Source: Symbiodinium natans
Lineage: Eukaryota; Sar; Dinophyceae; Suessiales; Symbiodiniaceae
Assembly: GCA_905221605.1 (NCBI GenBank)
Contig: CAJNDS010000191.1
Span: 62,001-126,000 of the forward strand
Length of the DNA: 64,000 bases
Reading direction: 5' to 3'
This document shows, piece after piece, positions 1 through 64,000 of the stretch; the stretch's first letter is position 1; every line of letters starts with the position of its first letter. Below the pieces are notes generated by a model that ran no database searches, had not been told where the DNA came from, and saw nothing but the letters and a program-made list of their open reading frames with translations. Position numbers and translations under genes: made by a program.

Positions 1-244
1 AAACTAAGCCCTATGCCTGAAACCCCAAAGCCCCTGACTTATCAGGCTTGAGCTATGTTTCGTTTCACAACCAGCCATGGGATTCAATTTTTGTGAAAGA
101 ATCTAAACCCTATCCAAAGTCTAGACCCTAGGCCCTAAACCCGACAGGCCTATACCCTGCACCCTAAAACCCTGGGCCAAAAACCCTAAACCCGAAACCC
201 GAAACCCCAAACCCTAAACCCTAAACTTTAATCCTTTCCTGAGC

Positions 245-341
245 CTGCGGCTGGCCCGCGCCGCCTCGCGCTCGGCGCGCGGAAGCCGTGCCCGGAGTTC
301 GTCCAGGTTGCGCTGGAGCTCCTTGAAGTTGGGGTACCGTT
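245..341 (-). CDS. Probable internal exon, coiled-coil protein
   Basis: Reading 341 to 245 on the minus strand gives about 31 open codons, YPNFKELQRNLDELRARLPR then an Ala/Arg/Glu-rich stretch, typical of a charged helix or coiled coil. The left splice site reads ..CTTGAG|AACGG and the right CGCAG|GCTCAGG, a GC donor with the AG|GC context also seen elsewhere here. Telomere-like CCCTAAA repeats flank it on both sides, so it looks like an exon island between repeat-filled introns. The protein family is not recognised. Confidence 0.45.
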
Positions 342-354
342 CTCAAGCTGGTTT

Positions 355-431
355 AGGGTTTAGGGTTTAGGGTTTAGGGTTTAGGGTTTAGGGTTTAGGG
401 TTTAGGGTTAAGGGTTTAGGGTTTAGGGTTC
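355..431. repeat. Interstitial telomere-type (TTTAGGG)n
   Basis: About eleven uninterrupted 7-mers TTTAGGG with one TTAAGGG variant. On the minus strand it lies just upstream of the acceptor of the exon at 245-341, so it is probably intronic. Confidence 0.9.
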
Positions 432-1153
432 CTCTTAAGCTGATAAAGGGAACATGTGGTATCTCCCAAGTACTACTTGGTCAATGCTGTTCAACAAGCT
501 GGGGCCGAACAGGACGCGAGCCAGCCATACTTAGGACTCTCCCGGTGAGAGATTGCCCTGCCTCAAGTTGCTCGATTCAAACCAGAGTCCTCGGTTTCAG
601 GTCCTATCCAACCGCTGCCGATATGAGGCTTAACTTGGACCTTCTTAACTTACCACCAACATTCTTTCAGAGCACATGACGTCGCCTATAAAAAGTATAA
701 ACACATGAAAAGTAACAAAACAAACATACATTTATGTATATACAAACTGCAACAATAAACTCAATATCGATTTCTTGGGTACAGGGGTAGGCCTCTGTCT
801 CCGTCTTGGCTGACGCGATCTCCTGAGGATGGAGCACTGGGATGTCATATTTCATACCCGCAGTCGTCAACCCGCATATGGCCAACAAAACTCTCAAAAT
901 CCTAGTAACTAGCCGCGGCTTGGGGTTTAGAGTTTAGGGTTTATGGAGTAGGAGTCATCTCCTCAGGCAACGGAAAATTTCAATAGCCCACCACACCTAT
1001 CTGTGTCAACCTTCATCCGGCGCACCGAGTCTAGGGCTTGTGGCCAGTGCTTGCAGTTTGGGGGTTGTCGTGCTTGGGGGATCAGGTTGAGATGAATCCG
1101 GCCGCTCGGATCCATACTACCACTACAGAAAGGACCCCACTACCTAGATCCAC
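432..1153. other. No gene recognised
   Basis: Mixed-composition sequence with a small TTTAGGG remnant near 925-945. A 76-codon minus-strand frame at 667-897 is AT-rich and shows no family resemblance; it is not called. Confidence 0.4.
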
Positions 1154-1280
1154 CTTATTTGTGACAGTGATCCCCTTGGCATACAGCAGCATGGAACGGT
1201 TTAGGCCTAGGCTTTCGGGCTTCAGTATTGAGGCCTTCCAGCAGTCTTCAAAGCGCATGACAAGGCCCAGATAGTAGCCA
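1154..1280 (-). CDS. Probable internal exon, unknown protein
   Basis: Minus strand: acceptor GCATTTCAG|TGGCTAC, donor AATAAG|GTGGATC, exactly 42 codons plus one base between them. The peptide begins GYYLGLVMRFEDCWKASILK and ends LLYAKGITVTNK; the mix of aromatic, charged and hydrophobic residues is protein-like with no low complexity. No family is recognised. It may belong to the same minus-strand gene as the exons at 5.1 kb and 0.3 kb. Confidence 0.45.
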
Positions 1281-1658
1281 CTGAAATGCACCGAGCACCG
1301 AAACAGGATGCCCTTTTGTTGCCATTTGATTCTTACAAGTGAACGTAAACCCTAACAACAGAGAATAAGGGGACTGCTGGCATGCCGGGTGTAGAGCCCA
1401 ACCAAAGCCTGCAACCAAATCGAAACCCTAAACCTTACAATGCGAAACGATACCCGAGCCTACGACGCCTCTTGTACCGAACGGGATACCCGGCCTTGCT
1501 TTACAAACGGGCATCTGCTCTAGTCGAAGTCATTGCGTGTTTAGCCCAAAACCCTGGATCCGAAACCTTGCGCCAGCCCTGCTGGGCACTTACCTGGATC
1601 CCAAACTCAACCCCCAAACCCCGGCGAAAACAAAACATTTTAATCCCAAACCATACTG

Positions 1659-1768
1659 GGAGGTTCATGGGCAGCTATAAGCAGGGTTATAAGTGCCTTA
1701 AATGGGGGTGCGAAGTATGGTTACCATACTTATACGCCTGCTCATAACTACCCATGAGCCTCCAAGTA
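1659..1768. mobile_element. Palindromic MITE-like element, copy A
   Basis: Starts near GGGAGGTTCATGGGCAG and ends in the complement CTACCCATGAGCCTCCAAG, with GGTTATAAGT and ACTTATA arms inside. The whole 110 bp folds into one hairpin. A diverged second copy is at 48661-48777 and a half-copy at 24893-24915. Confidence 0.6.
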
Positions 1769-1950
1769 CTGAACCTCAAAACGCTTTCCAACCTCAAAAC
1801 TCGAAACTTTGAACATCTTGAGCCATACAACTCCAAGCCCTGACTTGCTTCCCCAGTTAAGTGGCGAAGGAAAGGGATGCATTCTCCTTAAACTGGCTGG
1901 TTTTTAGTAGGGAATGAGGGAATGAGGGAATGAGGTTCCCTATAGAACCC

Positions 1951-2056
1951 CTATATAAATATAAATATAAATATAAATATAAATATAAATATAAATATAA
2001 ATATAAATATAAATATAAATATAAATAAATAAAGAAATATATATATATATATATAT
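1951..2056. repeat. AT-rich microsatellite (TATAAA)n and (AT)n
   Basis: About fourteen tandem units of the 6-mer ATAAAT followed by a run of alternating AT to 2056. Frames across it are low complexity and not coding. Confidence 0.95.
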
Positions 2057-2215
2057 GGACACACCCCCCCCATGACCCACCCAGATCTGTTTCCCTCGTA
2101 AATACCGTAAAAAACCCGCTCGTGCCCTATGCCATTTTTTGCTACTCTCAGTGGCTGTCTCTCGACAGAACAGACCCCACACGGCCCACAAGACTGGACG
2201 CCGAGACGCGCGAGA

Positions 2216-3418
2216 CCAAAAAACCAAAAAAACAATCTTTTTTAGAGAATGGGGAGGGGATGTTGAAAAAGATGTTTTTTTGGTTTTGCCTCGTAAAAAG
2301 ATTGTTTTTCATAGAAAAACCAACTTTTCCCACGTAAAAAGATGGTTTTGGTCTGGACTGCCTCAGGAAAACCATCTTTTTGCGAGGTAAAAGTTGGTTT
2401 TTGGCTCCAAAACCATCTTTTACGAGGCAAAACCAAAAAACCAAAAAAAACCATCTTTTTTAGAGAATGGGGAGGGGATGTTGAAAAAGATGTTTTTTTT
2501 GGTTTTGCCTCGTAAAAAGATTGTTTTTCATAGGAAAACCAACTTTTCCCACGTAAAAAGATGGTTTTGGTCTAGACTGCCTCAGGAAAACCATCTTTTT
2601 GCGAGGTAAAAGTTGGTTTTTGGCTCCAAAACCATCTTTTACGAGGCAAAACCAAAAAAACAAAAAAAACCATCTTTTTTAGAGAATAGGGAGGGCATTT
2701 TGAAAAAGATGGTTTTTTTGGTTTTGCCTCGTAAAAAGATGGTTTTCCATAGAAAAACCAACTTTTCCCACGTAAAAAGATGGTTTTGGACACAAAAAAC
2801 CAACTTTTACCTCGTAAACAGATGGTTTTGGAGCCAAAAACCAACTTTTACCTCGCAAAAAGATGGTTTTCCTGAGGCAGTCCAGACCAAAACCATCTTT
2901 TTGCGTGGGAAAAGTTGGTTTTCCTATGAAAAACCATCTTTTTACGAGGCAAAACCAAAAAACCATCTTTTTCAATATCCCCTCCCCATTCTCTAAAAAA
3001 GATGGTTTTTTTGGTTTTTTGGTTTTGCCTCGTAAAAGATGGTTTTGGAGCCAAAAACCAACTTTTACCTCGCAAAAAGATGGTTTTCCTGAGGCAGTCT
3101 AGACAAAAAACCATCTTTTTACGTGGGAAAAGTTGGTTTTTCTATGAAAAACCATCTTTTTACGAGGCAAAACCAAAAAAACCATCTTTTTCAATATCCC
3201 CTCCCCATTCTCTAAAAAAGATGGTTTTTTTGGTTTTTTGGTTTTGCCTCGTAAAAGATGGTTTTCCTGAGGCAGTCCAGACCAAAACCATCTTTTTACG
3301 TGGGAAAAGTTGGTTTTTCTATGAAAAACCATCTTTTTACGAGGCGAAACCAAAAAAAACATCTTTTTCAACATCCCCAAAAAGGATGTTTTTTTTGGTT
3401 TTTTGGTTTTGCCTCGTA
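2216..3418. repeat. 1.2 kb near-perfect palindrome built of 219-bp subrepeats
   Basis: The left arm (2216 to about 2830) and right arm (about 2840 to 3418) are reverse complements, centred near 2835. Each arm is made of units with a period of about 219 bp: the marker AGAGAATGGGGAGGGG starts at 2244, 2462 and 2681 (last copy diverged), and its complement CCCCTCCCCATTCTCT lies at about 2979-2994 and 3198-3213. Units themselves contain small inverted pairs, AAAAAGATGGTTTT with AAAACCATCTTTTT and AAAAGTTGGTTTT with AAAACCAACTTTT. Several 60-180 codon open frames on both strands are by-products of stop-poor A/T runs. The block ends sharply at about 3418 with GCCTCGTAC. No transposase is seen. Confidence 0.85.
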
Positions 3419-3529
3419 CCTCTCTCGGGCCAGAACCGTTCAGCTCTGCATGTAGCTATGCTTGGAGGCTCGTTGGCTTTGGTCAGTCTTATATTAATCT
3501 CAGCAATAGCATTCCTATTCCTATTAATG

Positions 3530-4900
3530 TAAAGGGGTTCCTAACCATCTTTATAGGACTTCTTTTCATTTTACTTATATTCTTATGAACTTTCAGAGGG
3601 TTCTTATTCCACATCAGAGGATTCCTAATACTTTTCAATAGGGTTCTTATGCATTTCAACAAGGTTCTTAATCATTTTCAAGTGGCTCTTTTAATTCCAA
3701 CAGGGTTCCTCTGAAAATAAAAACCTTTTTAAGATTCAGATTGGTGCCTATTCATTTTAGTGAGTCTCCAAGTGATTTTAATGGTATTCTTAGAAAATTG
3801 AATTGCATTCCTCGCCCTTTGTTCTAATAGGAATCACATTAAGCCTAACAGGAAGCCAATAAATTTTGAAAAGGAACCACATTGAATTTTGTAGGATTCC
3901 TATTGGTTCCTATTATTTTTAGTAGGACTTAGTAGGGTTCCTCTTCATTTTAAAAGGATTCCTATCAATTGGTAAAAGGGTTCTGAACAATTTTACTGGG
4001 GTTCCCAATGAACTCCGATTAACGTCAAAGGGTTCCTGACCATCTTAATGGGACTCCTCTACCATTTCAGAATATTCTTATGAATTTTCATAGGGTTCTT
4101 ATTCAATGTAGAAGGATTCCTAATACGTTTTTCTGTAAACAGGGTTCTTATGAAATTCAACAAGGTTCTCAATCATTTTAAAGTGGCTTCTTTTAGTTTC
4201 AATAGGGGTCCATCTGAAAATGAAAAGGGGCCATACTTCTTTTTAGGATTCCTATTGGTTCCTATTCATGTTTGTGACTTGCAAAGTAACTGGAATGGTT
4301 CTTTTCTGGAGATTTGAATAGCATTCCTGTCCCATTAATTCTAATAGGAATCACATGAATTCTAACAGGAAGCCTAGAAATCCGAACCACATTTATTTTT
4401 ATAGGATTCCTATTGGTTCCTATTAATTTAGTAGGATTTCTCTTCATTTTCAAAGGATTCCAATAGGGTTCTTATGATTTTTAGTGGTGTTGCTTATAAA
4501 TTCTAATTGATGGTAGGACCCTCTTCATTTAAAAGATTCCTCTTAATTTGTAAAAGGGTTCTTATGAATTCATAAATTGAATAGGATTCTAATTCATCAT
4601 AACAAGATTAAGAGAAATATTAATAGGATTCCTATTTAGATTTAATGGAATTCGCACATTCCCGTGAATTCAAAAAGGGTCCCTTCTCATTTTCACAGGC
4701 TCCCTACTATTCTTCATGGGGGCCCTATAAAAATCTACATTTTAATAGCATTCCCATGACGTTTGATAGGGAGTTCCTCTGACTCAAATATGATTCCAAG
4801 TCATTCTTCCTATTGATTCAATAAAGAATCTTATTAATCTTAATAGGGTTCGTATGAATTTCATAGGGTTTTCGTTCAACTAAGAGGGTTCTGATTAAAC
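3530..4900. repeat. Diverged AT-rich satellite with about 490-bp higher-order period
   Basis: The stretch is filled with degenerate copies of short motifs such as AGGGTTCTTATGAATTTTCA and AGGATTCCTATTGGTTCC, roughly every 25-30 bp. A larger duplication is visible: the series CTAACCATCTTTATAGGAC at 3541 is matched in order by CTGACCATCTTAATGGGAC at 4029, and AATAGGAATCACATT at 3828 by a match at 4349. No coding frame is supported. Confidence 0.75.
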
Positions 4901-5044
4901 TCATAGCTATGACTAAGTATGGATTTCTTACTCCGACACGGCCTCACGGTGGGTCATGGGGGGGGTGTGAGCATATATATATATATAGGGCCCTGATTCC
5001 CTCATCCCCTTCTAAGAACCAGGGGGTAAAAGGGGGTCATTGAG

Positions 5045-5133
5045 CAGGGCACCAAGGCCTCCAGCAGCTTGGCCCTCCAGGGATCCATGGCATCGCGCTG
5101 CTTCTCCAGGCCCAGGACCTGGCTCAGCACTGC
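5045..5133 (-). CDS. Probable internal exon, helical protein
   Basis: Minus strand: acceptor CCGGCGCAG|GCAGTG opens a frame AVLSQVLGLEKQRDAMDPWR then AKLLEALVP. The Leu/Glu/Lys pattern and absence of low complexity support coding. Donor is uncertain (GGAG|GCC or CTTG|GTG), so the 3' end is approximate. The intron on its upstream side (about 5150-5480) is degenerate TTTAGGG sequence. Family not recognised. Confidence 0.45.
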
Positions 5134-5149
5134 CTGCGCCGGGGGGTGA

Positions 5150-5470
5150 GGTGAGGATTCTGGAGTTTAGGGATTTTTTTGGGGGGTTTGAATTTTAGGG
5201 TTCTGGAGTTTAGGGTTTGTTTTTTTTTTTTTGGGGGGGGGGTTTGAGGTTTAGGGTTCTGGAGTCTAGGGTTTGTTTTTGCGGGGTTTGAGGTTTAGTG
5301 TTCTTGAGGGTTTTAGGTTTTTGGGGGTTTAGGGTTTTTGGTTTTTTTGGGGTTTAGGGTTCTGGAGTTTAGGGTTTTTTGGGGGTTTTGGAGCTCAGAG
5401 CTCTGGAGTTTAGGGTTTAGGGTTTATGGGTCTAGGGTGCTTGAGCTTCGGGCTTTAGGAGTTTCCAGCG
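5150..5470. repeat. Degenerate telomere-like tract
   Basis: Repeated TTTAGGGTTCTGGAG-type units alternating with T and G homopolymers; a decayed or slippage-expanded TTTAGGG array. Confidence 0.8.
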
Positions 5471-5703
5471 CTTCACGGCCGAATTGAGGAGTTTAGGGTT
5501 TGAGCTGCACGTTGCTTGTGGATTTTGGGGGCCTTTGGGGCATAAGGGTTTCGGGTTGCAGTAAGCTGGTTGACACTAACCCTAAACCCTAAAACCTAAA
5601 CCCTCACCCCATCAACAATAACTTCTCCCATGGGTTCTCTTCGCTACCCCATAGGATCCCCACACCTGTTTTAGGGTTTCAGGGTGTTGGGTGAAGAGTT
5701 TAG

Positions 5704-5917
5704 GGAACACTAAACCCTAAACCCTAAACCCTAAACCCTAAACCCCTCAACCTTGAGTTGGGGCTTGTCTGCGGCTAGGCGAGGCTTCTGCCGCTCATAC
5801 GCGCAACGTGAAACCTGTGCTTCGGCGGGGTATGGGTTGAAGCATTTGAGGATTAGGGATGAGGGATTAGGGATTAGGGTTTAGGGATTAGGGTTTAGGG
5901 ATTAGGGATTAGGGTTG
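5704..5917. repeat. Telomere-like blocks of two variants
   Basis: CCCTAAA units at about 5710-5744, then in opposite orientation GATTAGG/GTTTAGG units at about 5850-5915. Confidence 0.85.
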
Positions 5918-6380
5918 CAGACGGAGAGAGAGGCAGGGCTTAGGGTTTGAGGTCTTGTCTTTAGGAGCAGGCTACTCCTAGACACCAACGCAAACCAATG
6001 ATGCCTGGTTGTGGGTAGCAGTGGTACCAGGTGTTGGTCCCATGAGCAGAGTTATGAACTAGCCAGCACAAATGGGCAAAATTTCGGGTCTGCCCAAGCC
6101 CCACATGGCCTGCATGTCCTCTTGACCTTCACGGGCGTCCGCCTCCGGATGATGGGAGGTCTTAACCCGACATTGCTACCCGACATCTGAGGCTCTGCGA
6201 TTGATGGGAGTCCTTTCTTGGGTCCTGGCTCTTTGCAGACTACACAGGGTGGGTTGCTATTGGACACCAACCGTGCGTCCCAGGTGACTTCGCAACTTCA
6301 TGCATTCGAGGTCTGTGGGCTTTCGACTTTTTGGGGCAGTGCCTCAGGAAGTGTGCTTCCGATGTTACCCGCGACACATC
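5918..6380. other. Single-copy flank of the array, no gene recognised
   Basis: Unique sequence between telomere-like repeats and the start of array homology. A 72-codon minus frame at 6052-6270 is open but has no recognisable family or paired splice sites. Confidence 0.4.
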
Positions 6381-6704
6381 AATGTCAGAGCGCCAGCCAC
6401 CCTTTTTCAAGATCGCGGGCTGGCGACGCGACGCCTGCACGTGTGTGAACTTGAAACAGGGACTTGTCGGTGCTGTGCGTTGCACATGTTGCACAGCGCT
6501 TCGAGCCTCCCGAGACGAGCCTCAGAGCAATCATCTGAGTCTGAAGTTCCCTCAATCTCGAGATTTGCGCTTGGAGCCACTTGGAGTCAACAGGAGATGC
6601 GCCCCTTGGGGGCGCACCAGACACCACAAACATCAACTATTCTAGGAAAACTTTTAAAGAATTGGACAGTCAGATGTAGCGGCCTTGCGCCCTATGCGCA
6701 CTCT

Positions 6705-8162
6705 TCAGGCCAAGGGCACAACGTACTGAGATTGCACCACGTAGGTCGGAGACACCAGAATGCGAGAGCCGTGGGGTGCGAGGTCAACCGACATCCCGTA
6801 CAGGTCCTTCATCTGCTTGCAGAGGTTGTCGAAAGACTCGGGAGAAACCTGGTGGCAATCCTTGTCCACATGCCAAGTGATGACGTATGGAGAGCACACT
6901 GAGTTGTCGTGCGACTGGCCGGTGGTTGACCTGGGATCAGAAGCTCAAGCGCGGGGTCGGACTTATGATATCTACTTGAAAGGCATGGCGCCTCTTGGTG
7001 ACGTGGTGCTTAAGGCTGAAAAGTTTCGGAGGGTTTTGTGTGGCTTGGGGTTTACGGCTAAAGCTCTGAGCTTGGGGTTTGGGGCTTGTACTGTCGGCTT
7101 AGGGTGTTGGACCCCACTTGAGCAAAGTGCTGCAGTGCTCTCAGAGACTCAAAACTTAACGACTTCACAAGGAAACAATGCCTCTTGCAAGCCACGTGGC
7201 CCAGAGTACATGACGGAGTTGTTATGTCCAACAACGGTCCAGCCATGCAGCAGATCGTTCACAGTAGGCCCCCCGTTCACGATCTGGTAGATCTGGCCCT
7301 GCACCACGACCATAGGGTTCAGAAGGCCACGGCCGTTTGCGGCACCTGCAACATGAACACGCGCTCAGATGCTTTCGACATAAATAACTATGACAACCCT
7401 TTAAACATCAAGAGCTCGGCAAGCAGTGCCTCACTGAAGCAGCAACGAGTAAGACGGCGGCCATTGGAGACTCACACACACACACACATCTCAAACCCGC
7501 GTTTGCGCACGCGTTGGCTCACCCATGCTGACGGCGACTGTGTGACAAGCAGATCAGGGTGGTTGGCTGCATGCTCACGTGCCTCCCAAACCATCCGCGA
7601 GGAGGTCTGCATTCATGCCGTCCGAAGCATCGTTGTCGGTGCCGGCTGAAGAGTGCACGTAGTGGACCTCGTAGGACTTGCCGACCTGCACGTCACCCGT
7701 GCAGTGCTGAAAGGTGTACGGCGTCATCTGCGCGTCAGTGAGCGTGTCCGTTGGGCACATGAAGCCAGGACGTGGGTTGCTGGCCAGGCGCCTGCCGGAG
7801 GAGGCCGCGTCGTACGCCATCGCATCGGTGTCGTTGTTGTAGGCATCGCTCTTATGCTCAGCCCCCAGGTGGAAGTGCACGTTCACCAGCGGCAGGAAGT
7901 TGGCCTGAGCATCCGTCAGCGTGGCCGCCTTCGGCACCATGCTGCCTGTAGCGCCAGTTGAGAGATCACGAGGCGTCTGAGGCTCGGCCGTGTTGCAAGC
8001 TGGCTTGTTGAAGTTGTACGGGCAAGTTGGAGTGCCCGGCACGGGGTTGCTCAGCACCGTGGTGGGGGAGCCACAGCACTGCTCACTCTTGTAGAAATCC
8101 TTCACCTCGCCGCAAGTGACGGCGTCCGCCCCAACCACAAACAAGGAGAACAAGCGCAGCAT
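6705..8162 (-). CDS. Delta-class carbonic anhydrase, S type, copy 1
   Basis: Exons 8162-7583, 7345-7201 and 6930-6705 join in frame to 316 aa. Residues 1-15 (MLRLFSLFVVGADAV) are a signal peptide. The delta carbonic anhydrase core follows: VNVHFHLGAEH at 93-103 with H96, H98 and H103 as likely zinc-site residues, SYEVHYVHSSAG at 163-174 with H167 and H170, and CSPYVITWHVD at 254-264. The family hydrates CO2 to bicarbonate at a zinc site and in dinoflagellates serves carbon concentration, often at the cell surface or outside it; the signal peptide fits this. Cys pairs suggest disulfides. Both introns (237 and 270 nt) begin GC and end AG. ATG 8162 was chosen because it aligns with the L-type start; an upstream in-frame TTG is not a eukaryotic start. 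A pyrimidine-rich stretch before TTTGGCAG upstream could be a spliced-leader acceptor. Confidence 0.92.
6931..7200 (-). other. GC-AG intron 2 of copy 1
   Basis: Donor ACTCTGG|GCCACGTGG, acceptor ATCCCAG|GTCAACC, phase 2. The joined codons give YSGSTTG, as expected for the family. The middle has degenerate telomere-like units (TTGGGGTTT, GGCTTAGGG on the plus strand). Confidence 0.85.
7346..7582 (-). other. GC-AG intron 1 of copy 1
   Basis: Donor GGGAG|GCACGTGAG, acceptor GTTGCAG|GTGCCGC, phase 1. Contains a short CA repeat whose length differs between copies. The GC donor is conserved in all eight copies. Confidence 0.85.
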
Positions 8163-8741
8163 GGCTGGATACGACTGTGTGGCAAAATCCTTCACGAACC
8201 CTTCTCTGTCTGCCAAAGCTCACAGCAAAAGAAACGACATCGGCAGGCCGATTTCTCTGACTCAGATCAGCTGATGACAAAGCAGCGCCCCAGCGTTTCT
8301 AGCAGCTTCTGACGTACATCGGCATACACCGGCGTAGCAGCACAGGCCCTCCCTCACCCCTTCCGCCGAGCCCCACATGCAAATAAGCCATCAATCTCAG
8401 AGCACCACTCACCATTTTCGAAGATCGCGGGCTGACGACGCGACAGCTGCACGATTGCTGCACGTGTGGACTTGAAACAGGGACGTGTCGGCTCTGTGCG
8501 TTGCACAGTGCTTGGAGCCTCCCAAGACGAGCCTCAGAACAATCAACTGAAGTTCCCTCAATCTCGAGACGGAGCTAGGATGAGGAGCCACTCGGAGTCA
8601 ATGGGAGACTCGCCCCTTGGGGGCGCGTCAGACACCAAAGACATCAACTCCTCCAAAGGAAAACTTAAAACAGGAAAACATAAAAGAATTGGGCAGTCAG
8701 ATTCAGCGGCCTTGCGCCCTGTGCAATCCTATGCGCACTCT

Positions 8742-10245
8742 TCAGGCCAAGGGCACAACGTACTGAGATTGCACCACGTAGGTCGGAGACACCAGAATGC
8801 GAGAGCCGTGGGGTGCGAGGTCAACCGACATCCCGTACAGGTCCTTCATCTGCTTGCAGAGGTTGTCGAAAGACTCGGGAGAAACCTGGTGGCAATCCTT
8901 GTCCACATGCCAAGTGATGACGTATGGAGAGCACACTGAGTTGTCGTGCGACTGGCCGGTGGTTGACCTGGGATCGAGAAGCTCAAGCGCGGGGTCGGAC
9001 TTATGATATCTACTTGAAAGGCATGGCGCCTCTTGGTGACGTGGTGCTTAAGGCTGAAAAGTTTCGGAGGGTTTTGTGTGGCTTGGGGTTTACGGCTAAA
9101 GCTCTGAGCTTGGGGTTTGGGGCTTGTACTGTCGGCTTAGGGTGTTGGACCCCACTTGAGCAAAGTGCTGCAGTGCTCTCACAGACTCAAAACTTATCGA
9201 CTTCACAAGGAAACAATGCCTCTTGCAAGCCACGTGGCCCAGAGTACATGACGGAGTTGTTATGTCCAACAACAGTCCAGCCATGCAGCAGATCGTTCAC
9301 AGTAGGCCCCCCGTTCACGATCTGGTAGATCTGGCCCTGCACCACGACCATCGGGTTCAGAAGGCCACGGCCGTTTGCGGCACCTGCAACACGAACACGA
9401 GGTCAAATGCTTTAAATTCGACATAAATAACTATAATAACCCTTTAAACATCAAGAGCTCGGCAAGCAGAGCCTCACTGAAGCAGCAACGAGTAAAACGC
9501 CGGCTATCAGAGACTGACACACACACACACACACACACACACGCGCACGCACACACACACACACACACACAAATCACACCTGCATTCGCACACGCGTTGA
9601 CTCCCCCATGCTGACGGTGACTGTGCGACAGGCAGGTCAGAGTGGTTGGCTGCATGCTCACGTGCCTCCCAAACCATCCGCGAGGAGGTCTGCATTCATG
9701 CCGTCCGAAGCATCGTTGTCGGTGCCGGCTGAAGAGTGCACGTAGTGGACCTCGTAGGACTTGCCGACCTGCACGTCACCCGTGCAGTGCTGAAAGGTGT
9801 ACGGCGTCATCTGCGCGTCAGTGAGCGTGTCCGTTGGGCACATGAAGCCAGGACGTGGGTTGCTGGCCAGGCGCCTGCCGGAGGAGGCCGCGTCGTACGC
9901 CATCGCATCGGTGTCGTTGTTGTAGGCATCGCTCTTATGCTCAGCCCCCAGGTGGAAGTGCACGTTCACCAGCGGCAGGAAGTTGGCCTGAGCATCCGTC
10001 AGCGTGGCCGCCTTCGGCACCATGCTGCCTGTAGCGCCAGTTGAGAGATCACGAGGCGTCTGAGGCTCGGCCGTGTTGCAAGCTGGCTTGTTGAAGTTGT
10101 ACGGGCAAGTTGGAGTGCCCGGCACGGGGTTGCTCAGCACCGTGGTGGGGGAGCCACAGCACTGCTCACTCTTGTAGAAATCCTTCACCTCGCCGCAGGT
10201 GACGGCGTCCGCCCCAACCACAAACAATGAGAACAAGCGCAGCAT
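8742..10245 (-). CDS. Delta-class carbonic anhydrase, S type, copy 2
   Basis: Exons 10245-9666, 9383-9239 and 8967-8742; 316 aa, same protein as copy 1. Observed exon differences (for example at the Pro codon in exon 2) are silent. Intron 1 carries the longest CA microsatellite of the array (about 9520-9570). The upstream spacer is about 580 bp, short enough for co-transcription with the next unit. Confidence 0.92.
9517..9570. repeat. CA microsatellite in intron 1 of copy 2
   Basis: Two runs of ACACAC separated by ACGCGCACGC; other copies have only 5-7 CA units here. Confidence 0.9.
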
Positions 10246-10824
10246 GGCTGGATACGACTGTGTGGCAAAATCCTTCACGAACCCTTCTCTGTCTGCCAAA
10301 GCTCACAGCAAAAGAAACAACATCGGCAGGCCGATTTCTCTGACTCAGATCAGCTGATGACAAAGCAGCGCCCAGCGTTTCTAGCAGCTTCTGACGTACA
10401 TCGGCATACACCGGTGTAGCAGCACAGGCCCTCCCTCACCCCTTCCGCCGAACCCCCACATGCAAATAAGCCATCAATCTCAGAGCACCACTCACCATTT
10501 GTGAAGATCGCGGGCTGACGACGCGACAGCTGGACGATTGCTGCACGTGTGGACTTGAAACAGGGACGTGTCGGCTCTGTGCGTTGCACAGTGCTTGGAG
10601 CCTCCCAAGACGAGCCTCAGAACAATCAACTGAAGTTCCCTCAATCTCGAGACAGAGCTAGGAAGAGGAGCCACTCGGAGTCAATGGGAGACGCGCCCCT
10701 TGGGGGCGCGTCAGACACCAAAGACATCAACTCCTCCAAAGGAAAACTTAAAACAGGAAAACACAAAAGAATTGGACAGTCAGATGTAGCGGCCTTGCGC
10801 CCTGTGCAATCCTATGCGCACTCT

Positions 10825-12341
10825 TCAGGCCAAGGGCACAACGTACTGAGATTGCACCACGTAGGTCGGAGACACCAGAATGCGAGAGCCGTGGGGTGCG
10901 AGGTCAACCGACATCCCGTACAGGTCCTTCATCTGCTTGCAGAGGTTGTCGAAAGACTCGGGGGAAACCTGGTGGCAATCCTTGTCCACATGCCAAGTGA
11001 TGACGTATGGAGAGCACACTGAGTTGTCGTGCGACTGGCCGGTGGTTGACCTGGGATCAGAAGCTCAAGAGCGGGGTCGGACTTATGATGTCTACTTGGG
11101 GTTTGTTGGGGGCCATGGCGCCTCTTGGTGACATGGTGCTTAAGGCTGAAAAGTTTCGGAGGGTTTTGTGTGGCTTGGGGTTTACGGCTAAAGCTCTGAG
11201 CTTGGGGTTTGGGGCTTGTACGTTCGGCTTAGGGTGTTGGACCCCACTTGAGCAAAGTGCTGCAGTGCTCTCACAGACTCAAAACTTATCGACTTCACAA
11301 GGAAACAATGCCTCTTGCAAGCCACGTGGCCCAGAGTACATGACGGAGTTGTTATGTCCAACAACAGTCCAGCCATGCAGCAGATCGTTCACAGTAGGCC
11401 CCCCGTTCACGATCTGGTAGATCTGGCCCTGCACCACGACCATAGGGTTCAGAAGGCCACGGCCGTTTGCGGCACCTGCAACATGAACACGCGCTCAGAT
11501 GCTTTCGACATAATAACTATAACGCTTGAAACATCAAGAGCTCTGGCAAGCAGTGCCTCACTGAAGCAGCAACCAGTACAATGTCGGCTATTGGAGACAC
11601 ACACACACACATCTCACACACCTCACACCTGCGTTGACTCACCCATGCTGACGGTGACTGTGTGACAAGCAGATCAGGGTGGTTGGCTGCATGCTCACGT
11701 GCCTCCCAAACCATCCGCGAGGAGGTCTGCATTCATGCCGTCCGAAGCATCGTTGTCGGTGCCGGCTGAGGAGTGCACGTAGTGGACCTCGTAGGACTTG
11801 CCGACCTGCACGTCACCCGTGCAGTGCTGAAAGGTGTACGGCGTCATCTGCGCGTCAGTGAGCGTGTCCGTTGGGCACATGAAGCCAGGGCGTGGGTTGC
11901 TGGCCAGGCGCCTGCCGGAGGAGGCCGCGTCGTACGCCATCGCATCGGTGTCGTTGTTGTAGGCATCGCTCTTATGCTCAGCCCGGCCGTGTTGCAAGCT
12001 GGCTTGTTGAAGTTGTACGGGCAAGTTGGAGTGCCCGGCACGGGGTTGCTCAGCACCGTGGTGGGGGAGCCACAGCACTGCTCACTCTTGTAGAAATCCT
12101 TCACCTCGCCGCAAGTGACGGCCTCCGCCCCGACAGCCATCGCCAGTGCCAACGCTAAGCCTGTGGCAACCTTGGGACGGGCCGAGGCGAGGGGCAGCAG
12201 CAGCGCCATCCACGGCGAGCCGCGGAATGCGGAGCCCGTCTCTTCGCCGGTTGTCTCGCAAAGGTCCACCTCCGGATCGTCAGGGCACGTGGCGATGGCG
12301 ACTTTGGCGAGGCAGGCGGTCACCGCAAGCAAGCGCAACAT
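10825..12341 (-). pseudogene. Delta carbonic anhydrase, L type, copy 3, broken by deletion
   Basis: Exon pieces 12341-11703, 11475-11331 and 11050-10825 keep the L-type start and all splice sites. Relative to the other copies, 121 bp are missing at the point CAGCCC|GGCCGTG (11984/11985). The loss takes out the segment from just after CNTA through VNVHFHLG, including the two histidines of HFH, and because 121 is not a multiple of three it also shifts the frame to an early stop. The product cannot be an active enzyme. Exons 2 and 3 still lack disabling changes, so the event is recent or the unit is kept uniform by conversion. Confidence 0.9.
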
Positions 12342-12636
12342 GGCTGGGGGATCAAGGACTCGTCACAACCTTCAGCTATGCCAGCTATGCAGGCCCTCTG
12401 ACTTGAAACACTCAGCGCGCACAAGCCTTCAGGAAGCTTCAGGCCTAGGAGTCTAGCTTCTGCGGCCGCGGGTGTAATTGCGAGCTTAAGCTCTGTAGGC
12501 TTCGGGGTTGGGGTCTTCAAGTCTTCAAGCAAACAGGGTCGCAAGGAACACCAGGTGTGAAGTTTTTGTATCCTTGCTCCGTGCATTCCAACTAAGAACC
12601 CTTGCGCTTCACACTCGCACGTCCTTTCGTGTGCTC

Positions 12637-12653
12637 GCGCGCGCGCGCGCGCG
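12637..12653. repeat. CG dinucleotide run in the L-type upstream region
   Basis: CTCGCGCGCGCGCGCGCG; also at about 17170-17188 and, shortened, 19672-19682. The length differs between L units. It lies about 300 bp upstream of the L-type ATG and could adopt Z-form; a regulatory role is only a guess. Confidence 0.7.
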
Positions 12654-13196
12654 AGGCATTCCCAAATTTAGGTTTTGGCTTGCTTTCGCCATCGTTCGCC
12701 CTTGCATGAGATTGCCACGCTCGAAGGGTGAGAACGTTTGTTCAACGACCAGTTATCGCTAATCGCCCTCGTAGTCATGTCAAAAGAACTCGCCAAAAGA
12801 AGAACAAACCCTTACAGGCAAACACGGCATCAATCTCTAGCGCCAATCGCCCTTTTTGAGTGCCCCACTCACCATTTTTGAAGATCGCGGGCTGACGACG
12901 CGACCGAGACAGCTGCACGTGTGGACTTGAAACAGGGACGTGTCGGCTCTGTGCGTTGCACAGTGCTTGGAGCCTCCCAAGACGAGCCTCAGAACAATCA
13001 ACTGAAGTTCCCTCAATCTCGAGACGGAGCTAGGATGAGGAGCCACTCGGAGTCAATGGGAGACTCGCCCCTTGGGGGCGCGTCAGACACCAAAGACATC
13101 AACTCCTCCAAAGGAAAACTTAAAACAGGAAAACATAAAAGAATTGGACAGTCAGATTCAGCGGCCTTGCGCCCTGTGCAATCCTATGCGCACTCT

Positions 13197-14667
13197 TCAG
13201 GCCAAGGGCACAACGTACTGAGATTGCACCACGTAGGTCGGAGACACCAGAATGCGAGAGCCGTGGGGTGCGAGGTCAACCGACATCCCGTACAGGTCCT
13301 TCATCTGCTTGCAGAGGTTGTCGAAAGACTCGGGAGAAACCTGGTGGCAATCCTTGTCCACATGCCAAGTGATGACGTATGGAGAGCACACTGAGTTGTC
13401 GTGCGACTGGCCGGTGGTTGACCTGGGATCGGAAGCTCAAGCGTGGGGTCGGACTTTTGATGTCTACTTGGGGTTTGTTGGGGGCCATTGCGCCTCTTGG
13501 TGACATGGTGCTTAAGGCTGAAAAGTCTCGGAGGGTTTCGTCGTCTGGCTTGGGGTTTACGGCTAAAGCTCTGAGCTTGGGGTTTGGGGCTTGTACTGTC
13601 GGCTTAGGGTGTTGGACCCCACTTGAGCAAAGTGCTGCAGTGCTCTCAGAGACTCAAAACTTAACGACTTCACAAGGAAACAATGCCTCTTGCAAGCCAC
13701 GTGGCCCAGAGTACATGACGGAGTTGTTATGTCCAACAACGGTCCAGCCATGCAGCAGATCGTTCACAGTAGGCCCCCCGTTCACGATCTGGTAGATCTG
13801 GCCCTGCACCACGACCATAGGGTTCAGAAGGCCACGGCCGTTTGCGGCACCTGCAACATGAACACGCGCTCAGATGCTTTCGACATAAATAACTATGACA
13901 ACCCTTTAAACATCAAGAGCTCGGCAAGCAGTGCCTCACTGAAGCAGCAACGAGTAAGACGGCGGCCATTGGAGACTCACACACACACACACATCTCAAA
14001 CCCGCGTTTGCGCACGCGTTGGCTCACCCATGCTGACGGCGACTGTGTGACAAGCAGATCAGGGTGGTTGGCTGCATGCTCACGTGCCTCCCAAACCATC
14101 CGCGAGGAGGTCTGCATTCATGCCGTCCGAAGCATCGTTGTCGGTGCCGGCTGAGGAGTGCACGTAGTGGACCTCGTAGGACTTGCCGACCTGCACGTCA
14201 CCCGTGCAGTGCTGAAAGGTGTACGGCGTCATCTGCGCGTCAGTGAGCGTGTCCGTTGGGCACATGAAGCCAGGACGTGGGTTGCTGGCCAGGCGCCTGC
14301 CGGAGGAGGCCGCGTCGTACGCCATCGCATCGGTGTCGTTGTTGTAGGCATCGCTCTTATGCTCAGCCCCCAAGTGGAAGTGCACGTTCACCAGCGGCAG
14401 GAAGTTGGCCTGAGCATCCGTCAGCGTGGCCGCCTTCGGCACCATGCTGCCTGTTGCGCCAGTTGAGAGATCACGAGGCGTCTGAGGCTCGGCCGTGTTG
14501 CAAGCTGGCTTGTTGAAGTTGTACGGGCAAGTTGGAGTGCCCGGCACGGGGTTGCTCAGCACCGTGGTGGGGGAGCCACAGCACTGCTCACTCTTGTAGA
14601 AATCCTTCACCTCGCCGCAGGTGACGGCGTCCGCCCCAACCACAAACAAGGAGAACAAGCGCAGCAT
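13197..14667 (-). CDS. Delta-class carbonic anhydrase, S type, copy 4
   Basis: Exons 14667-14088, 13850-13706 and 13422-13197; 316 aa identical in reading to copy 1. Silent changes include CAC TTG for CAC CTG inside HFHLG and a Gly-Ala codon change near residue 71. The block 12921-14060 is almost identical to the matching part of copy 1 and of copy 6, showing mosaic exchange between units. Confidence 0.92.
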
Positions 14668-15219
14668 GGCTGGATACGACTGTGTGGCAAAATCCTTCGC
14701 GAACCCTTCTCTGTCTGCCAAAGCTCACAGCAAAAGAAACAACATCGGCAGGCCGATTTCTCTGACTCAGATCAGCTGATGACAAAGCAGCGCCCAGCGT
14801 TTCTAGCAGCTTCTGAGGTACATCGGCATACACCGGTGTAGCAGCACAGGCCCTCCCTCACCCCTTCAGCCGAACCCCCACATGTAAATAAGCCATCAAT
14901 CTCAGAGCACCACTCACCATTTGTGAAGATCGCGGGCTGACGACGCGACAGCTGGACGATTGCTGCACGTGTGGACTTGAAACAGGGACGTGTCGGCTCT
15001 GTGCGTTGCACAGTGCTTGGACCCAAGACGAGCCTCAGAACAATCAACTGAAGTTCCCTCAATCTCGAGCTAGGATGAGAAGCCACTCGGACTTAATGGG
15101 AGATGCGCCCCTTGAGGGCGCATCATACACCAAAAATGTCAACTCCTCCAGGAAAACTTAAAAGAATTGGACAGTCAGATGTAGCGGCCTTGCGCCCTGT
15201 GCAATCCTACGCGCACTCT

Positions 15220-16876
15220 TCAGGCCAAGGGCACAACGTACTGAGATTGCACCACGTAGGTCGGAGACACCAGAATGCGAGAGCCGTGGGGTGCGAGGTC
15301 AACCGACATCCCGTACAGGTCCTTCATCTGCTTGCAGAGGTTGTCGAAAGACTCGGGAGAAACCTGGTGGCAATCCTTGTCCACATGCCAAGTGATGACG
15401 TATGGAGAGCACACTGAGTTGTCGTGCGACTGGCCGGTGGTTGACCTGGGATCGGAAGCTCAAGCGTGGGGTCGGACTTTTGATGTCTACTTGGGGTTTG
15501 TTGGGGGCCATGGCGCCTCTTGGTGACATGGTGCTTAAGGCTGAAAAGTCTCGGAGGGTTTCGTCGTCTGGCTTGGGGTTTACGGCTAAAGCTCTGAGCT
15601 TGGGGTTTGGGGCTTGTCCTGTCGGCTTAGGGTGTTGGACCCCACTTGAGCAAAGTGCTGCAGTGCTCTCAGAGACTCAAAACTTAACGACTTCACAAGG
15701 AAACAATGCCTCTTGCAAGCCACGTGGCCCAGAGTACATGACGGAGTTGTTATGTCCAACAACGGTCCAGCCATGCAGCAGATCGTTCACAGTAGGCCCC
15801 CCGTTCACGATCTGGTAGATCTGGCCCTGCACCACGACCATAGGGTTCAGAAGGCCACGGCCGTTTGCGGCACCTGCAACATGAACACGCGCTCAGATGC
15901 TTTCGACATAATAACTATAACACTTTAAACATCAAGAGCTCTGGCAAGCAGTGCCTCACTGAAGCAGCAACCAGTAAAACGTCGGCCATTGGAGACTCAC
16001 ACACACACACACATCTCAAACCCGCGTTTGCGCACGCGTTGACTCACCCATGCTGGCGGTGACTGTGTGATAAGCAGATGAGGGTTGTTGGCATTGTTGG
16101 CTACATGCTCACGTGCCTCCCAAACCATCCGCGAGGAGGTCTGCATTCATGCCGTCCGAAGCATCGTTGTCGGTGCCGGCTGAAGAGTGCACGTAGTGGA
16201 CCTCGTAGGACTTGCCGACCTGCACGTCACCCGTGCAGTGCTGAAAGGTGTACGGCGTCATCTGCGCGTCAGTGAGCGTGTCCGTTGGGCACATGAAGCC
16301 AGGACGTGGGTTGCTGGCCAGGCGCCTGCCGGAGGAGGCCGCGTCGTACGCCATCGCATCGGTGTCGTTGTTGTAGGCATCGCTCTTATGCTCAGCCCCC
16401 AGGTGGAAGTGCACGTTCACCAGCGGCAGGAAGTTGGCCTGAGCATCCGTCAGCGTGGCCGCCTTCGGCACCATGCTGCCTGTAGCGCCAGTTGAGAGAT
16501 CACGAGGCGTCTGAGGCTCGGCCGTGTTGCAAGCTGGCTTGTTGAAGTTGTACGGGCAAGTTGGAGTGCCCGGCACGGGGTTGCTCAGCACCGTGGTGGG
16601 GGAGCCACAGCACTGCTCACTCTTGTAGAAATCCTTCACCTCGCCGCAAGTGACGGCCTCCGCCCCGACAGCCATCGCCAGTGCCAACGCTAAGCCTGTG
16701 GCAACCTTGGGACGGGCCGAGGCGAGGGGCAGCAGCAGCGCCATCCACGGCGAGCCGCGGAATGCGGAGCCCGTCTCTTCGCCGGTTGTCTCGCAAAGGT
16801 CCACCTCCGGATCGTCAGGGCACGTGGCGATGGCGACTTTGGCGAGGCAGGCGGTCACCGCAAGCAAGCGCAACAT
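15220..16876 (-). CDS. Delta-class carbonic anhydrase, L type, copy 5
   Basis: Exons 16876-16117, 15873-15729 and 15445-15220; 376 aa. From VTCGEVKDFY onward it equals the S type. The N-terminus differs: a first signal-like segment MLRLLAVTACLAKVAIA, an acidic region with Cys (CPDDPEVDLCETTGEETG), then SAFRGSPW and a second hydrophobic segment (GLALALAMAVGAEA). A two-part leader of this kind is compatible with targeting to a membrane-bound compartment such as the plastid, but the acidic middle is unlike a normal transit peptide, so location is open. The ATG at 16876 has stops upstream. Confidence 0.92.
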
Positions 16877-17731
16877 GGCTGGGGGATCAAGGACTCGTCA
16901 CAACCTTCAGCTATGCCAGCTATGCAGGCCCTCTGACTTGAAACACTCAGCGCGCACAAGCCTTCAGGAAGCTTCAGGCCTAGGAGTCTAGCTTCTGCGG
17001 CCGCGGGTGTAATTGCGAGCTTAAGCTCTGTAGGCTTCGGGGTTGGGGTCTTCAAGTCTTCAAGCAAACAGGCTCGCAAGGAACACCAGGTGTGAAGTTT
17101 TTGTATCCTTGCTCCGTGCATTCCAACTAAGAACCCTTGCGCTTCACACTCGCACGTCCTTTCGTGTGCTCGCGCGCGCGCGCGCGCGAGGCATTCCCAA
17201 ATTTAGGTTTTGGCTTGCTTTCGCCATCGTTCGCCCTTGCATGAGATTGCCACGCTCGAAGGGTGAGAACGTTTGTTCAACGACCAGTTATCGCTAATCG
17301 CCCTCGTAGTCATGTCAAAAGAACTCGCCAAAAGAAGAACAAACCCTTACAGGCAAACACGGCATCAATCTCTAGCGCCAATCGCCCTTTTTGAGTGCCC
17401 CACTCACCATTTTTGAAGATCGCGGGCTGACGACGCGACCGAGACAGCTGCACGTGTGGACTTGAAACAGGGACGTGTCGGCTCTGTGCGTTGCACAGTG
17501 CTTGGAGCCTCCCAAGACGAGCCTCAGAACAATCAACTGAAGTTCCCTCAATCTCGAGACGGAGCTAGGATGAGGAGCCACTCGGAGTCAATGGGAGACT
17601 CGCCCCTTGGGGGCGCGTCAGACACCAAAGACATCAACTCCTCCAAAGGAAAACTTAAAACAGGAAAACATAAAAGAATTGGACAGTCAGATGTAGCGGC
17701 CCTGCGCCCTGTGCAATCCTATGCGCACTCT

Positions 17732-19376
17732 TCAGGCCAAGGGCACAACGTACTGAGATTGCACCACGTAGGTCGGAGACACCAGAATGCGAGAGCCGTG
17801 GGGTGCGAGGTCAACCGACATCCCGTACAGGTCCTTCATCTGCTTGCAGAGGTTGTCGAAAGACTCAGGAGAAACCTGGTGGCAATCCTTGTCCACATGC
17901 CAAGTGATGACGTATGGAGAGCACACTGAGTTGTCGTGCGACTGGCCGGTGGTTGACCTGGGATCGGAAGCTCAAGCGCGGGGTCGGACTTATGATGTCT
18001 ACTTGGGGTTTGTTGGGGGCCATGGCGCCTTATGGTGACATGGTGCTTAAGGCTGAAAAGTCTCGGAGGGTTTCGTCGTCTGGCTTGGGGTTTACGGCTA
18101 AAGCTCTGAGCTTGGGGTTTGGGGCTTGTACTGTCGGCTTAGGGTGTTGGACCCCACTTGAGCAAAATGCTGCAGTGCTCTCAGAGACTCAACACTTAAC
18201 GACTTCACAAGGAAACAATGCCTCTTGCAAGCCACGTGGCCCAGAGTACATGACGGAGTTGTTATGTCCAACAACAGTCCAGCCATGCAGCAGATCGTTC
18301 ACAGTAGGCCCCCCGTTCACGATCTGGTAGATCTGGCCCTGCACCACGACCATAGGGTTCAGAAGGCCACGGCCGTTTGCGGCACCTGCAACATGAACAC
18401 GCGCTCAGATGCTTTCGACATAAATAACTATAACACTTGAAACATCAAGAGCTCTGGCAAGCAGTGCCTCACTGAAGCAGCAACCAGTACAATGTCGGCT
18501 ATTGGAGACACACACACACACATCTCACACCCGCGTGTGCACACGCGTTGGCTCACCCATGCTGACGGTGACTGTGTGACAAGCAGATCAGGGTTGTTGG
18601 CTACATGCTCACGTGCCTCCCAAACCATCCGCGAGGAGGTCTGCATTCATGCCGTCCGAAGCATCATTGTCGGTGCCGGCTGAGGAGTGCACGTAGTGGA
18701 CCTCGTAGGACTTGCCGACCTGCACGTCACCCGTGCAGTGCTGAAAGGTGTACGGCGTCATCTGCGCGTCAGTGAGGGTGTCCGTTGGGCACATGAAGCC
18801 AGGACGTGGGTTGCTGGCCAGGCGCCTGCCGGAGGAGGCCGCGTCGTACGCCATCGCATCGGTGTCGTTGTTGTAGGCATCGCTCTTATGCTCAGCCCCC
18901 AAGTGGAAGTGCACGTTCACCAGCGGCAGGAAGTTGGCCTGAGCATCCGTCAGCGTGGCCGCCTTCGGCACCATGCTGCCTGTAGCGCCAGTTGAGAGAT
19001 CACGAGGCGTCTGAGGCTCGGCCGTGTTGCAAGCTGGCTTGTTGAAGTTGTACGGGCAAGTTGGAGTGCCCGGCACGGGGTTGCTCAGCACCGTGGTGGG
19101 GGAGCCACAGCACTGCTCACTCTTGTAGAAATCCTTCACCTCGCCGCAAGTGACGGCCTCCGCCCCGACAGCCATCGCCAGTGCCAACGCTAAGCCTGTG
19201 GCAACCTTGGGACGGGCCGAGGCGAGGGGCAGCAGCAGCGCCATCCACGGCGAGCCGCGGAATGCGGAGCCCGTCTCTTCGCCGGTTGTCTCGCAAAGGT
19301 CCACCTCCGGATCGTCAGGGCACGTGGCGATGGCGACTTTGGCGAGGCAGGCGGTCACCGCAAGCAAGCGCAACAT
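17732..19376 (-). CDS. Delta-class carbonic anhydrase, L type, copy 6
   Basis: Exons 19376-18617, 18385-18241 and 17957-17732; 376 aa, the same protein as copy 5. Changes seen (ACC for ACG in the CPTDTL stretch, CCT for CCC in SPESF) are silent. The upstream L-type spacer has a shorter CG run than those of copies 3 and 5. Confidence 0.92.
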
Positions 19377-20207
19377 GGCTGGGGGATCAAGGACTCGTCA
19401 CAACCTTCAGCTATGCCAGCTATGCAGGCCCTCTGACTTGAAACACTCAGCGCGCACAAGCCTTCAGGAAGCTTCAGGCCTAGGAGTCTAGCTTCTGCGG
19501 CCGCGGGTGTAATTGCGAGCTTAAGCTCTGTAGGCTTCGGGGTTGGGGTCTTCAAGTCTTCAAGCAAACAGGCTCGCAAGGAACACCAGGTGTGAAGTTT
19601 TTGTATCCTTGCTCCGTGCATTCCAACTAAGAACCCTTGCGCTTCACACTCGCACGTCCTTTCGTGTGCTCGCGCGCGCGCGAGGCATTCCCAAATTTAG
19701 GTTTTGGCTTGCTTTCGGCATCGTTCGCCCTTGCATGAGATTGCCACGCTCGAAGGGTGAGAACGTTTGTTCAACGACCAGTTATCGCTAATCGCCCTGT
19801 AGTCATGTCAAAAGAACTCGCCAAAAGAAGAACAAACCCTTACAGGCAAACACGGCATCAATCTCTAGCGCCAATCGCCCTTTTTGAGTGCCCCACTCAC
19901 CATGTTTGAAGATCGCGGGCTGACGACGCGACCGAGACAGCTGCACGTGTGGACTTGAAACAGGGACGTGTCGGCTCTGTGCGTTGCACAGTGCTTGGAG
20001 CCTCCCAAGACGAGCCTCAGAACAATCAACTGAAGTTCCCTCAATCTCGAGACGGAGCTAGGATGAGGAGCCACTCGGACTCAATGGGAGATGCGCCCCT
20101 TGAGGGCGCATCACACACCAAAAATGTCAACTCCTCCAGGAAAACTTAAAAGAATTGGACAGTCAGATGTAGCGGCCTTGCCCCCTGTGCAATCCTACGC
20201 GCACTCT

Positions 20208-21672
20208 TCAGGCCAAGGGCACAACGTACTGAGATTGCACCACGTAGGTCGGAGACACCAGAATGCGAGAGCCGTGGGGTGCGAGGTCAACCGACATCCC
20301 GTACAGGTCCTTCATCTGCTTGCAGAGGTTGTCGAAAGACTCGGGAGAAACCTGGTGGCAATCCTTGTCCACATGCCAAGTGATGACGTATGGAGAGCAC
20401 ACTGAATTGTCGTGCGACTGGCCGGTGGTTGACCTGGGATCGGAAGCTCAAGCGCGGGGTCGGACTTATGATGTCTACTTGGGGTTTGTTGGGGGCCATG
20501 GCGCCTTATGGTGACATGGTGCTTAAGGCTGAAAAGTCTCGGAGGGTTTCGTCGTCTGGCTTGGGGTTTACGGCTAAAGCTCTGAGCTTGGGGTTTGGGG
20601 CTTGTACTGTCGGCTTAGGGTGTTGGACCCCACTTGAGCAAAGTGCTGCAGTGCTCTCAGAGACTCAAAACTTAACGACTTCACAAGGAAACAATGCCTC
20701 TTGCAAGCCACGTGGCCCAGAGTACATGACGGAGCTGTTATGTCCAACAACAGTCCAGCCATGCAGCAGATCGTTCACAGTAGGCCCCCCGTTCACGATC
20801 TGGTAGATCTGGCCCTGCACCACGACCATAGGGTTCAGAAGGCCACGGCCGTTTGCGGCACCTGCAACATGAACACGCGCTCAGATGCTTTCGACATAAA
20901 TAACTATAACACTTGAAACATCAAGAGCTCTGGCAAGCAGTGCCTCACTGAAGCAGCAACCAGTACAATGTCGGCTATTGGAGACACACACACACACATC
21001 TCACACCCGCGTGTGCACACGCGTTGGCTCACCCATGCTGACGGTGACTGTGTGACAAGCAGATCAGGGTTGTTTGCTACATGCTCACGTGCCTCCCAAA
21101 CCATCCGCGAGGAGGTCTGCATTCATGCCGTCCGAAGCATCATTGTCGGTGCCGGCTGAGGAGTGCACGTAGTGGACCTCGTAGGACTTGCCGACCTGCA
21201 CGTCACCCGTGCAGTGCTGAAAGGTGTACGGCGTCATCTGCGCGTCAGTGAGCGTGTCCGTTGGGCACATGAAGCCAGGACGTGGGTTGCTGGCCAGGCG
21301 CCTGCCGGAGGAGGCCGCGTCGTACGCCATCGCATCGGTGTCGTTGTTGTAGGCATCGCTCTTATGCTCAGCCCCCAAGTGGAAGTGCACGTTCACCAGC
21401 GGCAGGAAGTTGGCCTGAGCATCCGTCAGCGTGGCCGCCTTCGGCACCATGCTGCCTGTTGCGCCAGTTGAGAGATCACGAGGCGTCTGAGGCTCGGCCG
21501 TGTTGCAAGCTGGCTTGTTGAAGTTGTACGGGCAAGTTGGAGTGCCCGGCACGGGGTTGCTCAGCACCGTGGTGGGGGAGCCACAGCACTGCTCACTTTT
21601 GTAGAAATCCTTCACCTCGCCGCAGGTGACGGCGTCCGCCCCAACCACAAACAATGAGAACAAGCGCAGCAT
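20208..21672 (-). CDS. Delta-class carbonic anhydrase, S type, copy 7
   Basis: Exons 21672-21093, 20861-20717 and 20433-20208; 316 aa. It has the only replacement found among intact copies: Asn to Ser in exon 2 (GHNSSVMY instead of GHNNSVMY, residue 236). Other differences (AAA for AAG in FYKSE, AAT for AAC before SVCSPY) are silent. Confidence 0.92.
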
Positions 21673-22226
21673 GGCTGGATACGACTGTGTGGCAAAATCC
21701 TTCACGAACCCTTCTCTGTCTGCCAAAGCTCACAGCAAAAGAAACAACATCGGCAGGCCGATTTCTCTGACTCAGATCAGCTGATGACAAAGCAGCGCCC
21801 AGCGTTTCTAGCAGCTTCTGACGTACATCGGCATACACCGGTGTAGCAGCACAGGCCCTCCCTCACCCCTTCCGCCGAACCCCCACATGCAAATAAGCCA
21901 TCAATCTCAGAGCACCACTCACCATTTGTGAAGATCGCGGGCTGACGACGCGACAGCTGGACGATTGCTGCACGTGTGGACTTGAAACAGGGACGTGTCG
22001 GCTCTGTGCGTTGCACAGTGCTTGGAGCTTCAAGACGAGCCTCAGAACAATCAACTGAAGTTCCCTCAATCTCGAGCTAGGATGAGGAGCCACTCGGACT
22101 CAATGGGAGATACGCCCCTTGGGGGCGCATCACACACCAAAAATGTCAACTCCTCCAGGAAAACTTAAAAGAATTGGACAGTCAGATGTAGCGGCCTTGC
22201 GCCCTGTGCAATCCTATGCGCACTCT

Positions 22227-23867
22227 TCAGGCCAAGGGCACAACGTACTGAGATTGCACCACGTAGGTCGGAGACACCAGAATGCGAGAGCCGTGGGGTG
22301 CGAGGTCAACCGACATCCCGTACAGGTCCTTCATCTGCTTGCAGAGGTTGTCGAAAGACTCGGGAGAAACCTGGTGGCAATCCTTGTCCACATGCCAAGT
22401 GATGACGTATGGAGAGCACACTGAGTTGTCGTGCGACTGGCCGGTGGTTGACCTGGGATCAGAAGCTCAAGCGCGGGGTCGGACTTATGATGTCTACTTG
22501 GGGTTTGTTGGGGGCCATGGCGCCTCTTGGTGACATGGTGCTTAAGGCTGAAAAGTTTCGGAGGGTTTCGTCGTCTGGCTTGGGGTTTACGGCTAAAGCT
22601 CTGAGCTTGGGGTTTGGGGCTTGTACTGTCGGCTTAGGGTGTTGGACCCCACTTGAGCAAAATGCTGCAGTGCTCTCAGAGACTCAACACTTAACGACTT
22701 CACAAGGAAACAATGCCTCTTGCAAGCCACGTGGCCCAGAGTACATGACGGAGTTGTTATGTCCAACAACAGTCCAGCCATGCAGCAGATCGTTCACAGT
22801 AGGCCCCCCGTTCACGATCTGGTAGATCTGGCCCTGCACCACGACCATAGGGTTCAGAAGGCCACGGCCGTTTGCGGCACCTGCAACATGAACACGCGCT
22901 CAGATGCTTTCGACATAATAACTATAACGCTTGAAACATCAAGAGCTCTGGCAAGCAGTGCCTCACTGAAGCAGCAACCAGTACAATGTCGGCTATTGGA
23001 GACACACACACACACATCTCACACACCTCACACCTGCGTTGACTCACCCATGCTGACGGTGACTGTGTGACAAGCAGATCAGGGTGGTTGGCTGCATGCT
23101 CACGTGCCTCCCAAACCATCCGCGAGGAGGTCTGCATTCATGCCGTCCGAAGCATCGTTGTCGGTGCCGGCTGAGGAGTGCACGTAGTGGACCTCGTAGG
23201 ACTTGCCGACCTGCACGTCACCCGTGCAGTGCTGAAAGGTGTACGGCGTCATCTGCGCGTCAGTGAGGGTGTCCGTTGGGCACATGAAGCCAGGACGTGG
23301 GTTGCTGGCCAGGCGCCTGCCGGAGGAGGCCGCGTCGTACGCCATCGCATCGGTGTCGTTGTTGTAGGCATCGCTCTTATGCTCAGCCCCCAGGTGGAAG
23401 TGCACGTTCACCAGCGGCAGGAAGTTGGCCTGAGCATCCGTCAGCGTGGCCGCCTTCGGCACCATGCTGCCTGTAGCGCCAGTTGAGAGATCACGAGGCG
23501 TCTGAGGCTCGGCCGTGTTGCAAGCTGGCTTGTTGAAGTTGTACGGGCAAGTTGGAGTGCCCGGCACGGGGTTGCTCAGCACCGTGGTGGGGGAGCCACA
23601 GCACTGCTCACTCTTGTAGAAATCCTTCACCTCGCCGCAAGTGACGGCCTCCGCCCCGACAGCCATCGCCAGTGCCAACGCTAAGCCTGTGGCAACCTTG
23701 GGACGGGCCGAGGCGAGGGGCAGCAGCAGCGCCATCCACGGCGAGCCGCGGAATGCGGAGCCCGTCTCTTCGCCGGTTGTCTCGCAAAGGTCCACCTCCG
23801 GATCGTCAGGGCACGTGGCGATGGCGACTTTGGCGAGGCAGGCGGTCACCGCAAGCAAGCGCAACAT
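22227..23867 (-). CDS. Delta-class carbonic anhydrase, L type, copy 8
   Basis: Exons 23867-23108, 22880-22736 and 22452-22227; 376 aa, as copies 5 and 6. This is the upstream edge of the array: its 5' region matches other L units only as far as GCTTCTGCGGCCGC at about 23997, then changes to unrelated sequence, so its promoter region may differ. A related short motif (GTAATTACGGGCTTAAGC) reappears about 200 bp further on at 24202. Confidence 0.92.
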
Positions 23868-23997
23868 GGCTGGGGGATCAAGGACTCGTCACAACCTTCA
23901 GCTATGCCAGCTGTGCAGGCCCTCTGACTTGAAACACTCAGCGCGCACAAGCCTTCAGGAAGCTTCAGGCCTAGGAGTCTAGCTTCTGCGGCCGCAG

Positions 23998-24720
23998 GGT
24001 CTAGGGATGTGGAACAACGTGGGGTTGCTGTTTGCGTTAAAGTTTAGTTAAAGTCTGTAGAACCTGGGGGTTCCGGTGCGGCATCTTTCCTGAAACAGAT
24101 TTTCCTCCGAGCACTATGAAATACAGCATGAATGAGAGCATCAACACTAAAGCTGCCCCTAGTTTAGCACCTCAGGTTTAGAACCTCGGATGCAGGGCAA
24201 TGTAATTACGGGCTTAAGCCCCTTTGGCTTCGGGGTACACCCCAACTGGAAAACCACATAACTTCGGCATACTTCGAAGGCATTCGCAAACCCCAGAGTT
24301 CTCACCAACTGAATTCGAACCAGCCCTTTCCATTTTGAGCCTCGGAATCTGCAGTCATTGGCGCGTCTGCCTAGCAAGGGTGGCTTTTCTCTTGGTCCCT
24401 TCACATGTGCCCTTAGTTTGTTGGGGAACCCCTATATACCCCCGCATATACCCTATATAACCCAAGGGCGCATACTTCAGAACCCTAAAAAAGATAAGGG
24501 GCCATATAGTAAGGGACCCTTAGATTTTCATTTTACGCTCTAAAACGCTGAGTGGGGATCAGCAGGTGTTAAGTTCGCGACCTAGGGGTCGGTTGTGTTT
24601 CGAGACTGGCGCGCAGGGCCGTTTTGATTATCTTCGGACCCGTACTGGACCCTAAACCCCAAAACCCCCTAGAGCCGAAAAGCCAGCGCAAACCCTGAAC
24701 ATTCAACTTAGTAAGCCACC
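23998..24720. other. Array flank, no gene recognised
   Basis: Unique sequence with short open frames in several phases and no convincing exon. Confidence 0.4.
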
Positions 24721-25030
24721 TAAACCCTAAGCCCTAAGCCCTAAGCCCTAAAGCCCTAAGCCCTAAGCCCTAAGCCCTAAACCCTAAACCCTAAACCCTA
24801 AACCCTAAACCCTAAACCTCCTTCAAAACGAAAGCCAACATCTTCGGTGCCTGTAAGGCTCGAAGCTCGGCTTCGACCTCTGTGTTGGGACTGCTTGGAG
24901 GTTCATGGGTGGTTATAGGTAGGGTTTAGGGTTTAGGGTTTAGGGTTTAGGGTTTAGGGTTTAGGGTTTAGGGTTTAGGGTTTAGGGTTTCGGGTTTCGG
25001 GTTTAGGGTTTAGGGGTATAAGTATGGTAA
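24721..25030. repeat. Opposed telomere-like arrays
   Basis: (CCCTAAG)n then (CCCTAAA)n at 24721-24824, and (TTTAGGG)n in the opposite orientation at 24919-25020, enclosing about 95 bp. The enclosed part has a half-copy of the palindromic element (CTTGGAGGTTCATGGGTGG at 24894). Confidence 0.9.
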
Positions 25031-25379
25031 CTATATAAGTAGGGTTTAGGGTTTAGGGGTATAAGTACGAAACTCCCCTTGGAACCTTAAAAACAAAAAT
25101 AATTTTGAATATCCTGTTGGGTTTATATAAACAAAAATGAGAAAATAATTCCAAAGGGGATATATAGGAGGGGTAAAAGTATGGTAACTATATGTACCAC
25201 CCCCCATTTTGGGAGTAGGGTGTATTTGTATGGTTTTCGGGTTGAGGGCATTTGGGGTGTAGGATGCTAAGGTTTGTGGGACTTTGCGGTAGCCCGGCTC
25301 TTGCAACAAGTTTCCTGCAACAACCCTCGGGCTTCGATCTCATCGCTTCCTCCTTACGGTAAGGGCTGAAGACTTTGAA

Positions 25380-26290
25380 TTACTAAACCCAAAACCCTAA
25401 ACCCCTAAACCCCTAAACCCCAAACCCTAAACCCTAAACCCTAAACCCAACTTGCTCTGCCCCACAAACGCAGAGTTTCAGGAAAACGGCATCTGAGCTC
25501 GTTGCCTGGATCGCCCGCAATCGCCAGCTCCGTGATGCCTACTCTGTAGGATGGACGCGTTGGCTTAGGGCTTAAGGTTTAGGGAATCCCCAATCCTAAA
25601 CCCTGTCGCCTCCGGCTGCAACTATGGTGTGCTGAGCTTTGGAAGGAGCTCCAATTCAGGGCCCCGCACTTCGGGACGGGTTTAGAGACCTTCCCTGACG
25701 ATGTTCCAATGAGCCCTCGAACGTCCTCGAACCTCTGCCTTCCGTCTACCTAGGACTGTTCCAGCATGTATCTTTCCATCTCCAGACCTTGACAATGCAA
25801 GCCTAGGTCAATGCATGTATATCTGCGTGCCGCATGCAAGGCCCTCAAGGACAGCCATGAAAACCGATGCCCCAAACCCCGGCTGAGCCCTTCCATGTCC
25901 CAAAGGTTCGTAGTTACAACTGGTGCTAGTTGGCAGCTGCAGTTTCCGCAGCTTGTGAGGCCACATGTCTCCGCATCCATGAACCCTAAACCCTACTTAA
26001 ACCCTACCCCGCAACCCTACACCCTCTACCCCTAAACCCCAAACCCTAAACCCCCCTTCGCCCCCCCCCAAGGCCTAAACCCTGAACCCACGAACCTCAG
26101 AATGAACCTCCGAGGTTGCTGGGTTTGTTGCAGGCTGGTGGCTTGGAAGCTTCGGGGTCAAGATTTCGACGTGAGGGATCTAAGCCCTAAACCCTAAACC
26201 CTAAATCCGAAACCTAAACCCTAAACCCGAACCTGCAGCACTGAACTCTAAGCTGCTCGTTCTTTAGGGTTTACCCCAGCAGGCTAGCGA
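25380..26290. repeat. Patchy telomere-like repeats, no gene
   Basis: CCCTAAA-type clusters at about 25383-25450, 25982-26070 and 26184-26230 separated by unique sequence without a supported exon. Confidence 0.7.
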
Positions 26291-26445
26291 AGCCCTAGGC
26301 CCTAGCCTCAAGAGCTGTGTCTTGCTGTGATACCGATTAGAATGGCCAGAGGTCGCCTTTGCACCTCTGCCCTATGCACAGCTAGGTTGAGATCCGGAAA
26401 CAATATTCCCTGAACCCGAAACCATTCCAAGAGGGGCAAATCAAC

Positions 26446-26524
26446 AATGTCCCCAGGCCATACGTAGATTGGTAGCCTCCTCGGCATCCAGGAGCTCTTG
26501 ACGCAGCCACTTGCGCATGGTTGC
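26446..26524 (-). CDS. Probable internal exon, charged helix
   Basis: Minus strand acceptor AAACTGCAG|GCAACC opens ATMRKWLRQELLDAEEATNL then RMAWGH, before a likely GT donor at CATT|GTTG. The strongly amphipathic helix and clean acceptor support an exon. Family unknown. Confidence 0.4.
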
Positions 26525-26872
26525 CTGCAGTTTCGAGTTTTCGGGTCTCGGTTCAACTGTCTGTGCTCAGCAAACCTTACATATGTACATAAGCTATACA
26601 TATATATATATATATGTTTGGTCCCTTGCAAATTCTAACTTCAAGCATAACGAAGAAGACTTTGTTCTTAAAACGCTGTCTGACACCCCCGCCTCCACCC
26701 CCCCCCCCACCTCCTGCCCTACCGGAGTGGGAGTGTAGAGCTGTTTTTTTTGCGGGGCTGAGGGCTTAGGGTACACAGCGGTTTCTCTTGATTTCTGGTT
26801 TCGGCTGGGTGACTGTGGGAGGTGGCGTGCCGAAGTCTGGTGCATGGAGGCGGGGCAAGCCACCAGGTCTAG

Positions 26873-26967
26873 GGTTTTTGTCTCTCGGGTTCTTCGGCGA
26901 CCTCGCATCCGGCTACTTCCCTGAGTACCTGTGGCCACCGTCATCTCGCAACTTCCAGAAGGAGCTG
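26873..26967 (+). CDS. Probable plus-strand exon
   Basis: Acceptor GGTCTAG|GGTTTTT and a consensus donor GAGCTG|GTAAGTC frame 31 codons: LSLGFFGDLASGYFPEYLWP then PSSRNFQKEL. The GTAAGT donor and the aromatic, non-repetitive peptide support coding on the plus strand. Family unknown. Confidence 0.4.
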
Positions 26968-27140
26968 GTAAGTCTACTGGCAAGGCCAAGCCCCGCCCAG
27001 GGATAGCACCCGTTTAGGTTTTAGGGCTTCGGGTTTGGGGTGTAGGACCGCATTGTGCCCAACAGGGGCCATGATTTGGAGCCCTGCCCACGGTGACCCT
27101 GGAAGGAATCCTGATTACTACCCTACTTTGCCCACCCTCT

Positions 27141-27362
27141 CTCTCTCTCTCTCCCTCTCTCCCACTCGCTCAATACAAATATTCATACACATAACCATAA
27201 ACATACACAAACATACCTACACACACACAGACATACATACATACATACATACATACGTACACACATACATACGTACATACAGACATACGTACATACGTAC
27301 ATACGTACATACGTACATACGTACGTACGTACATACGTACATACAAACAAATACACAACATA
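27141..27362. repeat. Compound microsatellite CT, ATAC and GTAC
   Basis: (CT)n at 27141-27165, then (ACAT)n and (ACGT/ACAT)n to 27350. Open frames across it are low complexity. Confidence 0.95.
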
Positions 27363-28272
27363 TGGGTGCGGCTCAAAAGTCTAGGTATGTAACTGGCTCC
27401 CGGGCGTCTTTCCGCGACATAGGGTTTGTAACAAAGCCGTTCTGCTTGCGACAAGCAGTGTCCGCGACAAACCTCCGCGACAAGCCTCCGCGACAAGCCT
27501 TTGCGACAGGCCCCTTCTTGGAACTGCAACCTTCGACGACGAAGGCATTGAGACAGCGCGCGAAACAGCAGCGACAAACCCCACATACGTATGAAACAAG
27601 TGGGCACGACATACGTATGTAACACAGGCGGGGGTCGGGACACCGCGACATACCCCTATTTAGAGCCACAGCCATATAAAAATATACACACAATACGTAT
27701 ATGTAAAGAACCCCAGGCCCCCTCAACAATGGCAGGCCGCCGCCTCCATGGCCTTGGGAGGGTGATGGTCATCCATGGCGAACTACAGCGCAGTTTGGGG
27801 GGGGGCTTAGGGCTGGTAGGGTGGGATGTTCCCCCCTTACACTAACAGTCCTTATGGGATTCTACTAGGGGGAACGTCCCAACTAGTAGGGTTTAGAGTT
27901 AGGGTGGGCTTGTAAAGAAAGCATGGGGCTTCACTGTAATCATAAGCAGGTCGTAGTAAGAAGTACTACTGCTGTGCGGGCTTCATGGCTTACGGCTTAA
28001 CCTAAACCCTGATTACGGGGTCTTCAGGCGGGGTGGGTGGCCAAGTTCTCATGGGCTTGGGTCGGGCTTTTTTGAACCCTCAGAAAGACCCAGGCCGCCC
28101 TAAAGCTTTGGGTTAGTGGAAGGATAGAAGTCAGGCTCATGGGCCCTCTACTTTTCAAAATGCCAAGAGCAAAAAAGCCCCCGGCCTAAAATGGCTCGGG
28201 GGGCTTCCAGTTCAAGCCAAAGACGCGCATCCCCCCTGCTGCGAGGACTCAAGATCCTAGACATATACAGCC

Positions 28273-28334
28273 ATAAACCCTAAACCCTAAACCCTAAACC
28301 CTAAACCCTAAACCCTAAACCCTAAACCCTAAAC
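28273..28334. repeat. Interstitial (CCCTAAA)n
   Basis: About nine perfect units. Confidence 0.95.
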
Positions 28335-30180
28335 CTCAACACCTTATAGCAAGGCAGCAGAACCAGCAAGGCAAAGCAAAGGTTAACGTTTCATCGCGGT
28401 CTGCGCTCGCACTTGTTCGGGGTGTCCAAAAACCAGGGGTCACCTTTCTTCCTTTTGGGGGAGGGGTCCCTATAACAGGGAGTATCCGCATTTTACGACA
28501 TGCACATTTGATGTGCGCATCTTTACGTTTCCGACATGTGCGGCTGCAGAGAATTCCTTTTTTGGCAGATCCGCGACGCACCTAGCTTGCACCAATGTAG
28601 CTGTCTGACTTCCACTTTGTGGGATGCAGATGCCACGTGAGACTTGGATGTAGCGCTGAGATCGAATAACAACAGCACCTGTTTCAAGGCTACGGGCTCA
28701 AAGGATCTGCGTCATACGGGCAAACATTACTTAGGTTGTTGCAGGACTCTCGCTCGTCTGCGCGTATTCACCAGAAACTTGTCACCTTTTCCACGCACCT
28801 CCAGTCGCCAGTCTCCAGAGCAGAACTGTGCAACGTGAGCAAATCACCACACTCCCAAGCTCCTCCAGCGTACATGGCATGGAACTATAGTGACTAACTA
28901 GTGGGAGAAATAGCATACTACCGCTGCCAGAGGATGACTCTGTCCTGAGAGCCCAGCATCCAGCCCCTCTCTGCCGCAAAAGGCAGAACCTGCCACGTAG
29001 CTCAAGACAGGATGAAAATTCTGAAGTACCCGAAGGAATCTACTCCACCCAAAATGGACCCCTATAATGTTTATCAATGCCCAAAGTTTCAGTAAAGCTC
29101 GTAACTCTTCTCAACCCAGCTGTGCAACCCAACAGAGAGCAAGAAAAGACTATCAAAGATAAGAAAACGGCCCAGCGCTCCCTGAACCCTGAAACCCAAA
29201 ACCCAAAAGACCCTAAAACCCTAAACCCCGTTCCGTTCCGACGGGGGTCCCGTTCGGGTGCCTCTTGGCTCCTCTTACCCGTTGCGCCCCGGTTTGGGGT
29301 CTTCTTTAGCCGCCCACCTCTAGAGGTAGAAACCTAACCCTTCAGTTTAGGGTTGAGTAGGATTTCAGGCTTTAGGGTTGAGGACCCCCCTAAACTTAAA
29401 ACCTTTTTCCGGCCCAGGCGAATTTAGACTTGCCGGGGGGGGGGGGGGGGGGGGGTGAGTTCTAGTATTTGGGAGGGATTATTCAAACATCGGCCTCGGT
29501 AGCTCCTGAATCCTCACCCTTGAGAAGTCTCATTACTTCTGTTTCGAAATTGTGCGTTGTATCTCAAGGAAGCAGTGCTGCTAGCATATGCTGGCATATG
29601 CTCGCATCTCTCCTGCACATGTGCCAAAGCCGGCTCTGCACGTGATTGAAAGTTTGGAAGGTTGGGCGGCGGCACGGCAGGACCCTGCAAGGCCCAAGCA
29701 TTCTCAGGGTTTCAGGGTTTCGGCGCTTACGGTTTAGGTTTTAAGCGCTACCCCTAGGTATGCAAAGCCTAAGCCCTAAGCCCCACACGTGCCTCAGCCC
29801 AGACTCCAGACCGACAAGGCATCCTAGAACCTGACTGAGGAGGCCTTGTCAAATATCTGGGCTTGAGATCGGCGACACGACCACCTGGCTTCCACCTCGT
29901 TTGCCACAGGTTTGGCGTTCAGGGTGGAGGGTTAGGTGTGTCCAGGGCCTTAGGGCTGGACTTCTGCGGTTCAGGGTTTTCGGTCGAAAGCTTTAGGAAC
30001 TAAAGCTTAGCTAGCTAGAGCCCGTCAACCCCTGAGCCCCTCCCCTGAACCCTAAATACCAAACCACCTAGAAACCCCAAAAGCTGCACCCTACACCGCG
30101 TGCAAACCCCAACCTCCCCGAAGCCCTAAGCAGCCCGAAAAGCCTGAAGAACCCGAAGCGCTTTTGGGATGAAGGGCCCC
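28335..30180. other. No gene supported
   Basis: Unique DNA with a poly-G run at 29435-29456 and scattered CCCTAAA remnants. Open frames at 28336-28581 and 28644-28838 have no splice or family support. Confidence 0.4.
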
Positions 30181-30188
30181 CAAAATCC

Positions 30189-30304
30189 CCCTAAACCCTA
30201 AACCCTATTGCTAAACCCTAAACCCTAAACCCTAAGCCCTAAGCCCTAAGCCCTAAGCCCTAAGCCCTAAGCCCTAAGCCCTAAACCCTAAACCCTAAAC
30301 CCTT
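30189..30304. repeat. Telomere-variant array with a homogeneous CCCTAAG core
   Basis: CCCTAAA units, then about eight consecutive CCCTAAG units, then CCCTAAA again. The variant is clustered, not scattered. Confidence 0.9.
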
Positions 30305-31755
30305 TCGGGATCCAGCGCCCACAAAAAAAACCCACAAGTCACCCGAGCCCCGAGCTCTTGGGGCCCATCTGTGAGCGTTTCCGACTTCTCGGGCCAACGC
30401 TCCACTCCGTGCCCGCCGTGCCTTGGGGGTTTAGGGTTTGGAGTTTAGGGTTCAGGGTTATGAGTGTAGGGTTTGGACTTAGTTTGGGTTTAGGGTTTGG
30501 TGTTGTTTCCGGGTTTGGAGCTTAGGGTTTAGCAATGTGGGGGCTTTGGTGATCCTGCAACCTGGGAGTGGATGTTTCGCTTGAAAGGAGTGTCCTTGAT
30601 CAGTTTCATGTTAGGGCTATGATCCTTATAAGATTGAGGGTCGGAGTTCTAGAAGAGGGATCAGCCTTTGAAGTCCAGAGCCCTGCACGCGGAGGTCTAA
30701 ATCGGGATTGGCTGGTTGCCCGGTCCCCTCACAGATGGACCCCATAGCCATAGCCGTCAGACTTGTGACACCAAACTAGGGCCATGGTACTTACGCACTT
30801 AAATCACTAAGGCAGGGATCAGGGATCCTCGAACGCAACTCGAAGTTGCCCCCCCCCCCCCCAACCAAAATAGAAGATACACACACACACACACATACAT
30901 ATAGAACCAACAAAACAAGCGCCGCAACTGCAAAAGCCGGCTTTCAGTGATAGTGTAGAGGGTCTAGGGTTTAAGCTTACTCGGGTGAATGTAGGGACGG
31001 TTCCTGCATCAACGTTGTTTAGAGGGTTTCGGGCAGACACCCTTTGGAATGCAACCCTAGACCTTATAAACCCTATAATTACAAACCCTAAAGAACCGAA
31101 AAAACCGATAAACCCTGTAAACCCTAAACATCCTAGAAACCCTAAACCCTACTCCGGGTCCTGCTTCCTACAGGGCCTGACAGAACAAAAACGGTTGGGA
31201 TCGCAGTATCGGGTAGGAAGCTGCCCTGTGTGGTCAAAAGGTTGCTCTTCCACGCAGCTAAACCCTAAACCCTAACCCTAACCCTGAACCCAAAACCCTC
31301 AACCTCAACCCTGTACCCTGAACCCTATACCCTGAACCCTAAGCCAAAAGCCCTTGGACTACTCTTGGGCCCCTGGCGACCGAAGTCGCCAAGGCTGGTC
31401 GTCTTCGTGACCTTCGGTAGTGGCGCTTGCAGCCTGAGCCACGGTGCATGCAATTTAGGCTTTAGGGTTTTGGGTTTTGGGTTTGGGTTTAGAGTTTAGG
31501 GTTTAGGGTTTTGGTGGGTTTTAGGGTTTTATGAGGATTCTACTAGACCTTATGGGCTTTCTTGGGCTTCTGGGGTTTCTTCGGGTTTGGCAGGCTTTGT
31601 CGGCTTTCTCTGCTGCATGTGGATTTATTTTAGGGATGTAAAGCTGATTGCGGGCTAACAAACCCCAGGTCATTTTTGGGCTCTTTGGGTGGATGTTTAG
31701 GGTGTAGGGTTGATCTGATCAAAGATTCTGCGAGCGGCAACCTGATCCTTTGCAG

Positions 31756-31877
31756 GTCCACCCTTCAGAGAACCGACAGGATCCTGTTTTTATGAAGAGA
31801 CCACGGCGGCAGGAAATGCCACATCCGGACCAACAGAACCTGTTGCAAGCAACATTGGGCCGTCAATTCAACTAGAG
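31756..31877 (+). CDS. Probable plus-strand exon, extracellular-type peptide
   Basis: Acceptor CCTTTGCAG|GTCCACC, possible donor CTAGAG|GCCGAT (AG|GC type), exactly 40 codons plus two bases. The peptide PPFREPTGSCFYEETTAAGN then ATSGPTEPVASN has an NAT glycosylation sequon. A second frame of the same strand is also open, so the phase is uncertain. Confidence 0.35.
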
Positions 31878-32114
31878 GCCGATTTTGGCATGACCCAAAA
31901 CCCTAAACCCTAAACCCAGAGTTTACACGGGGAGTACATGGGCACATGTGCAGGTTCCGGTCGTGTACCCTAAACCCGAGGAAGACGCTGTGATTACCGG
32001 TGGCTGGGGCAGCCGAAGGCTGCACATCCAAAACCACAAAGGGTTTAGGGTTTAGGGGCTAGAGCTAGGCCCCGCAATAAGGGCTTAGGGCTTAGGCTTT
32101 TAAGGCAATCGGGC

Positions 32115-32155
32115 ATTATGACTTCTTTTTTTTTTTTTGGGGGGGGGGGGGGGGA
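32115..32155. repeat. Poly-T / poly-G junction
   Basis: A run of T followed directly by a run of G. Similar poly-C or poly-G tracts recur through the window (for example 30849-30862, 36887-36900, 37071-37085, 61201-61215). Confidence 0.9.
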
Positions 32156-33191
32156 TTCCCGGGCCCCTAAACCCCATAAGGCCGCCTTGTTTACAAGCAA
32201 AATCAAGGCCCCCTGGCTCTGTGGAGGTTCTCTCCGGGGCGTCCTTGCCACATTGCTTGATCTAAATTAAGGTTTAGGTTTCGGGCTTGCGTGCAATGAG
32301 GGAGTAGTTACAATGAGCAGAGGTCAACGAAAAGGTGTACTTACTGAGTCTGCTGCTTCATGCTTTCTTCTTGCCACACGATAGTACTACCTTACTACCA
32401 AGACTTCTGTTCTTCTCCATGGGTTCTTCATTCTCAATTCAGGTGGCATCATGCGCCTACTATGCCTCCAATTCCTACTGCTGGCTCAGATGCGCCTTTG
32501 CTCTGACCCTTCTCGTTAATTCCGTTTGATGCTACTATCGACGATTGGCACGGTTGATGTGAATCTTATTGTTCTGCTCTCGTCTCTTCATACATTCATG
32601 GTACGAGAAAGTGCTCCCCTGCCGCTGTCCCTGCCGCTGCCGCTGTGGCTGCTATGCTCAGCTTGGCATTTCTGTCAATATGATCTTCCGATTATCACCA
32701 GTATTGTTTGCATTTAATGGCCGGTATTCGTCTTCGTTGTAATTTTAACTCACACATAGCTTCTGGAATTGAATTGTGCAGGAAGCATACATGGGTCTTC
32801 GACGGCGCTGCCTTGAACCCGCCGACGGACAAACCAGGACCTGAGGGCAAAGAAGCAAGTGTTGTATGGTTGGTTTCATGCTTAAAGGCTTTAAAAGGGC
32901 TTTCCAAACCCTAAACCCTAGTAAGCTCGTTATGGCTCGTTCATTCGCGGTGCTCCCCGTGGTTGCTCCTCGCGTCACGAGTGCAAGGAGTACACGAGGC
33001 TGCGGGCATAGACATCTGTCAGTTAGAAGCTGCGAGATCCAGCTCATCTCTGCGAAAGGCCTTGCTCAGGCGTTGCAGGCTGGAAGTTGTCAGACCCATA
33101 TTGCTGGCGTACGATAGGACAGCGAGAGAGCAAGGTCGGGGAAAGCTTTTTTCGAGGTTTACCTTCTCGTTTGAAGACCTCGGGCGCTCAG

Positions 33192-33358
33192 GTGGGCTGG
33201 AGTTTCTCTGAGAGTCTTCGCCCACAACCTTGCCCCGCAACATCGTTGAGGCTTCGCTGCTGGGCCATCAGAAGCGCGCTTGTTTGGAGCTTCGACAGTT
33301 CCAGGATTTCTCTTGTGGATGGTCCTTTGTTCACCTTGTTCGGGTCGCGAAGGGCAGA
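33192..33358 (-). CDS. Candidate coding remnant, helical
   Basis: Minus-strand frame SALRDPNKVNKGPSTREILE then LSKLQTSALLMAQQRSLNDV is protein-like and would form a helix. It runs into stops on both sides without obvious splice sites, and a partly similar stretch lies at 33110-33180, so this may be a decayed duplicated exon. Confidence 0.3.
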
Positions 33359-33764
33359 GCAGCGAGAGACAAGCTTTTTTGTTGCTTTCTACTCGACGGT
33401 TTCGGGTCGAGTAAGGAGCCAAAGTTTGGCCCTCAGAAGGGTCCGCACTTCAGTGTTCAGCGCCCATGTGGCGGGCCTTTCTTGGCCACAGGGACGTTGG
33501 ATGCACTCACTCACTCACTCATCACTCACTCACTCACACGCCACCAAACGTGCACGCGTCCACCCATCGGTTCCACAGGTTTCTCCACAGAGCGCTTGGG
33601 TGTCTGCGAGGAGAGTTGCGAAGTCATAACTTAAAGGGCATACACGTGTTCTTATATATATATGTATATAGGCCTGTCTAGAAGCTTATGTGAATAAACT
33701 AAAATAAAGAAATAACAAATACATAAATATAGAGGGAGCGCTCTGTTTGGTTCGCGTTTCAGTG

Positions 33765-34275
33765 TGCAGCTTTTGATCTTCGCGAGCTTCGCCTGAAGCT
33801 TTTGAAGCTCGTTGTCCCGACCCCTAGCTCGCAATCTGAATTGTGAAGCCCTGAAGCTTCGCGAGCTTCGCGCTTCGCCTGAAGCTCTGAAGCTTCTCGA
33901 GCTTCGCGCTGCGCATGAAGCCTGAAGTCTGAAGCTTCGCGAGCTTCGCACTTCGCCTGAAGGTTGACGTTCCCGCTTCCCCGGAAGCCTGAAGTCTGAA
34001 GCTTCTCGAGCTTCGCGCTGCGCATGAAGCCTGGCGTCGGAAGCTTCGCGAGCTTCGCGCTTCGCCTGAAGGTTGACGTCTGAAGCCCTGAAGTTTCGCG
34101 AGCTTCGCGCTGCGCCTGAAGCCTGAAACCTGAAGCTCTGAAGCTTCGCGAGCTTCGCGCTTCGCCTGACGCTTGAGGTCTGTGAAGCTCGGGAGCTTCG
34201 CGAGCTTCGCGAGCTTCGCGCTTCGCCTGAAGCTCTGAAGCTTCGCGAGCTTCGCGCTTCAAAACGAAGCTCCTC
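33765..34275. repeat. GC-rich minisatellite with self-complementary units
   Basis: Roughly 40-bp units built from GAAGCTTCGCGAGCTTCGCG and CTTCGCCTGAAGCTCTGAAG, repeated over about 500 bp. The core GAAGCTTCGCGAGCTTC is nearly palindromic. Minus-strand frames of 233 and 238 codons across it are repeats of Ala-Arg-Ser-Ser-Arg and Glu-Ala-Arg-Glu-Ala and are judged non-genic. Confidence 0.85.
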
Positions 34276-34294
34276 TGGCCCACCACTGGCTCGC

Positions 34295-34600
34295 AATATA
34301 TATATATATATATATATACATACATACATACATATACATACACATATATACATACGTAGATACTAGATAGTGCCAAGGAAAGGTCAGCACATTTTCTGGC
34401 TAGTTTGGATTTCCGGCGGCTTTCTACTCGGATCCCGGGTGCCATCTCAAAAGCTGCTCGAGCATGCATATGCATATATATATATAGATGTGTTTATACA
34501 TATTATACATGTATATATACAGTGGTATATGTAGATATGCATATATACAGACGTATGTGTATATATATAGATATGTATACATATATACACCTACACTACA
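34295..34600. repeat. TA/CATA microsatellites
   Basis: Alternating TA runs and (CATA)n or (GTATA)n stretches around 34295-34350 and 34465-34590. Confidence 0.9.
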
Positions 34601-34616
34601 AGTCTTACCGAAACCA

Positions 34617-34707
34617 ATGTCCTCCGAGGACCAGGCTCAGTGGAGATCCTTCGCCTCGGCGAGTGGAGCCTGTCATCTTGCAATCGGTGTAGTGGTTGAG
34701 CATGCCA
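34617..34707 (+). CDS. Candidate plus-strand exon
   Basis: Frame MSSEDQAQWRSFASASGACH then LAIGVVVEHATL is acidic then hydrophobic and could be an N-terminus. Telomere-like repeats begin immediately after. Boundaries uncertain. Confidence 0.3.
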
Positions 34708-34795
34708 CCCTCTACCCTAAACCCTAAACCCTAAACCCTAACAAAATTAAACCCTAAACCCTAATCCCTAAACCCTAGGGCTTAACAAGATTTAG

Positions 34796-34917
34796 GGTTC
34801 GCGGTGCGAACTCACCGATTTGTGGAAAGCATGCGTCGTAGTGTTGGGGATCTTGGTGCTGAGGATGAGCCCCCGAGGTCCCTACACCCCTCAGCCAAGA
34901 GCCTTCCGAAACTCTGA
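34796..34917 (+). CDS. Candidate terminal exon with telomere-repeat acceptor
   Basis: Frame FAVRTHRFVESMRRSVGDLG then AEDEPPRSLHPSAKSLPKL and stop TGA at 34915-34917. The only nearby acceptor is within a telomere-like unit, GATTTAG|GGTTCG. Reads like a C-terminal tail; family unknown. Confidence 0.35.
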
Positions 34918-35297
34918 ACCCTGCAACCTCAAACCCCTAAAACCCTGGAGCGCCAGAAGCCAACATGCGCACTGTCAACACTACACTTTTAGCCCAGCAC
35001 ATGCAGTCGAGGAGATCTGCTTAGGGTGTTGACCGTGGTCTGCTTATGATGGTTTAGGATTCGACCAGCCTTTTTATGTTAGCAAGGGCAGCAATCGTTC
35101 TTCAACTGAGCCTCTGAGTGGCACACCTATTAGTGATGCCAAGCTCTACGACTCTGATGCTGGCAAGGCGGTTTGCCGTCATGCTGAAGGCATACTTTCT
35201 ACCGGCCCTGCTTTAAAATCTAGGGAGCACAGCGCCAATCGCTATATGCGCGGTGCTCCGAGCACTGAAGCCGGCTGCTTGTTGCAGGGGCATGCTT

Positions 35298-35456
35298 CTA
35301 TTGCTGGGGCTCGTAATTGAAGATCCACGGCACGAAGAGCGACTTGATAACTGCAATGAGGATAGCAATCCCGTAGGAGAGCAGCCCCGTGAGGTAGGAC
35401 ATCACCAATCGCGTCCCAACCTTAGCACCGCTTGGTATGCTTTCGCTAACTCGTAG
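35298..35456 (-). CDS. Candidate exon with membrane helices
   Basis: Minus strand frame GTRLVMSYLTGLLSYGIAIL then IAVIKSLFVPWIFNYEPQQ and stop. The hydrophobic span would make one or two membrane helices. It could be the C-terminal part of the membrane protein whose exons lie at 38-45 kb. A second minus-strand frame is open in the first third, so the 5' boundary is uncertain. Confidence 0.4.
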   Translation of the reverse strand, partial: LRVSESIPSGAKVGTRLVMSYLTGLLSYGIAILIAVIKSLFVPWIFNYEPQQ

Positions 35457-35853
35457 AGCATGCTCCGAACGAGATCTTTAAGGCCCAAGGGCTCTATATT
35501 AGGGTGGATATAGGTTGCTCTGGGGGGGGGGGGAACCCTAACCCTAAACCTTAAACCCTAAACCCCAAACCCCATCAAGCCCTAAATAGGGTGTCAAGCA
35601 GCGGGAATTCCCAGGAAGGTCAGCTGCATCCCATGGATCGATTCAAAGCTAAGCAGATCTTGAACTGCAAGGTTTTGAACCTTGGCGGCTCTTCACACTC
35701 TTCAACCCACAAAAAACCCCTCAACCCTAACCTTCAAACACTCATGTCTTTGCTCTTTTTTTGTTGGGGGGGGGGGGGTTACCAGTGAATTTACCAGCTG
35801 CTTAGTGTTCCTAGGGCTTCAGGCTTTAACCTTTGAAGGCTGTTGTTGGCCAT

Positions 35854-36054
35854 CTAGGAGTAGCTGGGCTGGCTGTCCAGGAAGCAAGAGCTCGTGGACC
35901 CGGATCGCTTCTGAGTAGCAAATAGCTTCATGTAGCTGAATGTGGGTGTTCCATAGTCTTTGAGTTGTTGTTGGTTTTCCACACTGGCGATTGCTTCTGG
36001 ACCTGGAAGCCTTCGGATGTTCATCTTGCTGATAAACCTGCGGTTGGCGCACAT
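35854..36054 (-). CDS. Candidate exon, soluble
   Basis: Minus strand frame KMNIRRLPGPEAIASVENQQ then QLKDYGTPTFSYMKLFATQK and a Ser-rich end with stop TAG. Two frames are open; this one has the more protein-like composition. No family. Confidence 0.3.
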   Translation of the reverse strand: MCANRRFISKMNIRRLPGPEAIASVENQQQLKDYGTPTFSYMKLFATQKRSGSTSSCFLDSQPSYS

Positions 36055-36360
36055 GTTTGGCAGTCAGCATCTGCTCCTAACGGCCTCATGGCATCCGAAT
36101 AGCAGTACTAACTCATCGTGGATCATATCCGCAACAGGCAATAATAATATTCGTGACCGTCGGAATGATGATGACAACGACCAAGGTAGAAACTAGTAGA
36201 AAATAGTAGTCTTCATGATGCAGCAACAAACGCAATTACAAACGCCACTATGCAAACACGGCAGTAGCAACAATGCTAGTGAGCTCAGCAACGACAATGA
36301 TATCAACCACAACCGCAACCATGGTAACTAGTAACTAGGTTGGCCCCTGAAAAGCCTCTG

Positions 36361-36367
36361 AAAATAT

Positions 36368-36400
<33 letters not shown>

Positions 36401-36482
36401 ACCCCAAACCCCAAACCCCAAACCCCAAACCCCAAACCCGAAACCCGAAACCCGAAACCCTAAACCCTAAACCCTAAACCCA
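36361..36482. repeat. Telomere-variant blocks in series
   Basis: Successive homogeneous blocks of CAACCCT, then CCAAACC, then CCGAAAC, then CCTAAAC units, each repeated three to five times with no mixing. Confidence 0.9.
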
Positions 36483-36749
36483 ATATGGGAATATACAAAA
36501 GAACATCCCCAGGGCAGGGAAGACTGTGCAGCTGCAGCTGGGGCACTTCGGGCAGCTGACCAATCACAGGGGCTGCCAACGACAGCGCCTGACGTAACGG
36601 AATCGGCACTGGAGTTAGGGTTTAGGGTTTAGGGTCTAGGGCTTAGGGTATAGGGTCTAGGGTTTAGGGTTCCTTGGGACATTTTGTATTTTCACTTGTT
36701 GGGTTTAAGAGGCTCATATTCAGGAATATTCTTCAGAGGTTTTCAGGAT

Positions 36750-36895
36750 CATCCTAGTTAATATAGGGGTCGGAATAATAACGAATAGTATTCCCTTATG
36801 GTCCCGGTTTAAATATACTATAATCACCCCCAAAGAAACACTAATCGTATTCCCTCATGGTCCCTATATAAATACACCATAATGAACCCCCCCCC
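36750..36895. mobile_element. Dispersed AT-rich repeat related to the element at 57003
   Basis: TTAATATAGGGGTCGGAATAATAAC here matches the complement of AGTAATTATTCCGACCCCTC at 57087-57106. An internal echo TATTCCCTTATGGTCCC / TATTCCCTCATGGTCCC (about 36788 and 36850) shows a tandem half-duplication. It ends in a poly-C tract. Confidence 0.5.
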
Positions 36896-37089
36896 CCCCC
36901 GGCATAGCAGGGCTCAGGGTTCCTGAAGCCCTAGAACCTAGTACGTCTCACGCCCTAGCACCTTGAACTCTAGAATCTCGAATGCTAAAGCACTGCAGAT
37001 CTATCCTACATGCCATGTCCAGTTTAGGGGAAGTAAATGCCAACCTCTGAGAAATATAGGAGGCTTACACTACCCCCCCCCCCCCAAAA

Positions 37090-37400
37090 AAAAAAAAGAT
37101 AATAATAATAAAATAAAATAAAAAATAAAAACTCCGAACGTCCCCACCCTCTCTGGGTAGAGATACTCTGGGGTTGGGCACTCCAGGGACACTCGCGGGT
37201 TGCACACTCCAGCTGGACACTCCATGGGCACTCTAGGGCTCGGTACTCCAGGGACACTCTAGGGCCGGGCATTCCAAGGACACTCTGGGGCTAGGGTTGG
37301 GCAAGGGATGAGCGAGGAGTAGACCGGGCGAGGAGAAGAGTTCCGGGCGAGGAGAAGATTCGAGAAGAGGGTGGGGAGAAAACAAACAAACAAACAAACT
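37090..37400. repeat. GC-rich CACTCCAGGGACACTC repeats
   Basis: About six degenerate units of GGGCACTCCAGGGACACTC over 37160-37290, then GGGCGAGGAGAAGA repeats to 37350. A/T- and C-homopolymers precede. Not coding. Confidence 0.7.
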
Positions 37401-37914
37401 GGAGGATGCCACAGGCTTGGCATTCCATTTTATCCTCCAGGGCGTGTAGCCGTGAGAGCCCAAAACCCTCCTAAGCCCCATCCTAAGCACCTCAGGCCGA
37501 CGTAAGGGTAGTTCTACAGTAAGCCTGCCCTTAATTGAGGCCAAGGAATCCTACAATAATGCAACCCCCCCACCCTGCGCCAAACTTGAGAATCAACCCT
37601 GAAACCTAAACCCTTTAGGAATTTGATTCTTTGGAGTCTGTGGAGATCGTCTGCAGTGACTGCTTGCATAAGCTCTAGACCCTAAACCCTAAACCCGAAA
37701 CCCTAAACCCTAAACCCTAAACCCTACCACCGCTGAACACATGACCCAACCCTGAGGGCTCCTTGCTGTTGGAACTTGGAAGTTGCTCCGATTTCGATTG
37801 TGCCCTATGTATCTACTATTAACCACACGAAGCCCTAAACCCCAAACCCCCTTAAAGCCTAAACCCTAAAGCCTCTGAAGTTGAAAGCTTGTTGCTTCTA
37901 AGTACCTCTCACCC

Positions 37915-38106
37915 CCCCCAAACAACAAGTCTTGCTGACATCATGCTTCCTTGGGTTATGTCAATAGATTTCCTGACGTGGCCCAAGTTGAAAAGTCTCA
38001 GCGCAACAGCAGCTGAGCCCTGCACGTCATTGACGTGTGACCCGTACACCATGAAGCCGAGCATGAAGGTCCCGAAGAATATTCCTGAACTTGCGCGTGC
38101 AGCTTC
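37915..38106 (-). CDS. Probable exon of multi-pass membrane protein, pore-like segment
   Basis: Acceptor CTCCCCTAG|GAAGCTG opens EAARASSGIFFGTFMLGFMV then YGSHVNDVQGSAAVALRLFN. A membrane helix followed by a Gly-Ser-His turn and a second hydrophobic helix recalls the S5-pore segment of polycystin-type channels, but the resemblance is weak and no selectivity motif is seen. Donor is probably at the G-run near 37915. Confidence 0.5.
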
Positions 38107-38400
38107 CTAGGGGAGTCTTAGAAGCCAAAAGAGGGTTGCAAAACCTTCTTCTTTAAAAGGCTTGCTTGCTCGACCACTGAGGGAACGCCTTAGCTTGAGG
38201 GCTTCCGTGGTCGGGCCGCGAAGGCTGGGCGTTGGGGGATGGGCCCTGCTACGAAAAGCCTGAGCTGTTCGCACTACCTTGGACCTTGACACATGGCAGG
38301 CTCACGACCAATCTCGAGGGCCACGTCAGCCAGGGAAGGTCTACCTTGCCCAGTACTTCCGTGGCGGGTGGCTGTTCAAGTCCTGCCAGTCCTGCAGAAT

Positions 38401-38499
38401 TCAGACAAAGACTCCGTCGATCACTGCGTAGGCGATGGTAGGGAATGCTATGCCACCTGTAGCCTCCAGCACAAGGGTGCCGACCACTATGACGACCAC
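38401..38499 (-). CDS. Probable exon, membrane helix
   Basis: Acceptor AGAGCCTAG|GTGGTC opens VVVIVVGTLVLEATGGIAFP then TIAYAVIDGVFV before a stop. One clear membrane helix. Probably the same gene as its neighbours at 38.6-38.9 and 37.9-38.1 kb. Confidence 0.45.
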   Translation of the reverse strand: MVVIVVGTLVLEATGGIAFPTIAYAVIDGVFV

Positions 38500-38559
38500 C
38501 TAGGCTCTGAATGCTGCAGCAAGAGAAGGGGTTTAGAGTTCCGGGTGTATATATATATA

Positions 38560-38632
38560 TGTATAGAAAACGTATATGTATATATATATATATATATACA
38601 TACATCATATATATATATATATGTATAGTAAT
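38560..38632. repeat. TA microsatellite
   Basis: (TA)n with CATACAT interruptions. Confidence 0.9.
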
Positions 38633-38633
38633 G

Positions 38634-38932
38634 TTACAGCAGACTTGGGGGGGCTGTGGAAAGCAGAGCAGTCTGTCCCAAGAGCCGAGTCGCGATCACG
38701 AAGCCCAGATACAGCACAGGAGACACCAGCATCAGAGTCCAGCTCGTGTCTGCGAAGATCGCAGATCGGGTTCGGAACCACCAGAAGAAGGTGTCGGTTG
38801 CAGCAGGGTTGTCCACAGGCTGGAGCAAAAAATCCGGATATTTTTCAAGCTCGTAAAAGTTGCGCATGTCTTGGTGCGTGATACTGGCACGCAAGTGGAA
38901 AAGCCTGTAGAGCATCTGGGCTTGGCGGTGCT
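38634..38932 (-). CDS. Probable exon of multi-pass membrane protein
   Basis: Minus strand frame HRQAQMLYRLFHLRASITHQ, DMRNFYELEKYPDFLLQPVD and FRTRSAIFADTSWTLMLVSP followed by VLYLGFVIATRLLG. A cytosolic helix-rich segment leads into at least one membrane helix. It is one of the longest convincing reading frames outside the array. Acceptor GAGCAG|AGCACC allows an in-frame join to the exon at 39108-39208 through a GC donor (GGAC|GCGC). Family not identified. Confidence 0.55.
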
Positions 38933-39107
38933 CTGCTCCACCAATGCTCCTTGGCTTCGGGATGCCCGTTCTGGACCATGCTGAATCAAATCCCACTTGG
39001 GCCTTTGCCCAAAATCGGGGACCCCCAATTTCCCCTAACAATCTACAGCCCATACTATAGGAACCCAAAATAGGTACCCGATGTTGAGGTGCTCAAGCGC
39101 GTCCAGG

Positions 39108-39208
39108 ATACCAGTGGTGGAACATGAGCAAGTCATTGAGTTGATTGAGCCTATGAGCTGCCGACCACACCTGCAGCACGATGTAAGGAAGGCTGCAGAA
39201 GACAAGGC
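39108..39208 (-). CDS. Probable exon, membrane helix
   Basis: Acceptor CAGCCCAG|GCCTTG opens LVFCSLPYIVLQVWSAAHRL then NQLNDLLMFHHWYPG. One membrane helix followed by an amphipathic stretch. The exact donor is uncertain (GC at 39107 fits the frame of the next exon). Confidence 0.45.
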
Positions 39209-39641
39209 CTGGGCTGCTTGGGTCTCAGGCGGTTGAAGGGCTTAGTAGGGCTTTTAGGGCTTTTAGGGCTTAGGGTGCCGTGGAGTGTTGCAAAGGCGGG
39301 AGCTACATCGTGCTGCGCACTCTGTTTTACTCAGCCACAGTCTGGGGCTGGCATGAAACTTCAGGGGCATGCCACTTAGAGGCTTCTAGGGGCACCCAGG
39401 CGGTGAAGAACTCTCAGAAGGCACCGCAAAAGGCCTCCAGAAAGTCTCTGAGATATCAAAGGCCAACCCGCAGGGCCAAACGGGTTCGGGGCCAGGAAGC
39501 CTCGAACAAAAACGCGTCCAGGCAACTGGCCCGACACCGTTTGGCAAGAGCCATCCGAGTCGAGGGGTGTGGGAGGCACTGGTTTAAGCCTGGAGGTTAA
39601 GGAAACTTCTGATAACCAACTCAAGCCACCGAAAGCACTGC

Positions 39642-39983
39642 CTCTACCCAACACGGCCGAGGTGCCATAAATGAGTGATGAGAAGGCGAAGCCGCAAAAG
39701 TATGACATGATCCACCAGTATTTCGGGGAATACACCGCAACATGGGCCTGGGTTAGCGTTTAGGGTTTAGGGTTTAGTGTTTAGGGTCTAGGGTCTAGGG
39801 TTTAGGGGGTAGGGGGTAGGGGGTTTAGGGCCTAGGGGAGTTTAGGGTTTAGGGGTAGGGTTTAGGGTTTAGGGATTAGGGATTACACCCAACATGGGCC
39901 TGCGTCTGATTGCCTGTGACCTCATCGTAGAAGCCCCAGCTCGGCAAGGTGGCATTCGTGATATCCAGCATAAAATCATTGAC
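39642..39983 (-). CDS. Two exons of a multi-pass membrane protein split by a telomere-repeat intron
   Basis: Exon A 39983-39900 is bounded by GAGCCCAG|GTC and ACGCAG|GCC and encodes exactly 28 codons, VNDFMLDITNATLPSWGFYD then EVTGNQTQ, with two N-glycosylation sequons (NAT, NQT), so probably extracellular. Exon B 39747-39642 continues in phase 0, AHVAVYSPKYWWIMSYFCGF then AFSSLIYGTSAVLGR, a membrane helix. The join is in frame and makes structural sense: an outside loop entering a helix. The donor of exon B is likely AGAG|GCAG. The intron between is described separately. Confidence 0.6.
39748..39899 (-). other. 152-nt GC-AG intron made of telomere-like repeats, with direct repeats at its ends
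   Basis: Donor ACGCAG|GCCCATGTTGGG, acceptor TAACCCAG|GCCCATGTTGCG. The sequence GCCCATGTTG(C)GGTGT is present both at the start of the intron and at the start of the next exon, a direct repeat of about 16 bp. Almost everything between is degenerate CCCTAAA. Confidence 0.65.
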
Positions 39984-40130
39984 CTGGGCTCTGGCCCCTA
40001 AACCCTATAAACCCTATAAACCCTACAAACCCTACAAACCCTAAAAACCATATAAACCATATAAACCCCATAAACCCTATAAACCCTATAAACCCTAGAC
40101 CTTATAAATCCTATAAATCCTCTAAGCCCG
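39984..40130. repeat. Telomere-like CCCTATAAA array
   Basis: Runs of CCCTATAAA and CCCTACAAA, an 8-9 bp expansion of the telomeric unit. It lies in the intron upstream of exon A. Confidence 0.85.
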
Positions 40131-40194
40131 AAACCCTCAACCCCTCAACCGCAGCTCTGCGACTGGTGGCCTGCAGGAAGCCCCTAACAAGCCC

Positions 40195-40270
40195 TAAACC
40201 CTACACCCTACACCCTACACACTACACCCTAAACCCTAAACCCTAAACCCTAAGTCCTAAACCCTAAACC
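40195..40270. repeat. Telomere-like CCCTAAA/CCCTACA
   Basis: Mixed CCCTACA and CCCTAAA units directly downstream (minus strand) of the donor of the exon at 40274-40340. Confidence 0.85.
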
Positions 40271-40273
40271 CGC

Positions 40274-40340
40274 AGAGTTCCGACTGCCACCCCGGCGGCG
40301 CAAGCAGGCTTCTCGACCCAGTCTGGCAATGGGATCAAGC
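40274..40340 (-). CDS. Probable short exon of membrane protein
   Basis: Acceptor AGCCGAG|GCTTGA and GC donor AACTCT|GCGGGTTTAGGG enclose 21 codons, LIPLPDWVEKPACAAGVAVG then TL. The donor is fused directly to telomere-like repeat. Likely part of the outside loop that continues at 39.98 kb. Confidence 0.45.
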
Positions 40341-40540
40341 CTCGGCTTGCCCTGGGGGTGTTTAGGGCTCAGGGTTTTGGGGACTCGGTTTAGGGTTTAG
40401 GGTCAGGGCCTGGGGTTTAGGGTTTAGGGTAAGGGCCTAGCGTTTAGGGTTTAGGGTTTCGGGTTTAGGGCCTCGGGGCCTCGGGGCCTCGCTCGGGGCC
40501 TCGGGGCCTCGGGGCCTAGGGTTTAGGGTTTAGGGTTTAG
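40341..40540. repeat. Telomere-like and GGGGCCTC repeats
   Basis: TTTAGGG units broken by a six-unit GGGGCCTC array (40470-40515). Confidence 0.85.
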
Positions 40541-40989
40541 ACTACAGCAACTGCGGCTGGGGTGATGGTTGTTGCTTCGGATACTCTTCCTTCTATCATT
40601 GCCGTAGTACGATTCCCACAAGACGCTTGGGCCAGCGGGCAGGTTGCCTTACACTTTTGTATAGGAATACATATATACATATATATATAGAATGTAAATA
40701 AAAATATGTATACATATTCATATATACAGGAACTACGAGTACCAGGAAACATTGTGGGTAAATGATTTGGGCTCCGGAGTTACCCGAAATAGACACGCGA
40801 GCGCCCAGAAGCATGGAAGAGGCTCTCCGACCAAGGCGTCCCAGATGGATGGGATGGTGCCTTTACAAGGCTTTTAGGGTTTAGGGTTTAGGGTTGGCGC
40901 CCTGTAAGGCTTGGGGTTAAAGGTTAGAATAATGAGGGTGTAGCGCTTAGATCTTCGGGGCAGCAGATTTTTGGGTCTAAAGGCACAGA

Positions 40990-41095
40990 CTCCTAGACTC
41001 CTAGACACAGTCGAGGCTGCAAACGAGGTGCTGTGCGCCAGACCCAAGGTAAGCACCAGCACCACAATCGTGATGCCCCAGGTGAGGTGTTTCAC
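40990..41095 (-). CDS. Probable exon, membrane helix
   Basis: Acceptor GTTTCCAG|GTGAAACAC opens VKHLTWGITIVVLVLTLGLA then HSTSFAASTV, a strong membrane helix. The acceptor region (about 33 bp, TTTCAGCCCAGCAAGTTTCC) is duplicated 80 bp upstream at 41171-41203, giving two candidate 3' splice sites. 3' end approximate. Confidence 0.5.
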
Positions 41096-41269
41096 CTGGA
41101 AACTTGCTGGGCTGAAAAGAGGGTTTTGGGTGGGCTCTTTAGGGCACAAGGCTTCTTCTAGCCAAATGCTTTGACCTGGAAATTTGCTGGGCTGAAAGGA
41201 GGAGCAAATGCTTTGAGGAGCCATGCATCAAACTTCATCGTGGGGTTTTGAGACTCAGAGCTTTACGGC

Positions 41270-41415
41270 TCCAGGGCACCGCAGTGCCAATGCAGCGGCG
41301 TTGGGATCGCGCGGGGGTGGTTGGGAATTCGAAAGGCTACTGGGATAAATTGGAACAGATCCACCTTCATGAAGAAGCTGCTCAGCCACATCGCATTCGG
41401 CTTCTTCCGCTTGAC
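41270..41415 (-). CDS. Probable exon of membrane protein
   Basis: Acceptor CTACTACAG|GTCAAGCGG opens VKRKKPNAMWLSSFFMKVDL then FQFIPVAFRIPNHPR. A basic stretch before an aromatic, hydrophobic segment suits the inner side of a membrane helix. Another frame is also open, so the phase is not certain. Confidence 0.4.
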
Positions 41416-42179
41416 CTGTAGTAGGGCATGGAGACCCTAAACCCCAAATGCCGAAGATGCCCTGGCACCTGCCTGACCACCCAACAAGGGTACTATCGGG
41501 TAGCACCTCTTTCCTTGGAAGTCGTAAGCTTCGCCTCCTTCGACCCTAAACCCTGAAGCCCTTAACTCTTGGAATCTGTAGGCTTTTACCTTAAGACCCC
41601 CTAAGCTTGAAGTTGAGAACTTAAACAGGCACCTGAAGATAACATGACCATGTGCGAATGCAAAACATCGAACACTGACCCCCGCGAAGCTGAAAGCCCT
41701 AATGATCAGGGCGTATAGGGCTGAAAGACACTCCCCAGACCCAAACACACGAGCTCCGCCAGACCGCATCCTGAAACAACCCCAACAAAATCCCCCTAAA
41801 CCCCAAACCCCAAACCCCAAACCCTAAACCCTAAACTCTTCACAGCCCATGGGCGTCGTAGGAGGTGGCCCGGAGATCCGTCAGCATCTCGGGCATGTCA
41901 GGGCTAGACGAGCCACGGAAGATCCTTGCGGGAGGCCGGTGTCAGAGTGGACGATTTAGGGCTCAGGATTTGAGGTTTAGGGTTTAGGGTTGTTTAGGGC
42001 TCAGGATTTGAGGTTTAGGTTTAGGGTAGGGCTTAGGGTTCTTCAGGGCTTTGGACCTAGATTGGGGTGACCATCGGAACCCAACGAGCCCAACTACAGC
42101 AGCGTGAAGTCTGAGGCCAAACACAAGTGTCCCCTGCGTGCCTGGGAAATGAAGCTGTGCAAACAAGAATGCGTATAAC

Positions 42180-42224
42180 GATCACACACACATACATACA
42201 TACATACATACATACATACATACA

Positions 42225-42260
<36 letters not shown>

Positions 42261-42266
42261 TATATA
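42180..42266. repeat. (CATA)n microsatellite
   Basis: About eighteen CATA units followed by TA repeats. Confidence 0.95.
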
Positions 42267-42570
42267 CACTTAGATGTACCTGAAAACACATGATAACAAC
42301 TAGCAAACTATGCTAAGCAAACTTGAAACATGTTCGCAGGGTCGATGACCATATCCTCTTGTAACACTCACAGGCCGAAATCCAAGACCCCTGTCAGAGC
42401 CACGCACAACGGCCTGAAAGTGCGGTGCAGGGTTCGGATATCTTACCCCAAACCCTCAAAACCTAAACCCTAAACCCTCAACCCAACCCTCAAAACCCTA
42501 AACCCTTAAACCCTTAAACCCTAAACCCTAAACCCCTTGAACCCTGAAACAGCCAAGGCTTGCCCAGGCT

Positions 42571-42664
42571 CAGCAGCTTCTCGCCCGCCACGACACGGAT
42601 GGTGCCCTCATACTTGAGCCCCGCAGAAACAGGAACTGGCCCAGGCGCTGGCGCGCCGACGGGC
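42571..42664 (-). CDS. Probable exon, beta-rich soluble segment
   Basis: Minus strand frame PVGAPAPGPVPVSAGLKYEG then TIRVVAGEKLLSLGK after an acceptor CATCCCGAG|GCCCGTC. A proline-rich linker leads into a beta-like strand pattern. Telomere-like repeats (42455-42540) follow on the 3' side. Confidence 0.45.
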
Positions 42665-43169
42665 CTCGGGATGGAGAGATTGTGGGCCTTTCGGGGTTCG
42701 CTGCTTTTTGTAGGCTTCTGGGGGTTTTTAGGGTTTAGGGCTTTCAGGGGTTTGGGGTCCGGAGTCCGGCTTCTAGGTGTTTGGGTCATAGGATCTTGGG
42801 CCGGGCTTCTGGGCTTGTAGGATGTTAGGGGTTTCGTAGGGTCGGGCTTCTGGGTTTGTTCAGCTGTTGCGCTGTAGGGCCAGCGGGGCTGTCATGCGTA
42901 CATTTGAGGCCCTGGTACCCTAAAGCCTAAACCTAAACCCCAAACCCAAAACCCTAAACCCTTTGGCTGGCCTCTCCGAGACCCCAAGGGCAAGCGACGG
43001 TTCTCCACCCTGATAGTCTAAGCTCCACAACCCCCCAGACCTGGCCGACACTGAATCTATGGGTTTAGGGTTTAATTGGGGTTCAGGGGTTGGGTTCAAG
43101 ATGGGTTTAGGGTTTAGGGTTTAAAGCTTAGGGTTTAGAGTTGTTGAATCGAGGCAGCGAAGTTCAGAC

Positions 43170-43458
43170 GGAGCCCTCCTTGCTGCAGCAGTGGCGCTTG
43201 GTCATGTTCCAGGTGCCATAGTGGTCAGAGACCAAGATGGCAGGCTGGTCGGTCTGAATCGTGCACTCAGCCTGACTTGGTAGCCCAGGAACCATATGAC
43301 AATATGGGCACCCGCTTTTAGGGTTGGTTGCTTTATAAGGGAACCTTGAACAACAACAGGAAAAGTGTATCACTGGGCTACCAAGCTGAATTTCAGTAAG
43401 ACTTACGAGCTAATGTTGGGCGGCGAAGAACCACCGGCATGGCAAGAGCCACCGGAAG
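43170..43458 (-). CDS. Two exons, extracellular Cys-rich segment, separated by an inverted-repeat element
   Basis: Exon 43458-43407 (acceptor CCTGCCCAG|CTTCC, donor ATTAGCTC|GTAAGTC) encodes SGGSCHAGGSSPPNIS. Exon 43275-43170 encodes QAECTIQTDQPAILVSDHYG then TWNMTKRHCCSKEGS, with an NMT sequon. With acceptor CTACCAAG|TCAGGC the two join in frame (phase 2 to phase 2). Four cysteines suggest an outside, disulfide-bonded loop. The intron 43406-43276 is mostly the inverted-repeat element at 43276-43385, whose terminus supplies the acceptor. Confidence 0.5.
43276..43385. mobile_element. Introner/MITE-like element, family CTTGGTAGCCCAG, copy A
   Basis: 110 bp with 13-bp perfect terminal inverted repeats CTTGGTAGCCCAG and CTGGGCTACCAAG, flanked on both sides by CTGA (target duplication). 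Interior contains GGTTGCTTTATAAGGGAACC, shared with the copies at 54755 and 59951. No open reading frame, so non-autonomous. Confidence 0.7.
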
Positions 43459-44098
43459 CTGGGCAGGGATGTGTTTCAGAGGAAATGCAATTCAGGGGGG
43501 GGTCCAGGCATCCGACCCACGTGGACCTTAAGAACCTCTGACTCTAATTTTAGGGTACGATCGGTGCCTGCAACTTCAACAATGGTCAGAAGGCTTGATG
43601 AACTTGGATAAAAAATGCCATCGGAGTTTCATAAGGCATGTGCGATTTCTGCAGCGCTCAGTCCCCAAAGCCTCATTCGGGTTCTGTGGTTTAACCCCAG
43701 ACCCTAAACATCCCTAAGCCACAAACCCAAAAACTCCGGACTTTATAGTTTTGTGCGAGGTCGAAGACTCACGGTACAGGGCATAGGATGGTGTTCTGCA
43801 AAAACAATGCAGCCAACTCTTAGTCTAACAGGGATGCGGCGTAGCTGGCGTAGAGCTTGTGCACTTAGAGTGTATATTGTATGGAACACAGCGTGCTCAA
43901 TGCTGCTTAGTGCCTTAGTTAGCAGTTTGTTCTTGTGTAGTCGCGTAGTCTAGCATGGTGTGTTGTAGTACGGCCCAAAGTCGCTTGATTTGCATGCAAC
44001 AAAAACATAGGAAGGGTGCTGCTAACAAACGTAGCTATTGAACGGAATGGACAGCATTGGCGGCATAGGTGCAAGTCCGAGCAGTTTTGGAGTAACTG

Positions 44099-44330
44099 TA
44101 AAGCCAAGATGGGGAAATTCAACCCAGCAGCATCAATGCAGCCGCCGAGGTAGATAACCTTCCTCTCCTGGTCGATGCTATCCATGGTGAGGGCCTGGAC
44201 ACTGCTCGAAAGGGGCTTTTGGGCGTGCACTCGGGGCATAGCAACAAAAAACCCGCGGTCGCGTCCGTCTGTGCTGCAAACCCTTGCGCCAGGAATGTGG
44301 CGGTTGCCGGATCTTGACGGAAATGCAGAG
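44099..44330 (-). CDS. Candidate exon, soluble
   Basis: Minus strand frame RDRGFFVAMPRVHAQKPLSS, SVQALTMDSIDQERKVIYLG then GCIDAAGLNFPILALQ. A second frame is open too. Lies between membrane exons and could be a cytosolic or outside loop of the same gene. Confidence 0.4.
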
Positions 44331-44479
44331 CCATGTTTCTGCTTGACCGGCCTTCGCGTCAACGAGGGGCTGCTGCTCGGCCTTGCTGCTGCTCCTTTCG
44401 GGAAGCAGTGACTAGGCGCTTATCCTGTCCTTTGGGGGGGCTTTCGGGCTCAGGGTCATTGGGCGGTCCTTCCGGGAGT

Positions 44480-44779
44480 CAGGGTGACTATCTTGTGGTT
44501 GATGGTGTTCTCCGTAGTCGCGTGGTAGTCCCGGAAGGTGGCCAGCCATGCCCTGGTGATGATCATATGCCAGTTTGCGAAGATGGGCACCGAGACCATG
44601 GCGATAACGCAAGACCAGAAGATCCCTTGGTAGGATCCGTGCGCCTCCGTCACGTCATCGGAGAAGCTCTGAAGGAGGTTCTGTGACAGAAGCAGCTGCG
44701 GGAAGCTGTAGAAAGTGACAAAGGCCCCAACAACCACGCACCACAAGACATCCTCCGAGTCCAGCACAGCGCTTGCATC
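44480..44779 (-). CDS. Probable exon with two membrane helices
   Basis: Acceptor CCAAAGAG|GATGCAAGC opens DASAVLDSEDVLWCVVVGAF, VTFYSFPQLLLSQNLLQSFS, then GIFWSCVIAMVSVPIFANWH and MIITRAWLATFRDYHATTEN. Two membrane helices separated by a polar loop. The 3' end of the upstream intron is telomere-like (CCCTAAACCCTAAATCCC) up to the acceptor. About 100 aa, the longest uninterrupted convincing exon of this gene. Confidence 0.6.
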
Positions 44780-44819
44780 CTCTTTGGGATTTAGGGTTTA
44801 GGGTTTAGGGGGAACCCTG

Positions 44820-44895
44820 GCAAAAATTATAGTCTTGGCTGTTTCTTAGGAATTATAGTGCCCGATAATTCAAAAAATATTCCAAAGTATCCATA
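44820..44895. repeat. Dispersed repeat CTGTTTCTTAGGAATTAT, copy 1
   Basis: Shares TGTTTCTTAGGAATTAT and a following AAAATAT..CCAAAGTATCC with 59685-59750. It sits in the intron between the exons at 44.95 and 44.78 kb. Confidence 0.55.
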
Positions 44896-44899
44896 AGCA

Positions 44900-44955
44900 G
44901 CTGGTAGGTAAGGTCCCAAGCCCAAGGCGAGGATGCCAGCCACCACCAGGATCAC
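44900..44955 (-). CDS. Probable exon, membrane helix
   Basis: After CGCGAG the frame reads VILVVAGILALGLGPYLPAA, one membrane helix. The upstream side is the long TTTAGGG array at 44976-45147. Confidence 0.45.
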
Positions 44956-44975
44956 CTCGCGGAAATGTTTGGTCA

Positions 44976-45147
44976 AGTTTAGGGTTTAGGGTTAGGGTTT
45001 AGGGTTAGGGTTTAGGGTTTAGGGTTAGGGTTTAGGGTTTAGGGTTTAGGGTTTAGGGTTTAGGGTTTAGGGTTTAGGGTTTAGGGTTTAGGGTTTAGGG
45101 TTTAGGGTTTAGGGTTTAGGGTTTAGGGTTTAGGGTGTAGGGTTTAG
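44976..45147. repeat. Longest interstitial (TTTAGGG)n array of the window
   Basis: About 170 bp, mainly perfect 7-mers with some GTTAGGG units at the left end. Intronic with respect to the membrane protein gene. Confidence 0.95.
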
Positions 45148-45267
45148 TGCTTGATGTCTGTGCCTAAGCTTTAAACTGCCTGGGCTTTAGATGGGCAGGA
45201 AGACACAAAGAGAGAAGAAAACCATCTTTCTTTCCGGTTCGAGATACTCCGCAGAGGACCCACTGAC

Positions 45268-45516
45268 CTATGAGCCAGTTCTCTCCGCCCAACCACCACA
45301 CGAAGGCCAACGCACAAAAACCGGATGACATTGTCCACCTTGGCAGCCCAGTAACCATGTTTTTATACCAAAAAAAGGGAAAAGGGTACCACGGGGGGTA
45401 CCAAGCCACCATAGGATGGCTGCCGTTTCCACGCCGTTGATCTCCGCCCACAGGCGCCCGCGAAAGGCATCAAGCTGCGTGAAGAGCCGCTGGGAGGAGT
45501 CATCGCCCATGCACTG
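45268..45516 (-). CDS. Two exons of membrane protein joined by excision of a 71-nt introner
   Basis: Exon 45516-45410 (acceptor AAAGCGAG/TTTCAG|CAGTGC) encodes QCMGDDSSQRLFTQLDAFRG then RLWAEINGVETAAIL. Exon 45338-45268 continues WWTMSSGFCALAFVWWLGGE then NWLI after removal of 45409-45339, ending at a likely donor CATAG|GTCAGT. Only this exact excision, with donor CTATG|GTGG, gives the continuous soluble-to-membrane-helix reading. Confidence 0.55.
   Translation of the reverse strand, partial: QCMGDDSSQRLFTQLDAFRGRLWAEINGVETAAILWWLGTPRGTLFPFFGIKTWLLGCQGGQCHPVFVRWPSCGGWAERTGS
45339..45409 (-). mobile_element. Introner: 71-nt intron equal to element plus one target duplication
   Basis: On the minus strand the intron is GTGG + CTTGGTACC...CTGGGCTGCCAAG, and the next exon starts with the second GTGG. 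The termini CTTGGTA / TGCCAAG are inverted repeats of the same family as the element at 43276. The donor GT is in the left target copy and the acceptor AG is the element terminus. Confidence 0.6.
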
Positions 45517-45554
45517 CTGAAAGCGAGCCTGCCAGCGATTTCATTGCAATACAC

Positions 45555-45615
45555 ACACACACATCTATATATATATATATGTATACATATATGTATATAT
45601 ATATATATATATTGC
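45555..45615. repeat. CA and TA microsatellites
   Basis: (CA)n then (TA)n interrupted by TGTATACATATATG. Confidence 0.9.
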
Positions 45616-46597
45616 AATCATGAAGCAGGCTCACAGACATTCGCCCCATACAGTGAGGCGAGCATGCTGAGGGCTCACTTAGAGCTCGGCGCCTGGATCC
45701 TGGCGGATCTCGCTTCCGCCTCGCCCTGCTCGGTGCTCGGGGCCATGTTTGCCGCAGAGCGCTCGAACTAAACTTTGGGCTCACGCTTGGCTCAGGTCCT
45801 AAGGACGCCTGCAGGTGGAGCCGATAAGCGTGATGCCGCAGAGGCATCGCGGAGATCAGATCGTACAAATCGTGGCATCGAAGCCGCAAATCCAAGCCCT
45901 AAACCTCAAGCCCCCTTGCCCCGCACAAAAACAAGCCCTTGAACCCTACACTCATTAACCCAGTGTTACCACGTGGAGCTCGAATAGGCTGGTGCCTTGA
46001 AAGCCTTGAACAGCTTGTTAAAGTCTTAAAGAAGATCCTCATCATCAGAGGAAGTGGGGGAGGAAGTGGGGGAAGTAGAAAACACGTTTGCGCACTGCGC
46101 ACCCCAAGGAGCTAACGAGCCAAATGACTTGATGGTTTGCGGTGAAGGCTTCGTACGCACACGATAAGGCACCTAGGGATTATGGTTGGGGGCTTAGGGT
46201 TTTTGGTTTTTAGGGGTTTTAGGATGCAGAGTGCAAGACTCTCAAGGGCTGCCAGGTAGCCTTGAACCCTACCAACAAAAATCCCCCCCCCCCCCCACCC
46301 CCCTCTAAATCCTACACCCAAAGCGCTAACACCTAGGATCACGGGACCCTGACCTCTAAAACAATAATCCATGCTCCGAGGTAGCTCTAACCCTTGGATT
46401 TTATAAGGGGAGTGAGTGCTGTCCCAATACGTTACCGACTCAGCACCTAAGTATTAGTTTTCAAGCATGGGTCCCGAGTCTCAGCAATAAGCCCCCCAAC
46501 CCTGTAGATAAACTGACCCTAAACCCTAAACCCTAAACCCCAAACCCTGTAGATTGACTGAGACCTTGAACCTGAAGATGCTCTGAAAACTGTGGGT

Positions 46598-46768
46598 TTA
46601 GGATCTCGGCTGCAAGGCCAAACTCCCCACAACCGGCCTTTGGTCTTGGCAAGCCTTGGTGGTTGAGGGGGGTGAGGGGTTTAGGGGGGGTTGGGGGGGG
46701 GGGGGGGGGGGGGGGGGCGGGGGGGGGGGGCGGAATGGGGGGGTGGTGGTGGGGGGGGGGGGTGGGGT

Positions 46769-46803
<35 letters not shown>

Positions 46804-46831
46804 TCAGGCTGACATAGGCAGCCCTTACCAC
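46598..46831. repeat. 120-bp G-rich tract
   Basis: From 46685 to 46801 the plus strand is almost pure G with scattered T, C and one AAT. The matching poly-proline reading frame on the minus strand is an artefact. Confidence 0.95.
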
Positions 46832-47479
46832 TTCAAGTGGAAAACCCTAGACTATTCACTTGTGAATAGAGCGGCGCCCCTGTATTCCATGGAGAGTTCG
46901 GTTTTGATGGCTTAGGATCTCACAGGCTCAAAGCCCTGGCGGTCTGGTGCCTACACAGCCGGCGAAACCGTAAAAAACCTAAGCCGTAATCCCTACATGA
47001 TGCTCTAGGATTCCAGTGGCAAGAAACGAGACTGTGTTGGAGACATGGGCATTTGCCAAACATAGGGGCAATAATAACATCGTTCAGCATACGAAAAGCC
47101 TAAGGAACACCCAAAATAGCTACCGCACAAAGGGTAACAGCGTGTCAGAACGTTCATGCCAGGCAGCAGCTTGCGGTTTGGCCCACTGGCATCCGGGGAA
47201 CCCCTTGATGAATAGAGCCGAGTTACCTAAGGACAACTAGGGTACAGCTGGGTAGGTGGAGCCTCAGTCACGTACCTTCCCTATGCCGAACCTTAAACCC
47301 GACATTTACCCAAGCCTGATTCACGCAAAAAACTGCAATTAGGTCAACCTCAGACTCCGGCTCGTCGAAAGAATGGAAGCTCTCTTCTTTCCGACCTTTG
47401 TCCGCCAGCGACCTCGCATGTCACAAAAAGGTGCAGCGATGTCGGCAACAGACCATATAGCAAAGATAAGGGAGCAAGA

Positions 47480-47482
47480 CAC

Positions 47483-47521
<39 letters not shown>

Positions 47522-47536
47522 GAGAGAGAGAGAGAA
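47480..47536. repeat. (GA)n microsatellite
   Basis: About 28 GA units with one GCGA interruption. A longer impure GA tract is at 50526-50590. Confidence 0.95.
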
Positions 47537-48448
47537 AGCAGGAGTGTGCGAGCTAGCGTGCTAGAGGCTCCATGGGTGACAGAACGGAGTTTTGCGGGGT
47601 CGTAATGAAAGATGAAGAGACAGGGAATGATGGACCGATAGCTTAGTGGATGACTGGACAAACAAATGGAGGTTAGAGAGACAGCTGCATGAACTCTCGC
47701 TGTCGTTCCTTCATGTTCGGGCCTGCAGCTACCGTTTTAAAGCCCGCAACTGTTGGATCCCGAACTCCCCCAAAGCCGTGAAGGTTCGGTTGGGCTAGCG
47801 GTACCACAGTAGGTAAGTTGAATTCTCGTGCCTCCTGAATCTAAGTACCCAAACCCTAAACCCTAGACCCTAAATGTTTAGAGCTTGGGGTTTAATTAGG
47901 GGACCTCCTCTCTAGACTCCAGACCCTAAACCGCCCATGTTTAGGGAGCCAACTTGGCCGTCCACAGCGACGGCAGGACCCGCCTCTCCTCGCGAAGCTT
48001 TGCTGGTCCATTGGGGCAAAAGCAAAATACGTGTCCGTGCAACTTTAGTTCAAAACCATGGTCGATGTAATGTAGAGGCCTATTGCAGATATTGAAGTAG
48101 ATCGAGTACTACGGGTAGTTTCTTCCATGAGGATCACCAAGGCATGACCAAGGAATAAAACATGGATGAGTATTTGGGCTCTTGTATTCCCCTCTCGTGA
48201 TTGCCATAGAAATTTCTGCCTTGAGGCTTGGGATCTCCTCAACCTCTCAACCCTGACGCCCAAGATACGAACGACTATCCAAATCCCCGCCCCTACAGCC
48301 CTAAGCGCCCTGAAATTTACTGAGGCTTTGCAGGGCTTAGCCCTCAACCTTCATATACATAACCGAAGGTCTTTAACCATACAAAGATATATGTCTGCAA
48401 ACGTGTAAGACCCTCATGCACCGGCTTCATTCTCCTAAGTCAAGTCAC

Positions 48449-48475
48449 CCTCCTCCCCCCCCCCCCCCCCCCCCG
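48449..48475. repeat. Poly-C tract
   Basis: Run of about 20 C after CCTCCTC. Confidence 0.95.
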
Positions 48476-48660
48476 TTGCAAAGCTTCAAGGCTTCCTCCA
48501 GGGGCCTCCTTTCGGGGCCGTTTGAAGCTTCCTTTCAGGAAGTCTCCCTTTAGGTGCATGTGCTCGGGGCTCCCTTTCTCGGTTGCCCAAAAAGGCCGGC
48601 GGTTAAGCCATCAAAGGACTCTAAAGGGGCCTCCTTGAGGGGCTTCCTTGCGGTGCCCAC

Positions 48661-48777
48661 TACTTGGAGGTTCAGGGGTAGCGATGAGCTAGGTTGTAAG
48701 TGCTCTAAGTGGGGCTATATGTATAATTACCATACTTATAACCCTGCTTATAACTACCCATGAACCTCCAAGTAAGG
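48661..48777. mobile_element. Palindromic MITE-like element, copy B
   Basis: Begins TACTTGGAGGTTCAGGGGTA and ends in the complement CCCATGAACCTCCAAGTA; internal TTATAAC arms. Same family as 1659-1768 but full length at both ends. Confidence 0.65.
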
Positions 48778-49059
48778 GCCCTCCTCTGGGGGCCTCTTTC
48801 AGTGCAAAGTGGCGTTAAAGCGTGGTTGGGTTGCTTCCTGGTGCCTCTTGGGTGAATGTGTGATTGTTTTGCGTATTTCCGTGTCTGGGCTCAATTTGTT
48901 CTCTTGTCAGATGCCGCACCCTAATTGTTTAAACCCTAACCCCGAAACCCTCTAATTACAAGGCAGCCGCATGTCCTCCAGCGGATCTGAGCGCAAGAGC
49001 AGAGGGGAGGCGGTCAAGTCCGTGATTGGGGGGTTTCCAGAATCCGTGGAGTTCAGGGT

Positions 49060-49310
49060 TCAGGGTTTTGGGCCTCCTACAACAAGAGTCCGAATACTTT
49101 GGGGTATACAAAGGTACTACGAAGTTTTGGGAGCCTCTTCACATTTTCGGGTATACAAGGGTACCACCGTACCAAAAAAACTAGGGAACTCATTTTGGGG
49201 TTCCTATAATATGAGAAGGGTTAGAGTATGTTGGGGTAGGTGCCACGAACATTTGGGGGCATGGGTACCTTTGTCATGTGGTGTCACAATATAACAGGAA
49301 CCCTCAAAGG
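49060..49310. repeat. Internally repeated AT-rich segment
   Basis: Related stretches such as CTTTGGGGTATACAAAGGTAC and TTTTCGGGTATACAAGGGTAC recur about every 60-65 bp. No gene. Confidence 0.5.
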
Positions 49311-52060
49311 GACTACAAATGAGAGAAATCTCGACCTCCCAAAGCCAGAACCTTAAAAACTGCAATGCAAGCATCGATCGCGTAAGCCCAGGAAGCTGCT
49401 GGCATTTGCCAACCCCAGAACAGCGAGAGACCACACGAGCCCAAAGTCCAAAAAAGATGACGGTTTACATTTCGGCGGCCGAAAAGGACCAAAAGTGGCC
49501 ATAGTTTCGCAGTTCAAGAGCGTGGTTCCCGCGATCAGGCCGTCTTACTCTCGAAATTGGAACCCCAGACTGCTGACGCCCTGTTTGGGGAATGAACGCT
49601 TCTGCAGTACCCATGTACGGAGCATTGCGAAATCTCACGCCGGCATCCTCGACCTCCCTGAATCAACTCGACCGGAAGACGGATGCTGGGCGGGAGGCTC
49701 TTCTTCAGGCTCCCAGAGGACTGCTGAAGCTTGACCTCTTGATTGACTCAGTCGTGCCAGAGTCCGAAGGCTTTCCTTTGTAAAATAGGGGGAGACATGG
49801 CGAGCTCTACAAGAAATGGCCACTGTTTCAAGCAAAAAACACGAAGCCTGACGTCTACGTGCCCCAAAAAAGGACCAATATTCAGAGAACAGGAGGGTTT
49901 CGGGGGTCAGGATGCCTTGAGGTTGGCAGGCAAAGGAGAAGTATTCGTTTTGCAGAGGTATTTGATTGAAAACGATGAACCCAGGACCACAGCCAGTATG
50001 TCAGGCTTGAAATGCAAGACGCCTATGTCTAAGGTCCTTGACAGACAGACATGCGCTCTCTATCCCTCTTAATTTAAACAAAGCACTTCAAGACAGTCTC
50101 CTGTCTGACACCCTAAACCCTAAACCCTGAACGATGCACGCAGACGTCCGAGTCCCAGGCCGTACTTTCCACTGGCCCCGTTGCTGCCGCATCTATCTGA
50201 GCCTATTCGAGATATTCAGTCAAGGAAACACCGGTTTTAGGAAGTTTTGGGTTTAGGGTTTAGGGTTTAGGGTTTAGGAAGTTTTCGGTTGAGGGATGGG
50301 GTCAGCTTTATCCTCTGCGCGAACTCCGCCCAAAGCCTGTGATGCTCTCAAGTCATATAGCGATGCCATGTTGATCATGGGGCACTGTGGGGTTCCTATG
50401 AGAGTACACCGCAAATACATACATACATGGATACAAACAAAACAAACATATAATATGCATATACATATCGCGCTTTCTCTCTCTTTATTTTTCTGTATAT
50501 ATCTCTGTAGAATTAGAGTTAGAGTTTGAGAGAGAAAGACAGAGAGAGAAAGAGAGAGAGAGAGAGGAGAGAGACAGAGCGAGTGAGACAGACTTTGAGA
50601 GCGCAAGAAGGAAAGAGAGTCAACGAGAGTTGATGAGCACCAAAACCCACCGCAATTGAGATCAACTCCCACTTGTTTTGGGGATTTCCCAAAATGCCCC
50701 ACACCACACCACACCACCCCCCCCCCCCAACAAAAAACAATGATAAGTACATGCAGAAAAATAACAATGACAAAACAAATTGGAACACACATAATAAATA
50801 AAAGGGCCACCATAGACCCGAAACACTAGACACCCTATGACCCAAGCTTGCAGCAAACAAAAAAAACGGCCCAGAGGTAAAGCCGACCGGAAGTTGGAGT
50901 CTAGACCCCCAAAGGCGCCCCTGATGAACCCCACCAGTAACACCCTTCACGCCCCAAAAAACCCTTAAAACCCTGCAAACGTCCAACCCAACACTCCCAA
51001 GAGCCACTGAAACCACATCTTTCGGTTTCAGATCGTTTCTCGGGACTTTGGGGACTTTCCGGCTTCTGGGGTGTTGGCGGGGTCCTTGGGCATAGAGCTT
51101 CGACCCAAGGCCCTAAACCCCTAGACCGAACCCGAAGGCCCCAGAAACCGCACTGCATATGTGCTTAAGGTTGAGGGACTCAACAGAACTCGTAGAACCC
51201 TAACAAAAAAAGCCCTAAACCCGCCTACACCCCGAACCCAAAAACCCAAAACCCTCAACCCTAAACTTCACCTAGACGTCAAAACTCCACGCTTGCCAGG
51301 GCCCCGCACCACGGAGCGAGAATCTCCCGGAACCACCTTCGGATGTGCCACCGTCGCGGCCATATCCTGCGGGGGCGTTTCGGGTTTAGGGCTTCAAGGT
51401 TTGGAGGGTTTGAAGGGTTTAGGCTGTAGGGTTTAGTATTAGGGTTTAGGGTTTAGGGGAGGGTTTGGAGGGTTTGGAGGGTACGGAGGGTGTAGGGTTT
51501 AGATGCCGTGGGACCACACACAGAAAAATCCAAGCAATCTATAGCCCATTCTGGCTAGGGGCACTTAGGGTGGGGGGGGGGGGGTGTTGTAGGATGCCGG
51601 CTTAACCCGATAAGAGTTTGGGATTCAGGGTCTCGCGGCAAATGTTAACAACCTTGAGGCCGCAATCCCACAAAAGTACATGAACCCTGCCCCTAAACCC
51701 TAAATCCCAGTGTAACCCTTAACCCTAAACCCTAAACCCTGTACCCTAAACCCTAAGTCGTAAATCCCAAATTTGAAACCAACCTTAGACTCCACAACCT
51801 GAAAGTCCGGACTCCCAAAAGCCTCACGGCGGCCCCCCTCAACCCCCCAGGCTTGCAAGCTTGAAGGTTTGGGTGCCGCAAAAACCCTAAAACCCCAAAA
51901 CTTACCCTAAACCCTCCCACCCCAAAATCCCTCAACAAAAACCTGCATCCTTGTTGCATTTTCATTTTTAGGGGCCGCTCTGTTGGGCCTGGGGCTAGAG
52001 CTCTCCTTCGTCTGACCCAACGCAGCTGAGCTCGCCCCCCCAAGCGACCAAGGTTTAGGG
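49311..52060. other. No gene supported
   Basis: Open frames at 49495-50072 (plus) and 50274-51158 (minus) lack splice sites and family resemblance; the long minus frame crosses the GA tract. Small TTTAGGG/CCCTAAA clusters lie at 50245-50280, 51425-51460 and 51715-51760. Confidence 0.4.
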
Positions 52061-52317
52061 TTCTACACTCCCACCCTAAACCCTAAACCCGAAACCCTAA
52101 ACCCTAAAGCTCTATACCCCTTCTTGGGTTCTCTATAACGAGGGGTTGAAAGGAGACTATAGGTATTTGAGTTTCTGCAACCTCCACTCGGTGCCGTATT
52201 TTAAGGATCAGACTCTGAGGTGCTGTAAGGGGTTTACAAGAATAAGGGACCCCCAATATAGACTCCCAAATAGTGGATCCCCTTATACAACGGGAACTCA
52301 CTACGGTCCCCCCCCCG

Positions 52318-52366
52318 AGACCCTAAACCCTAAACCCTAAACCCTAAACCCTAAACCCTAAACCCC
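52318..52366. repeat. Interstitial (CCCTAAA)n abutting an exon
   Basis: Six units ending at the predicted donor CATGGGG|GTTTAGGG of the minus-strand exon 52364-52489. Confidence 0.9.
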
Positions 52367-52489
52367 CATGGAAGAAGTCTGGATTTCCAGGATCCTGGTG
52401 CGCTTCGTCCACTTCCAGCGCGATGCTGATGGTGTCAGTGATCTCGGCACATGGAGCATCCACGGGATGCCCACAGGAAACGGGGACAT
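52364..52489 (-). CDS. Probable exon, beta-strand segment (MATH-like gene)
   Basis: Acceptor TATTTCAAG|ATGTCC opens VPVSCGHPVDAPCAEITDTI then SIALEVDEAHQDPGNPDFFH. The ITDTISIALEVDEAH run looks like the last strands of a MATH/TRAF-type beta sandwich. It is downstream of the exons at 54.9 and 54.4 kb, in the expected order. The donor lies within the telomere-like repeat. Confidence 0.5.
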
Positions 52490-52545
52490 CTTGAAATAGA
52501 ATGGGTGCGGCTTCAGAGGCTGTTAGGCATGACTCCGGTCAGCTG

Positions 52546-52645
52546 AACCCTAAACCCTAAACCCTAAACCCTAAACCCTAAACCCTAAACCCTAAACCCT
52601 AAACCCTAAACCCTGAACCCTAAACACTAAACCCTAGACCCTAAC
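52546..52645. repeat. Interstitial (CCCTAAA)n
   Basis: About twelve units with single-base variants at the right end; intronic between the exons at 53.3-53.5 and 52.4 kb. Confidence 0.95.
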
Positions 52646-53109
52646 TTTGACCTGCTCTCGGCGGTTGCTGTGATATATATCTCTCTCGGGAGCGACACGG
52701 CGTGATATGCACCAAGCAACTCGAGCGAAGACCGCCGAACTTAGATCCAATGGCAGCCCAAAAACATGTGCAATGTTCCAATGAAGATGGCACCTTCCGT
52801 CTCCCAATCCCAAAGCTGCAGAACCTAAACCCTTTTAGCACTTGAGCCCACGAACCCGCCCTAACCCCAAAGGCCCCACATCCGCCTGCTCGACGCCAGC
52901 CTCAAACCTGCAGAAGTTCGTGCGCCCAAAAGCGCCTGCCACCTGGTCCCAGGCCAAGACGGCTGCCGTGACTCTTGGTCTAGGGCTTAGGGTTTAGGAT
53001 CAAATCTTAACCTTTCAAATTTCAAATAGGTGACAGTGCGAGTGGGAAGATCACTCTGACGGGTGGATGCGCAGACACAGCCATGATATTTCAGAGGGAC
53101 ACCTGTTCA

Positions 53110-53320
53110 ACATACCTGGGGGTTTAGGGTTTAGGGTTTAGGGTTTAGGGTCTGCATCGAGAATGTCGAAGCGGTACTCCCACAAACAAACTCATGACGT
53201 GACAACCAACCAGGGCAAGTTAGGTCACATTGAGGGGTCAGTTTAGGGTTTAGGGTTTAGGGTTTAGGGTTTAGGGTTTAGGGTTTAGGGTTTAGGGTTT
53301 AGGGTTTAGGGTTTAGGGTC
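53110..53320. repeat. Two (TTTAGGG)n arrays
   Basis: At 53113-53150 and 53240-53319. The second abuts the 3' end of the exon at 53321-53523. Confidence 0.95.
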
Positions 53321-53523
53321 GCGCCTAAAATCACGAAGAGTGCTGAGAAGACAGCTCTGAAAGCGGCTGTCGCCGCCGCTGGAGGTTTCAGGGGTGTTGG
53401 TGTTCGCATCTGCGTTGTCTTTGGCTTCCTTACCGGACTGCGTGCTTCCCTTCTTTGTTTTTTGGAAGGCCGGGAAATTGAATTCCAAGAGTGGGCCAGT
53501 GTGGTTGAGGGAGACCATGGCTG
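53321..53523 (-). CDS. Probable exon with Asn/Thr-rich linker
   Basis: Acceptor GCTTTCAG|CCATGG opens MVSLNHTGPLLEFNFPAFQK then TKKGSTQSGKEAKDNADANT and SRFQSCLLSTLRDFRR. A hydrophobic strand region is followed by a polar, probably disordered linker. The exon runs to a telomere-like repeat; GCGC|GACCC would be a GA donor, so the 3' end is uncertain. Confidence 0.45.
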
Positions 53524-54299
53524 AAAGCATCATGAAGGGGTGAGTCCCTTGCCATCCACATCTGAACTGAACACCTCTGACTCAAACCCCAAGGGCAGCC
53601 TCATGACGTAACTGATGTAACCTGAAAGGACTAGATGCTCCGATGACTCTGACCACAGAGAAGGAAAGGCCCCCAGGGCCCCGACAGGTGGGCGGCCGCA
53701 GCCCCCCGAAAAACGGGACGCAAACCCCCAGATGCGGGCCAACGCACCTCTTACCTTTTTTGCTTCTTTTTAAGGCTGCACATGTCCAAGGCATGAGAAA
53801 GGGTACCCTTGAACATGGGGGGTGGGGGGGGGACGGTTAAACTGGCGGAAGCTGGCAGCTCTGCCTCAAAGGAGTGATTTGCGTCGCGCTTCTGGTCACC
53901 CACCTGTGCCGAGCATCGCGCAAGCTCTATAAAACTTGAATCCTTCTCCAGGAGCCCAGCCGAGGCCGAATATGGTCTAACATCTGTTGATTCTTTCTTT
54001 GGTGTGGGTGGGGGGAGGGGGCAGTTCAGGAGCCCTGCAACTCGTCAAGGGAAATCGAGGCTTTCGGGTTCAAGAGCGTGGGGCGGTGGGGGGGGGGCCA
54101 GCACCCTCAACCCCTTTTGCCCTAAACACCCACAATACAACGTTGATTGGAGGGCACAACATGGCCCACCACCCTGCATTTCCTGTTTGAGACGCCTTCT
54201 ACCCCAAACCTTATGGCTCCAAAGTCCTCTGCCATCACTTCTATCGTGAAAAATGCAGGTATCACGAGGCTTAAGTGGTGGCATCTCGAAGATTGCTCC

Positions 54300-54359
54300 G
54301 AGGGCCCAGCAAAGAGGTTGCAGCGCAGTGTCGCGCCGGCGGGAGCATACAAATAGAGC
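54300..54359 (-). CDS. Probable exon, MATH-like domain continuation
   Basis: Acceptor CAGAGCAG|GCTCTATTTG continues the phase of the exon at 54930-54987 and reads LYLYAPAGATLRCNLFAGPS. Together the join gives GFCSLYLYAPAGATLRC, the pattern of two adjacent beta strands. 3' end approximate. Confidence 0.5.
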
Positions 54360-54754
54360 CTGCTCTGCGCTTCCAGGTTAACGGCTAACTGAAGCAGCTT
54401 GAAACCGAAAAGCAACGAAAACTGGTTCAAAGAATCCTGCCTGAAAATCATGTAGGGCCCCCTCTAATTTTGCTTAGAAACGGTATCTTGGGTAGCTTTT
54501 TTCTATTATAAGTAGGGGACACTAGTCATAGTCTAAAGGGCAATTTTGCATACTAGATATACTGAGGCTCACAAACGAAACGTACTCACCAAGAGAACGC
54601 ATATTGTATGCAGCAATGAAATACAAGATTGATAATAAGATGACGACTTTATTTGAACAAGATAGTTCCCCATACGACTACTACTAACGAATCATAATAA
54701 TCTAAACAATGACCATAAACTACGGGCAACAGCTTTGGCTTGGTGGCCCAGCAA

Positions 54755-54842
54755 CCTTCTTATAACAAGGATACCCTTTCTTGTCATTGTGTTGGTTGCT
54801 TTATAAGGGAACCTCAAACCAAAAGTGGGTAGAGGGTACCAC
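54755..54842. mobile_element. CTTGGTAGCCCAG-family element, copy C (truncated)
   Basis: Left terminus CTTGGTGGCCCAG, interior ACCCTTTCTTG and GTTGCTTTATAAGGGAACCTC. The right terminus is missing: the element is cut at about 54842, where (CCCTAAA)n begins. Confidence 0.6.
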
Positions 54843-54888
54843 CCTAAACCCTAAACCCTAAACCCTAAACCCTAAACCCTAAATCCTA
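54842..54888. repeat. Interstitial (CCCTAAA)n
   Basis: About seven units directly joined to the broken end of the inverted-repeat element. Confidence 0.95.
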
Positions 54889-54929
54889 AAGATAGCAAGC
54901 TAAAGTTCAATCGAATCTCAGGGCGATGC

Positions 54930-54987
54930 GAGCAGAACCCGTCGGTGGCGCCGTTGTAGCCGCAGGGATAGAAGATGAGCTGCATGC
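54930..54987 (-). CDS. Probable exon, MATH/TRAF-like domain
   Basis: Acceptor CCGCGAG|GCATGC and GC donor TTCTGCTC|GCATCG enclose 18 codons, MQLIFYPCGYNGATDGFC. The pattern of a Phe-Tyr-Pro strand followed by a Gly-rich turn is typical of MATH-type domains, which bind peptides or partners. Assignment rests on pattern only. Confidence 0.5.
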
Positions 54988-55257
54988 CTCGCGGGGGTGA
55001 GGGCTTAGGGTTTAGGGTTTCGGGTTTAGGGTTTCAAGTTTCGATCGGCAGTTGAGTCTTGAGCAAGGTTGAGAGGTTGAGGGCTCTGCGGCAGGGTTCA
55101 GCACCCCCTAAAAAACCTCGGAAAGCAATGGGCGCTAATGTTGGTTGATCCAAACCATAGAAGCAACCGAAGAAGCATGAAAAACCTAGTCAGTGGGAGA
55201 CTAGTTTCCCCAACCCGGCCCGGGCATAGATTTCATGGCGACAATCGACCTAAATCT

Positions 55258-55378
55258 GCCCTAAACCCCTAAACCCTAAACCCCTAAACCCCTAAACCCC
55301 TAAACCCCTAAACCCCTAAACCCCTAAACCCCTAAACCCCTAAACCCCTAAACCCCTAAACCCTGAACCCCTAAAGCC
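55258..55378. repeat. (CCCCTAAA)n, an 8-bp telomere variant
   Basis: About twelve units of the 8-mer CCCCTAAA, distinct from the 7-mer arrays elsewhere. Confidence 0.95.
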
Positions 55379-55459
55379 CGTGCTTCCGAAGAGAACGCCT
55401 TCGATACCTGCGGCGTTGAAGGCGGCGCTGCCTCAGTCAGACAAGGCTTTTAGGGTTTA

Positions 55460-55680
55460 GGGTTTAGGGTTCAGGGTTCAGGGCTAGGGGATATAAGGTT
55501 CAAAAAGATTGAGGGGGCACTTTGTAGGATTTTATAGGGAATAGGGTTTATAGGGCTTAGGGGTTTATAGGGGTCTACAAAGGTTCCAGGGTATAGAGTA
55601 TAGAGTGTTTAGGTTCTCAGGGTGTTCATGAGGGGTTCATGGGGGTTATTGGTTTAGGAGTTCATAGGGTCCGTAGAAGT
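55460..55680. repeat. Degenerate GGGTTTATAGGG tract
   Basis: TTTAGGG decays into GGGTTCATAGGG / GGGTTTATAGGG variants. Confidence 0.75.
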
Positions 55681-55879
55681 CTAGGCATTACTTCGTGCTC
55701 AGACGGCTGCTGGTAGCAAGGTGTGTGGGGTTTTGGTGGTTCGAGGTTGACAGGGGTCGCGAGGGTTTAGAGTTTAATGAGGGTTCAAGGTTTGGAGTCA
55801 TGGTAGGTTTACGGTTTCCCCTCTCCCCCCTGTGGTTCGTGCGGGTTTTTAGGGTTTGGGGTTTAGGCTGAGGTTTTTC

Positions 55880-55934
55880 TGTCCCCCCCCCCCTCCCTGG
55901 TACGTGGGGAGGCGGGGCAGGGGGGAGGGGGCAG

Positions 55935-55965
<31 letters not shown>

Positions 55966-55985
55966 CGGGGCGGGGGGGCAAAAAA
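55880..55985. repeat. Poly-G tract
   Basis: G runs broken by single A, T or C; a C run precedes at 55883-55897 so a C/G hairpin is possible. Confidence 0.95.
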
Positions 55986-56405
55986 AGGGACAGTATGGGT
56001 AGATTATGCGGAACGCGGGCGCATATAAAGGCAAAAAAAGGGCTGAGGGTCTGCAGGCTCCAGTTGTTTGGGTTTTGGGGTACTGGAGGCGTTATATTCC
56101 CTTAAATCATCCTTCCGCCAACTGAAAATGCTCCAAACCCCGAGTTGCACGCGCTTCGCTCGCTCACGCTGGCTGGAGAAGTCACTGTTGGTGTACGTGC
56201 TTCGAAGTCCGCTTACGTGCGTGCAGCACAAGGACTTTCAGACGACTGCGCGCTGCAACACAAGACTCCACCACACCTGCGCAAACATCAGGTGTAAGCC
56301 GCCGGCACAAGGACTCGCCGGGCGGAAAGCACTTCCTTGGCTCAGATGAGTGCCGACGTGTGGAAACCCTGCTTTTGAGTTCAGGGTGACAAACTAGCAG
56401 CTAGC

Positions 56406-56520
56406 CTCAAGCCAGTCAGCAGCCATGTCCATGAAACGGGTCGGATGGCAGTAGATGTCGAGCTTCAGGTGAGCTGCTGAAACATTGCAGCCTTGAGCAC
56501 AGAGCGAATTCCCAGGGCAT
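56406..56520 (-). CDS. Probable exon, Cys-containing
   Basis: Acceptor GGTTGCAG|ATGCCC and AG|GC donor CTTGAG|GCTAGC enclose exactly 38 codons plus one base: CPGNSLCAQGCNVSAAHLKL then DIYCHPTRFMDMAADWLE. Four cysteines near the start and an NVS sequon suggest an outside location. Family unknown. Confidence 0.5.
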
Positions 56521-56759
56521 CTGCAACCCCACGGGGCTTCAAGATCCTGAGCCTGAGGCACACGTCCGAACATCGTAATCTCCGTATGAACCTTAATTAC
56601 ATTAAACCCTAAACCCTAAACCCCAAACCCTAAACCCTAAACCTCAAACCCTAAACCCCAAGTTGCGAAGGTCTGGGAGCTCGCACCGCAACATGCCCGC
56701 TTGCTCCAGCCGCCACCTAGGCCGAGTTCTCTCAGGTCCCTTGTTCGGGTACCCGAATT

Positions 56760-56910
56760 ACAAGGGCCCTGTGCTTTAAAACGAGCTCCCAAAAAAGGGA
56801 CCATGATTTAGAAAACTGACCCGGTGTGGTTCAGGGTCTATCATCAGAGATCCCCTCAAAAAACGGGCCGTGATTTAGAAAACTGACCAGGTGTGGTGCA
56901 GGGTGACGTT
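56760..56910. repeat. Tandem duplication of about 80 bp
   Basis: GGGACCATGATTTAGAAAAC and GGGCCGTGATTTAGAAAAC, each followed by CTGACC.GGTGTGGT.CAGGGT. A similar core is at 62924-62945. Confidence 0.6.
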
Positions 56911-57002
56911 GAGAGGCTGGGGCCCTGAGTGGGGAACTTATGGTCAGGGCTGCGTTGCATCTTTGGATTGGTTCCCGGCGCGTGCAGTTCGCATCCGTGT
57001 GA

Positions 57003-57119
57003 CCCACCTAATATAGGGGCCCGGGCCTAAATAATGTTCAATAGGGTTTTCCGGGTGATTACAGCATTTTTATAAAGGGACTATTAGTAATTATTCCGAC
57101 CCCTCTATTTATTAGGTGG
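57003..57119. mobile_element. AT-rich element with CACCTAATA inverted ends
   Basis: Starts CACCTAATATAGGGG and ends CCCCTCTATTTATTAGGTG; related sequence at 36750. Confidence 0.55.
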
Positions 57120-57139
57120 GAAAAACCACGAATTAGGTG

Positions 57140-57225
57140 CTCCTCTGACATCCTCTGACGGCTGGGGCGACGGCTCCACCCTCCTCACCATGCGCGAGCG
57201 CATGGCGTCCACCTGCCCGGAACTT
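57140..57225 (-). CDS. Candidate exon, basic helix
   Basis: Minus strand frame GQVDAMRSRMVRRVEPSPQP then SEDVRGAP. Short, with boundaries uncertain. Confidence 0.3.
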
Positions 57226-57243
57226 CGGAAACCCACCAACTTA

Positions 57244-57485
57244 TAAGAAGAAGAAAATCAGAACAATAAGCACAATAAGAACAATAACAACAATCAGAAC
57301 ATTAAGAACAATAAGAACAATAAGAACAATAAGAGCAATAAGAGCAATAAGAACAATAAGAACAATAAGAACAATAAGAACAATAAGAACAATAAGAACA
57401 ATAAGAACAATAAGAACAATAAGAACAATAAGAACAATAACAATAATAACAATAACAATAGCAATAACAATAACAACAATCATCA
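57244..57485. repeat. (AATAAGAAC)n minisatellite
   Basis: About 240 bp of the 9-mer AACAATAAG, degrading to AATAAC at the right end. It is open in several frames (Leu/Val/Ile runs) because it lacks stops; not coding. Confidence 0.95.
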
Positions 57486-57721
57486 TAACATCCCCCCGAA
57501 TGCTTTGGGATGTTGCACTAGCGCTGCATGAAGCGATTCCTTGTTTGACAAGAAGAAGATCAGATCAGATAACGCGCCTCAGCCCGAACTTCCCCACCTT
57601 TCGTGCACGCTAGGCCCCTGAAGAGGAGGAGTTCATCGGAGTCTTTGTTTGGCTTTAACGGGCCATCGGTTTAGAGCTGCAGGGTTCAGGGTTCAGTTCA
57701 GGGTTCCGGGTTTAGGGTTAC

Positions 57722-58104
57722 AGGGCTGAGCGTCCATAGCCGGGGGCCTGTCCCTTGACCTGGTCAAAGAGGCGGTTGTTGACGTGCCGGCGGAACCTGG
57801 GTGTGAGCCCTCTAAGGGGGGGCAGGGAAACAGAAACCCGAACTTTAACACCAAAACCTACATGGCCTGTAAACCCCGTAACACCCTGAACTGAAACCCT
57901 AAACCCTAAACCCCAAACCCTATAAACTCTATTATCATCCCCAAAAGCTTCTACACTTCGAACGGCCGAGGCCCTGTTTTGTCGGATCTGTAAAGGAACC
58001 CCCTCATCGAGTTCCACTTGACTTTCTGAGCTGCCGGCAGCAAGGATCCGGGGAGCTGCTTCTTCTCCATCTTCTCGGCATGCTCCTTCGCGTTCACGGG
58101 ATTT
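57722..58104 (-). CDS. Two exons joined in frame, unknown basic protein
   Basis: Exon 58104-57964 (acceptor GGCCCAG|AAATCC, donor CGGCC|GTTCG) encodes NPVNAKEHAEKMEKKQLPGS, LLPAAQKVKWNSMRGFLYRS then DKTGPRP. Exon 57811-57722 (acceptor CCCTTAG|AGGGC, donor AGCCCT|GTAACC) continues GLTPRFRRHVNNRLFDQVKG then QAPGYGRSA. The join is in frame. The 152-nt intron is rich in TTTAGGG-like units, and the second donor is itself telomere-like, GTAACCCTAAACCC. Basic, soluble; family not recognised. Confidence 0.55.
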
Positions 58105-58114
58105 CTGGGCCACC

Positions 58115-59150
58115 TGACTGACTATTTTGACGCTGTTTTGCGGGTCAAAGCCTACTACAAGCACAGCATAGTAGGGCTTGCTTGCGTTGCAAAACACAAA
58201 TCTACAGGCATGCATCTACATGACAACGACAGTGTGTATGTTGTCGCTCCACTTAACACAGCTGGAGACCGCACAGCGCGGGAAGATGCGATCGCATCAC
58301 CCACTCTGTGTCTGAATGGGCAGGGATAAACGCGCATGACATACGAAACACAGCAGCAAGGGCATCAAGACTTTAAGCCCGCAGCGAAACCTAGTGCTAG
58401 AACTGAATGGCCAGGGCGAAATGTGCGTGACGTACGAACTGCTGCGCATCAAGGGCCTTCTATAAGCCCAGACAACTAAAACCGAGTGCTGCACAGGGTT
58501 ATCTAGGCTTTTGGATGCAAGAAGACGGAACCTCGCCAAAAGTGCAACCATGCCAGCGGCGTGTCCTTTTCTGCCAGACTGGCATGCTCGAGATCCTGCA
58601 GGTTTTGCAGCTCATAACGCATGCGGGCTGAAAGGCTTCACTTCTGTTCAAGCAGAATATCACATCGGTACGGCCTGTGCTTCCCAGGCCCGTAGAAACT
58701 GGACACCCTATATCCACCGCCTTAACGCCGAAAGCCCCCTCAAACCATGGTATTCCCTTACCTCTGCGCTGGGTAGGGGCAGCGGCTTGCAAATGTGCTC
58801 CACCTGTGCCCAGGCACATGCGGAATGCCGGTGGGTCAGGGTTTAATCCCTTCCTCCCCAACCAAGAGGTGATCACATGTGTACTTGAATATAAGTGAGT
58901 AAATATATACTAGCAAAGATCCATGATAACCATAAAGTCAGAACAGCCAAAATGTTCATGATGTTGGTTCAAATCACATATGATAGCCATGAGACTCCTG
59001 TAAGTTCCAATGCTAACAGCGATCGTACTCCTAATGCTGAAGAATATGATGATATACAGTATTCTCAATATACTGATAATTGGGACTCTGTAGCCCTCTG
59101 CATGTCATCTGTGATGTGTAGGCGCCATTTTTGGATGGGTTGTAACGTTA
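58115..59150. other. No gene supported
   Basis: Several 60-125 codon frames on both strands overlap without splice or family support. Segment 58330-58500 repeats two phrases, ATAAACGCGCATGACATACG and GAAATGTGCGTGACGTACG, about 100 bp apart, a diverged duplication. Confidence 0.4.
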
Positions 59151-59159
59151 GCGGGACGG

Positions 59160-59274
59160 GATTATAGGGCGCAAGGTTCCGGGAGCTATTGCTACTGCTA
59201 CCCCCTCCCCTGCCCCCGCCGCCTCCCCGCCCTGACCTAGCAATCGCCGGAATCAGAAGTTCTGCCAGTGCTCT
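59160..59274 (-). CDS. Candidate exon with Gly/Ser linker
   Basis: Acceptor CTTTGCAG|AGAGCACTGG opens RALAELLIPAIARSGRGGGG then GRGGGSSSNSSRNLAPYNP. Helix followed by a Gly/Ser-rich linker. Moderate low complexity lowers confidence. Confidence 0.35.
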
Positions 59275-59684
59275 CTGCAAAGGACACACAGCGTCGTGGT
59301 TGACTACCACTAACAGCAAAGGGATTGACGTGCCCATCAAGCGAGAACCAGGTCTCCCTAAACCCTGAACCCTAAACCCTACATCCGGACAATGCCATGA
59401 CTTGTTTGCCTCACGCACCGCTTCCAGGACTTCACAGCCTTGCGCTCACAGCTCTGGGACTGCTGAGATTCAGGAATTATAGGGTTTGTAGGGTTTAGAG
59501 CTTACCGGTAGTGTTTAGGGTTTAATTAAGGGTTTAGGGGTTGGAGTATATATCCGATGTCTACTTTGGAGTCTCGAGTCTTCGCTTTCGTTAAGGGCAG
59601 TTGGCTTAGGGCTTTGGGCACCGGAGCCCTAATCTTTCAAGCTTTCGGTGTCTATACTGACCTTGGAACCCTAGCAATACTTAT

Positions 59685-59750
59685 AATTTTCTCTGTTTCT
59701 TAGGAATTATCGTACCCCCAAAAATATATTTATTTCCAAGTATCCCTAAG
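59685..59750. repeat. Dispersed repeat CTGTTTCTTAGGAATTAT, copy 2
   Basis: Match to 44845-44895. Confidence 0.55.
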
Positions 59751-59950
59751 GATTAGAGGCCCTCAGGGGCCAAATGTCGCTGCCAATGAAGCCAGTCAGG
59801 GCTACACCACCCTGGAAAACCCCCTGCTCCTCCCCCTAACCCTAAACCCTAAGCTGCTGGTCTCTTGGCTGAGCGAAAGTCTTGGGGTAGTTAGGGGTTG
59901 GGGTTTAGGGGTTAGGATAGTTCGGGGTTGCGCTTTTGGTAGTTAGGGGC

Positions 59951-60060
59951 TTGGTAGCCCAGTACCCATATTACAATCAGGGTACCCTTTCTTGGGTGGT
60001 GCTTTATAAGGGAACCTTGAACCCCGTAACAGGGCAAAAAGTATCACTGGGCTATCAAGG
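59951..60060. mobile_element. CTTGGTAGCCCAG-family element, copy B
   Basis: Termini CTTGGTAGCCCAG and CTGGGCTATCAAG, about 110 bp, interior GTGCTTTATAAGGGAACCTTGAAC shared with copy A. A more distant relative may follow at 60180-60285 (GGGGTACCCTTTTGGG, TTTAAGGGACCC). Confidence 0.7.
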
Positions 60061-60308
60061 AGGTAAAGGTTACACAGTATTTCGTATGGACGCTTTCATT
60101 GGAGAGCTCTTATTTCCCCCATCAACGCCAAGGGCCCATTTTGCCTGAAATAACCGAAAAAACAAGAATGCCTTCGGAACTACAGAAGTTTCCGATAATT
60201 GCAACTGGGGGTACCCTTTTGGGTTTAGCATTTCAGGTTTCTTTGGTAATTTGGTGTCTATTTAAGGGACCCTCGTGTTGAGAAAGGCGTCAAAGTTACT
60301 CACTCGGC

Positions 60309-60372
60309 TGCTGAGTCTAGGCTGCTTCTGCGCTCGCCAGCCACCGGCAAGCCTGTGCCCCAAACTCTGTGA
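60309..60372 (-). CDS. Candidate short exon
   Basis: Acceptor TTTTGTCACAG|AGTTTGG and consensus donor GCAGCCGA|GTGAGTAAC. Frame VWGTGLPVAGERRSSLDSAA. Good splice sites but too short to identify. Confidence 0.35.
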
Positions 60373-60379
60373 CAAAAAA

Positions 60380-62240
60380 CCGTAACCCTGAACCCCAAAA
60401 CCAACTCGTTGTCCTCCTGTGTCATGCTTGTGGCAGGCCGTGCGGGAGTATTTAACTTTCCCTTGCTAGGTTGAAAGCTCATGTTTTCTATTATATTTTC
60501 GGCTTCCAGCAATCTAGGAAACGAGGGTACCGTTCGGGGCTTCGGTTCGTTAAGCCCAGCTAACTCAACCCTAAACCCTAAACCCTAAACCCTAAACCCT
60601 AAACCCTAAACCCTAAACTCGGGGCCACGCCTATTCTAAGGGTATCGTCTTCGCGGTTGATCTGGTCTTTCAACCAGCAGAAGCGCGAGGTCCCGTAGGG
60701 CACCTGCAGAGTGGCTTCGAGTTTAGGATTCCAGCAATTTGCCAAGAAGCTTAGGGTTTAGGGCTTAGGGTTTGGGGTTTAGGGAAGAGCTAAACCCTCA
60801 AGCAGTTGGGGTGTCATCCGAACTCACGGCCTGAGCCCGCACTGAGAAGCAATTCCAAGCACGAAGCCTTGGCACCCACACCACTACCTTCTCCGATATG
60901 CTGGGAACACCAAGGTTTAAACCTGTTTAAACATGGTGGGTCCGCCTCTAAGGTATGAATGAAACACATGAAAAAAACAGTAAACGCAGCTACCCCTCGT
61001 CCCCTCGTCATGGCCTAAATGACGCCGTTCCACCTATAAGGCTATGCAAGAATGTGCAGGCTCTTCTTGGCGGAATTCAACCCGGTTCAAGATCGACTTC
61101 AGGCGGTGCGTGCCTTGCCATTGAAGACCTTCTCACAGGTCTGCGACTTGCCTCGTGCCAGAGGCTTTGGGGCTTTGGGTTTGGAGAGGCAGGGTCGGCC
61201 CCCCCCCCCCCCCCCAGTCATCCCAGCTTTCTTCCAGTTCAGCAAGCATCACGAAGTCATGATATCCACGAGCCCTGCACTAGACCTTCGGCTCTGAGAT
61301 CCGAAAATTGGGGCAAGAACCCTGAAGAGTGAGGTCTGGGTTCTCGCGGGCTGTTTGAAGGTGACTACCGGCCTTCTTTCGATCTGCGGGACCCTTGTTT
61401 AGGGTTTAAAGTCTGAGCGCTTGGTCTCCTCAGGAATTCGGATCATGTGGGTTTTTGCTTAGCTCAATCTGGTACTGTTCGGGCCTTTAACCCCAACGCC
61501 CTAGGGGCCTCCGCAGTAGAGCTTGAAGACCAGATTCCTGGGCGCCCACCAGCAAGGGTGGATTCAACTTCGGTTTTGGGGCCACGAGGCTTCAGGGTTC
61601 AGGGTTTCGGGCAACTTGGCTCCTCTGTCCGGGAACTTGACAATGGCCAAAGTGGAGTTTGCTCTCATTTCTGTTTAGCACCGAGCCAGTCTGAGCTGTC
61701 GACTCTGATAACACTTGCTTTGCCTTCAAATTCATCCTAAACTACAATCCCCCCGCTCTAAACCCCAACAAGATGAGCAAAACATAGCCCGAAGATCTAA
61801 GAAGTCTTCTCGAAATCTGATACAGCATGACCGATTCTTCCGGAATCGCTCCTTTGTGGGGCTTAGGGGTTTAGGGTTCAGGGGCTTAGGATTTTGGGTT
61901 CAGCCCTAAACCCTAAACCCTAAACGCTATAGGGTTGAGGGTTTTTCCTGCAGGTGCGGCTTTCGCCAGGCAATCCCACAGGTGCTCAGGCCCCGGCATG
62001 CCCTTGCAGGCCTCAGGTGGGCTGAGGGCTTGTTAGGGTTAAGGGTTTAGGGCCTCAGGGGGGCTGAGGGTTTTTAGGGTTTAGGGTTTAGGGTTTAGGG
62101 TTTAGTTCTAGGAGTTAATCGAGGGAGTGGTGAAGTGGCTCCCTAAAAAAGGTCATCCGAATGCTTAACCGTTGTATATCTTTAATTCAATGTGGTCTTT
62201 TTTAACCCTCATGTGTCGTTCCATCTCCCAGCAACAGCAC
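60380..62240. other. No gene supported
   Basis: Contains (CCCTAAA)n at 60568-60617, a poly-C run at 61201-61215 and TTTAGGG clusters at 61870-61930 and 62030-62108. Plus-strand frames at 60955-61332 and 61447-61740 have no independent support. Confidence 0.4.
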
Positions 62241-62249
62241 GTTTCGGGT

Positions 62250-62663
62250 TCAAAGGTTTTCGGGGTTGAGGGCTTCAGGGTTTCGCCTTGGCAGCAAGCC
62301 CTCTAGAACACTCCAAGGTAGCTGGGACCCAAATAGGAAAACCAGAAGCAGAGCCCCAAAAGGCAAATACAGCAGACTCAATGGGATAACAAATCTGTGG
62401 GTGCTGGGTTGGACATGCAACATGTCTAACGAAGAGCGAGTCCCGCCGTAAAAGCAACTTAGAAAGTCAGTGCAGGGTCTCCTAATCATCTCTTTGGATT
62501 GCACTGCCCGGCCCCCCAACAGTTCGGCAACCCAAGCCCTCAGTGACAACCCAAGGCAACAACAACCCCAGAATAACTCGAAGACACAGATAACTAGGCC
62601 CGGCGTCACCCCACGAATCAACCTCCCAGACTTGGCCCACGGCCCACAGGTAGATGGCGACAT
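62250..62663 (-). CDS. Candidate membrane exon or ORF, 137 codons
   Basis: An uninterrupted minus-strand frame from ATG 62663 with hydrophobic stretches VICVFELFWGCCCLGLSL and RFVIPLSLLYLPFGALLLVF. A second minus-strand frame is open over the first third, so the true phase may change at a splice site. Telomere-like sequence does not interrupt it. Family unknown. Confidence 0.35.
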   Translation of the reverse strand: MSPSTCGPWAKSGRLIRGVTPGLVICVFELFWGCCCLGLSLRAWVAELLGGRAVQSKEMIRRPCTDFLSCFYGGTRSSLDMLHVQPSTHRFVIPLSLLYLPFGALLLVFLFGSQLPWSVLEGLLPRRNPEALNPENL

Positions 62664-62669
62664 CTCCGG

Positions 62670-64000
62670 ATGTTTCGCCTTCTGCCTCGGAGTTTATGTT
62701 TTTATATTTTTTGTGGTTGGGCCGCACAACAAGTTCAGATGTTGACCGTCCAATTGCTCGTCGCCCTGACCCTGGAGTTCCCAAAAATGTCCTCAACTAA
62801 AGTCCTTTCAGGGCATTGCAGAAACGCATTCATGTCGATTTCTCAGGCGCGCGCCCCCCAGTCGGATGGCCTGGCGCTTGCTGCGAGCATTTCTCTGAGT
62901 CGTATCACAACAGGCCCAGAAAGGGACCATCATTTAGGGAACTGATCATACAACTTCAGCAATGTGCAAGCTATCGAGATGCAGAGATGCGTGCAGGGTG
63001 TGTGGACGGCCATATGTGGGGGCTGCTTTATCTTAAGGTCCGTTAATCGGTGCCGGATACAAGCAAGCCCCTTACCAAAAACACCTCCAAGAACAGTAGC
63101 AGGGGACTCTAGTTTGTCTAGTTTAGGCATGTGGACCCTGACGTCCAAGCCGGAGCACCCTCAACGCGGCGTTCAACACTCTCAACCGCACACAATCTCG
63201 CCAGACTGCCTCTGCCAGCCTTACGGGGCGTTTGGGCTTAGGAGCCTGCAAGCCGAAAGGCCCGTGACGACTCAACAACCTTTCTGACGGTGCTCGCGCG
63301 TCTGTACAACTCCTCGAGCTCTCTTGCTAACCCGGCCTTGACCAGCGCTGCTCTACGAGGTCGACCCTGTATGTTTACAAAACCAGCATGCTATTGACCC
63401 CAAAACTAGTCGAACAGGCTGTCGCATGCCTCTGATGATCTGTACAGGCTCGACGTCTCAGACGTCTGTTGCGAAAGCTGTGCAGGAATCACAGCCCGGG
63501 TGAGTTCGCCGCCTGAGAGTTTTTGATGCTTTTGGAGTAGTAGAGTCCCAACAAAAAGGCCTCAAGCGATCATGAGGCTTCCGCGTCGCCCTCGCCACCT
63601 TGGGCGTATCGTGCCTAGGTTGCCCAGTACTCAAGGAACAAGTTTAGGGTTTACTTTGTGTCTAGTGAGTCTAGTGGGGTAAGGGAACGTACAATGTTCC
63701 GTATATGGTACCAAATAGAACAACTGTAGGCCAGACCAATAGCAGTAACAACAGCAATGATGACCGAAACAGTAGCAGAGGCATTCCAACTATGTCCGAC
63801 AAGCTGTCTATAACAAGAAAGTACCCCAAAACCCTAAACCCTAAACCCCAAACCCCAAACCCCAAACCCTAAACCCTAAACCCAAGACCCTGAAGCCTCA
63901 AAACCCTAAGTCCCCAAAGCCTGGCTCTCCGAGTTGCTGCGAGCAGGTCAAAGGCTTCGCATCGCAGCTGCGGCCAGAGAGCCGCCAACGTGGGATCCTC
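62670..64000. other. No gene supported
   Basis: Unique DNA; (CCCTAAA) and CCCCAAA units at 63828-63885. A short minus-strand stretch at 62735-62835 (MNAFLQCPERTLVEDIFGN) could be an exon but has no clear boundaries. Confidence 0.4.

Follow-up and report, generated by a model that had tools for sequence, protein, structure and literature searches.

A candidate intron of telomere-like repeats flanked by duplicated exon sequence in a gene of Symbiodinium natans

In a membrane-protein-like gene of Symbiodinium natans, two exons are separated by 152 nt that consist almost entirely of degenerate CCCTAAA, the complement of the unit TTTAGGG that is given as the telomere repeat of dinoflagellates. The question arises how such DNA came to lie within a coding sequence, and how the gene could still be read. 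We have analysed the locus within a window of 64 kb, i.e. the whole stretch of DNA under study, and started from a sequence-only reading in which telomeric sequence had been inserted into an exon and had thereby become an intron.

The gene and its candidate intron

The gene lies on the minus strand and can be followed over nine exons. Exon A (39900..39983; 84 nt, VNDFMLDITNATLPSWGFYDEVTGNQTQ), which ends with CAGACGCAG, is supported by its frame and translation, by its alignment with P0002, a homologue of 125 aa from an ENA record, and by a codon-usage score of 13.9. Exon B (39649..39747) opens with AHVAVYSPKYWW, the sequence after the intron being GCCCATGTTGCGGTGTATTCCCCG, and aligns with P0002 at E=1.8e-11, its 3' end being uncertain (about 39642-39650). 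Exon C (39112..39209) matches P0002 at E=9e-14; its 5' end is uncertain, and it closes with the codons for MFHHW, with which P0001 begins, the annotated protein that is recorded as 'unnamed protein product [Symbiodinium natans]'. To P0001, exons D to I (38949-35301) are identical, namely D (38694..38949), E (38415..38499), F (38026..38084), G (36547..36588), H (35603..35680) and I (35301..35420), the last of which ends with the codons EPQQ followed by a stop. The intron borders were placed by hand from P0001 with a preference for AG/G (the slash marks the joint), and the border of the intron discussed here was placed from P0002.

The identity between P0001 and the joined query is 100% across 72% of the query, and since P0001 starts with MFHHW, within exon C, the annotated S. 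natans model lacks exons A and B and most of exon C. P0001 and P0002 were the only relatives of the gene in protein searches, neither the gene pieces nor the joined protein matched a Pfam family, and two PDB matches (E 0.5-0.96) were dismissed as not meaningful. Neither exon A nor exon B contains a stop. In a codon-usage scan that was trained without these two exons, exon A was detected and exon B stayed below the threshold of 9; it also picked up other exon-like stretches at the edges of arrays, for which there was no homologue.

The sequence-only reading had joined exon A (39983-39900) in phase 0 to an exon B that starts at 39747, and the coordinates, sequence and frame of this joint are as it described them. 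The outer limits that it gave are less firm. By homology, the start methionine of exon A is probably encoded at 39971-39969, and 39983 may consequently mark a 5'UTR or trans-splice border and not a cis acceptor, while the end of exon B can be placed only approximately.

Between these exons lies the candidate spliceosomal intron (39748..39899; 152 nt, minus strand), which would be removed in vivo between a CAG/GC donor and a CAG/G acceptor. It starts with GCCCATGTTGGGTGTAATCCC and continues as degenerate CCCTAAA as far as AACGCTAACCCAG. A telomere-like array at 39750..39885, with TTTAGGG on the plus strand (TRF period 7, 78% matches), covers 89% of it, in agreement with the earlier description as nearly all telomere-like repeat. 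If the intron is read through, an in-frame stop follows at the eighth codon of the insert. The joined exons A and B, by comparison, align with P0002 without a gap over the joint, so that removal between the two AG/GC borders gives the expected protein, and from this collinearity, precisely these two sites should be the ones at which the insert is excised from the message. Offsets within the 13-nt repeat described below would yield the same mRNA; by inspection, only CAG/GC..CAG/G gives an intron that ends in AG.

These borders, with AG/G, a GC donor and a frame that is restored upon removal, fit the dinoflagellate spliceosomal type. In Symbiodiniaceae, GC donors are frequent; a review puts GC or GA donors at 25-74% (PMC11453091), and the introns of Symbiodinium peridinin-protein genes are given with the borders MWG/gy..sag/GY (PMC4201569).

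The direct repeat at the intron ends

The two ends of the intron carry copies of the same sequence. Copy 1 (39879..39905, minus strand; 27 nt) comprises the end of exon A and the 5' end of the intron, and copy 2 (39726..39753, minus strand; 28 nt) comprises the 3' end of the intron and the start of exon B. A repeat finder reported 16 nt at 94% with a spacing of 152, which bears out the 16-bp repeat noted from the sequence. The gapped alignment of ACGCAGGCCCATGTTG-GGTGTAATCCC with ACCCAGGCCCATGTTGCGGTGTATTCCC extends over 28 columns with 25 matches, 2 mismatches and 1 gap, and its exact core of 13 nt, CAGGCCCATGTTG, occurs in the window at these two places only. On either side the repeat adjoins the array with zero gap. 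The exonic copy keeps the frame and the intronic copy is one base short. Of the 152 nt, 136 belong to the array, 14 to repeat copy 1 and 2 to repeat copy 2; no remnant of an older intron was seen within them, and if the array and one repeat copy are taken away, an uninterrupted exon results.

A repeat of this length is unusual for the gene. At its six other introns, exact runs extend over 1, 0, 1, 0, 0 and 0 nt to the left of the joint and over 1, 1, 2, 1, 2 and 1 nt to the right, i.e. over 1-3 nt altogether, compared with 3 nt to the left and 10 nt to the right, or 13 exact nt, that are shared before the gap at the focal intron. Exact 13-mer direct repeats with a spacing of 20-400 were found 20 times in the window when tandem repeats, the carbonic anhydrase array (see below) and positions 2215-3300 were left out; of these, 11 fall within 4.1-5.2 kb and 3 consist of C/G runs. 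When the focal spacing was slid across the non-repeat DNA of the window in steps of two bases, 11 of 12,288 positions, the focal site included, reached at least the focal anchored score. A score of at least 9 was counted at 24 positions; the 20 listed comprise the focal site, 15 positions at 4.1-4.3 kb, three at 38216-38220 and one at 28844. Among the 89 telomere-like blocks of the window, the focal block has the top score. The in-register microhomology that is expected of telomerase amounts, by eye, to a weak single G at the focal junction.

How the intron may have arisen

From our point of view, the balance of the evidence moderately favours the reading that the 152 nt represent a spliceosomal intron, one that was absent before telomeric repeats were inserted into the exon. 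A staggered break would have opened the exon of this S. natans gene, and the broken end would have received TTTAGGG repeats, either through telomerase or by capture. Filling in and joining of the ends would then have duplicated about 17-28 bp of the exon on the two sides. The duplicated CAG/G, at an AG/GC border of the dinoflagellate type, could thus serve as donor on one side and as acceptor on the other, and because it provides both splice sites, splicing would remove the array together with one copy and restore the old frame. Lastly, the intronic copy would have decayed by loss of a base, the exonic copy retaining the frame. That an uninterrupted exon is left after subtraction of the array and one copy is predicted by insertion with target duplication and not by later filling of an intron. 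The proposal that the duplicated AG/GC supplied both predicted splice sites holds, with CAG/G on either side and a removal that is collinear with P0002.

Several observations speak against the insertion, namely that P0001 omits exons A and B, that exon B falls under the codon-scan threshold, that the microhomology is confined to one G, and that duplications around the other arrays are modest with a masked control and not above an unmasked one. Further, one paper mentions earlier descriptions of identically repeated borders of dinoflagellate introns (PMC7789003), so that some border repetition may have other causes.

One could also imagine that an old intron occupied the site and was later filled with telomeric repeats, the direct repeat being due to chance or to a separate duplication. 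Telomeric arrays do indeed make up 11%, 13% and 29% of the larger introns of the gene, between exons F and G, G and H, and H and I. However, the block and the repeat copies account for all 152 nt, which leaves no older intron sequence, and the repeat represents exon sequence on both sides and adjoins the array, and we hence regard such filling as unlikely. The intron could also have been made when a short exonic segment with AG/G was duplicated in tandem, telomeric sequence coming between the copies afterwards. A parallel exists close by, since a direct repeat at 41202-41170 and 41122-41090 bounds intron-like DNA with AG/GT in each copy; given that this course would need two events and that the array starts and stops exactly at the repeat copies, we consider it quite improbable.

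The element could further belong to a family of introners, i.e. transposable introns, with a telomere-like body, as introners with target duplications are known from Symbiodinium microadriaticum and other dinoflagellates (PMC9860276, PMC11453091). Like these (PMC9860276, PMC7789003), the focal element would have entered an exon and obtained a splice site from the target duplication. Unlike them, it shows no terminal inverted repeats (the 11 inverted-repeat pairs listed for 39600-40060 do not include one with its arms at the two intron ends), no 3-9 bp duplication and no repeated body other than the telomeric one. Its repeat of 13-28 nt compares with the 4-bp duplications that accompany terminal inverted repeats in S. 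microadriaticum (PMC9860276) and with 3-9 bp in families with marks of DNA transposons, even though terminal inverted repeats and a 3-9 bp duplication are not found in all published introner families, and the 89 arrays of the window have no common flanks or ends and share nothing beyond telomeric units. Membership in such a family thus appears very improbable. Least of all do we expect that the upstream region is a gene fragment, either decaying or unused, in which the repeat is never spliced: P0001 does begin within exon C, but exons A to C align with P0002, the codon use of exon A is coding-like, and exons A and B are free of stops.

The insertion with target duplication that we favour has counterparts in two processes known apart from each other. 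In mammals, telomeric repeats are added at double-strand breaks (PMC2246262; PMC7215372), and the insertion is accompanied by a target duplication at 6 of 130 rodent and 4 of 25 primate loci (PMC2246262) and at 3 of 66 horse loci, where it was interpreted as the result of staggered breaks (PMC7215372). The arrays of the window resemble these interstitial telomeric sequences in that an array lies at an arbitrary site, sometimes with a target duplication, and without common flanks; the focal site has both the internal tandem TTTAGGG units and the duplication, which is the minority outcome. Human arrays are absent from exons, in the view of the authors because the insert would bring stop codons (PMC7215372). 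The focal insert differs from them in that it lies in coding sequence and is apparently removed by splicing.

The other process is intron gain by break repair. In Daphnia, 33 such cases have flanking repeats of 4-12 bp (PMC4202315), and one Daphnia intron resembles mitochondrial 16S, i.e. DNA captured from elsewhere (PMC3443670). The focal intron is likewise bounded by a direct repeat of neighbouring exon sequence, longer than at the six other introns, and the inserted DNA can in both settings come from another place; its repeat, at 13 exact and up to 28 nt, exceeds those of the break-repair introns. Direct repeats alone are nevertheless weak proof of this mode of gain, since in Drosophila repeats of at least 5 bp are present at 25% of the gained introns and at 26% of the conserved ones (PMC3443670). 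The main texts of PMC4202315 and PMC3443670 contain no telomeric terms, and no report of a telomere-built intron was among the matches listed from the open-access literature on intron gain, interstitial telomeres and dinoflagellate repeats. Each of the two processes, telomeric insertion at staggered breaks on the one hand and break-repair intron gain on the other, is known by itself, and their joining is unreported within these open-access matches. With both component processes already in print, the 'new route' of intron gain that had been proposed becomes a new combination of two known routes, whereas the proposed telomeric insertion with target duplication is supported at this locus by the collinearity with P0002, the lack of a remnant and the duplicated CAG/G.

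Telomere-like arrays across the window and their meaning

The window holds 89 merged telomere-like blocks with 5,852 bp in total, merged from 44 plus- and 46 minus-oriented segments. They are spread in both orientations over 1-5916 and 24649-63922; none lies between 5,917 and 24,648, where delta carbonic anhydrase genes stand in tandem at about 6-24 kb (5950-24640; PF10563, E=2.5e-17). In one base-shuffled window, of which one strand was scanned, 0 blocks were found. The carbonic anhydrase array has two N-terminal forms with open frames of 214 and 262 aa. Rfam gave 0 matches at gathering scores, and no relative was found among the viral contigs compared.

Whether duplications accumulate around these arrays depends on the control. 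The first impression was of a strong enrichment, with a score of at least 10 in 8 of 89 arrays compared with 0.71 expected from mispaired flanks (40 nt outside, 6 inside), and this was weakened by a control of the same spacing. Without masking of low complexity, the latter gave no excess; with masking, it gave a modest one (75-78 blocks by flank length), where 6%, 2%, 1% and 10% of the control sets reached the mean score for flanks of 20, 25, 30 and 40 nt, respectively, and most single thresholds were not significant. The excess was clearer in an anchored test of 79 of the 89 blocks (10 were dropped for other tandem repeats in their flanks), in which scores of at least 6 were obtained by 7 blocks compared with 1.3-1.45 expected at a slack of 3, by 8 compared with 2.7-3.1 at a slack of 6, and by 12 compared with 4.8-5.7 at a slack of 10. 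Since the excess is modest, absent or clearer according to the control, the mechanism is one that we infer rather than demonstrate. In view of the modest excess under the stricter controls, we claim a duplication for the focal array and name those at 46516-46548 and 30189-30303, with imperfect direct repeats of about 12-23 nt at their borders, as likely further cases; 350-430 and 42727-42758 are weaker candidates.

The arrays of the window have no flanking motif in common (none of 20 boundary positions exceeds 0.09 bit), which argues for many separate additions rather than for a single transposon family. The 22 similar pairs of 60-nt flanks among the matches listed consist of telomere sequence or of overlapping flanks of neighbours.

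Some further places deserve mention in their own right. At 42543-42414 (minus strand), a possible second telomere-rich intron, by eye about 76% telomeric, has TTTCAGG at both ends; its removal would join ..LGKPWLFQ/AVVRGSDRG.. in frame, the donor would be GG or GT, and no homologue was found. The pair at 41202-41170 and 41122-41090 (minus strand) is a 33-nt direct repeat (30/33 alike) around 47 nt with CCAG/GT in each copy; having no clear array, it looks like an intron made by duplication. The end of another membrane-protein-like gene, with no Pfam match, lies at 44964-44457 (minus strand), where one exon-like stretch begins 1 nt from the array 44783-44810 and another is 13 nt away from the array 44977-45147. 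CCTTGAACCCTAC at 45937-45949 has a second copy at a spacing of 323 nt.

One could speculate that telomeric repeats, recurrently added at broken DNA, are a source of new introns in S. natans, which we put forward as a tentative idea that is at present doubtful. The C-rich transcript strand would be pre-adapted to this role in that it offers a branch-site-like CUAAAC every 7 nt as well as stop codons; CUAAAC, present in each perfect unit, is what we take to be close to the branch-site motif. Owing to the in-frame stops, an unspliced insert would fail, whereas a spliced one might work at once, and with the lax borders of dinoflagellates almost any duplicated CAG/G could serve as both splice sites.

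The origin of new introns is an open question, and a review points out that the proposed mechanisms leave many gained introns unexplained (PMC3443670). In the present case, the source can still be recognised, and the insert and the target duplication cover every base. If our reading is true, the locus provides a one-case answer to the remark that telomeric inserts are missing from exons (PMC7215372), in that inserts of this kind can be rescued through splicing. As the 64 kb hold 89 arrays, a genome-wide test is feasible in species that have long-read cDNA, and PacBio IsoSeq has been made for S. natans (PMC8045281). Should the recurrent route prove true, it would help to explain the intron richness of dinoflagellate genes.
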